60,708 nucleotides of DNA from Planctomycetaceae bacterium (lineage in GTDB: Bacteria > Planctomycetota > Planctomycetia > Planctomycetales > Planctomycetaceae), in contig JAKFUF010000094.1 in assembly GCA_021732845.1 (NCBI GenBank), positions 1-60,708 on the forward strand, written 5' to 3'. Shown in pieces: positions 1 through 60,708 of the stretch. Within the stretch, counting starts at the first letter, position 1. Every line of letters starts with the position of its first letter. The notes beneath the pieces were generated by a model. That model was not told the DNA's origin, made no database searches, and saw only the letters and a program-made list of their open reading frames with translations. The translations under genes were made by a program, and so were the position numbers.

Positions 1-497
1 ACATCTTCTGTAACACGCCAAGTTCCTAAGAGTTTATCTACTAAACACGGTAAGTGTGACAACGAATTGTCACCTCACGCGCATCTTTAGATGCCACTCT
101 TTTGCCGCTACCAGATTGCCAAAGAACAATGCCGCAAACGCTGCCATCAGAGCTTGTCGCTCTTCCAGCAACCTTCGCGGCAGCAGCCTTGTGTGGGCTG
201 AAGCGGCACCGAACCAATTGTTCGATGCGGCTTCAAACCACTGTTGGTGGCTGTCTGCGTCGCTCGCAGTCATGTGCGAGAGGACGATCATAGAAGGCCT
301 GAATCGGGGCGTCAATGCACTTTCGTTGCTTCTGATGATTTTTTCCAAAAGTCCCCACGACTGTCATCAGACGATGCCCCAAGCCATGCCAAAGAAAGAT
401 ACTCCGCCTGTCTCGCCCACAGATGATCTATTTTTTATCTCGTTGAACCAAGTGGCAACCGTGGGCACTGTCGCGCCCGCCCCTGGATCGAGCACGT
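1..497. other. No confident gene at the left edge
   Basis: Open frames exist on both strands here (for example 70-348 minus and 56-523 plus), but none has a recognisable domain, a convincing ribosome-binding site or family-like composition, and they overlap each other. The stretch lies downstream of the minus-strand gene ending at 498. It is left unassigned. Confidence 0.4.
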
Positions 498-1652
498 CTA
501 CTTGGTGGCCGCCGGGCGATTGAGGTGTGTCTCGATCTTCCGCAACGTCGGCGGGCTGTGACGGATGATCAAGATCCCGGGAATTTTATCGAAGACCGAA
601 CCGCTCCCACCGGTCTCCCGCCAATTGCCAGGATCGACGACCCGCACCAGTTCTTTGACGAGTTCTCCGTGGCTCTGGCTCGCGCCGGGTTTTGGCAATC
701 GGAAGACCCCTGCACGGAGCCTCGAGCTGGACGTCCGTTCGCTCGTCACGCGGAGCAGGTCATCGTCGATGTACCAGACCAGGCTGGCTTGATCGAGGAT
801 TTTCGAGATCGCCACATGCACCGGCAACCCCTTAAGTTCTCCGCTGATTGGCTGCTCCATGTCAAATCCGTCGTTGAGGATTGCCAACTTCTCGACCACC
901 AAATTGCTCTCGGCCAGCAGATCTTGCAGGACGGTCGACAGCGCTTTTCCAGAACATTCCTGAGCAACCACGGCCTCCAGCGCCGATTGCAGACGGGGCA
1001 CTGGCGATCGTAACGGCTTCGCGACACTCTTGGCTGACCGCAGATCCTCCAGCAGAGCATGGATTGCGTCGTGAATGTGAGCAGACTGCTCGACTTCCAG
1101 CGTTTGAAGCCCTGACCTCAGTCTGCCTGGCCCTCCCATGAAATCCCAAGCTTCGGGGTCAATCGTGGAGACGACTGCGCCGGCAATTTGCCGTGCGCTC
1201 AGGCCCGACATCGCAAGATCCGCCGTCGGATGCGAACGGCTCACAATCCGTTCAGCTTTTGTGCGACTGAGAATGTGAATCTGTTCTGTATCAGTTTCCC
1301 ATGCCCAGGCCGTGTCCGTCATCAGGGCATTCAGTGCTGATCGAAATTTGCAGTCTGTCAGCTTGAGCCGCACCGTGTGCGCCGTCGCAAGTGGATGCCG
1401 AAGCAAGTCCTCCTCATGGAATACAATGGTCACTTTCAACTGCGTTGCCAGCATTCCTATGCATTCTCGCACGGGCTTGCCGTGAAAACTCACAGTAATG
1501 CGTGAGTTCAAGAGCTTTTCGAGGCTCTGCGCATCACCCAGGAGTTTTGGGTCGGCGACTTTCGCGTCTTGAGCCACCGCCAGCAGACTCGAGTGGTCGC
1601 CGAGAACCTGAAACACAACCAGGAGTGACAGGAACATCCTGAGGATAGTCAT
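498..1652 (-). CDS. Secreted protein with two STN-like domains
   Basis: A 384-residue protein with an N-terminal hydrophobic segment (about residues 1-28) that looks like a signal peptide. The body is two similar halves. Each has an STN/secretin-N0-like stretch (about 45-135 and 230-310), in which LKLTDCKFRSALNALM and SGELKGLPVHVAISKI occupy equivalent places, followed by a block centred on IDPEAWDFMGG (about 180) or VDPGNWRETGG (about 345). The order STN then DPxxW block is shared by many planctomycete exported proteins of unknown function. The start is supported by GGAGG eight bases upstream of the ATG. It is transcribed away from the amidase gene. No enzymatic motif is visible; a periplasmic binding or scaffold role is inference. 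Confidence 0.8.
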   Translation of the reverse strand: MTILRMFLSLLVVFQVLGDHSSLLAVAQDAKVADPKLLGDAQSLEKLLNSRITVSFHGKPVRECIGMLATQLKVTIVFHEEDLLRHPLATAHTVRLKLTDCKFRSALNALMTDTAWAWETDTEQIHILSRTKAERIVSRSHPTADLAMSGLSARQIAGAVVSTIDPEAWDFMGGPGRLRSGLQTLEVEQSAHIHDAIHALLEDLRSAKSVAKPLRSPVPRLQSALEAVVAQECSGKALSTVLQDLLAESNLVVEKLAILNDGFDMEQPISGELKGLPVHVAISKILDQASLVWYIDDDLLRVTSERTSSSRLRAGVFRLPKPGASQSHGELVKELVRVVDPGNWRETGGSGSVFDKIPGILIIRHSPPTLRKIETHLNRPAATK

Positions 1653-2165
1653 CCGAAAAGCCTCCGAAATGATGATCGATCCAGCGGTTTACCATGCCAA
1701 CCCCCGACTTTATGTCCTGTCTCGCGCTTTTCCATGGTGTCAAGCAGTTGAGCCCAGAATCATCTGTCGGCGATTTTCACTGAGGAATGTCCCGGTGTGG
1801 CCATTCTGCAACGCCCAAAACCCGGCATTCTTCAGCTTTTTGCAGAATGCTCCACAGAACGTGGCGAAAATGCATCCAACGTGCGGATTACAAAACTGGG
1901 TGGATCTGCGCCGACCCTAGCACCGCCTCAAATTTCGCATAACCCCCAAAATTGCAACGACTGTGACGGCATAAACCGCCCAGAGGCCGTAATCCCGAGG
2001 GAATTTCTTGACGCGCAGCGTTCCATGGCCCCTGAGCCACGCACCGCGATTGACACGTTTTTCCATCACTTGTACATTCCACCGGCCACAGTTGTCGGCA
2101 AGCAGGGATGTTTGCGTAAAGGATTGGCGACTCGGGGATTTACGGGTTGCAGGGAAAGGGTGGAT
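1653..2165. other. Divergent intergenic region
   Basis: About 510 bases between the minus-strand STN-like gene and the plus-strand amidase. It should hold both promoters, but no box pair is clear enough to call. An open frame runs through from 1797 in the amidase frame, yet its translation up to about 2160 has no domain character, so it is treated as leader. Confidence 0.4.
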
Positions 2166-2948
2166 TTGAACGGGTGGCGACAACCGCTGTTTTGGTGGAC
2201 CGTTGCCGGCCTGTGGCTGGTGAGCATTCCGAACTGTTCGGGATGTGCGCGGACAGCACTGCCTCCGCCAACATCGATTCCGTCGCCGCGACCGTTGCCA
2301 CCGCCTCCTCCACCAGTCGTTGAGTACCAAAGGAAGCTACTGCCGCCGCCAGTTGACATCGGGAAGCCTGTTTCAGAACAGAAGAAGAAGCCCAACAGTT
2401 ACAAGCCACAAGCGACGGAACGGAAGTGGAAATACATCGTGATCCACCACACCGCCTCGGAAACGGGCAGCGTGGAAAGCATTCATGAAGAGCATATCAA
2501 ACGCAAAGACAAGAGCGGAAACCCTTGGATGGGAATTGGTTATCACTTTGTCATCGGGAATGGCAAGGGGATGAATGACGGAGCGGCAGAGCCTACTTTC
2601 CGGTGGAAGACACAGATTCAGGGAGCCCACGCCGGGAGCGCGGACCCCGAATACAACCAGTTGGGGATCGGCATCTGCCTGGTGGGGAATTTTGAAAAGA
2701 CGGCTCCCACGGCGGAACAGTTGCGGACGGTGAAGGAACTCGTGCAGACGTTGAAGGCGGAATACAAAATCTCGACCAAAAACGTGGTGGGGCACACCGA
2801 CGTGCGGACGGGCGGAACTGCCTGTCCCGGAAAACTGTTTCCCATGAACGATGTAGCGGTGATTGGCGGCGAGACGGAACTCGGCCTCGATCTGGAAATC
2901 ACGCCCGCGCCCTCGCTGGCAAATAATACGGGGAGTGTTTTGAAATGA
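2166..2948 (+). CDS. N-acetylmuramoyl-L-alanine amidase / PGRP-like
   Basis: Peptidoglycan amidase of the amidase_2/PGRP fold, predicted to cut the lactyl-amide bond between MurNAc and the stem peptide. The zinc-type ligands are visible: HH in YIVIHHTAS (about residue 103), a later H in [16 protein letters not shown] (about 225), and the downstream Cys of the same motif. The TTG start at 2166 is chosen because AGGGAAAGG lies just upstream and the product begins with a membrane-type segment ([15 protein letters not shown]) followed by a possible lipidated SGC and a proline-rich linker. The frame stays open to an ATG at 1797, giving 383 residues, but that extension looks non-coding. It overlaps the next gene by four bases (ATGA), implying translational coupling. 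Confidence 0.85.
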
Positions 2949-3736
2949 CGGCACGCTTTCGCATCGATCCCGCTCCCACGTCTGAACAGAACGGCCTCGC
3001 GAACCTCCTTCCCGCTCAGCCGGAGGGCAACCGCCGCCAGTGGATGGGCGAGGCGTCCGAACGTCCGTTGCGGCTCGTCGCCGAAGCCTTCGAACCGTTT
3101 GACAACGAAGCGATTTTCATCCCCGAAGGGTATGAAGAGAACTACGCCTATCCGTTGATCGTATGGGTCGCAGGACCGGATGCCGGCGAGATCGAACTGC
3201 ATCGGATCATGTCGCAGGTCAGCACGCGGAACTACATGGGCGTGCTGTTCCGTGGCACAGACGAAGAACTGGCCGCGATCCGGGTCCCCAAAGCTGACCA
3301 CGACGAACTGCTGCAGGCCTGCGAACAGCGTCTGTTTCAGACAGTGCGCCGCGTTCGTCGGATGTTCCATATCCATACCGAACGGGTGTTCGTTGCTGGT
3401 TTCGACCAGGCCGGTTCGCTGGCGTTGCAGCTCGGTCTGCAGCGGCCCGAATGGTTTGCCGGGATGGCCGCCTTCGCCGGCCGACTCCCCGAAACCCCCC
3501 AGCTTCTGGCCCGCTTCGACGAACTCCGCGGCAAGCGGGTGTTTCTCGGTGCCGGCCAGCGGGATCGCGACATGCCGGTCACCGAAGTCACCCGCGCCAG
3601 CCGGCTGCTGCAATCGGCCGGGCTCCGCGTCTGCACACGGACCTACGACGCGGACCATGAAATCACCCGCTCCATGCTGACCGAACTCGACCGCTGGGTC
3701 ATGCGCGAGATCTACCAGCCCGCCGTGGCGGGTTAG
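2945..3736 (+). CDS. Alpha/beta hydrolase-like, Asp at nucleophile
   Basis: A 263-residue alpha/beta-hydrolase of the carboxylesterase/phospholipase type. The nucleophile elbow reads GFDQAG (Asp154), where the family normally has GxSxG. The other expected residues follow in order: an acidic loop GQRDRDMP (about 204-211) and a histidine in DADHEI (His238). Asp can serve as nucleophile in this fold (haloalkane dehalogenases, epoxide hydrolases), or the protein may be non-catalytic; the sequence cannot decide. No signal peptide is seen. It is coupled by a four-base overlap to the amidase upstream and followed after a short gap by the CDF transporter, so the three probably form one transcript. 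Confidence 0.8.
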
Positions 3737-3768
3737 ACCGCTGGATGCCCAGGAGCAAACGAATCCCG

Positions 3769-4650
3769 ATGAGTACATCAAACGCACCGGGAATTCGTGC
3801 CGCTCTGCTGGGGATGGCGGTCAACGGCGCACTGGCAGCCGTGAAGCTGACGGCGGGGATCTTCGGAAACTCCTACGCGCTCATCGCCGATGCCGTTGAA
3901 TCCTCACTCGACATCTTCTCGTCGATCATTCTCTGGCGCGGGCTCCGGATCACCGCTCAGCCCCCGGACCATCACTTTCCATACGGGTACGGCAAGGCCG
4001 AGGCACTCACAACCGCCGTCATCGCCCTGATGCTGGTCGGTGCCGCGATCGGGATCGCCGTGGCTGCGGTGCAGGAAATCCGCGCTCCGCAGCATGCTCC
4101 CGCGGCATTCACCCTCGTTGTTCTGGTGGGCGTGGTTTTCGCCAAGGAACTGTTGTTCCGCAACGTGCTGTCGGTCGGAACGGAAACCGGCAGCGGAGCG
4201 GTCAAAGCCGATGCCTGGCATCACCGCAGCGACGCCATCACTTCGGCCGCCGCCTTTGTCGGCATCGCTGTCGCCCTGTGGGGCGGGGCAGGGTGGGAGT
4301 CCGCCGATGACTGGGCGGCACTGGTGGCGGCGGGCATCATCGCCTTCAATGGATATCATCTGCTGCAGCCTGCGATCAACGACCTCATGGAGCGCCGCCC
4401 CGATGACGGTGTCATCTCGCGCATCGAGAGCGTGGCTCAATCCGTCCCCGGCGTCATGGCGATTGAAAAGCTGCGGGTCCGCACGTTCGGCACTGGTTTC
4501 TTCGTCGACCTGCACGTCGAGGCCGACCCGGAAATGACCCTGCGTGATGCCCACGATTTGAGCCACCGAGTGAAGTCCGCGATCCGCGACGCCATGCCGG
4601 CAGTGTTCGATGCGTCGGTGCACATGGAGCCGTTTGACGGGGCTCCCTAA
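3769..4650 (+). CDS. Cation diffusion facilitator transporter
   Basis: A 293-residue inner-membrane divalent-metal/proton antiporter of the CDF family. About six hydrophobic segments fill residues 10-205, and the last 80 residues form the cytosolic ferredoxin-like domain (VPGVMAIEKLRVRTFG through DASVHME). The second metal site is canonical HxxxD (HHRSDA). The first reads ADAVESSLD, with Glu where zinc CDFs usually have His, so metal preference may differ. The ATG at 3769 is preferred because AGGAG lies upstream, though the spacing is long; an in-frame ATG at 3745 would add eight residues. Probably co-transcribed with the hydrolase. Confidence 0.9.
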   Translation: MSTSNAPGIRAALLGMAVNGALAAVKLTAGIFGNSYALIADAVESSLDIFSSIILWRGLRITAQPPDHHFPYGYGKAEALTTAVIALMLVGAAIGIAVAAVQEIRAPQHAPAAFTLVVLVGVVFAKELLFRNVLSVGTETGSGAVKADAWHHRSDAITSAAAFVGIAVALWGGAGWESADDWAALVAAGIIAFNGYHLLQPAINDLMERRPDDGVISRIESVAQSVPGVMAIEKLRVRTFGTGFFVDLHVEADPEMTLRDAHDLSHRVKSAIRDAMPAVFDASVHMEPFDGAP

Positions 4651-4667
4651 TCAATGAACTTGCAGGA

Positions 4668-4728
4668 TGCCGGGACACCTGTCACGGACCCCGCTCGACA
4701 GGTCTCGCACTCGATCCGCTGGCGGCCC
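4668..4728 (-). repeat. Partial copy of two-stem repeat element
   Basis: The run starting GCCGGGACACCTGTC and continuing through CGGACCCCGCTCG to GATCCGCTGGCGG matches the reverse complement of the element at 7521-7613. The outer stem is cut short on one side, but the inner stem pair (CGGACC with GATCCG) is kept. It sits in the gap between the CDF gene and the converging helix-turn-helix gene, which otherwise holds nothing recognisable. Confidence 0.6.
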
Positions 4729-4840
4729 CGCCGCATTGTCATGGCTCTCAGCAAATTGGCCGAACAGGTTCTGCGTTGACTCGCTGAACAATCCGATCTG
4801 CCTCCAAGTTGCCTGCTGGCATCCCGACCGCTGGCAGCGC

Positions 4841-6148
4841 TCACATGACAGGCGGCGCGGGCGGCAGGCGGGCTCTTGCCTGCTCCAAGAGCCGCCGTAA
4901 CGCCTCGACATCCGCTTTGTCGACAGCCCCATTGTGTCCATTTTCGACGGCAGACCGCGCGGCCGCAGCTTGGATCTTCATCGTCATCCCCTTGATCTGC
5001 CGGAACAGTTCATCGGTGGCGTCGTCGTCGTCGAAATCGTCATATGCGACAGGCGGCGCTGCCTGCTTCTCGCTGCCAATGCTGCCGTCTGGACGGCGTA
5101 AATGCGTCGTTTTCTCATCAAAAGAACGCGAACGGCTGGCGACAAGCGCGTCAGATTGTTCCCGCGCTGCGGGTCGCAAAGTTGCCGAGTCACTCCGTGA
5201 CTCGAACCCGTGGCTCACTCTCAGAGCTGGAGTCGAGCTTGGGAGCGTCAACGGGTTCACGACAGGCGGCGCTGCCTCGGTCATCACCCGGAAGGCGTTG
5301 GCGTCCGGGTCTGGGGCCGAGTTCGAGTCACGGAGTGACTCGGCAACGATCGGCGGCACCGGCCGCAACTTGATCCTGCCCGTCAATATCCCATGCTGCT
5401 GCTGGACATGCCCGGACGCCACCTCGTAATCATGGGCATCTTCGGCATCGATCTCCTTTTGCAGTTCTTGTTGCTCCTCATCCAACTCCTCTTCGAGTTC
5501 ATCCGCAAAGTCCTCTTCTTCAGCGTCATCCTTCCTCCCGCGAACCTGGTTGATGCCACACGGCCCGTTCGGGTCCAGGTGGCTCAGACAATACTTGATC
5601 GCCCACGGCTCGCCGTTTTCAACCCCCAGCACGAGCCGCAGGGTCCAAGCGTCGGCCACGTCAGGTTGAGGCACGAGTTCCGTGGCTTTCTTTTTCGCGG
5701 CCGCAGCCGCAGATGAAGCCGCAGATGAAGCCGCCGACCCGGATGCGCTCGGCCAGGCAGGCGACATCGGGACCCCATGCATGCGGCTCACTCCAAAAAT
5801 GATCGCCCAACGGGCCTTCGCCTTCACCGCTTCGTCGAACTGCTCCCAGGCGTAGTGAACCATGACGGCCCGCGCCGCATCGAAGCACGCCTTGAGCTGC
5901 GGTGCCCGCTCAATCCGGCGGTACAACGTCGACCGGACGATTCCCAGCGCGAGAGCCACGGATTTGATGATTCCCATGTGCGTGACGATCGCGACATAGA
6001 TCTCAAGGTCACTCACCTTGCAGTCGCTGCGTGCCTTCCGCCCGCGACCCTCAGCCACCCGCTGATCGAGGGAAACACCGTCCGTCACCACACCTTCCGC
6101 CGCCGAACCCTGATTGCAACCGTCCACGACCCGTCTCCGCTTCCGCAC
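4841..6148 (-). CDS. HTH protein with embedded DNA repeats
   Basis: A 435-residue protein starting with GTG. Residues about 45-90 form a helix-turn-helix reminiscent of Fis-type or phage small-terminase DNA-binding domains (GIIKSVALALGIVRSTLYRRI). A low-complexity Ser/Ala run lies near residue 140 and a strongly acidic, coiled-coil-like segment near 205-235 (DDAEEEDFADELEEELDEE). Residues about 268-325 contain two opposite-orientation copies of a dispersed hairpin, read as AESLRDSNS and FESRSDSATL, that also occurs three times in the adjacent non-coding DNA. The C-terminus is charged and helical. Function is unknown; DNA binding is inferred from the HTH alone. It may be a phage-derived gene or one being eroded by repeats. 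Confidence 0.65.
   Translation of the reverse strand: MRKRRRVVDGCNQGSAAEGVVTDGVSLDQRVAEGRGRKARSDCKVSDLEIYVAIVTHMGIIKSVALALGIVRSTLYRRIERAPQLKACFDAARAVMVHYAWEQFDEAVKAKARWAIIFGVSRMHGVPMSPAWPSASGSAASSAASSAAAAAKKKATELVPQPDVADAWTLRLVLGVENGEPWAIKYCLSHLDPNGPCGINQVRGRKDDAEEEDFADELEEELDEEQQELQKEIDAEDAHDYEVASGHVQQQHGILTGRIKLRPVPPIVAESLRDSNSAPDPDANAFRVMTEAAPPVVNPLTLPSSTPALRVSHGFESRSDSATLRPAAREQSDALVASRSRSFDEKTTHLRRPDGSIGSEKQAAPPVAYDDFDDDDATDELFRQIKGMTMKIQAAAARSAVENGHNGAVDKADVEALRRLLEQARARLPPAPPVM
5186..5204. repeat. GGA/TCC triloop hairpin, copy 1
   Basis: CGAGTCAC, loop TCC, GTGACTCG: a perfect 8-bp stem with a three-base loop closed by C-G. It lies inside the HTH coding sequence. The conserved block extends outward to GTTGC on one side and GAA on the other (5181-5206). 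Confidence 0.9.
5324..5342. repeat. GGA/TCC triloop hairpin, copy 2
   Basis: Same 19-base hairpin as at 5186 but in the opposite orientation (loop GGA on the plus strand), also inside the HTH coding sequence. Together the two copies make an inverted pair separated by about 120 bases. Confidence 0.9.
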
Positions 6149-6280
6149 TGTGATAATAAACCGATGTCCACATCACACTATGGCCGCGGCGCGCGGGAGT
6201 CAATGTGTAAAATACATTTTTGTTACCGCATTGTCAAAACAGTGCTTTCCGACGTGGCGGGAAGAGGCTCCATTCTTAGC

Positions 6281-6304
6281 GGCACGGCGCAAGCCGTCCG
6301 GTGA
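6281..6304 (+). repeat. GCAA tetraloop repeat, copy 1
   Basis: GGCACGGCGCAAGCCGTCCG followed by GTGA. The core ACGGC, loop GCAA, GCCGT forms a 5-bp stem with a GNRA-type loop. The same unit recurs at 6591-6614, 6910-6933, 7220-7243, 7265-7288 (inverted), 21486-21509 and 56689-56712, with stem-compensated variants at 7151-7176 and 56650-56675. Confidence 0.85.
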
Positions 6305-6325
6305 TGGATGTATCGCTCCGCATCC

Positions 6326-6346
6326 CCACTGAGCTCGCCTCAGTGG
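6326..6346. repeat. CCACTGAG hairpin
   Basis: CCACTGAG, loop CTCGC, CTCAGTGG: a perfect 8-bp stem. A related hairpin follows at 6362-6382 (ACCGAG, loop ATGAA, CTCGGT) and another at 7656-7676 with a full CCACCGAG/CTCGGTGG stem. The 7477-7497 region carries a near copy (CACTGAG/CTCAGTG). Confidence 0.8.
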
Positions 6347-6449
6347 AATCGGGCCTGTGCACTACCGAGATGAACTCGGTGGGGTCATGGACTGGCGCGT
6401 GATGGTTCGCCCCGCGATGCCGGTTGGCGAGATCGACGGCGGAGTGTCG

Positions 6450-6468
6450 CCTCTCGCTCCGCGAGAGG
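6450..6468. repeat. TCC triloop hairpin, CCTCTCGC stem
   Basis: CCTCTCGC, loop TCC, GCGAGAGG: a perfect 8-bp stem with the same loop and closing C-G as the CGAGTCAC family but a different stem. A second copy is at 6769-6787, in the second tandem unit. Confidence 0.9.
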
Positions 6469-6643
6469 CCGCGAGCGTGGTCCGACGCGGACCGTCACGG
6501 TGGCTCGGGATTCGTTTTTGTCGGGAGTGTCGCCAGACATTCGCGTTCTTTTGCGAGAGACAACGACGACTTTACGCCCCTCATTTTAGCGACACGGCGC
6601 AAGCCGTCCGGTGAGTGCTTTCGCCATGCAGAAAGCCAGACTT

Positions 6644-6662
6644 CGAGTCACGGAGTGACTCG
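6644..6662. repeat. GGA triloop hairpin, copy 3
   Basis: CGAGTCAC, loop GGA, GTGACTCG inside the first 319-bp unit; the flanks CTT and GCAACTTT are shared with copies 4 and 5. Confidence 0.9.
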
Positions 6663-6715
6663 GCAACTTTCGATGACAGACGGAAGCCGCGTCCACCGCT
6701 CACCGTGGCTCAGCA

Positions 6716-7034
6716 GCGTGATGGTTCGCCCCGCGATGCCGGTTGGCGAGATCGACGGCGGAGTGTCGCCTCTCGCTCCGCGAGAGGCCGCGAGCGTGGT
6801 CCGACGCGGACCGTCACGGTGGCTCGGGATTCGTTTTTGTCGGGAGTGTCGCCAGACATTCGCGTTCTTTCGCGAGAGACAACGACGACTTTACGCCCCT
6901 CATTTTAGCGACACGGCGCAAGCCGTCCGGTGAGTGCTTTCGCCATGCAGAAAGCCAGACTTCGAGTCACGGAGTGACTCGGCAACTTTTGATGACAGAC
7001 GGAATCCGCGTCCACCGCTCACCGTGGCTCAGCA
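6716..7034 (+). repeat. 319-bp tandem duplication, second unit
   Basis: Second copy, directly abutting the first (6397-6715). It carries the same hairpins in the same order: 6769-6787, 6798-6812, 6910-6933 and 6963-6981. The near identity implies a recent duplication or ongoing gene conversion. Confidence 0.9.
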
Positions 7035-7109
7035 GGAGCTGGAGCCCTCCCGCCGCGCCGTCCCCCGGTCCAGCGGCATCCCATCTCAAGCGTCGATATC
7101 ACCCCGCAT
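6942..7109 (+). repeat. 168-bp direct repeat, first copy
   Basis: Begins GCCATGCAGAAAGCCAGAC, passes through a GGA triloop hairpin and ends at CAAGCGTCGATATC. It recurs at 7307-7474 with few differences. Its first half overlaps the 319-bp unit, so the hub shows nested duplications with different end points. Confidence 0.85.
6963..6981. repeat. GGA triloop hairpin, copy 4
   Basis: CGAGTCAC, loop GGA, GTGACTCG, within the second 319-bp unit and the first 168-bp repeat. Confidence 0.9.
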
Positions 7110-7306
7110 CCCCGCTGAGCTTGCATCAGATTTTCCCACTGCGTGGAGACTCACCGGAGGGCTCGCGCCCAACCGCTACTTGACGGAGAAAAAGACGACT
7201 TTACGCCCTTCATGGAAGCGGCACGGCGCAAGCCGTCCGGTGAGTGCTTTCGCCCTTCGTGGGGTCACCGGACGGCTTGCGCCGTGCCGCTTACATTGGG
7301 GTTGAA

Positions 7307-7474
7307 GCCATGCAGAAAGCCAGACTTCGAGTCACGGAGTGACTCGGCAACTTTCGATGACAGACGGAAGCCGCGTCCACCGCTCACCGTGGCTCAGCAG
7401 GAGCTGGAGCCCTCCCGCCGCGCCGTCCCCCGGTCCAGCGGCATCCCATCTCAAGCGTCGATATCTCTCCGCAT
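7307..7474 (+). repeat. 168-bp direct repeat, second copy
   Basis: Second copy of 6942-7109, preceded by an inverted pair of GCAA-tetraloop elements (7220-7243 and 7265-7288) facing each other across about 20 bases. Confidence 0.85.
7328..7346. repeat. GGA triloop hairpin, copy 5
   Basis: CGAGTCAC, loop GGA, GTGACTCG, with the same flanks as copies 3 and 4. Confidence 0.9.
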
Positions 7475-7520
7475 CCCCACTGAGCTTTGCCTCAGTGTAT
7501 TTGGGCCTCTGCACTAATAG

Positions 7521-7613
7521 CCTTGCGTGATTCTAGGACACCGCCAGCGGATCTGGAGTGAGCGCCAGCGAGCGGGTCCGCGACAGGTGTCCCGGAATCG
7601 CGCAATTTGATAC
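7521..7613 (+). repeat. Two-stem structured repeat element
   Basis: Outer arms TTGCGTGATTCTAGGACACC and GGTGTCCCGGAATCGCGCAA pair at 17 of 20 positions. Inside, GCGGATC pairs with GGTCCGC. A second full copy is at 23359-23441, where the outer arms differ at compensating sites and the inner stem is a different sequence (GTGGAGCCA with TGGCTTCAC); a partial inverted copy is at 4668-4728. Conserved pairing with changed sequence suggests that structure is what is retained. Confidence 0.8.
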
Positions 7614-8177
7614 CGGTCGAACGGCGGCACGCGGCGTAGTGCACAGGCCCGTTCACCACCGAGATGAACTCGGTGGGGATGCGGAAGGTCGCGGTGGTTG
7701 TGGAAACCGTGATCGAGGAATTGGCCTGGACGCAATCGTCATCTACCGAGTCGCCGGGGCTCGGCCAGCCTCGAGTACCATGCCATCCAGGTGCGATTTC
7801 CTACCAATTCCTTTTTTTCGATGGCGTGCGGTCCCGGTGGCTCATTATAAAGTACTCGGGCCGAATTCCGGATTCAATTTCAACAACTGACCGAGGATCT
7901 CTCGTGCAGCGTATCGCCGCTTCGTCCCCCTTCATCCACCGCAAAGACGCAGACTCCCGCGTGACATTGAATCCAAAGTCCGCCACTGGCCTTCGCCCAC
8001 GTGGCTGTGACCCATCACTGCGAGCTGCGTCATCCGTCTTCCCCTCGTCAGACGTGGCGTAACTCCGGACTCTTTCCGGCCAGTTGACCGCTGCACGGTC
8101 GTTCTCGGATTGGCAGTTCCGCGGCGACGTCCAGCCTGACTCACTCTGATTTGCAACAAGCCTTTTCAGGATCTCCC

Positions 8178-11100
8178 ATGCTCACGAAGTTCTCCTGGTT
8201 GAATTGGGTCCGGACCTTCAGCACGCAGCCGGCCCGGGGCCGACGGGCGAAGGCGAAAACTCACCAGGCCGTGATGGTGGAACCGCTTGAGCCACGGGCG
8301 ATGCTTGCCGCCACGGCCTTCGACACCGGCACGCTGACGATCGACTTCAGCGCGGCGGATGAAACTGTCACGCTCAGCAACAACGGCACGAACATTACGG
8401 TGGCCAGCACCGACACTGTCACAGGTGCGGGAAACACGTTCACTACAGGGACCGTCACCCGGGTTGTGGTCACGGATTCAGGCAACTTCGGCAATCAGGC
8501 GTTCGCGATTTCGGGCTCGGCGAATTATTCGCTCTCCGGCGGACTGGACGTGACGGGAGCGGAGCGGTTTCAACTCAGCAGGGCGGTCGCGACAGCGACG
8601 GCGGGTGCCTCGGTTGTTGTCAGCGAGCAGATGGACCTGTTTGCCGCGCTCACGGCGACCGACGGGAACATCTTTCTCTCGGCCAACCAGCAGACCCAAG
8701 CCACCTCGGGATCGTTTTTCGGGATTGATGTGTTCGGCGGGTCCGTGACGACATCGGGGACAGGGACGGTCACGCTGCTTGGGCGCGGCGGCGACACTGG
8801 CATCACCCAGATTGGTGTTCGCGTGGACGGTGGTGGATTCGTCTCGGGTGCCAGCACGATGGTCACGGGGACCGGCGGTGCATCCAGCGGCGTCGCCAAC
8901 TGGGGTGTTTACGTCAGCGGCTTCCCCAACAACAGCACCATCACATCCACGGGTGGCAACGTCACGGTCAACGGGACCGGTGGCGGTGTGTCTGGTTCCT
9001 CGCAGAACATCGGGGTGCGGGTGGTTAATGGAGGAACAGTGACTGCCGACGGCACCGGTGCCGTGAACATCGTCGGGACCGGGGGGGTGGGTTCGAGCAG
9101 TCACGGTGTCGAGGTGGCAGCGTCGCCAACGGCGGACATCGGCCAGATCACCACGAATGCGGGCGCGCTCTCCATCAACGCCACGGCTGCCAATTCCAGC
9201 AGCATGGCTGTCCGTGTGGGGGCCAACGGACGCTTGGCGACAGGAAGTGGCGCAAACCTGACGGTGACGGCGGACACCGTCTTCATCGACTCGACATCCG
9301 GTGCCGTGGATGCCGGCGCAGGCACGGCCACTTTCCTGACTCGCACTGCCGGACGCGCGATCGGATTGGGTTCCGGATCCGTGGCGGGTGTCGCGCTGGG
9401 ATTCGCGTCGGATGAGTTGAACCGCGTCACCGCCGGCACGCTGGTCATTGGTGATGCGACGGCGGGCAATATCACGATCAGTACCGCAATTGCCCCCACG
9501 GGAACAAGCCAGCTTGAACTTGTGACTGGCGGGTCGATTCTCGACAGCAATGCCACCGGCGACGACCTCACCGTGGCTCGGCTGGGCATGACCGCCTCCA
9601 CCGGTATCGGCGCGACGAACACCCTGGAAACAGCGGTGGGCAACCTGGAAGCCACGACGGCCACGGGGGGCATCTTCGTCAGCAACACAGGCGACCTGGT
9701 GGTGGGCGGCGTGAACAGCACGCTGTCGGGCCTCACCGTGACCGGCGCGTCCGGGGCGATTCAGTTGACCAACGCTGGCAGTGTGCTGGTTTCGCAGCAG
9801 GTCCAGTCCGCAGCCGCGGATGTGTCAATCAATGCCACGGGTTCCACGTCCAACCTCATGGTCCAGGCCGGCTCGGTTTCAGCCACGACGGGTGTGCGGG
9901 CAGCCACCACGCTGACCCTGCAGGCGGGGCAGGATGTCCTCCTCGGAGCGGCTGGCAGCAGGGGCAGTCTGCAGGCGTCGGGAATTTCGATCACGTCGGG
10001 CCGGGACTTTGTGGCGGATGCCAACACCTTCGTGATTGCCACCGGGACCGGCGGCATTCAGGTGACGACCGGCGGTGACTTCAAGATGCTGCAGGCGGTT
10101 GCCGCCGGTTCGCTGTTCAATTCAAACAGCAGCGGCGCGATCACGATCAATGTCGCGGCCGGCCATGCGTTCACCCTGGATGTGGGCAGCGTGGCTCTCA
10201 ACAGCCGCATCGCCGCCAACAGCGGACCGGTCATCATCACCGCCGACGACGTATCGATCGTCTCGGGACAGGTTCTGAGCAACAGCACCATCACGGTGAA
10301 ACAGGCCACGGCTGCGCGCGGGATCGACCTCGGCACAAATGCGGCCGGAGTGCTCGGCCTGACCGACTCCGAACTGGACAAAATCATCGGCTCTGGATTG
10401 TTCATTGGCGACAGCAGCAGCGGCACCATCACGGTCAGTCAGCCGATTACCTATGTCCGCAATCTGACGCTGACCACCGGCGCGGATGTGGCGGTCAACA
10501 ACTCCCTGACATTGGATGTTGACAAGAGTTTGACGATCAACGCGGTCGACACCATCAACCTCAGCGGCAGCAGTGCCGACCTCGTCCTGTCGGGGACAGG
10601 GGTGGCGGCTCTCACGACACTGCGCAACATTCAAATCATTGACGGCAGCGTCACCTCCGTAGATGGCAACATTCTGCTGAAAGCCAACGAACAGGGAACG
10701 TCGGCCGGCATGTTTATCGGGATTGATGTTTCCGGGGGATCGGTGACGACCACCGGGACCGGAACGGTGACATTGCTCGGGAGGGGCGGGAATGGCAGCA
10801 ACAGCAATGCGGGAATTCGCGTGGTACTGGGGGCCGCGATCACCGGCAAGAGCACATCGGTGACAGGCTATGGCGGGGCATCCGCTGGCCCGGCGAACTA
10901 TGGAGTCTACGTCACCGGGGCGAACAGCAAGATCTCCTCGAGCGGCGGAAATGTCCAGGTGATTGGCCAGGGCGCAACGACCGGAGACAGTCAGAATTAC
11001 GGCGTTTACGTGGTGTTCAGCGGGGCCATCAAGGCCAGTGGTTCGGGCACGGTCTCGGTGACCGGCACAGGAGGCGGCGGAAACTCCAGCGATGGAGTGT

Positions 11101-14100
11101 TCGTTGGCAGCGCCGAGACGACCGACTCGCTGATTTCTTCTTCCGGCGGGACCGTTTCAATCGATGGCAGCGCCAGCGGCGACAGCAACGGGGTGCGGGT
11201 TGCATCCCGTGGAATAATTGCGACCGGTGTAAACGCCAATCTTAGCATCGCCACCGACTCCATTGTCATTGGGGGTGCGATCAATGCCGGCCTTGGTGAC
11301 ACCACCCTGACGCCCAAGACCGCCGGACGGGTGATCTCGCTGGGCGCCGCGAGCGTGAATGGGTCAAGCTTGGGGCTGCAGAGCGTTGAACTCAACCGGA
11401 TCACCACCAGCCGACTGATTATCGGAAATGCGTCGGCAGGAGATATCACCTCCAGGAGCGCCATTAACCCGAACAGCGTGCAACAACTTGAACTGGTGAC
11501 CGGCGGCCAGATCATTGATGGAAACACCACAGGAACCGACATCTCCGTGGCGAAGCTGGGGCTGACGGCGGGCACCGGAATTGGTGTCGGCAATGCGCTC
11601 GACACCGGTGTGAGCTTTCTCGAAGCCACAACGGTCTCCGGCGGAATTGCCATCGCCAACTCGGGCGGCGGCCTGACCATTGGTGCCGTCAACAGCACCC
11701 TGGCCGGGCTACGGGTCACCGGCAGCTCTGGCGGGATCGATTTGCAGAATACCGGCGGTGACGTGCGGGTCACCCTCGGCGGCGATCTGGTGAGAGCCCC
11801 CGGCAACGTCAGCATCCGGACACTGACCAGTGGCAACATTGTCACGGCAAACAACAATGGCTTCACGTTTGCCTCCTTTGCGGGCTCAATCAACTCCTCG
11901 GGGGGAGACGTGACCCTCAACGCCGTGGGCAACATCGACTTGGGGGAGACTGCGAACGGCAATACCAACGGTGATGTCATGAGCGCCGGCAACCTCTCGA
12001 TCACGGCGGGTGGCAGTATTACCGCCGATGACCAGGCATCGATTCAGGCGACAGGCTCGGGGGTGACCATCACTCTCAACGCCGGGACCGACATCTCCGT
12101 GCTGCACACGCACGCCGGAGGTTCGATCATCGCCAACCAGAATCTGAGTGGTGGGCTGATTTCCGCTCGAACTGGGGCGGGTGGAACCTTCACCTTGGAT
12201 GGCGGGAGCTCCAATCCCGGTATCTTCAGTGGAGCAGCAGGGTTGCGAATTGCCGCCGACAACATGTCGATCCTCGACGACATTGTCTTCTTTAATGGCG
12301 GCAACGTCACCTTCACGACCACCACCGCCGGGCGGCAGATCGACCTGGGGACGAATACCAGTGGCGCCTTGGGCTTGACCAGCAGCGAAATCAATTTCGT
12401 CACCACCGCCGGTTCGCTGACCATCGGCGATAGCAGCAGTGGCTCAATCACCTTCAGCGATTCGCTGACTCCCATCATCACCACGGTGAACCTCGTGACC
12501 GGGGGCAGCATCGTTAGCACGACTTCAAGTGGAACGGATCTGACGGCATCCGCCATGAGCATTACCGCTGCCACCGGGATAGGTTCCAGCACCAACCCAC
12601 TCAAGTTCAATGTCGATAACATCGGCACCGACACCCGCGACAGCAACGGCGACCAGTTTCTGAGCGAAAGCAACCTGGCGCTGCTGACCTCGTCGACCCA
12701 GTCGCTGCAGGCCGGCACGGGCACCATCACCCTGGCTGGCGGCGACTTCCGCCTGGCCGGTGGCGGCATTTCAGCGGCAAATCTCACCGGCAGCAGCTCG
12801 GCGACGCTTTCGGGAACCGGCAGTGTCAACGCAAATGTCGCGGGAGCGCTCACCGTGGCTCCTGGTGCCAGTCCGGGGATACTGACAATCAATGGAGATT
12901 TCACTCCGACCGGGACCGTCGCTTTTGAAGTCAATCCTCCCGCAGCCACGGCCGGTACCGACTACGACCAGATTGTGGTGAATGGTGCCGTGGATCTGAG
13001 CGGGGCGACCCTGACATTGACCGGAACAACCGGCACGGTGGCGGTCAACCAGTTGGTTTCGCTGATTCTGAATGATGGGACCGATCCCATTACTCCGGCC
13101 ACCAATTTTGTCGATGGTCAGGTCGTCACCATCAATGGCAACACGTACCGCCTGTTTTACAACGGCAGCGACGGGAACGATCTGGTGCTGATCGAGAACA
13201 GCGCGCCAGCGGTCGTGTATGTGGACGACAGCTTCACGGCCAGCGCCGGCGTGACGATCACGGATGCGGACCAGGGGACCACCGGCGACCAATCGGCGGT
13301 GTTTGGGATCTCGGCGTTCAATACCATTGCCGCAGCCCTGGCGGCGGTCTCCAGCAGTGGAACAGTGATCGTCAACGCCGGTTCGTACACCGAAACCGTC
13401 AGCGTGAACGGCACAAAGACTCTGCAGGTCGGCGGGGCGGATGCGGCCCAGGCGGTCTCCATTTCTGACCTGGCCTCAATCAGCGGGACGACGTTGATGC
13501 TGGCGGGCAGCTCATCGCTGGCCTTTGGGAATGCGACAGATCGCACCCTGGCGGGTCTGATCAGTGGCAGCGGCAGCCTGACGAAGCAGGGTGCCAGCGT
13601 CGTCACCGTGTCGGGCAACAATACCTACAGCGGCTTGACGACGATCAGTGCCGGGACCCTGCGGGTCACCGCCAACAACGCCTTGGGAACGACCGCCGCC
13701 GGGACGTCCGTGGCTTCCGTGGGTATCCTCGAATTGCGCAATGTGAGCTACAGCACCGCCGAAGCTGTGACCATCGCAGGTGGAACCATTCTCGCCACGA
13801 GCGGGACCTCCACGTTCGCGGGCACCATCACCATGACGGCCAGCAGCAACTTCAGAGGCAACAGTTCGGTCCTGGTACTGACCGGCGCAGTCTTGGGAAG
13901 CTTTCAGGTCATTAAGAACGATTCCGGCACACTGCGGCTCAGCAATACCGGCAACACATTCGCCAACGTGAACATCGGCGGCGGCACGCTGCAGTTGGGT
14001 GCCGCGGGGGTGATTCCCGACACGGCCGACATCGTCAACAGCAGTACGTTTGATGTCAACGGGTTTGATGAAACGCTGGATTCGTTGGGTGGCAATGGGA

Positions 14101-17100
14101 CCATTGGGAATTCCCAAGCGACGCTTGTCACCTTGACCATTGGTGCCGGCAACAACAACTCTTCCAGCATTCAGAACGGCGCCATCTCCGGAGCCATCAA
14201 CCTCCGAAAAATCGGCACGGGCCGGCAGGTGCTGGGCGCCGGCGGCAGCACGTTCACGGGGACGGTGACCATCGACAGCGGTACGCTGGCCGTTTCGAGA
14301 GAAGGCGGCGGCGGAGCCGTGCAAGGCTTGGGAGCAGCCAGCGGCGGCACGACCGTGAATGCCGGGGGAATCCTGGAATTCCAGAGTGTGCTCTACGCTT
14401 TGGCGGAACCGATCACGGTGAACGGCGGGACCATTCGGGCCACGTTCAGCACCAGCAGCTTTGGCGGTACGATCACACTGGCAACCGCCACCGCCACGTT
14501 CAATCTGACGACCGGGGCCACGTTGACCCTGAATGGCGCCATCAGCGGTGACCAGGCTCTGACCAAGACCGGCGTTGGCACGTTGATCCTCGGTACAACA
14601 AACACCTACACGGGGGCCACGACTGTCAACGGCGGCACGCTCCTCGTCAACGGCTCACTTGACGCCGGCAGCAGCGTGGCCGTCAATAACAGCGGCACAC
14701 TCGGGGGCAGCGGCACCGTCAATGGCAGCGTCAATGTCGCCAGCGGCGGCAAGGTCAGCCCCGGCAATTCGCCCGGTGTGTTGAACACCGGCAGCGTCAC
14801 CTTCGCCGCCGGCTCCAGTTTCATCGCCGAGATCAACGGAACCTCGGCCGGCACCTTCGACCAGCTCAACGTCACGGGGGCCGTCAGCCTGGGCAATGCG
14901 ACGTTGACCCTGAGCGGCACCATCACCAGCAACATCGGTCAGCAGATCGTGCTGATCAACAACGACGATGACGGGGACATGGTGACCGGCACCTTCAACA
15001 ATCTGCCGGAAGGTTCGATCGTGGCCGTCAACGGGCTGGCGTTCCAACTCAGTTACGCGGCCGGCACCGGTGGCAACGATGTCGTACTGACAGAAATCGC
15101 CAATTACAACGTGTTTCTGGACAATGATGGCAACTTGGTCTTTACCGACCTGTTGGGCAACATTGCCGATGATTTTTCGATCTCGTTCAATGGCACCAGC
15201 TACATCCTGACGGACACGACCCAGAAGCTGTTCACGCTGATTGCCAATGCCACGGGCAGTGGCACGAACACGGTGATCGTCCCGGCAGCGTCCATCACTG
15301 GCACCGGGATCATCCTCAACGGCCAGGGTGGCGCGGACACGCTGACGGTGACCTACGGGGCCAGCAATTTCGCGCACACGGTGACGGTCAACGGCGGCAC
15401 AGGCAGTGACAACCTGCGGACGACCGGCACGGCGTCCGCCGCCTTGTCGCTGAACATCAATGGCGACGCGAACGACGACACGGTGAACCTCAACGCCGAT
15501 ATCACGTTCGCGGCCGACAGCTTCCTCAACGTCGACCTGGAGGACGACGGTGCCACGCCGGGCAGCGACACCATCAGCGTCGGCACCAATGCCAACATGA
15601 TTCTCAGCGGCACGGGCGGGGCCACACTCAAGGCCAGCAACACCATCGATTTTGCCACCGGCTCCAGCATCGTCACCGCCGGCGGCAATACGGTTGTGGA
15701 GACGACCACCTTTAGCCTCGCCGGCAGCCTGACGGCCAGCGCCGCGCCGGTCAGCGTCACGGCCGACAGCATCACCATCACCACGAACGGCCTCATTGAT
15801 GGCCAGGCCAACACGGTCACCGTCCGGCCAATGTCGGCGGGCACCGCGATCGACCTGGGGGCCGATGACACAGCCGGCACGCTGGGACTGACCGCCGCCG
15901 AACTGAATCGCATCACTGCCGGCACCCTGGTGATCGGCACCGCCTCCAGTGGCTCAATCACGCTCTCGGCGGACATCACCCGTGCGGCCAGCACCAACGT
16001 GCAACTGACCAGCGGCGGAAACATCGTCCAAACGAGCGGCGCAGGTTCGTTCAACACGGCCGGTGGGACGCTGCTGCTGACCCCCGGCGGCAATGCCAGC
16101 CACCTGCCAAACCGCGCGGGAACCGACCTGACGGCCACCACCGTCAGCTACGCCGCCGGCAGCCAGGTCACAATCGACATTGGCGGGACCACGGTCGACA
16201 GCGAATATACGCAACTGAATGTCTCAGGCACGGCCAACCTGACCGGGGTCGCACTCAACCTGACCGGCAGCTTTGCGTCAGCCTTTGGCAATACGTTCAC
16301 GATCGTGGCCGCCACCTCGGTCACCGGTCAGTTCTCCAACTTCGAAGACGGCAGCACCTTCGACTTCAACGGCCGCACCCTGCGGATCGACTATGCGAAC
16401 GCGACCGTCACCCTGACCGATGTCACGGCCCAGGCACCCACGCTGACCATGGCCGGCAACATCACTTACATCGAGAACGATCCCGCCACCGCCATCGCCG
16501 CCGGCATCGTGGTGAATGACCTCGACAACGCCACCTTGTCCAGTGCCACCCTCAGCCTCACCACCTTCGTCAGCGGCGAAGATGTGCTGGCGTTCGTGAA
16601 TGACGGCAGCACGATGGGTAACATCAGCGTGGCCTCCAATGCGGGCGGTGTGCTGACGCTGACCTCCGTCGACGCCACGGCCACGCTGGCCGAGTGGCAG
16701 GCCGCCCTGCGGGCCGTGACCTACTTCAACACCAGCGAGAACCCGACGACAACCACCCGTCTAGTGACGTTTTCCGTCAACGATGGGGACTTGGACAGCA
16801 ACGCGCTGACCAGCATGGTCAACATCACCGCCGTCAACGATGCACCCATGCTGACCACGGCGGGCAACATCACCTACACCGAAAACGACGCGGCCACTGC
16901 CATCGCCACCGGAATTGTCGTGAACGACTTCGACAGCACCACTCTGGCCAGCGCCAATATCCGCATCAACAACTTCCTGGCCGGTGAGGATGTGCTCGGC
17001 TTCGTCGCCAACAGCGGCACGATGGGCAACATCCAGCTTGTCTCCAACGACACCCGCACCATCGTCCTGACCTCGGCCGGCGCGACGGCCACTCTGGCCG

Positions 17101-19610
17101 AATGGCAGGCCGCGCTGCGGGCCGTGACCTACTTCAACACCAGCGAGAATCCCACCAACAATCAGGCGGTGCTGGTGGAGTTCATCGTCAACGACGGCAC
17201 GGACGACAGCAACATCCTGACCAGCATGGTCACGCTTGCCCCAGTCAACGATGCGCCGACACTGACCACCGGAGCAGAGATCACGTACACCGAAAATGAC
17301 GCCGCCACGGTGATCGCGGCGGGCATCGTGGTGGGCGATGTGGACAACGGCACGCTGGCGAGTGCCACGGTCACGATCACCAATTTCGTCGCCGGCCAGG
17401 ATGTGCTGGCACTCGCCGCCACCACCGGGATCGGCAACATCGTTGTGTCCGGCAACGCCGGTGGTGTGTTGACCCTGACTTCGGCGGGAGCCACGGCGAC
17501 ACGGCTGCAATGGCAGGCGGCCCTGCGGTCAATCACCTACTTCAACAGCAGCGATAACCCCAACACTACGACGCGGAATGTCTCGTTTGTCATCAATGAC
17601 GGCGACATGGACAGCGAGACGTTGACCAGCATGGTCAACGTTACCGCCGTCAACGATGCCCCGATGCTGACGACGCCGGGCAACATCACCTACACCGAGA
17701 ATGAAGCGGCCACCGTCGTTGCCGCCGGCATCATGGTGGACGACCTCGACAACATGACGCTGGCCAGTGCCACGGTCACGATCACCAATTTCGTCAGCGG
17801 CGAAGATGTCCTGGCCTATGCCGTCACCGCCGGCACGGGCAACATCATGGTGGCCATGGCCGGGAATGGAGTCGTCCGGCTGACCTCCGCGGGCGCGACC
17901 GCCACCCTCATGCAGTGGCAGACGGCCCTGCGGGCCATCACGTACCAAAACTCCAGCGAAAACCCCGCCCTCACGCAACGGACCGTGACGTTCGTGGTCA
18001 ATGACGGCGACTTGGACAGCAACACGCTGACCAGCACGATTGACATCGTGGCCGTCAATGATGCCCCCGTCCTGACGGTCGCCGGGACCGTGAATCATAC
18101 GGAAAATGGACCGGCGACCGTCATCGCTCCCAGTATCACCGTCAACGACGTGGACAATGCCACACTCAACAACGCCACCATCACGATCACCAACTTCGTG
18201 GCTGGGCAGGACGTGCTGGCATTCACCAACGACGGCAGCACGATGGGCAACATTGCCGTGCCATCCAACGCCAACGGCGTGCTGACCCTCACCTCCGCCG
18301 GTGGCTCAGCCACGGTGGCTCAGTGGCAGGCGGCCCTGCGATCGGTCACCTACGCCAACACCAGCGAAGCCCCCACAACCACGACCCGCAATGTGACCTT
18401 CGTCGTCCGTGACAAGGACGCCAACAGCAACACCCTGACCAGCACGGTGTCCATCACCGCCGTCAACGACGCCCCGGTTCTGGCTGTTCCCGGCGCGGTC
18501 ACGTTCACGGAAGGTCTCCCCGCCGTGGCCATCGCCACGGGCCTGACGGTCACTGACCTCGACTCCACGCTCACCACGGCCACGGTGACCATCACCAATT
18601 TCGTGGCCGGGCAGGATGTGCTGGCGTTCACCAACGACGGCAGCACGATGGGCAACATCGCCGTTACCGTCAACGTGGGTGAATCCCTGACGCTCACCTC
18701 CGCCGGTGGCTCAGCCACGCTCGCCCAATGGCAGGCGGCACTGCGGGCCGTGACGTATGCCAATACCAGCCAGGTGCCGAACACGACCACCCGGTCGATC
18801 ACCTTCGTGGTCAACGACGGAGTGGGCGACAGCAACACCCTGACCAGCACGGTCAGCGTGGTCGATACCGGTCTGCCGCAGGAATGGGTGATCAACGGCC
18901 TGCGGGCACGTTTGGGACAGAACGGCGACGACCTGGTGCTGACCAACGAATTCGGGATGGTCTCCCGCGGCCGGGTCGTCTCTCCCACGCAGATTGTCGC
19001 CCTCGACTGGGGCAACCTGGTCGGTAATCTGACCAACAACGGCCAGCGAATCGAATGGGCCAACGGCACCGTCTGGGATGTGCCCGTTCCCCCCGCCGCC
19101 AACACCATGCTCGACATATCCGGTGGCTGGAAGATCAACGGCCTGCTGGCGCAGATCCTGCAGAAGGGGCGGGAACTGACGCTGATCAACGAGTTCGGCC
19201 AGACGGTGGCAGCCCGCCTGAGCGACGACAATCAGACCATCATCGCCACCGGCTGGGGCATCACCGGCAACATCGTCGGCGACCAGATCCTTTGGTCAAA
19301 TCAGACCCAGTGGTCGCGGGCCAGCTTCCCCATTCCGACACTCAGCCAAAACTGGCTGATCGGCAACAACCAGCACACGGAGATCAACGTCCAGCCCAAT
19401 CCGGCCGAACTGCTGCTGAAGAACGAATTCGGCGCGCTCAGCCGCGCGGTCTTCACCTCCAGCACGCAGATTTTCGCCACCGACTGGAAGCTGACCGGCA
19501 CTTTCACCGCGGGAAATACCGCCATCAACTGGGCCAACGGAACGCAGTGGACGGCGGATACTTCCGCCATGGACAGCCTGTTTGCCAGCGATTTCGATCC
19601 GTTCAACTGA
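8178..19610 (+). CDS. Giant LEPR-XLL surface/adhesin-like protein
   Basis: About 3,810 residues, the dominant gene of the window. The N-terminus has basic residues then VEPLEPRAMLAA, the LEPR-XLL type motif that opens many very large exported planctomycete proteins. Residues about 40-1,650 are Gly/Thr/Ser-rich beta-repeat sequence containing a duplicated block: GIDVFGGSVTTSGTGTVTLL near 8,721 and GIDVSGGSVTTTGTGTVTLL near 10,719, offset about 666 residues. Around 13.5-14.8 kb are autotransporter-associated beta-strand repeats (NTYSGLTTISAGTLRV, NTYTGATTVNGGTLLVNGS). From 16,434 to 18,875 six tandem cadherin-like repeats of about 135 residues follow (NITYTENDAATAIA, then AVNDAP). The C-terminus has three WxINGL...LTNEFG repeats of about 70 residues. 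No autotransporter barrel or sortase motif is seen. The ATG at 8178 is preferred over an in-frame TTG at 8151. A cell-surface adhesive role is inference. Confidence 0.9.
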   Translation: MLTKFSWLNWVRTFSTQPARGRRAKAKTHQAVMVEPLEPRAMLAATAFDTGTLTIDFSAADETVTLSNNGTNITVASTDTVTGAGNTFTTGTVTRVVVTDSGNFGNQAFAISGSANYSLSGGLDVTGAERFQLSRAVATATAGASVVVSEQMDLFAALTATDGNIFLSANQQTQATSGSFFGIDVFGGSVTTSGTGTVTLLGRGGDTGITQIGVRVDGGGFVSGASTMVTGTGGASSGVANWGVYVSGFPNNSTITSTGGNVTVNGTGGGVSGSSQNIGVRVVNGGTVTADGTGAVNIVGTGGVGSSSHGVEVAASPTADIGQITTNAGALSINATAANSSSMAVRVGANGRLATGSGANLTVTADTVFIDSTSGAVDAGAGTATFLTRTAGRAIGLGSGSVAGVALGFASDELNRVTAGTLVIGDATAGNITISTAIAPTGTSQLELVTGGSILDSNATGDDLTVARLGMTASTGIGATNTLETAVGNLEATTATGGIFVSNTGDLVVGGVNSTLSGLTVTGASGAIQLTNAGSVLVSQQVQSAAADVSINATGSTSNLMVQAGSVSATTGVRAATTLTLQAGQDVLLGAAGSRGSLQASGISITSGRDFVADANTFVIATGTGGIQVTTGGDFKMLQAVAAGSLFNSNSSGAITINVAAGHAFTLDVGSVALNSRIAANSGPVIITADDVSIVSGQVLSNSTITVKQATAARGIDLGTNAAGVLGLTDSELDKIIGSGLFIGDSSSGTITVSQPITYVRNLTLTTGADVAVNNSLTLDVDKSLTINAVDTINLSGSSADLVLSGTGVAALTTLRNIQIIDGSVTSVDGNILLKANEQGTSAGMFIGIDVSGGSVTTTGTGTVTLLGRGGNGSNSNAGIRVVLGAAITGKSTSVTGYGGASAGPANYGVYVTGANSKISSSGGNVQVIGQGATTGDSQNYGVYVVFSGAIKASGSGTVSVTGTGGGGNSSDGVFVGSAETTDSLISSSGGTVSIDGSASGDSNGVRVASRGIIATGVNANLSIATDSIVIGGAINAGLGDTTLTPKTAGRVISLGAASVNGSSLGLQSVELNRITTSRLIIGNASAGDITSRSAINPNSVQQLELVTGGQIIDGNTTGTDISVAKLGLTAGTGIGVGNALDTGVSFLEATTVSGGIAIANSGGGLTIGAVNSTLAGLRVTGSSGGIDLQNTGGDVRVTLGGDLVRAPGNVSIRTLTSGNIVTANNNGFTFASFAGSINSSGGDVTLNAVGNIDLGETANGNTNGDVMSAGNLSITAGGSITADDQASIQATGSGVTITLNAGTDISVLHTHAGGSIIANQNLSGGLISARTGAGGTFTLDGGSSNPGIFSGAAGLRIAADNMSILDDIVFFNGGNVTFTTTTAGRQIDLGTNTSGALGLTSSEINFVTTAGSLTIGDSSSGSITFSDSLTPIITTVNLVTGGSIVSTTSSGTDLTASAMSITAATGIGSSTNPLKFNVDNIGTDTRDSNGDQFLSESNLALLTSSTQSLQAGTGTITLAGGDFRLAGGGISAANLTGSSSATLSGTGSVNANVAGALTVAPGASPGILTINGDFTPTGTVAFEVNPPAATAGTDYDQIVVNGAVDLSGATLTLTGTTGTVAVNQLVSLILNDGTDPITPATNFVDGQVVTINGNTYRLFYNGSDGNDLVLIENSAPAVVYVDDSFTASAGVTITDADQGTTGDQSAVFGISAFNTIAAALAAVSSSGTVIVNAGSYTETVSVNGTKTLQVGGADAAQAVSISDLASISGTTLMLAGSSSLAFGNATDRTLAGLISGSGSLTKQGASVVTVSGNNTYSGLTTISAGTLRVTANNALGTTAAGTSVASVGILELRNVSYSTAEAVTIAGGTILATSGTSTFAGTITMTASSNFRGNSSVLVLTGAVLGSFQVIKNDSGTLRLSNTGNTFANVNIGGGTLQLGAAGVIPDTADIVNSSTFDVNGFDETLDSLGGNGTIGNSQATLVTLTIGAGNNNSSSIQNGAISGAINLRKIGTGRQVLGAGGSTFTGTVTIDSGTLAVSREGGGGAVQGLGAASGGTTVNAGGILEFQSVLYALAEPITVNGGTIRATFSTSSFGGTITLATATATFNLTTGATLTLNGAISGDQALTKTGVGTLILGTTNTYTGATTVNGGTLLVNGSLDAGSSVAVNNSGTLGGSGTVNGSVNVASGGKVSPGNSPGVLNTGSVTFAAGSSFIAEINGTSAGTFDQLNVTGAVSLGNATLTLSGTITSNIGQQIVLINNDDDGDMVTGTFNNLPEGSIVAVNGLAFQLSYAAGTGGNDVVLTEIANYNVFLDNDGNLVFTDLLGNIADDFSISFNGTSYILTDTTQKLFTLIANATGSGTNTVIVPAASITGTGIILNGQGGADTLTVTYGASNFAHTVTVNGGTGSDNLRTTGTASAALSLNINGDANDDTVNLNADITFAADSFLNVDLEDDGATPGSDTISVGTNANMILSGTGGATLKASNTIDFATGSSIVTAGGNTVVETTTFSLAGSLTASAAPVSVTADSITITTNGLIDGQANTVTVRPMSAGTAIDLGADDTAGTLGLTAAELNRITAGTLVIGTASSGSITLSADITRAASTNVQLTSGGNIVQTSGAGSFNTAGGTLLLTPGGNASHLPNRAGTDLTATTVSYAAGSQVTIDIGGTTVDSEYTQLNVSGTANLTGVALNLTGSFASAFGNTFTIVAATSVTGQFSNFEDGSTFDFNGRTLRIDYANATVTLTDVTAQAPTLTMAGNITYIENDPATAIAAGIVVNDLDNATLSSATLSLTTFVSGEDVLAFVNDGSTMGNISVASNAGGVLTLTSVDATATLAEWQAALRAVTYFNTSENPTTTTRLVTFSVNDGDLDSNALTSMVNITAVNDAPMLTTAGNITYTENDAATAIATGIVVNDFDSTTLASANIRINNFLAGEDVLGFVANSGTMGNIQLVSNDTRTIVLTSAGATATLAEWQAALRAVTYFNTSENPTNNQAVLVEFIVNDGTDDSNILTSMVTLAPVNDAPTLTTGAEITYTENDAATVIAAGIVVGDVDNGTLASATVTITNFVAGQDVLALAATTGIGNIVVSGNAGGVLTLTSAGATATRLQWQAALRSITYFNSSDNPNTTTRNVSFVINDGDMDSETLTSMVNVTAVNDAPMLTTPGNITYTENEAATVVAAGIMVDDLDNMTLASATVTITNFVSGEDVLAYAVTAGTGNIMVAMAGNGVVRLTSAGATATLMQWQTALRAITYQNSSENPALTQRTVTFVVNDGDLDSNTLTSTIDIVAVNDAPVLTVAGTVNHTENGPATVIAPSITVNDVDNATLNNATITITNFVAGQDVLAFTNDGSTMGNIAVPSNANGVLTLTSAGGSATVAQWQAALRSVTYANTSEAPTTTTRNVTFVVRDKDANSNTLTSTVSITAVNDAPVLAVPGAVTFTEGLPAVAIATGLTVTDLDSTLTTATVTITNFVAGQDVLAFTNDGSTMGNIAVTVNVGESLTLTSAGGSATLAQWQAALRAVTYANTSQVPNTTTRSITFVVNDGVGDSNTLTSTVSVVDTGLPQEWVINGLRARLGQNGDDLVLTNEFGMVSRGRVVSPTQIVALDWGNLVGNLTNNGQRIEWANGTVWDVPVPPAANTMLDISGGWKINGLLAQILQKGRELTLINEFGQTVAARLSDDNQTIIATGWGITGNIVGDQILWSNQTQWSRASFPIPTLSQNWLIGNNQHTEINVQPNPAELLLKNEFGALSRAVFTSSTQIFATDWKLTGTFTAGNTAINWANGTQWTADTSAMDSLFASDFDPFN

Positions 19611-19623
19611 TCCTGTTCAATCC

Positions 19624-19660
19624 CCCGTCACATTCGGCTTCAATGCCGGGACGTGACGGG
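19624..19660. terminator. Hairpin between convergent genes
   Basis: CCCGTCAC pairs with GTGACGGG around an inner CGGC/GCCG stem, 14 bases after the giant gene's stop and overlapping the 3' end of the EEP gene. There is no clear T-run on the plus strand, so a factor-independent terminator is only possible, not shown. Confidence 0.4.
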
Positions 19661-20617
19661 TGGCTGCACCTCTGCGAACAGGGGCCGATGGTCGCTGAGA
19701 ACCGTCCAGCCACAGTGGCACGAAAAGACCTCGCAGCGTTCGTTGAACCAGAGTTGGTCGAGCGTCAGCACCGGCAGCGGCATCGGCCATGACGGGGCAT
19801 AGCCGGTGCCCGCCGTTCTCATCCCGGACTTCGCGCACTGGCGCAGTGGCTCAAACCACACCGAACTGTCCGGAGTGTTGAAGTCGCCCACGATCAGCAC
19901 CGGCCGGTCGTTCAACCCCGCTACGATCCCGGCCAGTTTCTCCATCGCCTCCCGCCGTGAGACCAACAGATTGCTGGCGATGTCCACAATTAGCACCGTC
20001 AATTCGCGGCCATCGACAGCGACATCAAACCGGCTGCACGACGAAAACGGTGTCAGTGCATATTCCTGCTGACCGGTCACGTCGCCTTTCACCGCCACCA
20101 GTTCTCCCGCGTGCGATGCTGCAATCGTGTAGCCCGGAAGTTCGGCCCGCCACAGTTCCTCTGTCAGCGTGCCTTTCACATCCGCTTCCACCAGCGCCAC
20201 AATCGGCCGGTCCCAACGCCCAATCTCCGCCGCGATCCGCTTCACTCCCATTCGGCAGTGACCCACGTTCCAGTACGCGATCCGCGTTGCCGTCGCCGGA
20301 GCAGGTCTCGCCTCGGCGGGGAACTCCGTCCACCACGTCCACACCGCGCACGCACATCCTGCCGCCACGCTGAGCCCCCGAAGTGATCGCCATGGCCGCC
20401 ACGATGTCTTGCGGCACTTCCCGCCCGGCCACATCCAACCGGCCAGTACGAACAGCACCGCCAGCACCGGAGCCGGCGTCATGTAGAACCCCACCGCCCA
20501 TGGCTGAAACCGGTCCCGGACTGTGAGCCACAGTGCGAGGCCCACGATTCCCACGAGCCACAGAGATGCTGCCAGCCAGCGTGCGCGCCCGACCCGCCAG
20601 GAACAGGCATTCGACAC
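19640..20617 (-). CDS. EEP-family phosphodiesterase, membrane-anchored
   Basis: Endonuclease/exonuclease/phosphatase fold, 325 residues. Two or three hydrophobic segments occupy residues 10-100 and tether the enzyme to the membrane; the catalytic domain follows. Family motifs are visible: YWNVG (N of the metal site), VALVEAD (acidic ligand), VGDFNTP (D and N), LDQLWF and the terminal SDHRP (catalytic Asp-His). The substrate cannot be told: nucleic acid, phospholipid head group and other phosphodiesters are all known for this fold. The GTG start directly abuts the TGA of the upstream small membrane protein, so the two are translationally coupled. Confidence 0.85.
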   Translation of the reverse strand: MSNACSWRVGRARWLAASLWLVGIVGLALWLTVRDRFQPWAVGFYMTPAPVLAVLFVLAGWMWPGGKCRKTSWRPWRSLRGLSVAAGCACAVWTWWTEFPAEARPAPATATRIAYWNVGHCRMGVKRIAAEIGRWDRPIVALVEADVKGTLTEELWRAELPGYTIAASHAGELVAVKGDVTGQQEYALTPFSSCSRFDVAVDGRELTVLIVDIASNLLVSRREAMEKLAGIVAGLNDRPVLIVGDFNTPDSSVWFEPLRQCAKSGMRTAGTGYAPSWPMPLPVLTLDQLWFNERCEVFSCHCGWTVLSDHRPLFAEVQPPVTSRH

Positions 20618-20971
20618 TCAGCCACGCTCCTCGATTCCAGGTTGCCGCCCATTCGCGGTGTGTACTGGGTCTGGGACTTCAGACGCCCACGGACATTGGG
20701 GTCCGTCACCAAACCAAAGTCGATGGATCACTATCGCCAGAAATGACAACCCCATTGCCGCCGCCAGCATGACAACATTGTCACGTGGCGTGGGAGGTAC
20801 CCCGCACAGCACGTAACAGATACGCACGCTGCCGAGGAGCAACAGCATCACGCTTCCGCCCAGCAGAAATCGGCAAGCCCGCATCCGCGTGAGTCGCCAG
20901 AACTGGTGGATAGAAGGTGGGCTTGGGCAATTGCAAGTCTCGCAATTCAAGTAGGGGTCGCGTTTATACAT
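20618..20971 (-). CDS. Small membrane protein
   Basis: 117 residues if the ATG at 20971 is used (MYKRDPYLNCETCNCPSPP). A Cys-rich N-terminus (C-x2-C-x-C) precedes two hydrophobic segments (FLLGGSVMLLLLGSV and VVMLAAAMGLSFLAIVI). A longer reading to 21031 is possible but adds nothing family-like. It ends exactly where the EEP gene begins (TGA then GTG), so the two probably act together at the membrane. No family is recognised. Confidence 0.55.
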   Translation of the reverse strand: MYKRDPYLNCETCNCPSPPSIHQFWRLTRMRACRFLLGGSVMLLLLGSVRICYVLCGVPPTPRDNVVMLAAAMGLSFLAIVIHRLWFGDGPQCPWASEVPDPVHTANGRQPGIEERG

Positions 20972-21045
20972 GGTGATCACCAGAGATTCGCCAGGAGGTC
21001 TTCCCAACCCCGGCGACTGCGTGCCATCCAATAGTGAGCAGAGCT

Positions 21046-21351
21046 TTAGCTCCCCGGCGGGAGTTGTCTGAAGGTAATAATGTTGCGCTTCGAGATCAGC
21101 TTTCCACGTTGCGAGGCTCGATCGACGTACCGCACATAGAACTGGCTGTTCCCGGTGGCATTGTCCGCATCTTCGTTGTACTGCCGCTGCCTTGCGAAAT
21201 TGCGCATCTCGCCTGCGGTAAGCCGCTTCTTCTTGTCCGAGGGACGACCTGCCCGCCGCTCATAGCAGTGCAGGCACACAAACTCGGCATCGGGCTCCGG
21301 GAGAAACGCGCCTTCCGTCAACGGACGATCACAATTCAGGCACATCAACAT
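21046..21351 (-). CDS. Small zinc-ribbon-like protein
   Basis: About 101 residues from the ATG at 21351. Two Cys pairs (CLNC at about 4-7, CLHC at about 27-30) suggest a zinc ribbon, followed by a basic stretch (RPSDKKKRLTAGEMRNFARQRQ). The frame is open to 21564, but that extension is the translation of a dispersed GCAA-tetraloop repeat (21486-21509) and is unlikely to be protein. Function unknown; regulatory or nucleic-acid binding would be a guess. Confidence 0.5.
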   Translation of the reverse strand: MLMCLNCDRPLTEGAFLPEPDAEFVCLHCYERRAGRPSDKKKRLTAGEMRNFARQRQYNEDADNATGNSQFYVRYVDRASQRGKLISKRNIITFRQLPPGS

Positions 21352-21485
21352 GACACGCTCCAGTTGGGACAATCGCAGCAACGGAACAGCAGCAGTGACT
21401 CTTTGAAAGTCGCGAAATGAGCGTACTGAAACCGATAGACGGTGTCCATGCGAGCGTGTCGTTGCCCGTTGGTACCAATGGAAGC

Positions 21486-21509
21486 GGAACGGCGCAAGCC
21501 GTCCTGTGA
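21486..21509 (+). repeat. GCAA tetraloop repeat, distant copy
   Basis: GGAACGGCGCAAGCCGTCCT then GTGA. Same unit as in the 6.3-7.3 kb hub, one base different outside the stem, here just upstream of the zinc-ribbon gene. Confidence 0.8.
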
Positions 21510-21567
21510 GTCCATGCGCAGTGGAAAATCCATGACCGGAGGACTTGTGCCCTTCCGCCAGCAAAGA

Positions 21568-22263
21568 TCACGGTCCCTCCGGCGACTCGGCGGGTGACCA
21601 CAATTCGCGGAACTGGTCGCGGACGTAAGGATCAAGCTGGTCCGCGAATTCGATCGGCAGGTTCAACATCTTGATGACTTCCTGCACGTCGGCGAGGTCT
21701 TTGAGACGCTGCCGGTTTGTCATTCCCGAGGCAAGTTTCAATTCAATCAGGGTTGCGAGTGGAATGTATTTGCGGCCCTCCAGTTCGATCGCCACGTCGG
21801 CCGGATCGGGAAATGAGACGGGCTTGGGTTTTCCATCACCGGGAAATCCACCGGTGATCAAAAACTCGATCCTCACCCCCGACTCCGTGTCGCGCAGATT
21901 CTTGCTGCCGGCAAACGGTGCCAGATAGCCGCGCCCAGACAGTTTTTCGTGGATCACGGCGAGGCTGGCTGGCGTCACCAGGAGATCGACGTCCTCCGTA
22001 AACCGCCGGAAACCATGCTGAAACAACGCCATTCCGCCGACGATGGCGTATGCGACGCCGATTTCATCCAGTCGCTGGGTGATGCGCCGCATTGACTCCT
22101 GAACAGCACCGCGGTCCTCAAAAAAAATGCTGCCCTCGGTCAAGGCCCACCTCGAATCTTGATTCAAGCGTTGTTCGTAGGGGACGACCGCCTGCACAGC
22201 GCCGCCGATCCCTTGTAACGGCGGTTCGGCTTCGAAGTTCAGGGCCTTGGAGGGCATGCTCAT
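21568..22263 (-). CDS. Nucleotidyltransferase-fold protein
   Basis: 231 residues. The central motif VGGMALFQHGFRRFTEDVDLL (about 77-97) is the GG...T.DxD signature of the polymerase-beta-like nucleotidyltransferases seen in AbiEii/MNT-type toxins and related orphan proteins. The C-terminus is helical with a further conserved-looking LIELKLASG stretch. No antitoxin partner is adjacent: upstream is a sulfotransferase on the same strand 46 bases away. A second, different protein of this superfamily lies at 25353. Whether this one is a toxin, a tRNA-modifying enzyme or a housekeeping protein cannot be said. Confidence 0.75.
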   Translation of the reverse strand: MSMPSKALNFEAEPPLQGIGGAVQAVVPYEQRLNQDSRWALTEGSIFFEDRGAVQESMRRITQRLDEIGVAYAIVGGMALFQHGFRRFTEDVDLLVTPASLAVIHEKLSGRGYLAPFAGSKNLRDTESGVRIEFLITGGFPGDGKPKPVSFPDPADVAIELEGRKYIPLATLIELKLASGMTNRQRLKDLADVQEVIKMLNLPIEFADQLDPYVRDQFRELWSPAESPEGP

Positions 22264-22309
22264 TGGTCACCGTCTGAATGGCGGTCTTCGCCGACCGGTC
22301 GTGGTAATC

Positions 22310-23140
22310 CTACTCCAAACCATTCAGCGGGCCATACCCCAGCACTTCGGCAAGGGGGCCGACTTCGGCGAGAAACTCCGCGCGCTCGGTGGCGTTCCAT
22401 TCGTGGGGTTTGCGGGGTGCATTGGGGCCGGCGTTGGGACGGGTGCGGGCCAGTTCATCAAAGGTCGCGGCATCGAGCTGCGATTGCCAGCCCAGGAATT
22501 CCGCCAGTTGCCGATAACGATCAAAATTCAGATCTTCCAGACGTTCAATCCGGCAGTGGTCGGCAGGCAGACGCTGGAACTGGTCCAGGATGGCGCGGTT
22601 GCGGGCCTGCCAGAACCAGGCGATGCGGCCAATTTGGGTCAGCTTCGACCAGCGTTCGAACTCCGCGCCATGGGGAATGTTGCGCCCGAAAAAATGCCGT
22701 GGCTCTTCCCCCTCGCGGTAGCTGGGGGGCAGGGAGGGGTCGTGCCGCACTGTCGGCTGCAGATACCAGCCACGGACGGCGAAGGAAGCCACGGTATCGG
22801 CGGGATGGCGGACCAATAGCACGAAGCGGGCCTGGAAGCGTTCGAAGAGTTGTTCCAGAGAATGCGAGAGCAGGGCACTGCACTCCAGCGAGAACCGGTG
22901 CTGACTCAAGTCTTGGCGGACTGCCGCTTCCCGGTCAATCAAAAACCCCTCAGCGTCGACATTGATCCCATGCCACTTGCAGTACATATGAAACGTGGCC
23001 GCCAGCCGCAGCCGCTCATGCGACGCCGCGACCTGTGGCTCCAAACCCGCAAGCTGCGAGAGATACGTGGTCCCGCACCGCCCCGTGCCAACGCAAAAGC
23101 CAACCCGGCCGGCGAACTCATTGGGTGCGTTTAGTGCCAT
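22310..23140 (-). CDS. Sulfotransferase family protein
   Basis: 276 residues. A PAPS-binding P-loop lies near the N-terminus (GTGRCGTTYL, about 18-27), and the 3'-phosphate-binding Arg/Ser region is in VLLVRHPADTVAS (about 107-119). It would transfer sulfate from PAPS to an acceptor, probably a glycan or small molecule. Together with the sulfotransferase at 56792 and the sulfatase at 37916, it shows sulfated polymers matter to this organism. No signal peptide. It is the first gene after the palindrome cluster at 23.2-23.75 kb. Confidence 0.85.
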   Translation of the reverse strand: MALNAPNEFAGRVGFCVGTGRCGTTYLSQLAGLEPQVAASHERLRLAATFHMYCKWHGINVDAEGFLIDREAAVRQDLSQHRFSLECSALLSHSLEQLFERFQARFVLLVRHPADTVASFAVRGWYLQPTVRHDPSLPPSYREGEEPRHFFGRNIPHGAEFERWSKLTQIGRIAWFWQARNRAILDQFQRLPADHCRIERLEDLNFDRYRQLAEFLGWQSQLDAATFDELARTRPNAGPNAPRKPHEWNATERAEFLAEVGPLAEVLGYGPLNGLE

Positions 23141-23258
23141 GAGGAGAGCTTAACAACATAATGAGACTACGTGCGTCTGGCACCACATTTGGGTCGGAGA
23201 AAGAATAACTATCGCATTCTTGAAACGAATTACTCTCCCGGGCGACGATGCCAAAAAA

Positions 23259-23275
23259 TCATCCCGGAGGGATGA
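23259..23275. repeat. GGA triloop hairpin, TCATCCC stem
   Basis: TCATCCC, loop GGA, GGGATGA: perfect 7-bp stem closed by C-G. It leads into TTAGCCGGGGGTTGAGCGAA. Confidence 0.85.
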
Positions 23276-23334
23276 AAGCTCTTAGCCGGGGGTTGAGCGA
23301 AGCGACACCCCCGGTTAGGAACCAGGAAAAGATC

Positions 23335-23351
23335 CGATCCCGGAGGGATCG
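23335..23351. repeat. GGA triloop hairpin, CGATCCC stem
   Basis: CGATCCC, loop GGA, GGGATCG: perfect 7-bp stem. It differs from the neighbour at 23259 by compensating stem changes. Confidence 0.85.
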
Positions 23352-23358
23352 CAGCAAG

Positions 23359-23441
23359 CCTTGCGTGATTCCGGGACACCGCCAGTGGAGCCAGAGCGAA
23401 TGGCTTCACGATAGGTGTTCCGGAATCTCGCAATTTGATAC
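23359..23441 (+). repeat. Two-stem structured element, second copy
   Basis: Outer arms TTGCGTGATTCCGGGACACC and GGTGTTCCGGAATCTCGCAA pair at 18 of 20 positions; inner stem GTGGAGCCA pairs with TGGCTTCAC at 8 of 9. Compare 7521-7613. Confidence 0.8.
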
Positions 23442-23551
23442 AGCGAGCAACGGTGCTGGCACCCCTGCCGGGGTGCGTTCGTCACGATCGCTTAGCCGGG
23501 GGTGTCGCTTCGTGTCTGTCGACACTTCGCTCAACCCCCGGCTAAGAGCTG

Positions 23552-23568
23552 TGATCCCTCCGGGATCA
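23552..23568. repeat. TCC triloop hairpin, TGATCCC stem
   Basis: TGATCCC, loop TCC, GGGATCA: perfect 7-bp stem, inverse orientation to the copies at 23259 and 23335, closing the palindrome cluster. Confidence 0.85.
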
Positions 23569-23661
23569 TCCTTGGTGACGCTGCTCTTTCAACAAACTGC
23601 TGTTCTGTGCTCCTCAACACGCCGACATAAAACTCCCTTTTATTGATGACGCGATCCTGGA

Positions 23662-23743
23662 CCGGACAATGAACAAAGCACGCTTCAAGATGCTAACCGA
23701 AGGCCGGTCGGCATCTTGAAGCGTGCTTTTATTCTTTGTCCGG
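23662..23743. repeat. 82-bp near-perfect hairpin
   Basis: Left arm 23662-23693 (CCGGACAATGAACAAAGC onward to GATGC) and right arm 23711-23743 (GCATCTTGAAGCGTGC onward to GTCCGG) pair almost completely: 20 bp perfect next to the loop, then the outer part with two mismatches and one bulge. The 17-base loop contains its own ACCG/CGGT pair. One half recurs at 52311-52360. Confidence 0.9.
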
Positions 23744-23889
23744 GCCTAACACCTTCGTTCGCTTCTGTTCAGTTTGTTCCAAGAGCGCACGAGAGAAACA
23801 TAGAAATGGCTTTGGTGGTGACTCAAACCGCCACGCCGAAATGCGCCGCCCGGTTGTTCAGCAAATGGTGAAACGACGACGTCGTCCAG

Positions 23890-25356
23890 TCACGGAAATG
23901 TGGCACATTCCAGAACTGCCAACCGCTTGCCCAGGGGGGAGCTTCCCAAAGTGTCGGCGGCATTCAGGCTGAAGCTGTTGTTGAAAAGGTCTAGAAATTG
24001 CAGGTTTTGTAGATGCTTCGACCGGGTGAGATATTTGATGGCATGGTCATCCAATCCATTGCGGGAGAGGACCAGTTCGACGAGGGTGTTTGAAGCGGGT
24101 GATTCGCACAGGTGAGCCACGCCTTCGTCGCCGAGTTCGTTGGCCGTCAATCGCAGAGTATGCAGATGAGGCGGTTTGCTGCCCATCAGCCGGTAAATGG
24201 CCTCGGCGTCGACGCTGTTGTAGCCCAAATCCCAGCAGCGCAGGCTGTCGAGAAACGGTGCCGTCGACAGCCAGCGTGCTCCAGACGACCGGATCTCGCA
24301 CCGGTCCATACGCAGCATCTTTAGCTGAGCGAGGCAGGGGGCCAGGGCCATCTCTGCGGCACCCACGTCACCGATCAGGTTCTCGCCGAGGTCCAGCACG
24401 TCGAGCTGCAATTCGGGATTAGCCTTGGCAAACTCCTTCATCGCCTGATCGTCTAACTCGTTGCTGCGCAACCGCAGTTCCTTGAGTTGAGCCACATTTT
24501 TGGAACGCAGCAGCGCACGCAGCCCCGGGCCTCTGGCGGCATTTCCAGAAAGGGTGAGCGATCGCAACTTCTTCATCCCCGACCAGGCCGCCAAGGCCTT
24601 TAGGTCCGACGCTTCGAGGACTGAATCCTCAAAGTAGCGGTCACCCGTGCTTCGGCTCCGGCCGTAAGCGGCCGTTTCTGAAAGGTCGAGTTTCTCCAGC
24701 GACTTCAGCGACGTGGCTTCTTTGAGACCGGCAATCGCCTGGTTGCCGACGGCGTTGCCCGGTACGCACAGCGCCTTCACGTTGCCCAGATGCGGCGAGG
24801 AGAGCAACCCACGAAATCCGTAGCCGGTCAACTGGCAGTCATCGACGTTGAGTGTCTGAATCCCGGAAAGCAGCGGGGCAACCGACAGCCGCTCCACTTC
24901 GTTTTCTCTCATCACGCGGCCGGAAAGTGATAGTTCCCGCAGCCCCGGCAATGGAGTCGTGGCTTCGCAATCGTCCTCCTCCCGTGGCCAGCCGACAGTC
25001 GCGGCTTCCAGGCCAAAATCTTGACATATTTTCGTGTTTGAGATCAGGACGCCAAAATTGCGGAACATGGCTGTCGCCACGAAACCCCGCCGAAACTCCT
25101 GGAACGCGACGCCCTCCATGACGGGCAATTCGGCACGCCATGCGTTTCCGTGCTGCTTCACCAGTTGGTTCTCGCGGAATCTGAGCCACGGTTGGCGGGC
25201 GTCCCATTCCGGCAGCGTGGCCCGCTCGACCTGCACGCGGATGAACTCCGCCCGCGGATCGCCCCGTTCTTCCAGCCAGTCCGCATAGACGAGGCGCAGA
25301 TTGTCGTTGTCGGGATGCGACCGGATTTCATCCAGAAAGGCCTGTGCGTGGCTCAA
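23890..25356 (-). CDS. TIGR02996-type leucine-rich repeat protein
   Basis: 488 residues from the TTG at 25356. The first 40 residues (AQAFLDEIRSHPDNDNLRLV, then YADWLEERGDPRAEFI) are the TIGR02996 repeat-companion domain, a planctomycete-enriched cap found in front of LRR and similar repeats. The rest is about ten irregular leucine-rich repeats (LRELSLSG, LRSLTLSGN, LKELRLRSNELDD, LHTLRLTANELGDEGV). No signal peptide, so probably cytosolic; a protein-binding role is inferred. The TTG overlaps the TGA of the nucleotidyltransferase-fold gene (TTGA), a coupling that argues for a functional pair. A longer frame to 25491 overlaps that gene more deeply and is not favoured. Confidence 0.8.
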   Translation of the reverse strand: MSHAQAFLDEIRSHPDNDNLRLVYADWLEERGDPRAEFIRVQVERATLPEWDARQPWLRFRENQLVKQHGNAWRAELPVMEGVAFQEFRRGFVATAMFRNFGVLISNTKICQDFGLEAATVGWPREEDDCEATTPLPGLRELSLSGRVMRENEVERLSVAPLLSGIQTLNVDDCQLTGYGFRGLLSSPHLGNVKALCVPGNAVGNQAIAGLKEATSLKSLEKLDLSETAAYGRSRSTGDRYFEDSVLEASDLKALAAWSGMKKLRSLTLSGNAARGPGLRALLRSKNVAQLKELRLRSNELDDQAMKEFAKANPELQLDVLDLGENLIGDVGAAEMALAPCLAQLKMLRMDRCEIRSSGARWLSTAPFLDSLRCWDLGYNSVDAEAIYRLMGSKPPHLHTLRLTANELGDEGVAHLCESPASNTLVELVLSRNGLDDHAIKYLTRSKHLQNLQFLDLFNNSFSLNAADTLGSSPLGKRLAVLECATFP

Positions 25357-26162
25357 GGCATGCGCTCCGAAATGGGGTTCAACTGTTCTGCGACCTGAGC
25401 CACGACCCGTGCGAGATCGCGCGGGATTTCCTGGCCGGATGTGTCCTCGGCAAAGTCGTGCCAGCGGGCCAGCGCCATTTTCATCAACCACCAGGATTGC
25501 GGGGCGAACAGAGATCGGGCATCAGCGGTGGTGTTCCCGCGGCTGGTAAACGAGACGGCGATCGCCTCGGGTAGGTCCTCCAGATTCATCGGCACGCGCT
25601 GCATCAACAACAGCACGTCGTACAAATCCTTGGGCCGCCAGTGCTGCACACCGGCCCGCATGAGCGCGTGCAGCTTCCGGCCGACAATCGTCTCCGGTCG
25701 GCACATCCACAGGCGCGGAGCCTGGCCGCAGGCCATCGGCCCATACAGCCCCGGCACCGGTTCGGGGACCAGCGGTTCACCAAACGTCACGTCGACAGTG
25801 AACTCGTCCTTGACTCCCTGGACTTCGCCGCAGGCATAGAGCCGAAACCCCGGATGCGGCGTATTCATCCAGATTCCCTCGACGCGGTGCCGGCTGGCGT
25901 CGAAGGTGACACCATCGTCGACACTGCGGTCCGCCAGCAGCGGCACCAGCACCTTCGCTGTCGCCTCGACACTGAACGCCTTGCGGGACACCAAGTCCAG
26001 ATCTTTGGCCCGGCGTTCAAGCGGCCGAAACCAGTGCCGCAGCAGCATGCCCCCGCGAAGCACAAAGTCCTCCGGATGCGGCAGCCGCGCCAGTCGCAAC
26101 AAAAACCCTTCCAACAGCCGGTGGCGGGCTTCGTCCTCGGACAATCGGTGGCCTAGGTTCAT
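25353..26162 (-). CDS. AbiEii-like nucleotidyltransferase
   Basis: 269 residues from the ATG at 26162. FVLRGGMLLRHWF then RRAKDLDLVS (about 35-62) is the GG...KDxD pattern of the AbiEii/AbiGii-type nucleotidyltransferase toxins. The middle contains FTVDVTFGEPL and PETIVGRKLHALMRAG...RPKDLYDVL, also typical of that family (the KxxAL...R.KDxYDL region). AbiE toxins normally follow an AbiEi antitoxin. Here no antitoxin precedes it; instead the gene is coupled to an LRR protein by a TTGA overlap. Either an orphan enzyme or a toxin whose partner has been replaced; the second is speculation. Confidence 0.8.
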   Translation of the reverse strand: MNLGHRLSEDEARHRLLEGFLLRLARLPHPEDFVLRGGMLLRHWFRPLERRAKDLDLVSRKAFSVEATAKVLVPLLADRSVDDGVTFDASRHRVEGIWMNTPHPGFRLYACGEVQGVKDEFTVDVTFGEPLVPEPVPGLYGPMACGQAPRLWMCRPETIVGRKLHALMRAGVQHWRPKDLYDVLLLMQRVPMNLEDLPEAIAVSFTSRGNTTADARSLFAPQSWWLMKMALARWHDFAEDTSGQEIPRDLARVVAQVAEQLNPISERMP

Positions 26163-26250
26163 GAGCAAGTCAGGTCAGAATCATTGCCCTGGATGGCGAC
26201 ACTCGCCAACTGCGATTTTACCGTGAATTCTGAGATTCGAAATTCCCAAG

Positions 26251-27216
26251 ATGCCTGCAGGCCGGGATAATACCGACAAATTCTTCCATCGTCACCCTGC
26301 GTGTTCCATGTCCAGCACTCCCCCAGCCGGCTATGTGGCTCACTCCAGTCGGCAGGACGCCTCGGTCAACTGGGACAAACCCGCTGACACCGGCCGCATC
26401 GAGGCCCGGTATGTCCGGCGGCGACCGGACGATTTCGTCGTTTACCTGTCCTCGCAGACTGGCTGCGACCAGGCCTGCCGGATGTGCCACCTGACGGCGA
26501 CGGGACAGACCCCTCTACGGGATGTCACGCACGCCGAATTTCTCGAGCAGGCCGACACGGTGCTCGGCTACTATCAGGCGGGAATGGCCAAGGCGAAGTC
26601 GGTGCATTTCAACTTCATGGCCCGCGGCGAACCGCTGGCCAATGAGTACCTGCTGTCGCATGCCGACCAGTTGCTGGGCGACCTGGCCGACCGCGCCGTG
26701 GCTCTCCGACTCCGCCCCCGCTATCTGGTTTCCACCATCTTCCCGCGCTCGCTGGGCGACCGCCTGCTGGAAGACATTTTCACCACACACCATCCCGAGA
26801 TCTACTACTCACTCTACAGCATGAACGAAGCCTTTCGCCGCCGCTGGTTGCCAAAGGCGCTGCCGGCTGAAGAGGCTTTGGATCGCCTCGCGTCGTGGCA
26901 GCGAAGCAGCTACAAGATCTTCAAGGTTCACTACGCCTTTATCGCCAGCGAGAACGACAGCGAGGCCGATGTCCACGCCATCTGCGATGCCTTGGAACAG
27001 CGCCGCCTGATGGTTCACGTCAACATCGTTCGTTACAACCCTGCCAGCCCTGGCCGACACGGTGTCGAGCCACCAGAAGAGATCGTGCAGCGCAACGCCC
27101 AAATTTTCCGGTCACGCCTGCCCCAGTCCCGCGTGATCGTCGTCCCCCGCGTCGGGTTCGATGTGGCCGCCTCGTGCGGGATGTTTTTTGACTCCGAGGG
27201 GCCGACACCGCAGTAG
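26251..27216 (+). CDS. RlmN-like radical SAM methyltransferase
   Basis: 321 residues. The radical-SAM cluster motif is CDQACRMC (Cys72, Cys76, Cys79), close to the RlmN/Cfr form CxxxCxxC. The second catalytic Cys of the RlmN/Cfr family is in DVAASCGMFF (Cys309). ARGEP (about 130) matches the SAM-binding GEP motif, and VNIVRYNP the RlmN NLIPYNP motif. RlmN methylates C2 of A2503 in 23S rRNA and of A37 in some tRNAs. The usual N-terminal accessory domain of about 90 residues is missing, so this is probably a paralogue, not the housekeeping RlmN. The start could equally be the ATG at 26308. A strong bidirectional terminator follows. Confidence 0.8.
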   Translation: MPAGRDNTDKFFHRHPACSMSSTPPAGYVAHSSRQDASVNWDKPADTGRIEARYVRRRPDDFVVYLSSQTGCDQACRMCHLTATGQTPLRDVTHAEFLEQADTVLGYYQAGMAKAKSVHFNFMARGEPLANEYLLSHADQLLGDLADRAVALRLRPRYLVSTIFPRSLGDRLLEDIFTTHHPEIYYSLYSMNEAFRRRWLPKALPAEEALDRLASWQRSSYKIFKVHYAFIASENDSEADVHAICDALEQRRLMVHVNIVRYNPASPGRHGVEPPEEIVQRNAQIFRSRLPQSRVIVVPRVGFDVAASCGMFFDSEGPTPQ

Positions 27217-27306
27217 ACCGCGGATGAAGTGCAACGCTCCAAGGGCAGGCTCGCAGATCTTTTTCAGGCCGTTCCAGAAGCGATGACATGGTAGGAGCAG
27301 AAAGAG

Positions 27307-27337
27307 ACCCCGGTGCAACCTGCACCGGGGTTTCTTT
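27307..27337. terminator. Bidirectional intrinsic terminator
   Basis: ACCCCGGTGCA, loop ACC, TGCACCGGGGT: a perfect 11-bp stem. On the plus strand TTTCTTT follows at once; on the minus strand the complement continues CTCTTTCT. It lies between the converging RlmN-like and pyruvate phosphate dikinase genes and can end both. Confidence 0.9.
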
Positions 27338-27360
27338 GAATTCACCGCATCCACCTCAGA

Positions 27361-30201
<2,841 letters not shown>

Positions 30202-30263
30202 GCGCCGAATTCCTTAGCCGTCGTTCCTAGAGTATTGAGCGAACAGAAGTGTGGTGATCTATG

Positions 30264-30285
30264 AAAAAAACGCCATGCGTGGCGT
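30264..30285 (-). terminator. Intrinsic terminator upstream of ppdK
   Basis: On the minus strand ACGCCA, loop CGCA, TGGCGT is followed by a run of seven T. It lies about 65 bases before the ppdK start, so it either ends transcription from the pilin side or works as an attenuator in the ppdK leader, if the ppdK promoter lies further upstream. Confidence 0.6.
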
Positions 30286-30483
30286 GGAAGCGACCTGCCA
30301 GTTTCAAACGGTCGCTGAGCGCGACGGAACAAGCCGCCTTGCGAGGCGTGAAACTAGCAGCGCGGAGTCACACGGTCAAGCGGTTGGCTGAGCTGGCCTA
30401 GGCTGGCCAGTTTTCGAAAAATCAGCCGGAACGCGTTAGCGCGCGTGAGCGTCCGGTCCCCGGACTAGCGCGATCGCCGCTTT

Positions 30484-30844
30484 TTAGCTGGGTCAGAACC
30501 TGGGCCACGGCCGACGGCTGATTCAGGGTTCGCAGTCGGGATTCGATCTGCACCCCAGCAGTTTCACAGCGGCATCGGTCAGCACCACTGGGGTGGCAGC
30601 GAATTTGCGAGCCACGGCGAACGGCACCCGTTCCGCGGGCTTGAAGCCGCTTCTTCGCCAGGCCGGCGGAGTACCAGGCCCGATCCTGGCGGGCAATGAT
30701 CCAACTCGCCTGCGCTCTCATCAGCGGAGTCAGGTCGCCTTTCTCTTCAGCCGATTCCTGGCTGAAAATTCGAGCGCGGCCGTCGCGGGGGAAGTTGGCC
30801 AGCAGGCGAACCCATTGGGGCAATGGCCCGCGGCCGCATCAGAG
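30484..30844 (-). pseudogene. Carboxymuconolactone-decarboxylase-like relic
   Basis: On the minus strand one frame reads QWVRLLANFP...DLTPLMRAQASWIIARQDRAWY through AKKRLQA (30823 to about 30650). The adjacent frame then continues RVPFAVARKFAATPVVLTDA (to a stop at 30523). These are successive parts of planctomycete AhpD/carboxymuconolactone-decarboxylase-like proteins (W..ARxDRAWYA..A..RL, then FAxARKLT..P..ITDaD). The start region is missing (a TGA lies just upstream) and at least one frameshift is needed, so this is a decayed gene. The family match is from memory of the motif pattern, not a search. The rest of 30202-30895 holds only the terminator above. Confidence 0.55.
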
Positions 30845-30895
30845 TGACCACAAGCACTCCACATTGATTGTTGCCGCGGTCCTCGACGGCCGTCG

Positions 30896-31114
30896 TCACT
30901 GACCATTCGTCAACTTGTTGCTCTCGCTCCCAAGGGTGTCGACATTCGTCGCGAAGAACTCGCGGACCTTTGGCCAGCCGTACTTCAGGATGAAAATCAG
31001 AATTGGAAGCGCGATGGCACCAATGATCAGGATGGTTTCCAGGCTGACGGCACCGTCCTCATTGCGATGGATCCGTTTGAGCAGTGACCACACGGGGCGG
31101 AAGAACTTCTTCAT
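30896..31114 (-). CDS. Flp-type pilin-like small protein
   Basis: 72 residues from the ATG at 31114, with AGGA upstream. A short basic leader (MKKFFRPVWSLLKRIHRNEDG) precedes AVSLETILIIGAIALPILIF, a single hydrophobic helix. This fits the type IVb (Flp) prepilin layout: cleavage after Gly, Glu at +5, then Thr in place of the usual Tyr. The tail is polar. No prepilin peptidase or Tad ATPase is in the window. It follows the NAL1-like protease gene after about 185 bases on the same strand. A longer frame to 31294 is not supported. Confidence 0.65.
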   Translation of the reverse strand: MKKFFRPVWSLLKRIHRNEDGAVSLETILIIGAIALPILIFILKYGWPKVREFFATNVDTLGSESNKLTNGQ

Positions 31115-31299
31115 GGCAGGATCCTGAACTTGGGTGGAAGGCCGCACAGGCGATGCGCGGCGGCGGGATGTTTTCAGTTTGGAACCACAGGCGGTCGGGT
31201 TGGAGGAAGTTGAAAATCCAACACGTCCGTTTGGGGTTGTGGATTCCGGCCGGCTGCCACGGGCAACCGGCCGGGTGTCACAAGACTGCTGCAATCAGC

Positions 31300-32799
31300 T
31301 TACTGGTCGACTGTCATCCCGGCACCAGACAGCAGTCCGGGAATCGGGTTGGCCACGGTGGTCGTGCCTCCGCCCGCGAACAGCAGGGCCACCGGTTGGT
31401 TCGTGCCCTGGGTCACGATCAGCGACCCCGAGTCACCCGGCGAGGAGAAGACGCTGTAGCCAGCGGTCGGGTTGATCACGACCTGGTTGACGAACCGGGC
31501 GGTTCCCTGGGAGTAGTTGATGTTGAAGGTGGCGTTCACCGAGGTGATCTTGCCTTGGGTGTACTTCGTCGTGCGGCCATACTTCTGCACCAGCGCGCCG
31601 AGCTGGGGGGCTTTGGTCGAACCCAGCGTCGAGTAGCCTTCCGGCGGACGAGTGCCGACCAGGGCGGTCGTCGTCGTGGCCCACGAGGCGTCGTAGGTGT
31701 TGCTGGCCGAGGTCGTGAACGTGATCGGATAGTACAAGCCCAGCGTGCCGATCTGGTTGGTCGCATTGGTGCTGCAGGCTGGCTGGTAAATCTTGACGGC
31801 GCGAATGTTCGAGGTGGGCACCATCACGTGGTAGTTGCTCATGACCCATTTGCTGCCGCGGCCGGTTGTCCGGCAGGAAAGCGTTCCGACGAAGCCACAG
31901 GCCGACTCGTTGCGGATCGACACGCCAATCGGAATCGGCCGGGTGAGGAAGGCATCGGGGTTCACGCTGGTGGCCCGGGCGTCCAACTTATCCTCGTACT
32001 GAGGGTAGAAGGGGCCTTTCAACTCCACCTTGACCGGCAGTCCGTCCTTCGTCGCGGGCACTCCGCTGGGATTGCTGATGCGTGAGTACACCGACAGGTA
32101 CAACTTGCCATTCTCGTCGAGCGATGTGGCCGTGCCGAAAACGTCTTTGTAACCGGTTTTCTGCAGTTCGGCGTCGAGGGCGTTCTGGCTCTTCATGGCC
32201 GCATCCAGTTCAGCCTGCGTGAATTCCGTCGCCTGGCTGGGCGATTTCTTCCCCGGGTCGGTGGGGACCAGCACCCGGTATTGTGGCTCGAACCGCGCCA
32301 ACTGTTCGGCGGTGGGGGCCGGCTTGGCGGCCAGCGTCAGTTTGCGGCCCTTGGTCGTCTTGGTGCCGGCCAGCGACCGGCCCTTGGCGAGGAGGTCGAC
32401 ATACGGGGCGTCGTTCGAGAGTTTGCCGTTGCCATTCTTGAGGGTCGCCTCGGCGAGCCCGATTTCATCAAGCACCAGCCGAACCGGCCCCTTCAGCGTG
32501 ACTTCTCCCCGGTTGAGCAGGGTCACCTCGGTGGAGAACAGGCCCCCCTCGGTCTTCAACTGGGAGAACTGCACGAGCACCGGCTCCTGAATTTCCTCCC
32601 AGCCCTTGGGTGTGAAGCTGGCGACGGGGTGATTCAGCGGCGACTCTTGGGTCGGCTGGGCCAGGGCGATGGCCGTTTCCGCGTCTGGCTTGGGGGCGTC
32701 CTCGGCCGTGCCGAAGCCGCCCAAGGTGAACACTGCGGCCGCGGCTGAGACCAGGCCAGCCGCCATCCATCCTTTGCGATTCATCGTAAAATTGAGCAT
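31300..32799 (-). CDS. Secreted NAL1/trypsin-like serine protease
   Basis: 499 residues from the ATG at 32799, with AGAGGAAG just upstream. A signal peptide is likely (GWMAAGLVSAAAAVFTLGGFGTAE). The N-terminal half (about 45-290) has no recognised domain. The C-terminal half has a chymotrypsin-fold triad in order: His324 (MSNYHVMV), Asp370 (TYDASWA) and Ser457 (SSPGDSGSLIV). The loose spacing resembles the NAL1-type serine proteases found in plants and bacteria. The product is exported, so substrates are periplasmic or extracellular. It sits directly upstream of the Flp-like pilin, raising a processing role that is only inference. Confidence 0.8.
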   Translation of the reverse strand: MLNFTMNRKGWMAAGLVSAAAAVFTLGGFGTAEDAPKPDAETAIALAQPTQESPLNHPVASFTPKGWEEIQEPVLVQFSQLKTEGGLFSTEVTLLNRGEVTLKGPVRLVLDEIGLAEATLKNGNGKLSNDAPYVDLLAKGRSLAGTKTTKGRKLTLAAKPAPTAEQLARFEPQYRVLVPTDPGKKSPSQATEFTQAELDAAMKSQNALDAELQKTGYKDVFGTATSLDENGKLYLSVYSRISNPSGVPATKDGLPVKVELKGPFYPQYEDKLDARATSVNPDAFLTRPIPIGVSIRNESACGFVGTLSCRTTGRGSKWVMSNYHVMVPTSNIRAVKIYQPACSTNATNQIGTLGLYYPITFTTSASNTYDASWATTTTALVGTRPPEGYSTLGSTKAPQLGALVQKYGRTTKYTQGKITSVNATFNINYSQGTARFVNQVVINPTAGYSVFSSPGDSGSLIVTQGTNQPVALLFAGGGTTTVANPIPGLLSGAGMTVDQ

Positions 32800-33127
32800 G
32801 TTCTTCCTCTGAGGCTGGGTCGGGCGAGCCACTGCGGGGCGGCCGTCGGTGTGAGTGTCGCATCCTGCAGATCTGTGTGTGTCTGCACTGCCAACACTGG
32901 TGAATGCACAACGGCCCGAGGAACCTGCCAGAAATTTTGGGAAATAAATGTTCGCAAAGTTTACAAAACCTTGAAAATTCTACGCAACATTCGCGGATTT
33001 GAGGCGAAGGGCTGAAATTCGCGGCAATTCCGAGGGGAGGCACCGGCCAAAAGCAAACACCCCGCATCGCGGGGTGCTTGTGAAGTTCTCGTGTTACTGG
33101 TGTTCGCCGAGCTGCCGTCGGTTTCAG
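32800..33127. other. Intergenic region between BBP7 and protease genes
   Basis: About 330 bases. It holds the terminator of the BBP7 gene (33049-33076) and presumably the promoter of the protease gene. Nothing else is recognised. Confidence 0.5.
33049..33076 (-). terminator. Intrinsic terminator after BBP7 gene
   Basis: On the minus strand CACCCCGC, loop GAT, GCGGGGTG is followed by TTTGCTTTT. It lies about 50 bases past the BBP7 stop codon. Confidence 0.8.
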
Positions 33128-34363
33128 CTACCAGCGGTATTCGCCGCCGACGGTCAAACCACCGACGTGGAGCGAGTGGCGAGTCGGGCTGACCACCACG
33201 TCCGGGATGTTCAGCGGGCCGTTGTCGTTGTAGAAGATGTTGTCTTCGGGGCGGTTCACGCGGCCCATCCACAGGAAGTTGTAACCGACGCGAATCGACA
33301 AGTTCGGGCGGATATTCGCCTGTCCGTAGGCACCGAGTTCGAAGAACGGGGTGACACCGGTGTAATAATCGTTGGTTGTCACGTCCGGATCCTGGTTCGA
33401 ACGCAGCCGGCTGGTGAAGACGCGGGCCTTCTGGGAGTTGGCACCGACGCCGAACTTGGGCGTCACGCCGAACTGCAGGTACTTCGTCTGGATCGCGCTG
33501 TGGAAGCCAACCTGGGGACCGACGATGTTGTTCCAACTGGTCGACTCAATGGTCGACTGTGTGTCTACCGGAACGGCGAAGGTGTTGTCGCGGAACACGC
33601 CGGTCTGAGTCAGCCGTTCGTTCAACGAGATGTACCGCGCACCCACCAGCGGGCGAAGGGTGAACACTCCCGAACGGTCGTTGTCGAAGATGTAGTCCAG
33701 GTTGCCGCCCCAGAAACGTGACTCCTGTTCAGCCCGGAAGAATACGTTGTAGAACTCGATGTTGTTGCCCAGAGCACCGTTGACGAAGGTGCTGGTGCCG
33801 ATCAGGTTGTACGGCTGTCCCGGATTGGCCTGCTGCTCACCGAACAGCGTGAAGCTGCTTTGGGCTTTGTCCAGCAAGAAGGCACTGGCCTCGATGGTTC
33901 CACCGGCCAGCAGTTCCGCCCCGCCTGTGAGTCGCAAACCATTGTTTGCCCGCAGTTTCAATGGCTGCGTACTCGGAACAATGGCAATCCCCAGCGGCGT
34001 GCCGACCGGGTCGCTGACCACAAACGGCAGCCGAGGATTGGGGTTGCCGACAATCGGGGCACCCAGCAGGGTGTCGCCGTGCTCCTGGAACGTCCAGTTG
34101 AGATACTCTGTCCGGAAGTACCCGCCATTGAAGATGGCGGGTCCCCGGGTCAACAAGGCCGCCTCGGCCTCGGCGTACGGAACCTCGGAGGGTTCGTTCG
34201 GGTCGGCGATGTACGCCGGTTGCTGGTAGCCTGGTGGCTGTTGAGCCCCGGGATCTCCGTAGATGATGCCTCCAGGCCCCTCGCTGAACCCTTGCCCGTG
34301 GGCCAGGCAGCACATACCGAAGACAAGGGCGAGCGCGAATCCGCCGGCTCGGATCATGTTCAT
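33128..34363 (-). CDS. BBP7 family outer-membrane beta-barrel protein
   Basis: 411 residues from the ATG at 34363, preceded by TGAGGACC. The signal peptide is clear (MNMIRAGGFALALVFGMCCLAHGQ). The body alternates aromatic and polar residues as in outer-membrane strands, and it ends GGLTVGGEYRW with the C-terminal aromatic typical of barrels. The segments GARYISLNERL, WNNIVGPQVG and IRVGYNFLWMGRVNRPEDNI are characteristic of the planctomycete BBP7 family. Function is unknown beyond outer-membrane location. It has its own terminator downstream (33049-33076). Confidence 0.9.
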   Translation of the reverse strand: MNMIRAGGFALALVFGMCCLAHGQGFSEGPGGIIYGDPGAQQPPGYQQPAYIADPNEPSEVPYAEAEAALLTRGPAIFNGGYFRTEYLNWTFQEHGDTLLGAPIVGNPNPRLPFVVSDPVGTPLGIAIVPSTQPLKLRANNGLRLTGGAELLAGGTIEASAFLLDKAQSSFTLFGEQQANPGQPYNLIGTSTFVNGALGNNIEFYNVFFRAEQESRFWGGNLDYIFDNDRSGVFTLRPLVGARYISLNERLTQTGVFRDNTFAVPVDTQSTIESTSWNNIVGPQVGFHSAIQTKYLQFGVTPKFGVGANSQKARVFTSRLRSNQDPDVTTNDYYTGVTPFFELGAYGQANIRPNLSIRVGYNFLWMGRVNRPEDNIFYNDNGPLNIPDVVVSPTRHSLHVGGLTVGGEYRW

Positions 34364-34569
34364 GGTCCTCAGGCAACGTACAGCGAGTACGGATAGACGC
34401 CTGACACACGGATGCCGTTTGTCAGACGCGCCGAACGTACCGGTTATGACGGTAAATCCAACTGTATGACAGATATCGGTTCGCCCGAAGACCGGACTTC
34501 TGAGAAACTGTATCAATTGTGACGAAGGAACCGCATCGGCGTGCCAGCAGGCATTGCCGAAGATTCGGT

Positions 34570-35559
34570 CTACGACGACTTTACTGCCGCCACGGAGGCC
34601 GCCACGCCCCTCTGGGCGATCGCCTGGTCGATGGCGGCACGGTCAGCGACCGACAACGAAGCCCGCATTCCCGCCGCAGATTCGTGAATCTGGTGCGGGC
34701 GTTTGGCACCGCACAAGGCGACCGTGATTCCCGGCCGACTGATGGTCCAGGCGATCACCAGTTCGGTGACGCTGCGGTTGCCGGCAATTGAGCGCAACTG
34801 CTCGACAAAATCGATGTTACGCTGAAACTCCTCTCCACGAAACATTGGGTATTTGGCCCGCCCGTCGCGGGGGTCGAACTGATGATCACGTGCCATGTGC
34901 CCAGCCAGCAGCCCCTTCATCAGCGGCCAATAGACACAGACCGCCACATTGTGTGTATGGCACCAGGGAAGCTCACTCGCCTCGATCTCCCGTTGCAGCA
35001 GGTTGTAGTGAGGCTGGAACGCCGTCAGCGGACATGCGGCGGCAAATACCGCCAACTGTGCGGTTGTGACATTGGAGACGCCGACACTGCGGGTCAGCCC
35101 TTCGTCCATCAATTCCCGCAGCGCTCCGGCAGATTCCGCCAAGGGAACTTGGGGGTCTGGACCATGCAGGTAAAGCAGATCGAGATAGTCCGTTCCCAGC
35201 CTCTGCAACGATTTCCGGCATTCGCGTTTCAATGTCGCCGGAGAGCCATCGCGGGCCTGCTTGCGGTCGGGGCCATAGTGGATGCCGCCTTTGCTGGCGA
35301 TTACGATCTCACGGCGGGACCCGATTTTTCCGTCCCGCAATGCCCGCCCAATGAGCCGCTCGCTCTCGCCAGAGTAGCCATAGCAGTACGCCGTGTCGAA
35401 AAAGTTGATGCCAGAGTCGAAGGCCGCCTCCAGCGTGGCCAGACTTTGACCCTCTTCGACATCCAGACTGGTCACGCCCGCGATCGGCCAGCAGCCCATG
35501 GCGACAGGCGTCACCTGGATGTTGCTCGAACCCAATGGCCGCAAGGAGGTTGTATTCAT
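34570..35559 (-). CDS. Aldo/keto reductase
   Basis: 329 residues from the ATG at 35559, an NAD(P)H-dependent carbonyl reductase of the AKR (beta/alpha)8 barrel. The catalytic tetrad can be placed: Asp and Tyr in FDTAYCYGYSGESERLIG, Lys in VIASKGG and His in LLYLHGPD. Substrate unknown. Its ATG overlaps the ferrochelatase stop by four bases (ATGA), so it is the last gene of a coupled three-gene operon. Linkage to haem synthesis is suggestive but does not identify the substrate. Confidence 0.9.
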   Translation of the reverse strand: MNTTSLRPLGSSNIQVTPVAMGCWPIAGVTSLDVEEGQSLATLEAAFDSGINFFDTAYCYGYSGESERLIGRALRDGKIGSRREIVIASKGGIHYGPDRKQARDGSPATLKRECRKSLQRLGTDYLDLLYLHGPDPQVPLAESAGALRELMDEGLTRSVGVSNVTTAQLAVFAAACPLTAFQPHYNLLQREIEASELPWCHTHNVAVCVYWPLMKGLLAGHMARDHQFDPRDGRAKYPMFRGEEFQRNIDFVEQLRSIAGNRSVTELVIAWTISRPGITVALCGAKRPHQIHESAAGMRASLSVADRAAIDQAIAQRGVAASVAAVKSS

Positions 35560-36581
35560 GTCTTGGCTGCGGGGCGGCGGGGGGCGGGGCAGCAATCGAC
35601 TGGACAAACATCGTGGCTCGCGGACATTTGTCCGATTGCCGCGCGGGTGTCATCTCCGCTCAGCCGTTCTTCAATCAGCATGCGGATCATCTGCACGAAG
35701 TCTGGGTGAGTCCCGACGGTTTCGGCACGAACCATGTTCAGCCCCAACTCGTGGCACAAATCCCGGCCTTCCACATCCAGGTCGTACAGCACTTCCATAT
35801 GGTCGGACAGGAACCCGATCGGCAGCACCACGACATCCTGTGTGCCGGCGGCGGCCAGGGTTTTGAAGTGGTCGAGCACGTCAGGTTCGAGCCACGGGTC
35901 TTCGGGCCGGCCGCTACGGGATTGAAAGACCAGCTTCCAGCGGTCCTGCCCCACTCCCGTGGCTTCCGCCACCAGGCGGCAGGCTTCGGTCAACTGCTTG
36001 TCATACGCCGACTGCGAAGACATCGAAACGGGGATGCTGTGAGCGGTGAACGCCAGTTGCACAGAGTCTCGGCGTTCACTCGGAATCTTGGAGAGTGCGG
36101 CGCGCACCCGTCCAGCATTGGCATCAATGAACTTGGGGTGATTGAAAAACACGCGAAGCTTGTCGATCTGGGTTGCCCCGGCCCCCACGGTTGTTTGCGC
36201 TTGCTGGATATTCTCGCGATACTGCCGGCAACTGGAGTAGGACGAATAGGCGGCCGTCACGAACGCGAGCGCATGCTGGACCCCGTCGGCGGACATCTGC
36301 CGCATTGTGTCGGCCAGCATTGGATGCCAGTTCCGGTTGCCCCAGTAGATGGGCAGCGTGATGCCATGCTGGTCGAGTTCCGTCCGCAGCGCGGCGATCA
36401 GTTCCCGCACCTGGGCATTGATCGGGCTCACGCCGTTGAAATGCTCATAGTGATGCGCCACCTCCAACATCCGCTCACGCGGCACATTCCGGCCGCGCAG
36501 GACGTTTTCCAGGAAGGGGATCACATCCTCCATCTTCTCGGGGCCGCCAAAGGAGACGATGAGGATGGCGTTGTAGGTCAT
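35556..36581 (-). CDS. hemH: Ferrochelatase
   Basis: 341 residues. It inserts Fe2+ into a porphyrin; whether the substrate is protoporphyrin or coproporphyrin is not decided by the sequence. The catalytic His is in FTAHSIP (about 181) and the conserved acidic site in GFLSDHMEVLYDLD (Glu about 262); GNRNWHPMLADT and AYSSYSSCRQY are also family regions. The C-terminal tail carries extra cysteines (HDVCPVDCCP). Some ferrochelatases hold a [2Fe-2S] cluster in this region, but the spacing here is not the classical one. Start and stop each overlap a neighbour by four bases. Confidence 0.95.
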   Translation of the reverse strand: MTYNAILIVSFGGPEKMEDVIPFLENVLRGRNVPRERMLEVAHHYEHFNGVSPINAQVRELIAALRTELDQHGITLPIYWGNRNWHPMLADTMRQMSADGVQHALAFVTAAYSSYSSCRQYRENIQQAQTTVGAGATQIDKLRVFFNHPKFIDANAGRVRAALSKIPSERRDSVQLAFTAHSIPVSMSSQSAYDKQLTEACRLVAEATGVGQDRWKLVFQSRSGRPEDPWLEPDVLDHFKTLAAAGTQDVVVLPIGFLSDHMEVLYDLDVEGRDLCHELGLNMVRAETVGTHPDFVQMIRMLIEERLSGDDTRAAIGQMSASHDVCPVDCCPAPRRPAAKT

Positions 36582-36898
36582 GTGTTCAGATTCTCGCGTT
36601 GGGCGGGGTGTGAAATGCCGCTTGTGATGATCGGCGCAGTTTTCAACGATTTGATCCCGAGCAGATCGTTCATGTCGCTGAGCATTGCTCGTTTGGCATC
36701 GTCACTTATACGATCGAGATCCTGATTTTTGAACGCTACCCGGATTGCAGGATGCAGGGCGAGAAGGCGAGTGATTTGCCGATCTAGATCTGAATGCAGG
36801 TTCACATTGCTCAAATCGAACAAATCCGTCCGGCGGTGATCCTCAGGAAGGTCGACACCGCCAATGACCGGCACAAAGTGGTCGTCACTGCGGGCCAT
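36578..36898 (-). CDS. Conserved-looking small protein upstream of hemH
   Basis: 106 residues, ATG at 36898 with AAGGA upstream. Mostly hydrophilic and helical (NVNLHSDLDRQITRLLALHP, ISDDAKRAMLSDMNDLLGI), without a signal peptide or membrane segment. It overlaps the ferrochelatase start by four bases, so it is the first cistron of the hemH operon. No family is recognised; the coupling suggests a partner or regulator of haem metabolism, which is inference. Confidence 0.65.
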   Translation of the reverse strand: MARSDDHFVPVIGGVDLPEDHRRTDLFDLSNVNLHSDLDRQITRLLALHPAIRVAFKNQDLDRISDDAKRAMLSDMNDLLGIKSLKTAPIITSGISHPAQRENLNT

Positions 36899-36953
36899 TA
36901 GAGGTATCCTTTCTCAGCCAATTACCCCGCAACCTTGGACTTCAAGGTCCCAC

Positions 36954-36975
36954 TGTGAAATCTGAGATTTGAGAT
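36954..36975. repeat. TGAAATCTGAGATTTGAGAT motif
   Basis: AT-rich near-palindrome (AAATCTGAGATTT) in the gap after the rpe gene. A longer relative is at 59011-59043 (TTGAAATCTGAAATTTGAGA) and a weaker one at 26225-26247. All three lie in intergenic gaps. Confidence 0.5.
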
Positions 36976-37060
36976 CCATTTGGACACCATCACCCTTGCA
37001 GATGACGATCCCAAGTTCTCGCCCCTCGCTCGGACGGCCTGGAAGGCCATCCTACATTCT

Positions 37061-37717
37061 TCACGCCGATTCCTGAATCGCCTTGATCCCTGCGGCAATT
37101 CCCTGCGGATGACCAAACACGCTGGAGCCCGCCACGAAGACCGTGGCTCCGGCGGCAAATGCCAGCGGAGCAGTGTGCGCGTCGATTCCACCATCGACTT
37201 CCAACTCGCAGGTGGGGTTGTGCCGGTCGATCATTTCCCGCACCCGCTTGATCTTGTCCAGTGTGCTGGTGATGAATTTCTGCCCGCCGAAACCCGGGTT
37301 CACGGTCATCACGAGGACGATGTTCACGTCCGGCAAGATTTCCTGCAGCACGCTGGCCGGGGTGGCGGGGTTGATGACGATGCCCGCACCCAGCCCCATC
37401 GCGCGAATCCGTTGAATCGTCCGATGCACATGCAGGTTGCCCTCCCAGTGGACCTGCAGCGATGTCGAGCCCGCGGCGGCGAAGGCGTCCAGGTATTGGT
37501 CGGGGTTTGAGATCATCAGATGCGTTTCGAGCCGCAGTTTGGTGACCGGCTTGAGCGCCTGGACCACAAGCGGGCCGATGCTGATGTTCGGCACGAAATG
37601 TCCGTCCATCACATCCACATGGATCCGGTTGGCCCCCGCCTCTTCAGCCTGGCGAACCTGTTCTCCAAGCCGCGCAAAGTCCGCGGCCAAAATCGAAGGG
37701 GCGACGAGTGGTGGCAT
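37061..37717 (-). CDS. rpe: Ribulose-phosphate 3-epimerase
   Basis: 218 residues from the ATG at 37717, the normal length for Rpe; the frame remains open upstream but without family sequence. It interconverts ribulose-5-phosphate and xylulose-5-phosphate in the pentose phosphate pathway. TIM-barrel metal and catalytic motifs are present: PSILAADFARLG, HVDVMDGHFVPNI, ETHLMI, VNPGFGGQKF and EVDGGI. It is divergent from the sulfatase gene, with about 200 bases between them. Confidence 0.95.
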   Translation of the reverse strand: MPPLVAPSILAADFARLGEQVRQAEEAGANRIHVDVMDGHFVPNISIGPLVVQALKPVTKLRLETHLMISNPDQYLDAFAAAGSTSLQVHWEGNLHVHRTIQRIRAMGLGAGIVINPATPASVLQEILPDVNIVLVMTVNPGFGGQKFITSTLDKIKRVREMIDRHNPTCELEVDGGIDAHTAPLAFAAGATVFVAGSSVFGHPQGIAAGIKAIQESA

Positions 37718-37915
37718 TGCGTATGAAACCCTGCGTGATGCGGAAACCTGTCGCGTCTTTTTTAGCGTGATCCCGCCCCACAGTACAGCAGCGCGTCGCG
37801 CGTGGGGGATGTCATTCGGTGTTCCCTCGTCCAGACCAGCGGTACACTTGCGGGCGACCGCGATGACGCAATTCAATGCCGAGCAAATGCTGGCCCTGCA
37901 CCAGAGAACCGTCCG

Positions 37916-39535
37916 ATGAAATTGATCCCCACGTTTGGACACGGAATGCGCCAGACATTTTTCATTCTTGCCGTGGTGTTCGGGGTTGCGTGCCGCACGG
38001 TTTCAACAGCCTCCGCCGCCGCACCCAACATCGTCTGCATTCTGTGTGATGACCTGGGTTACGGCGATGTGCAGTGCCTGAACCCGCAGGGAAAAATTCC
38101 CACACCGCACATGGACCGTCTGGCCGCGGCCGGCATGACATTCACCGACGCCCACAGCGGCTCGGCCGTGTGCAGCCCCACGCGGTATGGCCTGCTGACG
38201 GGCCGCTATGCCTGGCGCTCGAAGCTGAAGAACGGCGTTCTGGGCGGACTCAGCCCGCGGCTCATTGAGCCGGACCGAATCACCGTTGCCGCCGTTCTCA
38301 AGAAACATGGCTATCGCACGGCCTGCGTGGGCAAATGGCACCTCGGGATGGACTGGGTGAAGGTCGAAGGGAAGCAGGTCACGCCGCTGGGGATCGAAAC
38401 GCCCGATCAGGTCCACAATGTCGACTATGCGAAGCCCACGACCAACGGCCCCAACTCGGTGGGCTTCGACTCGTACTTTGGCATCAGTGGCTCGCTCGAC
38501 ATGGTGCCCTATGCGTTCCTGGAGAACGACCACTGCACGGTCATTCCGACCGTCGACAAGTCGTTCGCGATGATGCTCGGCCGTCCGGGACAAATGACCC
38601 GCCTCGGTCCCGCCGCGCCCGATTTCGAGGGCACGGATGTGCTGCCGACGCTGACGAAAAAGGCGGTCGCCACCATTGAGCAGTGGGGAAGTCCCAAGGC
38701 GGAGTCGCCGTTCTTCCTGTACGTTCCGCTGGCCTCACCGCACACGCCGATCCTGCCGACACCGGAATGGAAGGACAAGAGCCGCCTCAACCCGTATGCC
38801 GACTTCGTTATGCAGACCGACGCGGCGATCGGTGAGATCCTCGCCGCCATTGATCGCAAAGAGATCGCCGACAATACGCTGGTCATCGTGACCAGCGACA
38901 ACGGCTGTTCGCCCATGGCCCGCTATGAAGAACTCTTGCCGCTGGGACACAACCCGAGCCACGTCTTCCGGGGGCACAAGGCCGACATTTACGAGGGCGG
39001 GCACCGGGTGCCGTTTATCGCCCGCTGGCCGGGAAAGGTCGCGGCGGGTACGAAGTGTAGTGAAACCATGTGGCTCGGCGACCTGGTGGCCACGTGTGCG
39101 GACCTGCTCGGCAAAAAGCTGCCTGACTCCATCGCCGAGGACAGCGCGAGCCTGCTGCCGGCGCTGCTCGGCAAGAGCGGCGAGATTCACGAAGCGGTGG
39201 TGCATCACTCGATCAATGGATCCTTTGCCATTCGCTCGAAGAACTGGAAGCTGATCCTCGCCCCCGGTTCCGGCGGCTGGAGCGCGCCACGGCCCGGAAA
39301 AGACGACACCAGCACGCTGCCACTGGTCCAGCTTTTCGATCTCGAAAAAGACATTGGCGAAACGCACAACCTTCAGGCCCAGCAGCCACAGGTTGTCGCG
39401 CAGCTCACGGCACTCTTGGAAAAGTACGTCGCCGATGGTCGCAGTACACCGGGTGAGCCACGGCAGAACACCACGCCGGTGGATATCTGGGCGGCGGCAA
39501 AGCAGGCGCACGTGCCGCTGAAGGGGGCGAAGTGA
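37916..39535 (+). CDS. Secreted sulfatase
   Basis: 539 residues from the ATG at 37916. A signal peptide (about 1-37) precedes APNIVCILCDDLGYGD, the first metal-binding region. The formylglycine motif is CSPTRYGLLTGRY (Cys86 to be oxidised); GKWHLG and TSDNGC supply further metal and substrate residues. This is an arylsulfatase A/GalNAc-6-sulfatase-like type I sulfatase, probably acting on sulfated polysaccharides in the periplasm. It needs a formylglycine-generating enzyme; the FGE-like gene at 46656 lacks the expected Cys and is probably not that enzyme. It converges on the gene at 39540. Confidence 0.93.
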   Translation: MKLIPTFGHGMRQTFFILAVVFGVACRTVSTASAAAPNIVCILCDDLGYGDVQCLNPQGKIPTPHMDRLAAAGMTFTDAHSGSAVCSPTRYGLLTGRYAWRSKLKNGVLGGLSPRLIEPDRITVAAVLKKHGYRTACVGKWHLGMDWVKVEGKQVTPLGIETPDQVHNVDYAKPTTNGPNSVGFDSYFGISGSLDMVPYAFLENDHCTVIPTVDKSFAMMLGRPGQMTRLGPAAPDFEGTDVLPTLTKKAVATIEQWGSPKAESPFFLYVPLASPHTPILPTPEWKDKSRLNPYADFVMQTDAAIGEILAAIDRKEIADNTLVIVTSDNGCSPMARYEELLPLGHNPSHVFRGHKADIYEGGHRVPFIARWPGKVAAGTKCSETMWLGDLVATCADLLGKKLPDSIAEDSASLLPALLGKSGEIHEAVVHHSINGSFAIRSKNWKLILAPGSGGWSAPRPGKDDTSTLPLVQLFDLEKDIGETHNLQAQQPQVVAQLTALLEKYVADGRSTPGEPRQNTTPVDIWAAAKQAHVPLKGAK

Positions 39536-39539
39536 TTGC

Positions 39540-40361
39540 TCAAAGGTCACTTCGCCTGAACGACACGCCCCATTCGCCATCCGCGTAGAGCGTAAAAGTC
39601 ACGGTCCCTGGTGCCTCCGGGACGACCGACTCTTTAAGCGCGATTCTCTGCGATTTCCACGCGCTCGTCCCTTGCTCTCTCCAAGTGACAAACGTTACTT
39701 CCGGCATCCTTGAGAGTTTTCCCAAAGCAATACTGCTGTTGCTTTGAACTCCAATCAGTCCTGTGACTGGCTGAACCGCATCGAAGTTGGACCAGCCTTT
39801 GACTTCGATCGCCACGGTCGACAGGTTCTCGACGGTGAAATCTCCGGCGAACCAGCGTCCCCTCATGAATTTGGGAGGTGACTTTGCCTCCAGTTTGGTG
39901 AGTTCGGCCTCGCGTTCCTTCGCCTTCTTGACAAGTCGTTCGGAAATTCCGTCAGCTACTGGTTCAAAAACCACATGCCACACCATCTGAGCATCCAACT
40001 CAAAGATGGTGATACCCATCGTCTTGGGCGGAACAATACCCGTCAGGTCAATAGTCTGGCGGTGCAAAACTGCATCCCCTTCGACCTCCCACGTAACCAC
40101 CGTCTTTTTGGGAATACGGTCGAGATTGGGAAAAAAAGCGGAGTCTTCTGCACCGGTGATGACTATCCCACCACCCGGCTGGGCATATCCGAAATCGGAC
40201 CAATCCTTGATGATGATTGTGTGCGGATAGTCGCTCCACACTGCAAAATTGCCAGAGTACCATTGCCGATTCGAGATTTCCGCACGTTGAGATACGGCCA
40301 CGACTACCACAGCGATGCACGCCAGCGCCGCAATGATCCCAAAGGTTATTTGCGTTCTCAT
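39540..40361 (-). CDS. Exported protein with duplicated domain
   Basis: 273 residues. An N-terminal hydrophobic anchor or signal (ITFGIIAALACIAVVVVAVS) is followed by two copies of a roughly 100-residue domain, about 33-132 and 170-270. WYSGNFAVWSDYPHTIIIKD and WFAGDFTVENLSTVAIEVKG occupy the same place, and VVTWEVEGDAV matches FVTWREQGTSA; each copy ends near WHVVF or WGVSF. A Lys/Glu-rich linker joins them. The domain is not recognised. The stop is only five bases from the convergent sulfatase stop. Confidence 0.7.
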   Translation of the reverse strand: MRTQITFGIIAALACIAVVVVAVSQRAEISNRQWYSGNFAVWSDYPHTIIIKDWSDFGYAQPGGGIVITGAEDSAFFPNLDRIPKKTVVTWEVEGDAVLHRQTIDLTGIVPPKTMGITIFELDAQMVWHVVFEPVADGISERLVKKAKEREAELTKLEAKSPPKFMRGRWFAGDFTVENLSTVAIEVKGWSNFDAVQPVTGLIGVQSNSSIALGKLSRMPEVTFVTWREQGTSAWKSQRIALKESVVPEAPGTVTFTLYADGEWGVSFRRSDL

Positions 40362-40427
40362 CGCAGTCCTTCAATCTACGACTTGCTCGTGTTAGTGGCA
40401 TCGTCAATGAGAAGGGATCGCTCAGCA

Positions 40428-41291
40428 TCACTCCGCCAACAAAAACTGTAGCAGCGGCTCAGACTCATACAGCTCCTTGCCGCCGTGGCCCAGACCTTCG
40501 ATCACCACGATCTCGGCTGAGCCACCGAGTTCGTCGTAGCGGCGGGCCAGTTCGGTGGAGTTGGCATCCATCGGGACTAGCTCATCCTTGTCGCCATGAA
40601 TGTGCAGGATCTTCACGCCCGCCTTGGCCAGCGGAGCGAGATTGTCGATCGGGTTGAATTCCGCGACCCGGTTGGAGAGTTCTGCCAGGGTGAGGTCGTA
40701 ACCCAGCCCCTTCTCGGGAAAATTGATCACGTTGACCAGCTTGGGCCACGAGCGAAAGTCGGTGGCCGGACAGATGCCCACGATGCGTTCCACGCAGGTG
40801 GGATTGCGCATCGCCCAGCCATAGGCGATCAGCCCACCGTGGCTCTGCCCCATGATCCGGGCGCGGGGATTCAGTTGATGCTCCTTGACCAGCAGTTCGT
40901 GAAACTGCTGGCACATTTTGGCCGCGGCCGGGCTGGCACATGAAGGACCGACATCGACGCCCGCCACGTGAAACCCCGCCGCCAGCAGCGACTCAACATA
41001 GTGCCGGTGCTGCAACTGGCCGTGGCCGTCGTTGATTCCCAACCAGAAGGGAAACTCCCACAGCCACCGCCTTTTCGGGTCGACAGTTCCAGTGGGTTTG
41101 ACCAGGTAGGCCATGCGGTCGCCAACCCGCAGGTGGATCAGTTCCCCGCCCTTGAATGTTCCATCGATCTTGGTGGGAACCATCGAGACCGCCTTGGCAG
41201 CTGGCTTTTCGGATTGAGTGTCCCCCGCGAGCGAATGCACTTGTGCCGCCAGAATAAGGGTGGCCAACAGTCCCGTCACGAAACTCCGCAT
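40428..41291 (-). CDS. Secreted alpha/beta hydrolase
   Basis: 287 residues with a signal peptide (MRSFVTGLLATLILAAQVHS). Prolyl-oligopeptidase/dienelactone-hydrolase-like fold: nucleophile elbow GQSHGG (Ser150), acid in HGDKDELVP and histidine in GLGHGG near the C-terminus. The substrate is unknown; polysaccharide-ester or peptide hydrolysis in the periplasm is plausible. It follows the PSD1 gene by about 20 bases on the same strand and is probably co-transcribed with it, a pairing often seen in planctomycete polymer-degradation loci. Confidence 0.85.
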   Translation of the reverse strand: MRSFVTGLLATLILAAQVHSLAGDTQSEKPAAKAVSMVPTKIDGTFKGGELIHLRVGDRMAYLVKPTGTVDPKRRWLWEFPFWLGINDGHGQLQHRHYVESLLAAGFHVAGVDVGPSCASPAAAKMCQQFHELLVKEHQLNPRARIMGQSHGGLIAYGWAMRNPTCVERIVGICPATDFRSWPKLVNVINFPEKGLGYDLTLAELSNRVAEFNPIDNLAPLAKAGVKILHIHGDKDELVPMDANSTELARRYDELGGSAEIVVIEGLGHGGKELYESEPLLQFLLAE

Positions 41292-41310
41292 GCCGTGTCT
41301 CCAGCTTCGA

Positions 41311-43893
41311 CTAATCGAGATTCCGAAACTCTGCCGTAGCCAGCAGGGCCTGGCAAAATGTTGTGAAGGCCTTCAATTGATTCTCTGTCTCAGCAGCATC
41401 GGTCTTCGCCAGAAACTCAGTGGCCAATCGCAATTCTTCCGCATCCGGTTCACGACTCAGGCATAATAAAAACGCCTGCCGCACCCTTGACCCAGCGCTC
41501 GAATAGTCTTTGCTGAGCCACGCGGCAAGGGCGGCGGCCCGTGCCTGAACGAACGGGCCGTTCATCAGATACAGCGCCTGCGTGGGCACGTTGGTGGTCT
41601 CGCGGTCGCCGGTGACGAGGCTCGGCTCGGCGAAATCGAACAGGTTCAGCACATCCGGCAGCCGGTCGCGCAGGACGGGCAGATACACCGAACGGTGCCG
41701 TGTGCCGTCCAGGTCCGCGGGAAGTGACGGGTCGAGCCCGATGAGGGCGATGGGCCGGTCGCCAATCTGGCGAGCCACGAGGGAGCCGGAGGGACGCGTC
41801 AGGTCCAACTCTCCCGACGCGGCGAGCATCGCGTCGCGGATCGCTTCGGCATCCAACCGTCGTTTGGACGCTCGCCACAACAACCGGTTCTCGGGGTCAA
41901 CTTGGAAGGTGGCTGCTTTGTAGGAGGACGCCTGCCGATAGGTGCGTGAGAGCACCAGTTTTCGGATCAGTTTTTTGAGAGACCATTCGTCCTCGGCCAC
42001 GAATTGGACGGCCAGCGTGTCCAGCAGTTCCGGGTGGGTGGGCCGTTCGCCCGTGAAGCCGAAGTTGTCCACGGTGCGGACGATCCCCGCGCCGAACAGG
42101 TGTTTCCAGACGCGGTTGACGATCACGCGCGAGGTCAAAGGATGGCCGGGATGCGTGAGCCACCGCGCAAATTCGAGCCGGCCGCTGTGGCCGGCGGGAA
42201 TCGTGATTGTTTCGGGCAGTTGGACCACACGGGGGAAGCCACGGGGAACCCGTTTGCCGGGGTGCCCGATTTCACCGCGTTCCAGCAGCGGCGCGTCGGC
42301 AATCTGCTTTGGGTCGCAGTCTTTGACGCCCATCGCCAGCGGCAAGGCCTTGCCGTTCTCGTCGACTTTTTCCAGTTGGCCCTCAATGCCGCCGGAGACC
42401 CAGAAGATCCGCAGGGCGTCGCGGAGAGTGAACACTTTCTCGGTGTCTTCTCCTTTGAGGGCAGCCTTCATGACCGCTGCCATGCCGTCCTCCTGCTGCT
42501 TTTTGAGCGAAGCCAGCTCCGCTTTGAGTTGTTGCACGCGGGCGGCAGGGATCGAGGGATGAAAGATTGGCAGCCCCGCGCCGACGGGCAGCACGAGCGG
42601 GTCGCCGCCGACGCGATTGGCGGGGCTTACGAAGGTGCCGAAATAGGTCTTCGTACTGCTGAAGACTCCGGCGAGGGCGTAGTAATCCTCCATCGAAAAC
42701 GGGTCGAACTTATGGTCGTGACAGCGGGCACACGCGACCGAGCTGGCCATCACCGCCCGCGTGACCGCGTCGATCTGCTCGTCCACGACATCGGCGGCAA
42801 ACTGTTTGGGGTTCCCCTCTTCGAGGTTCTTGGGTCCGACAGCCAGAAAACCGGTCGCGATCAACCGGTCCGCCTCATCGGCACCGGGCAAAGAGGGGAT
42901 CGCCTGCGGGTCGGGTTCAGGAACCGGCAGCAGGTCGCCCGCAATCTGTTCGGTGAGAAACTCGTCGTACGGCATGTTCGAGTCGATGGCGTCGATCACA
43001 TAGTCCCGATACCGCCACGCATAGGGAAAAGAGATGTTCGCCTCCTTGCCGCTGGATTCCGCAAACCGGGCAACGTCCAGCCAGTGCCGTCCCCACCGTT
43101 CGGCAAACTGGGACGAACTCAACAGGCTGTCGACGAATTCCGGCAGCGCGGCGTCGAGACCATTGGCGGCAACAGATTCCTGGAACGCCTTGATCTCCGC
43201 GGGTGAAGGCGGCAAGCCCACGAGATCAAAATGCAGCCGGCGCAACAGCACCGTCGGTTCGGCATCGACGCTCGGGACCAGGCCGGCTTCGCCCAGTTTC
43301 GCCAAAATGAACCGGTCGACATCCGTCTTCGGCCAATTCCCAACCGTTGTCGCTGGTGGCGCGTACACAACCGGACGCTGAAACGCCCAGAACTTCCGCC
43401 CAGATTCGAGACCCACCGGTGGCTTCGCCGACCGTTCACCTTGCTTCGGATCTTCCCGCGGGTCCACGGCCCCATCGCGAATCCACGTCTTAAAATCGTT
43501 CACAATGTCTGCCGACAGCTTGGGTTGGCGCGGCGGCATCTTCAGTTCGGCATCGGCATGGGCCATCGCTCCCAGCAGCAGACTCTTCTCCACGTCACCC
43601 GGCACAACCGCCGGACCCCGGTCGCCCCCGTCACGAATCCGCGAACGCGTATCGAGCCGCAGGCCGCCTTCGTCCTTCCCCGCCTTGTCCGAATGGCAAC
43701 CGTAGCAATGCCGCGCGAGCACTGGGCGGATCTTGGCTTCGAAGAACTCGACCCTGCGGGCCGTCTCCGCCGATGGATTTTCCGCAGGTTTTGCCGGCGG
43801 GTCCGCAGCGAGCGTCGTGCCGCAAACGGACAGACTGATCAGTGCAGTGGCAAGGAAGCAAAGCGCTGGGGAACTCGGTCGCGGGATCAACAT
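41311..43893 (-). CDS. PSD1 / planctomycete cytochrome C protein
   Basis: 860 residues with a signal peptide (residues 1-29). In order: a cytochrome-c-like PSCyt1 domain with a haem motif CYGCH (about 62-66), then the DUF1549 region (WPKTDVDRFILAKLGEAGL, FAERWGRHWLDVARFAESSG) and the DUF1553/PSD1 region (FARWLTHPGHPLTSRVIVNR, WLWRASKRRLDAEAIRDAML-like). The architecture is nearly confined to Planctomycetes and Verrucomicrobia and is often encoded next to sulfatases or DUF1501 proteins. Function is not established; redox or extracellular processing is a common guess. Exported. Confidence 0.92.
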   Translation of the reverse strand: MLIPRPSSPALCFLATALISLSVCGTTLAADPPAKPAENPSAETARRVEFFEAKIRPVLARHCYGCHSDKAGKDEGGLRLDTRSRIRDGGDRGPAVVPGDVEKSLLLGAMAHADAELKMPPRQPKLSADIVNDFKTWIRDGAVDPREDPKQGERSAKPPVGLESGRKFWAFQRPVVYAPPATTVGNWPKTDVDRFILAKLGEAGLVPSVDAEPTVLLRRLHFDLVGLPPSPAEIKAFQESVAANGLDAALPEFVDSLLSSSQFAERWGRHWLDVARFAESSGKEANISFPYAWRYRDYVIDAIDSNMPYDEFLTEQIAGDLLPVPEPDPQAIPSLPGADEADRLIATGFLAVGPKNLEEGNPKQFAADVVDEQIDAVTRAVMASSVACARCHDHKFDPFSMEDYYALAGVFSSTKTYFGTFVSPANRVGGDPLVLPVGAGLPIFHPSIPAARVQQLKAELASLKKQQEDGMAAVMKAALKGEDTEKVFTLRDALRIFWVSGGIEGQLEKVDENGKALPLAMGVKDCDPKQIADAPLLERGEIGHPGKRVPRGFPRVVQLPETITIPAGHSGRLEFARWLTHPGHPLTSRVIVNRVWKHLFGAGIVRTVDNFGFTGERPTHPELLDTLAVQFVAEDEWSLKKLIRKLVLSRTYRQASSYKAATFQVDPENRLLWRASKRRLDAEAIRDAMLAASGELDLTRPSGSLVARQIGDRPIALIGLDPSLPADLDGTRHRSVYLPVLRDRLPDVLNLFDFAEPSLVTGDRETTNVPTQALYLMNGPFVQARAAALAAWLSKDYSSAGSRVRQAFLLCLSREPDAEELRLATEFLAKTDAAETENQLKAFTTFCQALLATAEFRNLD

Positions 43894-43920
43894 GGGGAAT
43901 CCAAGTTCAGACCGGAAGTT

Positions 43921-45252
43921 TCAGGTTGAAGAGCGTTTCTTCCGAGGTCGGTTGGCAAGTGGATTTTTTGCCGGAATGCCACCTGCACTGGTAAGTCTTG
44001 CTCGCTCCGGAACCCCTGGCGCGGATGACCGGCTTGCGCCGCTCGCTTCATCCGCTGTCGGGGTTCCTCGCTCACTGGACCGGAGTTCCAGTGCTCGTTG
44101 GGTCTTTTCCAATTCAGCGGTCAGGACATTTTCATCGGGCAACGCCATCCTGTATTCGGCCGCCATGACCTTGTTTGGAAGCCCCTCCAGCGCGTAGTGT
44201 GCGACCGCCTGGTCCTTCTGGGCACAAAGGATCAATCCGACCGGAGGGTTCTCGCCCTCATTCGTCCAATGCTCTTTGGCATAGTTCAGGTACAGGTGCA
44301 TTTGCCCGGAATCGGCATGAGTGAACTTGCCGATTTTCAGGTCAATCACAACCAGACATTTCAGCGTGCGATGATAAAAGAGCAGGTCGATGCGATACCA
44401 CTCGTCACCGATCCGCAGACGCCGCTGGCGTCCAACAAAAGCAAAGTTTCCGCCGAGTTCCAGGAGAAAATCTTCCAACTGGCGGATGAGCGCTTCCTCC
44501 AGATCATGCTCAGAGTATTCATCCTTGAGGTTGAGAAACTCCAGTACCAGTGGATCTTTGATTTCTTCGTCAGGGCTGACCAGATCGTCCGAACGTGGTT
44601 CCGCTCCTTTTTGGAGCATGGCGGCTTTGTTCTTGGACGACAGGGTTCGCTGGTAAAACAGGCTGGAGATTTGCCGATCCAACTGCCGTACGGACCAGCC
44701 GCCACGCAAGGCTTCGGTTTCGTAAAATCGACGGGCCTTGAGGTCTTCAACGGAAAGCAGCTTGACGTAGTGTGACCACGGCAAAGGGAAGAATTTCGCG
44801 ACAGTTCCGAGCGACAATTCAACAGCTTCAGTCGAGAATGCAGTCTCCGTCTGGATTTCCCCAGACACTGTCTGGGAGTTTTGGGAATCGCTGTCTGCGC
44901 CGAGCCGAGTTTGCAATTCCCCAGACACTGTCTGGGGAATCTGCCAGAAAAGGTAGAAACGTCGCATGTATTCGAGATTGGCACGGGACAATCCTCGCCC
45001 AAACCGCGCCGTGAGGTCGGCCGCCAGCCGCTTCATCAACTCTTGACCGTAGTCCGCGCGATGGCCGCCCTGCTGCTCGACCTCGACGATCCGCCTTCCG
45101 ATTTTCCAATACGTCGCCGTCATCACAGAGTTCACCGACCGGGCGGCTGCATGACGAGCGGTCTCCACCAGCGATACGACATCTCCCAGCAAGCCGGTGT
45201 AATCGGCAGCAGGCTGCATGACTCCGTCAGGTGGAACGCTTCTTCGAGCCAT
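43921..45252 (-). CDS. DUF1016 (YhcG-type) PD-(D/E)XK nuclease
   Basis: 443 residues. The N-terminal DUF1016_N domain (about 20-105; TATYWKIGRRIVEVEQQG, FGRGLSRANLEYMRRFY) and the nuclease domain (about 155-385) are separated by an insert with two copies of QTVSGE. Catalytic elements of the PD-(D/E)XK fold are visible in YRIDLLFYHR and VVIDLKIGKF. The last 60 residues or so are the translation of a dispersed 92-bp repeat (SSERGTPTADEASG onward). YhcG-type proteins are often near restriction or defence genes; here a toxin-antitoxin pair is the only such neighbour. Nucleic-acid cleavage is inferred from fold. Confidence 0.87.
   Translation of the reverse strand: MARRSVPPDGVMQPAADYTGLLGDVVSLVETARHAAARSVNSVMTATYWKIGRRIVEVEQQGGHRADYGQELMKRLAADLTARFGRGLSRANLEYMRRFYLFWQIPQTVSGELQTRLGADSDSQNSQTVSGEIQTETAFSTEAVELSLGTVAKFFPLPWSHYVKLLSVEDLKARRFYETEALRGGWSVRQLDRQISSLFYQRTLSSKNKAAMLQKGAEPRSDDLVSPDEEIKDPLVLEFLNLKDEYSEHDLEEALIRQLEDFLLELGGNFAFVGRQRRLRIGDEWYRIDLLFYHRTLKCLVVIDLKIGKFTHADSGQMHLYLNYAKEHWTNEGENPPVGLILCAQKDQAVAHYALEGLPNKVMAAEYRMALPDENVLTAELEKTQRALELRSSERGTPTADEASGASRSSAPGVPERARLTSAGGIPAKNPLANRPRKKRSST
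43986..44077. repeat. 92-bp inverted-repeat element, copy 1
   Basis: Bounded by CACTGGTAAG and CTCGCTCACT, with an internal 8-bp inverted repeat GGAACCCC (44009-44016) and GGGGTTCC (44060-44067). It lies inside the 3' end of the DUF1016 gene. A second copy of identical length is at 53882-53973, outside any gene. Confidence 0.85.
44859..44937. repeat. Duplicated CCCCAGACA palindrome in DUF1016 gene
   Basis: CCCCAGACACTGTCTGGG at 44859-44876 and CCCCAGACACTGTCTGGGG at 44919-44937, 60 bases apart. Each is a perfect 8-9 bp palindrome around one base. They encode the QTVSGE repeats between the two domains of the nuclease and keep the frame. Confidence 0.85.
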
Positions 45253-45300
45253 CGGATCGCTGTCTCCAATCTCACCAAGTTCTGCCTGTCACCAAGCCCT

Positions 45301-45786
45301 TCAACCCCGGCACGCTGCCGCAATCGCCGCCACGTCGATCTTCTTCATCTGCATCATCGCCTCGAAGGCGCGCTTCGCGACGGCGGGGTCGGAGCCCGTG
45401 AAGGCTTCTGTCAGAACCAGTGGCGTGATCTGCCAGGAGATGCCCCACTTGTCGCTGCACCAGCCGCATTCGCTCTCGCGGCCGCCGTTGCCCACGATGG
45501 CGTTCCAGTAACGGTCCGTTTCGGCCTGGTCGAGGGTTGTGACCTGAAACGAGAATGCCCAGTTGTGTTCGACCCCAGGGCCGCCGTTGAGGCCGATGCA
45601 GGGGATGCCCATGACCGTGAATTCAACGGTCAACACATCGCCGGCCTTGCCGGATGGATAATCACTCGGCGCGCGATGCACGGCACCCACGGACGAATCG
45701 GGAAATGTCCTGGCGTAAAACCGCGCCGCCGCCTCGGCATCGCGGTCATACCAAAGGCAGACGGTGTTCTTTGCTGGCTGAGCCAT
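45301..45786 (-). CDS. VOC family protein (PhnB-like)
   Basis: 161 residues, one glyoxalase/VOC fold with the PhnB-like pattern: LWYDRDAEAAARFYARTFPDS, then FTVMGIPCIGLNGGP, then WCSDKWGISWQITP (GxSWQ/V...P). Such proteins resemble 3-demethylubiquinone methyltransferase-like VOC members; their activity is usually unknown. Cytosolic. It lies between the DUF1016 gene and the toxin-antitoxin pair on the same strand, with gaps of about 50 and 40 bases. Confidence 0.9.
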   Translation of the reverse strand: MAQPAKNTVCLWYDRDAEAAARFYARTFPDSSVGAVHRAPSDYPSGKAGDVLTVEFTVMGIPCIGLNGGPGVEHNWAFSFQVTTLDQAETDRYWNAIVGNGGRESECGWCSDKWGISWQITPLVLTEAFTGSDPAVAKRAFEAMMQMKKIDVAAIAAACRG

Positions 45787-45825
45787 ATCAGATCCCCTTG
45801 AAGAGGTGATACACTGGCATCCAGC

Positions 45826-46209
45826 TTAATCTTTGGGGCGCGGTCCGTGCAGCCTGGAGCGCAACAACTGAGATTCCGCCGCCAGCCGTGGCTCCAACTC
45901 CAGCAGCCTTGCGGGAAGGTCCATGCTGGTGTGAATCACTGTGAGCACGATGAGAAGGTCATCGCGGTAGTCACACACCAGAAAGTGCCGTTTGACGCGA
46001 TAGAAAAAAAGGCCAGGCGCAAAGTCAGGCTCCAATCGCAGGATGTCTGGATTCTCCTGCAGGCGTCCCAAAGCCGCTTGGATCTCGTCGAGGTACAGCC
46101 GCGCCGTCTTTCGGCCCCATTCCTTCACCGAAAACTGCTCGATCTCTCGGAGATCGCTCAATGCTCGCCGCGTCAGTCGGACGCGTGCATCGTGCCCGTG
46201 CGGAGTCAC
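45826..46209 (-). CDS. RelE/ParE-type toxin
   Basis: 127 residues with the RelE/ParE fold: VRLTRRALSDLREIEQFS at the start, then a helix pair, and FFYRVKRHFLVCDYRDDLLIVLTVIHTSMDLPARL, the usual strand block ending with the HTSMDLPARL-type motif. Its GTG start overlaps the antitoxin TGA (GTGA). Targets in the family are either gyrase (ParE) or ribosome-bound mRNA (RelE). The tail from about residue 105 is longer than usual. Probably autoregulated with the antitoxin. Confidence 0.9.
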   Translation of the reverse strand: MTPHGHDARVRLTRRALSDLREIEQFSVKEWGRKTARLYLDEIQAALGRLQENPDILRLEPDFAPGLFFYRVKRHFLVCDYRDDLLIVLTVIHTSMDLPARLLELEPRLAAESQLLRSRLHGPRPKD

Positions 46210-46454
46210 TCTCCGGCCTTCTGCATCAACTGCCTCAGGTCGCCTTCGTATGCCACGGTGCGACCTTGAATGGCGTCGTGATAGCCCTCTAAAATCGCAT
46301 CCCGAATCTGTGCCGCTTCCAGTCTTTGTTTCTTCTCACGCAATACGTCGCGGACAAATTCGCTGGGAGTAGCATAGAGCGTACCGTCACCGCAATTTCG
46401 ATCAATGAAAGCGCGGAGTTCATCTGTCAGCGAGAGATTCAAAGTCGAACTCAT
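46206..46454 (-). CDS. ParD-type antitoxin
   Basis: 82 residues from the ATG at 46454, with GGAG nearby. The N-terminus (MSSTLNLSLTDELRAFIDRN) is the ribbon-helix-helix DNA-binding domain; ATPSEFVRDVLREKKQRLEAAQIRDAI is the second helix and the toxin-binding region. It is the first gene of a two-gene operon coupled by four bases to the toxin. Family antitoxins repress their own promoter, which would lie in the 200-base gap shared with the divergent FGE-like gene. Confidence 0.9.
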   Translation of the reverse strand: MSSTLNLSLTDELRAFIDRNCGDGTLYATPSEFVRDVLREKKQRLEAAQIRDAILEGYHDAIQGRTVAYEGDLRQLMQKAGE

Positions 46455-46655
46455 TGCGACTCCAGACCGCGAAAACGGGTATTCCGCGAGACTACCGCAG
46501 CAGTTTAATGATGTCAATATTTGCCATTGACATCAGGCGAGGCCAAACGATCTCGCAGGTTCATCAGATCAATGACCGTTGCGGGAGTTGTTGCCGCGTG
46601 CCCTTGCCCTGCGTACCATGCAAGTGGCGAAAGTTCAATCGATGTCTGGCTCATC

Positions 46656-47819
46656 ATGTCCCATACACCCGGTTCAGAATTCCCGACCGCGACCGGCGGT
46701 CTGATGATCAAGGTGCCGGCGGGGACCTTCACCATTGGCAGTCCAGAGTTTGAGGACGGACATCGGCCTTGGGAGCAGCAGCGCGAAGTGACTTTCGCCA
46801 ACGAATTCTATGTGGGGCAAACTCCGGTCACTCAGGAACAGTTTGAAGCGGTCACAGGCACCAACCCCACGGCCCACCACAAGATTGGGGATGCGCCGGT
46901 GGATTCGGTGACCTGGGAGCAGGTGGCAGAGTACTGCCGGAAACTGACCCAGCTCGACCGCGACGTGCTGCCCACCGGCTGGGAGTATCGGTTGCCCACC
47001 GAAGCCGAATGGGAATATGCCTGCCGGGCGGGTACTTCTGAGCCTCGGCATGGTCCGCCGGAGGATGTGGCCTGGCTGCATGACAATGCCGGCGGAAAGC
47101 CGCACGCCGTTGGTCAGAAGATGCCTAACGCGTGGGGTTTCCACGACGTGCTCGGCAATGTCTGGGAATGGTGTCAGGACTGGTTCTGGGGTTACAACAA
47201 AGCCTACGGCCAGTCGTATCGGTGCCTGCGCGGGGGGAGTCACTTCAGCAGTGCCCGCTTCTGCCGGAGTGCCCAGCGCTGGGGGCTGCATGCGAACAGC
47301 CGCAGCCCTCATGTCGGCTTTCGGCTGCTCGCCGCCAGGGCAGGAGCGTTCGACCTGAGTCCGCCGATCGACAGTTTTCCGAAGCGCTACCCCATCTACG
47401 ATGCCATCCGGGCCAACGACTTCGCTGCAGCCTTGCGAATCGTCACCGCCGACCCCGATGAGGTGGAAGGTCCGGAGGGCATCCCGCCGCCACTGGAGTA
47501 TTGCGGCGACGAGGACAAACCTGACTGGATTGGGTGGCTGCTGGACCACGGGGCCGACTTGGAACGCCTCAACCAGGATCATGGCTCAACCGCGCTGACC
47601 TGCGCCGTCATCCGGCGTCAACCGCGGATCATCCGAACCCTGATTCAGCGCGGTGCCGATGCGACACACGCCATGGCCGACGCGCGGCGCGGCTTGGCCG
47701 GTGATTTTGAAAACGAACTGGGCTACGATCCGGTGACGCAGTCGAACATCCCGCTGGACCGCGAGGGGTACCGGGAGATCGTTGAGCTGCTGCGGGAGCT
47801 TGGCGTCAGTTTGAGGTGA
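46656..47819 (+). CDS. FGE-like domain fused to ankyrin repeats
   Basis: 387 residues from the ATG at 46656. Residues about 17-230 are a formylglycine-generating-enzyme/sulfatase-modifying-factor domain (VPAGTFTIGSPEFE, YRLPTEAEWEYACRAGT, NVWEWCQDW, LRGGSHFSSARFCRSAQR, VGFRL). In true FGEs the RGGS motif is followed by an active-site Cys; here the place is taken by Phe-Ser-Ser, so sulfatase activation is unlikely. Residues about 250-380 are two or three ankyrin-like repeats (GWLLDHGADLERLNQDHGS, TLIQRGADATHAM). The fusion suggests a protein-binding or effector role. Upstream frame to 46521 is not used. Confidence 0.8.
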   Translation: MSHTPGSEFPTATGGLMIKVPAGTFTIGSPEFEDGHRPWEQQREVTFANEFYVGQTPVTQEQFEAVTGTNPTAHHKIGDAPVDSVTWEQVAEYCRKLTQLDRDVLPTGWEYRLPTEAEWEYACRAGTSEPRHGPPEDVAWLHDNAGGKPHAVGQKMPNAWGFHDVLGNVWEWCQDWFWGYNKAYGQSYRCLRGGSHFSSARFCRSAQRWGLHANSRSPHVGFRLLAARAGAFDLSPPIDSFPKRYPIYDAIRANDFAAALRIVTADPDEVEGPEGIPPPLEYCGDEDKPDWIGWLLDHGADLERLNQDHGSTALTCAVIRRQPRIIRTLIQRGADATHAMADARRGLAGDFENELGYDPVTQSNIPLDREGYREIVELLRELGVSLR

Positions 47820-47826
47820 TCAATGC

Positions 47827-48006
47827 CGATTGTTCGAAGGCACCAAGAGTGACGCACTGACTGGTGTCGACCTGGCACCCCTGGCGGTCGAGCAGGCCCA
47901 AAAGCGCGCTCAGGCCACCGGCGTAATGGTGCATTTTTCAGTGATCCATAATATTGCTGTGAACGTCAACATCAGCCATTGCTTAGCTCTTGCCGCAGTT
48001 TGTTAG
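47827..48006 (+). pseudogene. Methyltransferase fragment
   Basis: Directly after the FGE-ankyrin stop, one frame reads LFEGTKSDALTGVDLAP followed by LAVEQAQKRAQATGV, then a stop at 48004-48006. The TGVDLAPxAVEQAQKRA pattern is the post-motif-I region of class I SAM-dependent methyltransferases. Motif I itself and everything downstream are missing, so this is an inserted or decayed fragment. Its downstream edge is at the MITE-like repeat starting at 48010. Confidence 0.6.
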
Positions 48007-48009
48007 GAC

Positions 48010-48138
48010 CGCGGCAAGAATAACTGTCGACTTTTGACAAGCCGTACAGCCAATGAGCCGGAGGGCCTTAGCCGGCCTTAGCCCCCGGTTGGAGGATCAT
48101 TGGAAGACGCCAACGCCACGAACCGGACGCTAACGCGT
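48010..48138 (-). repeat. MITE-like element, truncated copy
   Basis: CGCGGCAAGAATAAC starts the element (reverse orientation to the copies at 50772 and 52082); it proceeds through TGTCGACTTTTGACAAGCC and GCCCCCGGTTGGAGG to GGACGCTAACGCGT, then diverges. One terminal inverted repeat is present and the other is lost. The remaining 48139-48491 holds no supportable gene. Confidence 0.8.
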
Positions 48139-48491
48139 GCTCAAGGATGCTGTCAGGTTGGCAGCGGGTCAGCAACCTCCTCGGCATATGATTCTTCCCG
48201 ATCCTGAAACCGCCAGCTCATGCCCGGCGGCGGAGGCACTCATCGCGTGTTGTGAACATGCAAGCCGTTCGACCATCTCAAGCAAATTCTCGTCGCTGAA
48301 AGCGGCCAGGAGGACGGAAGCTGCGCAACGACCTCTTGCACCCCAAGCAGGCGCGCAGGTTCTGACGTGTCAGTGCATGCAAAACGCAGTGGCCGCTGGC
48401 TTCCGACCATTGTCCCCAAGCGATAATCTTTGGACAACACCACAGTGATTTCCGGCTGCCCTTCCACACTCCCACCAACCGCTGAGCCACC

Positions 48492-49379
48492 ATGTCGCGA
48501 GCCCGCACGGAATACCGGTACGAAAAGCTCACCTGGCCCGAGATCAATGACGCGGTCGATCTCGGCAAGGTCTGCATCATCCCCTGCGGGGCGGTGGAGC
48601 AGCATGGGCCGCATTTGCCGCTGGATGTCGATCTGGTCTGTCCCGGCGGCATTGCGCACGGGGCCGGAAAGGCGCTGGCGGACAAGATTTTGGTGTTGCC
48701 GCATCTGTCGTATGGGTACACCGGGCATGTGATGGATTTTCCCGGGACGATCAACACGAACTACATCACGTTCATGGAACAGGTCCAGGATGTGACCAAA
48801 TCGCTGGCGTATCATGGGTTCAAAAAGATCATCCTGTTGAACGGCCACGGCTCGAACATGCCGAACCTGGATCTGGCGGCACGGCGGACGAATCTCGAGA
48901 CCGACGCCGAATGCCTGGTCATCGCCTGGTGGAACCTGTTGACGGTCGACAAGACATTTTTGCCCAGTTGGCGGGAAAGCAAGTTTCCCGGTGGCTGTTC
49001 GCACGCCTGCGAACTGGAGACTTCGCTCTACCTGTATCTCGATGAAGACAACGTGCGGAAGGATCTGATCAAAAGTGGGGTGATCTCTTTCAACGAGGAG
49101 AACAACGCCTACAACTGGGTGGACCTGTTCGGTGCCGGACCGGCCACGGTCATCACCTGGACCAGCAGCTACAACCAGACGGGCGTGCTGGGCGACGCCG
49201 AGAAGGCCACGAAGGAGAAGGGCGAGCGGGTGTATCACGAGGCGGTCAAGCAACTGTGTGGCTTCGTGAACTACTTTCATCCGCGGCCCAAAGATGTCCG
49301 CCACGACCTGCACCGCAAGCCACCGACGATGCCCATCCCGTGGGGACAGCGGTCGTTCAAGGCCCGCGAGGCGGAGTAA
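48492..49379 (+). CDS. Creatininase family amidohydrolase
   Basis: 295 residues. Metal-binding residues of the creatininase/MftE family are in place: Glu in GAVEQHGPHLPLDVD with the following His and Asp, His in LLNGHGSNM and Glu in SHACELETS. The family hydrolyses cyclic or linear amides, such as creatinine, formamidopyrimidines and the mycofactocin precursor peptide; the substrate here is unknown. No signal peptide. The next gene starts seven bases after its stop, implying co-transcription with the phytanoyl-CoA-dioxygenase-like gene. Confidence 0.9.
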   Translation: MSRARTEYRYEKLTWPEINDAVDLGKVCIIPCGAVEQHGPHLPLDVDLVCPGGIAHGAGKALADKILVLPHLSYGYTGHVMDFPGTINTNYITFMEQVQDVTKSLAYHGFKKIILLNGHGSNMPNLDLAARRTNLETDAECLVIAWWNLLTVDKTFLPSWRESKFPGGCSHACELETSLYLYLDEDNVRKDLIKSGVISFNEENNAYNWVDLFGAGPATVITWTSSYNQTGVLGDAEKATKEKGERVYHEAVKQLCGFVNYFHPRPKDVRHDLHRKPPTMPIPWGQRSFKAREAE

Positions 49380-49386
49380 ACCGTCA

Positions 49387-50130
49387 ATGGATTCCACGGC
49401 GCAGCGGCAAGCCACCGAAGAACTCGCGGAGCGTGGCTTCACGATCCTGCCAGACGTGTTCGCCCCATCGCAGATGGAGGTGCTACGAACCGGGCTCGCT
49501 GCTGCCTTGGCCGCCAACGAGTCCGACGCCGTTCGGCAGCGGGCAGGGCAGGTCTATGCGTCCCGGAACATTTTGGACCTGTACCCGCCCAGCCGAACCG
49601 TCTGGCGGGAGCCGGTGCTGCTCGACCTGCTACGGTCGACGCTTGGACCAAACTGTGGTCTCGTGCGGGGCCTGTACTTCGACAAGCCACCCGAGAAGAC
49701 CTGGGCATTGCCGTGGCACAAGGACCTGACCATCGCCGTGCGCCCCGGCACCGTTCGCAGCAGCCGCTTCTCCATCCCGCGCGACCGGGCCGGCGTGCCG
49801 CACTGTGAAGCGCCGCTGGAAGTACTCCAGCGGATGCTCACGCTTCGCATTCATCTGGACGACGTGACCGACGAGAACGGTCCACTGCAGGTGGCTGCCG
49901 GCTCCCATCGAACCGGAAAGACGATGGAGATTGCCGACTGTCTGGTGGAACGGATCCTGGTGCGCGGCGGAACCGTGTTGGCGATGCGTCCGCTCTTGGC
50001 CCATTGCAGCGGACTTTCAGATCCGGAAACCAGCCGCCACCGGCGGATTCTGCATCTGGAATTCAGCGCGGACCCGGACCTGCCCGATGGTTATGCGTGG
50101 CACGAATTCGTGGCGGTCGGCCAGCAATAA
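49387..50130 (+). CDS. Phytanoyl-CoA dioxygenase-like protein
   Basis: 247 residues from the ATG at 49387. Fe(II)/2-oxoglutarate oxygenase of the PhyH family: the HxD pair is in WHKDLTIAV (about 117-119), the distal His probably in PLLAHCSG (about 207) and a following Arg in SRHRRILHLEF binds 2-oxoglutarate. VTDENGPLQVAAGSH is a typical family stretch. The substrate is unknown. Coupled closely to the creatininase gene, so the two may modify and hydrolyse the same compound. Confidence 0.9.
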   Translation: MDSTAQRQATEELAERGFTILPDVFAPSQMEVLRTGLAAALAANESDAVRQRAGQVYASRNILDLYPPSRTVWREPVLLDLLRSTLGPNCGLVRGLYFDKPPEKTWALPWHKDLTIAVRPGTVRSSRFSIPRDRAGVPHCEAPLEVLQRMLTLRIHLDDVTDENGPLQVAAGSHRTGKTMEIADCLVERILVRGGTVLAMRPLLAHCSGLSDPETSRHRRILHLEFSADPDLPDGYAWHEFVAVGQQ

Positions 50131-50264
50131 GAGCCAATGTTCACCGAATCTTCACAAATCGCGCATTGACTCATATTGCGGGGACTGGTGAAGGCCGATT
50201 TCTATGGGTGGGATTCGTTGTGTTCCTGGTTCATTTTGCGTGCGGAATCAACGGAAGATCGCAC

Positions 50265-50762
50265 ATGGTCTGGTGGAGTGACTTCTGGACGACCGTCGGG
50301 TCGGAGTTTTCCGATCTTCCCAACGTGGTGCAGGTCACACGCGTGTCGATGCGCCTCGTGCTGGCGGCCGTGTATGGCGGTGTTCTGGGTTACGAGCGGC
50401 AGTTCAAGGGAAAAACGGCCGGTGTGCAAACGCACATGCTGGTTGCCCTCGGGGCCGCGCTGTTTGTCATTATTCCGCAGGAAGCGGGTGTGTCCAAAGG
50501 GGATGTGTCGCGCGTCCTGCAGGGGCTGATTGCGGGCGTGGGGTTCCTCGGCGCCGGGGCGATCGCCAAGGCCAATGAACACGAGATTCGCGGCCTCAAC
50601 ACGGCAGCGGTGATCTGGCTGACGGCTGCCATCGGTGTCGCCGCAGGGATGGGTCAACAGGCCTCCGCCGCGCTCAGCACGGTGGTCGCCTTGGTGATCC
50701 TAACTCTCATTCCCAAGGTCGTCCGGTCGCATCCGCATTATGAGCCCTCACACAAACCCTAA
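50265..50762 (+). CDS. MgtC/SapB family membrane protein
   Basis: 165 residues from the ATG at 50265. Four hydrophobic segments and the MgtC signature (LAAVYGGVLGYERQFKGKTAG, then VQTHMLVALGAALF), followed by GLIAGVGFLGAGAI. MgtC-like proteins influence Mg2+ homeostasis and membrane ATPase function. It lacks the C-terminal ACT-like domain of long MgtC and is of the short SapB type. A longer frame upstream overlaps the oxygenase gene and is not favoured. Confidence 0.9.
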   Translation: MVWWSDFWTTVGSEFSDLPNVVQVTRVSMRLVLAAVYGGVLGYERQFKGKTAGVQTHMLVALGAALFVIIPQEAGVSKGDVSRVLQGLIAGVGFLGAGAIAKANEHEIRGLNTAAVIWLTAAIGVAAGMGQQASAALSTVVALVILTLIPKVVRSHPHYEPSHKP

Positions 50763-50771
50763 GCTAAGAAT

Positions 50772-50944
50772 CGCGGCAATAATAACATGGTGAAGTTGAT
50801 TAGGATGGACGCCGATTGAGGGCAGATTCATCAGCCGGTACGCGTTAGCGTCCGGTTCGTGGCGCTGGCGTCTTCCGATGATCCTCCAACCGGGGGCTCA
50901 TTGGCTGTATGGCTTGTCAAAAGTCGACAGTTATTCTTGCCGCG
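50772..50944 (+). repeat. MITE-like element, complete copy
   Basis: 173 bases. Terminal inverted repeats: CGCGGCAATAATAAC at the left (50772-50786) and GTTATTCTTGCCGCG at the right (50930-50944), matching at 14 of 15 positions. The interior includes GTTAGCGTCCGGTTCGTGGC and CCAACCGGGGGCT. No open frame. It lies between the MgtC gene and the 3' end of the methyltransferase gene. Confidence 0.85.
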
Positions 50945-50986
50945 GTCCTAGTCTGCAAAAACCACGGAGATCCGCGTTGACAGAAA

Positions 50987-51925
50987 TCAGGCGGCGCGGC
51001 GCAGCATGTTAGGCATCGCTTGCCGCGTGACCACCAGCGCCTGCTGTAAATCCTCCAACCGGCATCCCGCCGCATAGGCGAAGTGAATCTGAACCGTTTC
51101 GCCGGCTCGAACTTCGAGCGGTTCGGCAAGCGGGAGGATCAATTGGTGCATCATCCACTGCACCGCCTGCCCCGCCGCGAGTTGAAACGCCAGAAAATTC
51201 TTGGTCAGAAAGCAGAGCGCGGTCAGCGTGCCACTTTTCAGGATCGGCACGCTTTGATTCAGTTCGAAGTCCGTGGGAATGTCGCCCTGGTAGTAGATGG
51301 TGCTGTAGATCTGGGCATCCGAGAGGTAGCAACTCTCTGGATGCGAGCCTGGGGGGCTGAACATCGGCACGGGGGCACGGTAGCCGCCAAATTCGAAGTC
51401 CTGGTTCATCAGTTGGACGGCCAGCAGGGAGGCGTCCGGAATGAACTGCGGAAGCTGCGGTCCGAACTTGGCGGTGTACCGTTCTTTGAACGAACGCAAC
51501 ACCTCGAGTTGTTTCTCGCGAATCATGGCCACATGCAGCATCTCGCAGATGACCACATCCACCGGTTCGGGCGGCAGATAGGTCATGGCGTCTGCTTGGA
51601 TCACCTGCACGCGGTCGCCATGCTGGTTTTGGGAGAGGAAGCCACGCGCGGCGCGCACGAGAGCGGGATTCCGCTCGACGCACCAGACCCGCGCCGCAGT
51701 TTGAGCCGCGAAGTACGACAGGACACCCGTCCCGCCACCCAGTTCCAAGATCGTGCCGCCGGGCGGAACAACACAGTCGATCGCCTCGCGGAACGGGTCC
51801 ATCCGCGCCCGATCCTGCAGCATGTTGAAGTGGTAGTGCAGCGGTATGAACTGCCCCAGCAGCAACTCCTCGGGGATTTTCTCCGCCTCCGCGTCGCTAC
51901 AAACTTGGAGCTGTTGGCTGGGCAT
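50987..51925 (-). CDS. Class I SAM methyltransferase, PRMT-like
   Basis: 312 residues from the ATG at 51925. SAM motif I ILELGGGTGVLSYFAA (about 67-82), motif post-I VWCVERNP and a double-E-like segment VDVVICEMLHVAMIRE, as in protein arginine methyltransferases and related enzymes. The C-terminal half is a beta-barrel-like region ending in short hydrophobic strands. Target unknown. The frame remains open upstream to 52141, but that part is a dispersed repeat (52082-52279), so translation should start here. The gene is bracketed by two same-orientation copies of that element. Confidence 0.83.
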   Translation of the reverse strand: MPSQQLQVCSDAEAEKIPEELLLGQFIPLHYHFNMLQDRARMDPFREAIDCVVPPGGTILELGGGTGVLSYFAAQTAARVWCVERNPALVRAARGFLSQNQHGDRVQVIQADAMTYLPPEPVDVVICEMLHVAMIREKQLEVLRSFKERYTAKFGPQLPQFIPDASLLAVQLMNQDFEFGGYRAPVPMFSPPGSHPESCYLSDAQIYSTIYYQGDIPTDFELNQSVPILKSGTLTALCFLTKNFLAFQLAAGQAVQWMMHQLILPLAEPLEVRAGETVQIHFAYAAGCRLEDLQQALVVTRQAMPNMLRRAA

Positions 51926-52081
51926 GGGGCGAGGCCTTCGCGATGGTGAATCTTTTGTTGAGGAGCCCGAGAAATGCGGCGGGATGGTAGTGAAAGCACC
52001 CTTTCCCAACAACCTGCGATCTGGTGGAAATTCCGACAGGTTGGCCGAGCATTGCGCGAAGCCACGCGATGGAGTGAAGAT

Positions 52082-52279
52082 CGCGGCAATAAAAACATGG
52101 TGAAGTTGATTGGGATGGACGCCGATTGAGGGCAGATTCATCAGTCCAGCATGCGTTAGCGTGCGTTAGCGTCCGGTTCGTGGCGTTGGCGTCTTCCGAT
52201 TTTCCTCCAACCGGGGGCTAAGGCCCTCCGGCTCATTGGCTGTACGGCTTGTCAAAAGTCGACAGCTATTCTTGCAGCG
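52082..52279 (+). repeat. MITE-like element, second full-length copy
   Basis: 198 bases. Left end CGCGGCAATAAAAAC (52082-52096), right end GCTATTCTTGCAGCG (52265-52279), imperfect inverted repeats of the same family as 50772-50944. It is longer through an extra GCGTTAGCGTGCGTTAGC stretch and a retained AAGGCCCTCCGGC segment. Confidence 0.8.
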
Positions 52280-52310
52280 GTCCTAATTCACTGAGCCGGC
52301 ACGCCTTAGG

Positions 52311-52360
52311 ACCGAACAAAGAATAAAAGTACGCTTCAAGATGCTGACCGAAGACCGGTC
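52311..52360 (+). repeat. Half copy of the 82-bp hairpin
   Basis: AACAAAGAATAAAAGTACGC and the following CTTCAAGATGCTGACCGA match the reverse complement of one arm and loop of 23662-23743 with one change in the arm; the other arm is absent. Confidence 0.75.
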
Positions 52361-52380
52361 TTAGGCAGCGCGAAGGGGGA

Positions 52381-52500
52381 CACGAGTTTTCACGAACCAG
52401 ACGAATTGGCACGAATGGAAACGAGCAGGATTCCATCGCCCGCGAAGCCATGCCGGTTGATGATTCGTGAAGTTCGTAACATTCGTAAGTCAAATTCGTG
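52381..52500. repeat. Phased ACGAA / TTCGT array
   Basis: ACGA[AG] occurs at 52382, 52392, 52401, 52411 and 52421, nearly one helical turn apart. After about 40 bases the inverse word TTCGT occurs at 52464, 52473, 52482 and 52495. The two halves make a broad inverted repeat. Confidence 0.7.
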
Positions 52501-52593
52501 GTCAATTTAAGACTGTACGACTTCCGCACGGTCTTGCCAGGCCTGTCGACTTCGCCAACAACTTCATTCGTTGTCCCTGGATTGCCGCCTTCC

Positions 52594-53874
52594 TCAATAC
52601 CCGAGGTTGGTCAGCGTGCAGCCCGAATAGTAGTACAGCAGGATTTCGCGAAAGGTGCGGCCTTCCGCCGCCAGGCCGCTCGCACCCCACTGGCACAGTC
52701 CAACACCATGACCATGTCCCTGACCAGTCAGCAGGAGTGCGGCGGGCTTGTCCTTGACCGAGAACTTGGGGCTGTTCACGCCAAGAGATGAGAATGCCGC
52801 CCGCAGTTCCGTGCCATTCACGCTCAGGGTTTGCTTGTCACCGCGGACCTCGAACTGCGGGATGCGACCTGGCGTGGTGCTCGTAGCCTGCACCGTTTTG
52901 AGCTTGCCCAGCGATTTGCCCCGCCCCGTGGCTAACTTCTGCAGAGCGGTTTGGGCCTCGGCACGTGGGACCTCCACCGACCACCGGTAGCGGCCCGCCT
53001 CCCGGCACCAGGTGCAAGGGACACTTTGCAGGGTGGAGGAAGCATCTTCAAAAACTTCGGTGCCCAACGTCGTTCGGCCACCGCACACCGCACTATAGTA
53101 GGTGCAAAACAGGTTGCCCTTCAACGTGCAGACCAAGCCACGCGTTTCGGCGGCCGCCGTTCGACCGGCCTCGGTCTCACCCGCCAGAAGCCGTCCTTTG
53201 TCGCGATACTGATAGCCCAGGTACTTTTGACTGCGGACACCCGCCGTAAGTTCCGCCAGACTGTCGGCGGGCACTGCCTGCGCTTGATAGAGTGCGAATG
53301 TCCGCGCCGCCGTCGCTTGTGCCTTTCGGGCCTCAAGCGGAAAGGCAGCGGGCATCTCGCCATCCACCACGGCCGCGATGTAGTTTTCCAGCGGCAAAAC
53401 ATTGATGGGGTAGACTTTGGATCCAATCCGGTGGATCCGCAGTCGTCCCCGATAGAGATGGTCATTCACCCAGATCGCCGGGGAGGCGTCAGGCACCAGT
53501 TCCACCAGGCTGGTGGGCCATAGTTTTCCGTTGATCGTGATGCCACGGGACGAGGCAGTGACCCGTGTCACGGCAACCTTTCCGAGTTTCTGAGACTTGC
53601 CTTGCGAATGCAGGGCGAATCCGCCCGCAACTTCCAGTGTAAAGCTCGCCACCGGGCCGGAGGTCAGTCCCACCCGTACATCGGGCATCTTCACGGCGGG
53701 TGGTTTGGCTCGGGGAACCGCACGGCGAATCGCCAGCGGCGGACTCTCCGGCGAACTCGCTTTTCCGGCAACTGGCAAGCGCCGCTCTCGCCGTAGCTCA
53801 TCGCGAGTGAACAGCAACGTCAGAAACAGCAGTCCCGCCAGAAAGGCGAGCGAATGCAGCGTGCGCTGGGACAT
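52594..53874 (-). CDS. SpoIID/LytB-domain protein
   Basis: 426 residues with an N-terminal membrane segment (SLAFLAGLLFLTLLF), so anchored and facing the periplasm. The SpoIID/LytB domain spans about 150-420: INVLPLENYIAAVVDGEMPA, KAQATAARTFALYQA, YYSAVCGGRTT and the final GHGHGVGLCQWGASGLA. In sporulating Firmicutes SpoIID is a lytic transglycosylase of denuded glycan; homologues in non-sporulating bacteria are presumed to act on peptidoglycan. With the amidase at 2166 it is evidence for peptidoglycan remodelling in this planctomycete. It is the last of three same-strand genes with GT39 and GtrA. Confidence 0.9.
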   Translation of the reverse strand: MSQRTLHSLAFLAGLLFLTLLFTRDELRRERRLPVAGKASSPESPPLAIRRAVPRAKPPAVKMPDVRVGLTSGPVASFTLEVAGGFALHSQGKSQKLGKVAVTRVTASSRGITINGKLWPTSLVELVPDASPAIWVNDHLYRGRLRIHRIGSKVYPINVLPLENYIAAVVDGEMPAAFPLEARKAQATAARTFALYQAQAVPADSLAELTAGVRSQKYLGYQYRDKGRLLAGETEAGRTAAAETRGLVCTLKGNLFCTYYSAVCGGRTTLGTEVFEDASSTLQSVPCTWCREAGRYRWSVEVPRAEAQTALQKLATGRGKSLGKLKTVQATSTTPGRIPQFEVRGDKQTLSVNGTELRAAFSSLGVNSPKFSVKDKPAALLLTGQGHGHGVGLCQWGASGLAAEGRTFREILLYYYSGCTLTNLGY

Positions 53875-53881
53875 CCTGTCT

Positions 53882-53973
53882 CACTGGTAAGTTCTGCTCG
53901 CTGCGGAACCCCTGGCGCGGCTGGGTGGCTTACGCCCCCTTCTTCAGCCGCTGTCGGGGTTCCTCGCTCACTG
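53882..53973. repeat. 92-bp inverted-repeat element, copy 2
   Basis: Same ends and length as 43986-44077, with the conserved inverted pair GGAACCCC (53905-53912) and GGGGTTCC (53956-53963). Here it lies in the gap between the SpoIID and GtrA genes, eight bases upstream of the SpoIID start. Confidence 0.85.
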
Positions 53974-54026
53974 AGCGGCTGTTGGCACACTTGAATGGAT
54001 GTGCGCTGCTCCAAGCGCCCAAATCT

Positions 54027-54596
54027 CTACCTGGAGCGGGCGGCAAACCGTGGGGCACGGGGGAAGGACTCTCCGGCGACTTCTTCATCAAGGGATGTTG
54101 GGGTCTCGGATGTTTTAGACCGACCGCCGCGGAACACCAGCCAGGAACTCGCAGTGTAGTTTAAGACAAAGCCACCGACGACGCCAAAAAACCAAGCCAC
54201 GGCCGGGTAGGGCTCCAGCGCGGGGATGATTTTTGCCAGATACACGCAGAGCGACCAGTTGACCAGCGCCCCCGCCAGACAGCTTAGGCAATACATCACG
54301 TACTGCTGAAAGACATTACCGCCTTTGACCGCTGCGAACGTGAACTTGCGGTTCCAGTTGAAGTTCCAGGTCATGGCAATCCAGATCGCCAGGGCGCGGG
54401 CTTCGGGTTTGGGCAGCACATTCAATAGCGTCAGAAAGCAGCACAGGTCGACAACCAGGCCAGAAACCCCGACGATCAGGAACTTTGCGACTTGCGGGAG
54501 CTGGTGGGCCGGAGCCTGCGCGGGCATGGGGACAGTCGTCCGGCGGTCGTCGCGAACTGAAGGAGGTTTCGATTGAGTGATCAAAGTATGTCTCAT
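54027..54596 (-). CDS. GtrA family membrane protein
   Basis: 189 residues from the ATG at 54596. Four hydrophobic segments (FLIVGVSGLVVDLCCFLTLL, ALAIWIAMTWNFNWNRKFTF, YCLSCLAGALVNWSLCVYL, VAWFFGVVGGFVLNYTASSW) with the GtrA signature NFxWNRKFTF. Members are proposed to help flip polyprenyl-linked sugars. Directly downstream of the GT39 gene (about 110 bases), which fits that role. The C-terminal tail is polar and may be variable. Confidence 0.9.
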   Translation of the reverse strand: MRHTLITQSKPPSVRDDRRTTVPMPAQAPAHQLPQVAKFLIVGVSGLVVDLCCFLTLLNVLPKPEARALAIWIAMTWNFNWNRKFTFAAVKGGNVFQQYVMYCLSCLAGALVNWSLCVYLAKIIPALEPYPAVAWFFGVVGGFVLNYTASSWLVFRGGRSKTSETPTSLDEEVAGESFPRAPRFAARSR

Positions 54597-54707
54597 GACA
54601 ATCAGGAAGCAAAATATTTCGCTTCCGGGGACGAGTCGTCGCTCTGCCGGTGGGGTTGCCCACGGCTGGTTGTTGCTGTGCAACCATGGTTTTCGGGGGT
54701 AGCCATC

Positions 54708-56507
54708 TTAGCGTCGGCGGTACAGTTGATAATGGCCAAGCGCCTGACGGCTGAATAGATCTTCGTCGATCTGTCGCTCAAATCTCTTCACAACTCTGTG
54801 AGGAACAGCGATTTCGATGCCACTGGCCAGCTTATTCCAGTCGGGTGGGTGATCAAATTCGGCAAACTTGATCTGTTCGGCAGATTTTGGCGGGCGGCCA
54901 TTCGCCCGCAGATAGAAGATCAACGATCCGATCCGCTCTTCCACAACCAGCACCTGGGGCGGAAGTTCCGGCAACGCCCTCAGATGCTGAGCCAGTTGTT
55001 TGGCGGAGAATCCCAGGGCCACCGAGGGGAGCACCGAGAACAGGACCCCCATGAAGATCAATCCGGTCAGCGCCAACGAGGCACCGAGTGAGCGAAATGG
55101 TCGGTGCCACAGCCAGAACGCCAGCGGAATGAGCGTCAGAGAGCCAAGCAGTGCGCCCCAGGCGACCAGATCCGAGGGAAGTTGTTGTGGCCATCGCCGC
55201 AGCGCGTAAGCAATCCCCGCCGGAAATCCGGCGAGCGGAATGAGGCACAGCAAGATCGCCATGGTCCCGGTCAGCCGGCTCGTGACTCGGCTGGTTTTCG
55301 CCATCGCCAACCGCTGGAAGAGCACCGCCGACAGGATCGCCATCGCCGGAAACACTGGTGACAGGTAGGTGAACAGCTTCGACTTGGCCACGGTCAGGAA
55401 CAGCACACCGCCCAGGAACCACATCCAGACCAGCAGATGTTCATTCGGGAGCGGATCCAGCCGCTTTACACTGCTGGGGTTTGCAGCCGAACGCCAAGTC
55501 GTCCAGCGGTCACGCAGGCGGCCCAGCGTGTCCCAAGCGGCTGCGGGCAGAAACATTCCCCAGGGCAGGGAACCGGCCAAGACGATTGGCAGATAGTAGT
55601 ACCACTTGCGCGTGCCATGAGTCTGAGTCGTTGTCACGTAACCGAGCAGGTGCCGCTCTACGAAGTAATAGTACGCGAAACCCGGATTTTCGAGGCTGAT
55701 GGCGATGTACCAAGGGGCCGCCACCACGGCGCCGATCGTCAGGGCCGCCACGCCGCTGGCGATTGCGCCGAAAGTCAGACGGCGCGACAGGATGAGCGTC
55801 AACCCATACGGAACGCCGACCAGAGCCACGCCGATGAGCCCCTTGGTGAGGCACGCCCCGCCCAGCATGACACCTGCGAGCAGCGTCCATCGCCATGAAG
55901 ACTTCGCCGTGTCACTGCGGCGGGATTCCCAAAAGGCCAGCAGGGCGATGTTCGTCCAGGGGACCAGGGCGACATCGTGAACGGCGGACTGCGCCAGGGC
56001 CAATGGCAGAATTGTCGTCATGTACATCAGCCCGGCCACCAGGCCGGTTCGCCGATCGAACAGCCGCGAAGCCACGAAGGCCGTTGTCACCGCCCCCAGC
56101 AGTCCAAATAGCAGCCCCGGCAACCGCACGCCGGTTTCATTCATCCCGAACAGCGAGAGCGTGGTTGCCTGACACCAGAAAAATAGGATCGGCTTGTCGA
56201 AAAACGGCTGGCCCTGGAAGGTCGGGGTGATGAAATCCCCGGTTTCTACCATTTCCTGGGCAATCGACGCGTGCAGCCCTTCGTCCGGGTCGAGCAACGG
56301 GAACGGCCTGAGGGCCGGGAGAATGTAAATAATGAGCGCCAAAGCCCATGCGTAAAGCAACCAGGATTTTTCTCCGCTGTCAGTGGCTCCGATTTCACCG
56401 CTGAACACAGTCCCGAAAGCCACTGGCTTCGCCACCGATTGCACCACGTCCGAGCCTCCTTGCCCGTTCTTCCGCCCGTTCACCGCCTCATCCTGTTCTG
56501 CCGCCAT
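54708..56507 (-). CDS. GT39/ArnT-like glycosyltransferase
   Basis: 599 residues from the ATG at 56507. An integral membrane GT-C enzyme with about 12 hydrophobic segments. The catalytic acidic motif is LDPDEGLHASIAQEM (Asp73, Glu76) in the first periplasmic loop; YYYFVERHLLGYVTTTQTHG and WYYYLPIVLAGSLPW are typical ArnT-like regions. It uses polyprenyl-phosphate sugar donors to modify lipid or protein acceptors. The frame is open upstream to 56849, but that part is dispersed repeat and overlaps the sulfotransferase gene. Probably in one operon with GtrA. Confidence 0.92.
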   Translation of the reverse strand: MAAEQDEAVNGRKNGQGGSDVVQSVAKPVAFGTVFSGEIGATDSGEKSWLLYAWALALIIYILPALRPFPLLDPDEGLHASIAQEMVETGDFITPTFQGQPFFDKPILFFWCQATTLSLFGMNETGVRLPGLLFGLLGAVTTAFVASRLFDRRTGLVAGLMYMTTILPLALAQSAVHDVALVPWTNIALLAFWESRRSDTAKSSWRWTLLAGVMLGGACLTKGLIGVALVGVPYGLTLILSRRLTFGAIASGVAALTIGAVVAAPWYIAISLENPGFAYYYFVERHLLGYVTTTQTHGTRKWYYYLPIVLAGSLPWGMFLPAAAWDTLGRLRDRWTTWRSAANPSSVKRLDPLPNEHLLVWMWFLGGVLFLTVAKSKLFTYLSPVFPAMAILSAVLFQRLAMAKTSRVTSRLTGTMAILLCLIPLAGFPAGIAYALRRWPQQLPSDLVAWGALLGSLTLIPLAFWLWHRPFRSLGASLALTGLIFMGVLFSVLPSVALGFSAKQLAQHLRALPELPPQVLVVEERIGSLIFYLRANGRPPKSAEQIKFAEFDHPPDWNKLASGIEIAVPHRVVKRFERQIDEDLFSRQALGHYQLYRRR

Positions 56508-56649
56508 ACTTTTCGTCGAAAGGATGAGCTTTTGACCAAAGCCCGCCTTGTCCGCAAAAACTTGCGGGATGTCAAGAGAGGCTTGTGAAAGTTGCACGGC
56601 TGGCCAGTGTTTCAATGCAGAGAACAAACCATTTCGGCCGCCACGCGGC

Positions 56650-56712
56650 TCACCGGAGGGCTTGCGCCCTTCCGCTACAAATTTTAGCGGTACGGCGCAA
56701 GCCGTCCGGTGA
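56650..56712. repeat. Inverted pair of tetraloop repeats
   Basis: TCACCGGAGGGCTTGCGCCC (56650 on) is the reverse-orientation element with stem AGGGC/GCCCT; TACGGCGCAAGCCGTCCGGT (56691-56710) is a forward one with stem ACGGC/GCCGT. They face each other across about 15 bases upstream of the GT39 gene. The remaining bases of this gap hold nothing else. Confidence 0.8.
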
Positions 56713-56791
56713 GTCAGGGACGGGCATCTTGAAAACTGGCCGGCCGCGACGAAAGTTGCAGGGCTGATCCCTGCCACTCTCACCATAACCA

Positions 56792-58030
56792 TCAAGGCGA
56801 GTGGGATACCGGCAGCGGATAGTTCCATGTCTCGAAACACACCCGGCACTGATCGGCGATGCGAATCTGCAGTTCGGTTGAGAGCGTGGTGAAGCGGTTC
56901 TTTTCATACCCTTTGAGGGAGGCCACATAAGATTCGAGCATCGGCTTCACTTCCGCAAAATCTGGCAGACTCAAGGCTTGATAGGCCTGTTCCAATTCGC
57001 CCAACGGGTCGCGTTCCAACGCTTCGTAGGCGACTTCGTGAAATTGTCCGGCGGGCACAAGGTTCCGTTCCTCAAAGAACACCTCATACATGGTCCGGTG
57101 CTGCCGCAAAATCCAGTCGTCGAGTTCCTTTAAAGGGGGCTTCTGGAGACAGTGAAAATCGAAGTTGGTCTTCAACATCTTCCGAGTGGACTGAAACACA
57201 TCCAAGGGATTGCGGTGGATGTGGATGAATTTCGCTTCCGGAAAAACTTCCAGCAGCAGTTTGATACGGCAGGTGTGCGGAGGCGATTTGAGGATCAGTG
57301 GACGTTTCAACTTGTAGGTCAAGCGCCTGGCATAGTGCAGAAGCGCCGCCTGCCACTCCTCGATTTCGCTCCGATCCACCCCGCGAAACGTCAGGTAGCG
57401 GTCATAGTGGTCGCGACGGTTTGGAAAGTTCCAGCTCATGTAGGGAGACTTGGCCGTCAGAATGCTCAGCGCGAATTCCTCTTCCTGGGGTGACTGCATG
57501 GTCCATTGAATGTTGTCCATCGGCCGCCGCTCGGGCAGAAACCATTGCATGAATGGTGACTGCAGGTTCTCCATCGTTAGAAACGTGTGGGGAAAGAGCG
57601 TCTGGTAGTTGTTGGGGAAGGCGAACCGCTGGTCGACCGTCAACAGATTGTGCAGATGTGTCGTGCCGCTGCGCCAATGTCCGAGGACGAACACCGGAGG
57701 CGGCACGTCGACAGCCCGCACCGCCGCGCCATAACGCCACCTTTCCAACTGAGCATAGAAGCTGTTTTGAGCCCCCTGGGCAGTGATCGCTGCCGCACGG
57801 AGCAGACTGGAAGGGGTGATGGAAAACCGGTTGGCCACCAGCAGGCGAAGCCAGTCGCCGAGCGTGATCCCGCCCAGCATTCCGGGACCGCAGCAGCGAA
57901 GAAAAGTTTCTTGCCATGCCATGAGTGAAGCCTGCCAGTCAAAGTGTTGCGTGCCAGCAAAGTGTATCAGGTCCCGCATGACAGGTGAGTCGAAGGGGAG
58001 CGGATCCCGCCTGGGTCGTGATGCACTCAT
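56792..58030 (-). CDS. Sulfotransferase family protein
   Basis: 412 residues, longer than the one at 22310 and of the sulfotransferase_3-like type. PAPS P-loop VLGHWRSGTTHLHNLL (about 117-132); 3'-phosphate-binding region FIHIHRNPLDVFQSTRKML (about 265-283); LILKSPPHT between them. The N-terminal region is helical with no clear signal peptide. The acceptor is unknown; closeness to GT39 suggests a glycan or lipid. It lies upstream of the GT39 gene on the same strand with a repeat-bearing gap of about 280 bases. Confidence 0.9.
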   Translation of the reverse strand: MSASRPRRDPLPFDSPVMRDLIHFAGTQHFDWQASLMAWQETFLRCCGPGMLGGITLGDWLRLLVANRFSITPSSLLRAAAITAQGAQNSFYAQLERWRYGAAVRAVDVPPPVFVLGHWRSGTTHLHNLLTVDQRFAFPNNYQTLFPHTFLTMENLQSPFMQWFLPERRPMDNIQWTMQSPQEEEFALSILTAKSPYMSWNFPNRRDHYDRYLTFRGVDRSEIEEWQAALLHYARRLTYKLKRPLILKSPPHTCRIKLLLEVFPEAKFIHIHRNPLDVFQSTRKMLKTNFDFHCLQKPPLKELDDWILRQHRTMYEVFFEERNLVPAGQFHEVAYEALERDPLGELEQAYQALSLPDFAEVKPMLESYVASLKGYEKNRFTTLSTELQIRIADQCRVCFETWNYPLPVSHSP

Positions 58031-58096
58031 CCGAGATTCGCGGTAGGATGCCGGGAGAGTCTTTAAACCCCACTCCAGACCGAGTTTCGCGACGGC

Positions 58097-58480
58097 ATGC
58101 CCTTACCAGAGAACGAAGTTTTTCCGTTGATTGGCGAGGCGGGGTTCGAACACCTCGTGGCGGCGTTTTATCGGCAGATTCCGACGGATGACCTGCTGGG
58201 GCCGCTCTATCCGCCATCAGATTTCGCCGGTGCGGAAAAGCGCCTGCGCGATTTCCTGATCTACCGGTTTGGCGGGCCAGACCGGTACCTGCACGAGCGC
58301 GGCAGCCCGCATCTGCGGATGCGCCACGCGCCGTTCGCCATCCCCCAGGCGGCGCGCGACCGGTGGATGCTGCTGATGAACAACGCCCTGGAAGAGGTGC
58401 GGATTCCCCTCGAACCGGCGGCCACCCTCCGCAATTTCTTCGAGGACGCGGCGACGTTCTTGATCAACCGCCGCGGGTAG
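58097..58480 (+). CDS. Truncated globin, group II-like
   Basis: 127 residues, two-on-two globin. Start LIGEAGFEHLVAAFYRQIPTDDLLGPLYPP is the A-B-E helix region; the proximal His is in LRMRHAPFAI, and RDRWMLLMNNALEEV is the G helix with the Trp typical of group II (TrHbO). Oxygen, NO or peroxide chemistry is known in the family; this member's role is not evident. It is divergent from the sulfotransferase gene with about 65 bases between starts. Confidence 0.9.
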   Translation: MPLPENEVFPLIGEAGFEHLVAAFYRQIPTDDLLGPLYPPSDFAGAEKRLRDFLIYRFGGPDRYLHERGSPHLRMRHAPFAIPQAARDRWMLLMNNALEEVRIPLEPAATLRNFFEDAATFLINRRG

Positions 58481-58631
58481 TCCGTCGCCAACGTCATGTC
58501 ACCTCCCGAAATGATGAGAGTCCCTCGGTCGAAGCCGCTGCTGGTTGCCGACATCAATCCCGCGTACGATGGTATCGCCAATCCCCATGTGCGGGCTTTT
58601 GAACAGCCGGATTAGGCACCAGGATTGCAAT

Positions 58632-58940
58632 ATGTCCACAATCGTCATCGCCATCGGCCGGCCAGAACTTCCGCCCCTCAAGATGCCGCAGCGTTTTCGT
58701 CACGAAGTCACGTATTTCATGACTCCGGCGGGCGAAGAGGGTGTGCCGGCACTCGCCGCGGGGGAGTACTGGATCCGCCTGCCTGACGCGCAGCGGTGCT
58801 TGGAAGAGGGCATCGTCAGCATCGTCTCGCCCCTCGATTCAGAGACTCGTGCCGAAATTGAGATTTCCGAAGAGCAGGAAGAGTGGCTGGAGTGGATGGT
58901 CAAACATCGTCTCGAACACATTCACGTGGCTCACGGCTGA
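58632..58940 (+). CDS. Small acidic hypothetical protein
   Basis: 102 residues from the ATG at 58632. Begins MSTIVIAIGRPELPPLKMPQ and ends with an acidic helix (EIEISEEQEEWLEWMVKHRLEH). No signal peptide or membrane segment, and no family is recognised. Codon use is like that of its neighbours. It lies about 150 bases after the globin gene, the gap holding nothing recognisable. Confidence 0.6.
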   Translation: MSTIVIAIGRPELPPLKMPQRFRHEVTYFMTPAGEEGVPALAAGEYWIRLPDAQRCLEEGIVSIVSPLDSETRAEIEISEEQEEWLEWMVKHRLEHIHVAHG

Positions 58941-59010
58941 GACGTGATTCACCCTGCGTGATTTCGGCTCTCAAGTGCTCGTGTCGATCCAAGCGATCCC
59001 CAGACTACAG

Positions 59011-59043
59011 ACTGTGAAAATTGAAATCTGAAATTTGAGATGG
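59011..59043. repeat. AT-rich TGAAATCTGAAATTT motif
   Basis: Relative of 36954-36975 in the intergenic gap before the transhydrogenase gene; the core AAATCTGAAATTTGAGAT is kept. Confidence 0.5.
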
Positions 59044-59153
59044 CTTCGTCCGTAACTTCTGGCCGTGTTGGTCGAAGCATTGGTTCGCCGGACATTTAGC
59101 CTGGGCAGGGTAGGGCGGCAACGCCCGCTCGTTCATCTGGGAGTGGTTCAGTG

Positions 59154-60551
59154 ATGGAATCGGAAAAGTTCGACGTCGTGGTGATCGGTGCCGGTCCGGG
59201 TGGCGAGGGGGCGGCGATTCACGCGGCCAAGCACGGTCAAAAGGTCGCGGTCGTCGAGCGCTTCAAGCAAATTGGCGGAAGCTGCACCCACCTGGGCACA
59301 ATCCCCAGCAAGGCGCTGCGGTTTGCCATTTTTGAAATGACCCGCGTCAACAACAGCCGGATGTTTCGGGAGGCGGGCATTGAAGTCAACCTCTCAATTC
59401 CACAACTCCGCAAAAGCGCGGAGTCGGTCATCAAGTCTCAAGTGGACCTGCGGCGCGGCTTCTACGAGCGCAACCACATTCGGATGATCCGCGGCGAGGC
59501 GCGGTTCGTGGATCCCCACACCATCGAAGTCGAACAGGTGGGTGAAGCTCCGCGCAGGCTGCAGGCAAAGGGGATCATTCTCAGCACCGGGTCGCGGCCC
59601 TACCGGCCCGACAATGTCGACTTCAACCATCCCCGGGTATTCGATAGCGACACGATTTTGGGACTGGACCATACGCCCAGCTCCGTCACCGTGTATGGCG
59701 CGGGTGTCATCGGCTGCGAATACGCCACGATGTTTCGCAATATTGGAATGCGGGTCAACCTCATCAACACCCGGGACAAGCTGCTGGAATTTCTGGACGA
59801 CGAGATCATCGACGCGCTCTCCTACCACATGCGCGATCTCAACATTCGCATCCGGCACAAGGAGGAGTGCGAGCGCGTGGAACCGCTCGATGATGGAGTC
59901 GTTTTGCACTTAAAGTCCGGCAAGCTGCTCAAGACCGACATCCTGTTGTGGGCCAATGGCCGGACGGGCAACTCCGACAAGATGGGCCTGGAGGAGATCG
60001 GCATTCAGCCCGAAAAGCGTGGCTACATTCAGGTCAATGCGGACTTCCAGACGGTCATTCCCCACATCTATGCCGCCGGCGATGTGATCGGCATCCCCTC
60101 GCTGGCCAGTGCCGCGTATGTGCAGGGCCGTTATGCCGCGTCACACTTTCTCGGCAGCCCCTGCGACCGCAGCCTCATTCAGGACATCCCCACAGGGATC
60201 TATACCAGCCCTGAAATCAGCTCGGTTGGGAAGACCGAGAAGCAGCTTACGGACGAAAAGATTCCCTACGAAGTTGGCCATGCCCAGTTCCGCAGTTTGG
60301 CGCGGGCGCAGATCACGGGGCAGACGACGGGCATCTTAAAAATCCTGTTTCACCGCCAGACGCTGCAGGTGCTGGGCGTCCATTGCTTCGGCGCGAACGC
60401 CGCGGAAATCGTCCACATCGGCCAGGCGATCATGTGCCAGCCCGCGCCCAACAACACGCTGCACTACTTCATCAATACGACGTTTAACTATCCCACAATG
60501 GCGGAAGCATACCGCGTGGCGGCACTGAATGGATACAACCGGTTGTTTTAG
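59154..60551 (+). CDS. sthA: Soluble pyridine nucleotide transhydrogenase
   Basis: 465 residues from the ATG at 59154; a GTG at 59151 has better spacing to GGGAG and would add one residue. Flavoprotein disulfide-reductase fold: FAD motif [12 protein letters not shown] (about 8-19), NAD(P) motif [12 protein letters not shown] (about 180) and a second FAD motif IYAAGDVIG. The redox region reads [14 protein letters not shown] with one Cys where dihydrolipoamide dehydrogenases have two, the hallmark of SthA/UdhA. It interconverts NADPH and NAD+ with NADH and NADP+. A 6-bp hairpin follows. Confidence 0.93.
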
Positions 60552-60574
60552 GCGCTGCTGACCATTGCTGCCAA

Positions 60575-60590
60575 CGTGTCGCGAGACACG
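60575..60590. repeat. GCGA tetraloop hairpin after sthA
   Basis: CGTGTC, loop GCGA, GACACG: a perfect 6-bp stem with a C(GNNA)G loop, 24 bases after the stop codon. There is no T-run, so it is not an obvious intrinsic terminator; it may shield the mRNA end. Confidence 0.6.
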
Positions 60591-60625
60591 ATACCCAGAT
60601 CCTCGTCAATTCTAGGGGCTTTCCA

Positions 60626-60708
60626 TGGCTGCCAGGCTGTTCTCAATCTGGGGTATCGCGGGCGCGGTTTGCGCGATGATGGTCGGGGCGAGTTTTGGGG
60701 CGGAGCCC
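60626..60708 (+). CDS. Start of a secreted protein (truncated by window)
   Basis: An ATG at 60626 preceded by AGGGG opens MAARLFSIWGIAGAVCAMMV then GASFGAEP, a clear signal peptide. The window ends after 27 codons, so the mature protein is unknown. Confidence 0.6.

What the first reader, a model, noticed from the sequence alone, without database searches (positions are those of the whole stretch)
6397..7034. Tandem 319-bp unit that is an array of minihairpins
Two abutting copies differ at about three positions by eye. Each carries four perfect short hairpins (loops TCC, ACG, GCAA, GGA) in fixed order. A 168-bp direct repeat (6942-7109 and 7307-7474) overlaps the second unit with different ends, so duplication has happened more than once.
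Basis: seen in the sequence. Interest (0 to 1): 0.6.

Follow-up and report, generated by a model that had tools for sequence, protein, structure and literature searches.

The report
Tandem hairpin-repeat cluster targeted by introns
The tandem hairpin unit is a local duplication inside a cluster of short mobile hairpin repeats lying upstream of one member of a large private gene family, and elsewhere in this genome two of these hairpin types serve as landing sites for a spreading self-splicing intron.

Summary
Two abutting 319-bp units (6397-6715, 6716-7034) differ at 3 positions, each with the four hairpins; the 168-bp repeat extends to 181 bp at 97%. It is not an isolated oddity. Two hairpins are genome-wide families: R1 (295 exact copies) and R2 (209). 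R1 is a GTAG-tagged REP in other genomes (26 of 27 copies). Y1/RAYT-type transposase genes are flanked by R1 or by R2. The window's own R1 copies carry GTTG, so they look like decayed relatives, amplified by local duplication. The duplication joint lies in the loop of a further hairpin, B. Hairpin B and a relative, A, are where a group II intron lands: 28 of 29 distinct 5' exons end in A or B plus CTC. About 32 intron copies, judged by identical ends, break this assembly. The window holds two empty landing sites (7049/7050, 7414/7415). The cluster lies upstream of a gene (4841-6148, -) with 58 matches here and three marginal ones in 169 relatives; palindromes are about 100-fold enriched upstream of its 30 best-scoring copies. 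Tandem REP clusters are a known kind; an intron colonising a private hairpin family beside a private gene family is a new variant. Copy number needs long reads.

The parts
6397..6715 (+). tandem unit 1 (319 bp)
6716..7034 (+). tandem unit 2 (319 bp, 3 mismatches to unit 1)
6942..7122 (+).
   Evidence: family D1
7307..7487 (+). 181-bp direct repeat, copy 2, 97%
   Evidence: family D1
6449..6469 (+). hairpin P1, TCC loop, 9-bp stem (repeated at 6768-6788)
6479..6493 (+). hairpin, ACG loop, 6-bp stem (repeated at 6798-6812)
6594..6607 (+). hairpin R2 core, GCAA loop, 5-bp stem (repeated at 6913-6926); other R2 copies start at 6281(+), 7220(+) and 7265(-)
6644..6662 (+). hairpin R1, GGA loop, 8-bp stem (repeated at 6963-6981 and 7328-7346); on the other strand its tag reads GTTG
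7212..7296 (.). inverted pair of R2 elements, 32-nt arms, 97% complementary
   Evidence: pair I5
7026..7054 (+). empty group II intron landing site, type B hairpin; junction between 7049 and 7050
   Evidence: exon junctions
7391..7419 (+). second empty landing site, type B; junction between 7414 and 7415
6704..6724 (+). tandem joint: the unit 1/unit 2 boundary falls in the loop of hairpin B, so unit 1 keeps only its left arm
   Evidence: read (compare 7023-7045)
6326..6346 (+). further hairpin (8-bp stem); related ones at 7478-7497 and 7656-7676
4841..6148 (-). gene upstream of which the cluster lies; 435 aa, probable N-terminal helix-turn-helix, 58 matches in the genome
5181..5210 (-). R1 copy inside that gene, in frame
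5318..5347 (+). inverted partner R1 copy inside the gene, in frame
4654..4725 (-). palindromic module R5, degenerate
7519..7612 (+). palindromic module R5

Best explanation
The 319-bp tandem is a local duplication within a noncoding cluster of short mobile palindromes upstream of a divergent gene. Shown: the palindromes R1 and R2 are multi-copy families; Y1/RAYT-type transposase genes in this genome are flanked by R1 or by R2, and for R2 also in two other genomes; R1 in other genomes has the GTAG tag of REP elements; hairpins A and B are the insertion sites of a multi-copy group II intron, and the window holds two empty ones. Inferred: RAYT-type transposases seeded the palindromes; hairpin-prone replication then multiplied segments in tandem (the duplication joint lies in the loop of hairpin B); the intron reverse-splices next to hairpins A/B and thereby spreads through these clusters, which serve as harmless havens. 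The cluster is most likely selfish or neutral DNA, with no demonstrated host function.
For: R1 core 295 exact copies and R2 core 209 in this genome, 0 for the reversed patterns there. R1 tag GTAG in 26 of 27 distinct copies from other genomes. Y1 gene on L050 abuts an R1 array of alternating orientation, with degenerate R1 on its other side; NCBIfam REP_Tyr_transpos is its best hit (64 bits, cut-off 80) and it is over the Pfam Y1_Tnp cut-off (28.5 against 23). Y1 gene on L052 flanked by R2 on both sides; homologues on L363 and L366 in two other genomes, E 7e-85 and 5e-97, also flanked by R2. Seven-motif density: 13 hits in 400 kb of unselected DNA, 0.0325/kb, against 3.42/kb upstream of 29 of the 30 best-scoring gene copies, window copy left out (126 hits in 36.8 kb; 22 of 29 with at least 1 hit, 17 of 29 with at least 2). 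In the window 14 hits in 4650-7700 and 5 in the rest (six motifs, looser limits). Intron: 33 exact 5' ends at contig ends, 32 exact 3' ends, Rfam RF00029 54 bits over gathering score 40 in 4 of 4 3'-end loci scanned. 5' exons: 17 A, 11 B, 1 other of 29 distinct. R1/R2 within 500 nt of 16 of 29 5' junctions and 18 of 29 3' junctions, against 3 of 780 background windows. Empty sites: 48 in this genome, 0 in 169 relatives, reversed-pattern control 0.
Against: All four window R1 copies carry GTTG, not GTAG; of 121 distinct copies in fetched DNA of this genome 60 are GTTG, 44 GTAG, 11 GTCG. R2 has GTAG at the matching place in only 34 of 95 distinct copies here, 5 of 18 elsewhere and 0 of 5 in the window. 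R1 copies in the tandem all face the same way, unlike classical BIMEs. All three Y1 proteins tested score below the NCBIfam cut-off (64, 57 and 21.6 bits against 80), and the one by R2 only just reaches the Pfam cut-off (23 bits). No homologue of the R1-flanked Y1 protein was found in the regions taken from other genomes. No transposase lies in the window cluster. Hairpins P1, A and B have no transposase assigned. The intron interior and its protein were not found in the assembly. Two of the five Y1 loci (L048, L051) show none of the scanned palindromes.
Confidence: 0.75

Rival explanations
1. The array is a cis-regulatory region of the divergent gene: the helix-turn-helix protein, or its paralogues, binds the repeated hairpins or the dyad upstream of its start and controls its own expression.
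For: The family has 58 matches. Palindrome density upstream of its 30 best-scoring copies is about 100 times background and more than twice that downstream (3.63 against 1.54 per kb). The subfamily-2 copies aligned share a conserved 5' stretch with an 8-bp dyad close to the start, often directly beside an R1. HTH_8 and P22_Cro profile hits in 7 and 17 of 31 members at E up to 0.1.
Against: Five fetched copies of another subfamily have 0-1 hits upstream (L314-L318), and 7 of 29 of the best-scoring copies have none. Of 30 related clusters, 5 have no such gene within 3 kb and no contig end, and 13 cannot be judged. Orientation and composition of the arrays differ between copies. The window gene lacks that dyad (read).
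Confidence: 0.13
2. Gene plus array is itself a mobile element of an undescribed kind, moved by the helix-turn-helix protein, with the array as its ends or origin and the intron as a passenger.
For: The family is private: 58 matches here, only three marginal ones (E 1e-4 to 9e-4, 32% identity) in 169 relatives. Copies are dispersed, with a sharp 5' block boundary in the copies aligned. Palindromic R5 modules flank the window copy and its 98% paralogue on C31.
Against: R5 also occurs alone, so it is not shown to be a terminal repeat. Target-site duplications were not systematically tested. Downstream boundaries differ between copies. No nuclease or transposase family was recognised.
Confidence: 0.1
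3. The two-copy tandem is an assembly artefact, or its copy number is wrong.
For: This assembly breaks at repeats: 33 contig ends stop in the same intron 5' end. An identical stretch of 155 bp between the units is longer than the apparent overlap.
Against: Three differences separate the units. Other clusters show tandem repetition with periods of 423, 431, 436 and 547 bp.
Confidence: 0.05

Closest known systems
GTAG-tagged REP elements with RAYT transposases (PMC3733652, passages read; PMC2817692, abstract start in search listing)
   Same: Short palindromes in high copy, GTAG tag on R1 in other genomes, Y1/RAYT-type gene flanked by the palindrome, tandem reiteration of REPs with flanking DNA, copies within coding genes; the paper reports REPs in Planctomycetes.
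   Different: Window R1 copies carry GTTG; several palindrome families are combined in one long unit of 319 bp here, 423 to 547 bp elsewhere; the cluster also holds intron landing hairpins.
BIMEs and REPINs (PMC2817692 and PMC3116915, abstract starts in search listing)
   Same: Mosaic of REPs; inverted pairs exist (window 7212-7296, the pair in the gene, the array on L050).
   Different: R1 copies in the tandem all face the same way, and the unit is much longer than a REP pair.
Group IIC introns that insert after terminator or attC stem-loops (PMC7923331, passages read)
   Same: Insertion immediately after a stem-loop: 28 of 29 distinct exons are hairpin A or B plus CTC, and the 91% copy on C1 follows a different hairpin with the same 3-nt spacing.
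   Different: Domain V reads AGC, not the CGC given for IIC; six exon bases (GCCCTC) are constant in 28 of 29, where 3-4 pairing bases are given for IIC; the target is a private repeat family.
REP elements as targets of insertion sequences (PMC1525189, passages read)
   Same: REP-like repeats used as preferred targets; its table lists a Pseudomonas putida group II intron with 2 of 9 copies at REPs.
   Different: Here 28 of 29 exons examined are one of two related hairpins, and the intron has about 32 copies.

Membership tests
GTAG-class REP | short palindrome in high copy | tested here: met
   R1 295 exact copies; R2 209. The share lying outside genes was not counted.
GTAG-class REP | GTAG tag beside the stem, R1 family at large | tested here: met
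   26 of 27 distinct copies in other genomes; 44 of 121 in this genome
GTAG-class REP | GTAG tag on the window's own R1 copies | tested here: not met
   GTTG in 4 of 4; so they are called relatives of the REP family, not intact GTAG REPs
GTAG-class REP | GTAG tag on R2 | tested here: inconclusive
   GTAG is the commonest 4-mer at one fixed place before the stem in this genome, but in only 34 of 95 distinct copies (TTAG 27); elsewhere 5 of 18, level with TTAG; in the window 0 of 5
GTAG-class REP | cognate RAYT gene flanked by the same palindrome | tested here: met
   R1 with L050; R2 with L052, L363, L366. Proteins tested lie below the NCBIfam cut-off.
BIME | regularly spaced REPs in alternating orientation | tested here: not met
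   R1 copies at 6645, 6964 and 7329 all face +; only the R2 pair 7212-7296 is inverted
Group II intron (the element landing on hairpins A/B) | domain V/VI covariance match | tested here: met
   RF00029 54 bits, gathering 40, full model, ending at the exon joint, in 4 of 4 3'-end loci scanned
Group II intron (the element landing on hairpins A/B) | 5' end with domain I | tested here: inconclusive
   GTGCG start; RF02003 23.6 bits, below gathering 49, cut by the contig end
Group II intron (the element landing on hairpins A/B) | intron-encoded reverse transcriptase | not testable with these tools
   no contig continues into the intron interior among the 33 exact 5' ends; five RVT_1 hits exist but were not tied to it
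Group IIC intron | stem-loop directly upstream of the insertion point | tested here: met
   28 of 29 distinct 5' exons
Group IIC intron | CGC triad in domain V | tested here: not met
   domain V reads AGC (alignment); criterion from PMC7923331
Integron attC array or CRISPR | attC sites with cassette ORFs, or short regular repeats with unique spacers | not tested
   no specific attC or CRISPR search was run; the two units are 99% alike and abut, so there are no unique spacers between them

The most novel reading that the evidence does not exclude
A three-part selfish partnership: a private, dispersed gene family carries amplifying hairpin arrays beside it, the arrays act as renewable landing pads, and a group II intron with an AGC-type domain V, not the IIC kind, recognises those hairpins by structure and has colonised about 30 of them. 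Hairpin targeting would then not be confined to group IIC introns.
Probability: 0.2. Interest if true: 0.7.

Novelty: new variant of a known kind. Interest (0 to 1): 0.5.

Why it matters
It turns a curious tandem into a readable record of three kinds of mobile DNA stacked in one place: palindromes linked to transposases, local tandem growth, and an intron using palindromes as targets. The genome offers 48 empty and about 32 filled sites of one target family, so which feature of a hairpin a group II intron reads can be tested directly. It also explains many of the breaks in this assembly.

Tried and rejected
Terminal inverted repeats: R5 flanks the gene in the window and on C31 but occurs alone elsewhere, so a transposon with R5 ends was not claimed. 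Coding repeat: units of 319 and 547 bp are not multiples of three, though one array period, 423, is. Known RNA or tRNA: Rfam at gathering thresholds and ARAGORN found none in the window. Plasmid origin: no match in the plasmid collection. Structure of the gene product: single-sequence model with mean pLDDT 45, not used. Profile searches of the gene product gave only weak helix-turn-helix hits. Organism: the one genome-contig scan, with the neighbouring transporter, listed no record of this genome; its leading hits include Gemmata, Tautonia and a Pirellulales MAG at 63-68% identity. Unit 1 in 30 relatives: 4 of 30 in the tally, with only short pieces of the unit in the rows seen. One search used the wrong coordinates (exon flank of the C1 intron copy) and was wasted. 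First density count (2.96/kb upstream, 1.50 downstream, 0.32 inside) used 44 ORF rows in which some genes enter twice (L267, L269, L270, L272 with L304) and some loci had been fetched for their repeats; it was redone on the 30 best loci, one gene each. Neither count covers all 58 matches. Literature: searches listed no paper that describes a group II intron colonising a REP-like family in Planctomycetes; they cover only the held open-access library, and only part of the hits was listed for 31, 32, 35 and 84.

Full report
Observation. The tandem is real. Tandem Repeats Finder gives 6397-7035, period 319, 2.0 copies, 99% match. The units differ at 6552, 6671 and 6686 against their partners. Single hairpins are only moderately unusual by shuffling (2 per unit with stem of 7 or more against a mean of 0.19, maximum 3 in 500). 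What lifts them above chance is that they recur across the genome.

What the hairpins are. A search of the own genome (G000, 9.25 Mb, 262 contigs) with unit 1 gave 195 matches; some thirty of those listed are 78-85% identical over about unit positions 48-219, many of them near contig ends. Tandem arrays with periods of 423, 431, 436 and 547 bp occur there. The GGA-loop hairpin (R1) has 295 exact copies of its 17-nt core in G000 and occurs in 12 of 397 genomes of the class, G000 included, with 170 copies in one genome of another genus. The GCAA-loop hairpin (R2) has 209 exact copies of its 18-nt core and occurs in 27 of 397 genomes, G000 included. In other genomes R1 is preceded by GTAG in 26 of 27 distinct copies, the tag that defines the GTAG class of REP elements (PMC3733652, passages read). 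R2 has GTAG at one fixed place in 34 of 95 distinct copies of G000 and 5 of 18 elsewhere, so its tag is an open question.

Their transposases. G000 has five Y1_Tnp matches at or over the Pfam cut-off. One, on L050, abuts an array of R1 in alternating orientation with a period of about 135 bp, with degenerate R1 on its other side. One, on L052, has R2 arrays on both sides. Of twenty regions taken from other genomes because of R1 or R2 copies, two taken for R2, L363 and L366, each hold a close homologue of the L052 protein (E 7e-85 and 5e-97) flanked by R2; a third homologue lies on L351, taken for R1 (E 1e-42). No homologue of the L050 or L049 protein turned up in those regions, so the link between R1 and its transposase rests on G000 alone. 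L049 has R1 and R2 within 400 nt of its Y1 gene. L048 and L051 have none of the scanned palindromes. The three proteins tested match REP-associated tyrosine transposase best, but below the curated cut-off: 64, 57 and 21.6 bits against 80, the last barely ahead of an IS200 model.

Why the window copies look like relics. All four R1 copies in the window carry GTTG. In fetched DNA of G000, 60 of 121 distinct copies are GTTG, 44 GTAG and 11 GTCG. The R1 copies in the tandem face one way, so it is not a classical BIME. The simplest reading is that REP insertion came first and local duplication later. The joint between unit 1 and unit 2 lies in the loop of hairpin B: unit 1 ends GTGGCTCAGCA and runs into GCGTGATGG, while unit 2 ends with the same letters and continues GGAGCTGGAGCC (read). 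Duplication by template switching at a hairpin is inferred, not shown.

The intron. Many array-bearing contigs stop at one identical sequence. 33 contig ends stop within the first 84-126 nt of a GTGCG... sequence, and a 34th, internal copy on C1 is 91% identical. 32 places carry the same 3' end exactly, close to contig ends where I knew the contig length. Rfam scores that 3' end as group II intron domain V/VI, RF00029, 54 bits against a gathering score of 40, ending at the exon joint, in 4 of 4 such loci scanned. The 5' end reaches only 23.6 of 49 bits with RF02003, cut by the contig end. Only the ends are seen; that the copies are alike inside is assumed. Of the 29 distinct 5' exons that I could read, 17 end in hairpin A plus CTC, 11 in hairpin B plus CTC and 1 in neither (rows; like exons collapse, so 29 is fewer than 33). 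In one search, 30 distinct 3' exons were printed, mostly starting CCGCC, requiring 60 nt and collapsing by 75 nt, kept 29, of which 14 start CCGCCA and 8 CCGCCG. R1 or R2 lies within 500 nt of 16 of 29 5' joints and 18 of 29 3' joints, against 3 of 780 background windows. The C1 copy follows another hairpin, GGTCCGCGAAGCGGACC, with the same 3-nt spacing, which hints that structure counts more than sequence. Domain V has AGC, not the CGC given for IIC introns in PMC7923331 (passages), so I do not file it as IIC although it behaves like one.

The window's share. The empty-site pattern GGCTCN{8,12}GAGCCCTCCCGCC occurs 48 times in G000 and in none of 169 relatives; the reversed-pattern control is 0. 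Two of the 48 are in the window, 7026-7054 and 7391-7419.

The neighbouring gene. The cluster lies upstream of the gene 4841-6148 (-). Its first 252 residues have 58 matches in G000 and, in 169 other genomes of the family, only three marginal ones (E 1e-4 to 9e-4, 32% identity). Profiles hint at an N-terminal helix-turn-helix. Around the 30 best-scoring copies, one gene per locus with up to 1.5 kb on each side, the density of seven palindrome motifs is 3.63/kb upstream and 1.54/kb downstream; without the window copy it is 3.42/kb upstream, with at least one hit in 22 of 29 and none in 7. In 400 kb of unselected DNA it is 0.0325/kb (13 hits), and a Markov control of 240 kb gave 0. Lower-scoring copies look different: five fetched ones (L314-L318) have 0-1 hits upstream, and by my count 18 of the 58 matches were not looked at. 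Of 30 related clusters outside the window, 12 have such a gene within 3 kb, 13 have none but are cut by a contig end, and 5 have none. The link is therefore strong but not complete. R1 copies also sit in frame inside the window gene, as reported for REPs in other bacteria (PMC3733652, passages).

Verdict. A tandemly duplicated stretch of a REP-derived hairpin cluster: a known kind of thing, with two unusual additions, namely a private multi-copy gene family next to many of the clusters and a group II intron that has colonised their hairpins. Function for the host is not shown. Tandem reiteration of REPs with flanking DNA is described in PMC3733652, and a group II intron at REPs in 2 of 9 cases in the table of PMC1525189. 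I saw no report of the combination in the search listings.

Noticed in passing
8151-19610 (+): Giant ORF of 3819 aa with passenger-associated repeats (Pfam PATR) and an N-terminal LEPR-like motif that I recall from planctomycete surface proteins; it carries an internal 408-bp tandem repeat at 16455-17846.
   Followed up: no
L089 (C185) 347-5448; L090 (C136): A reverse transcriptase gene lies just after a protein whose C-terminus looks like a diversity-generating retroelement target; the start of C136 looks similar. The DGR label is recalled, not tested.
   Followed up: partly
G000 contigs C257, C166, C144, C118, C83, C62: Six places match domain V of the intron at 94% over 31 nt only, possibly a second multi-copy group II intron; C118 lies at a contig start, the others were not checked.
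   Followed up: no
L030 (C34) 2967-3829: Another tandem of 139-bp units, 6.2 copies, carrying empty type A landing sites.
   Followed up: no
5181-5210 and 5318-5347: An inverted pair of R1 elements kept in frame inside the gene 4841-6148; the paralogue on L268 carries the same R1-derived peptides.
   Followed up: partly
   Followed up: partly
23363-23432: A further palindromic R5 pair in the window, far from the finding.
   Followed up: no
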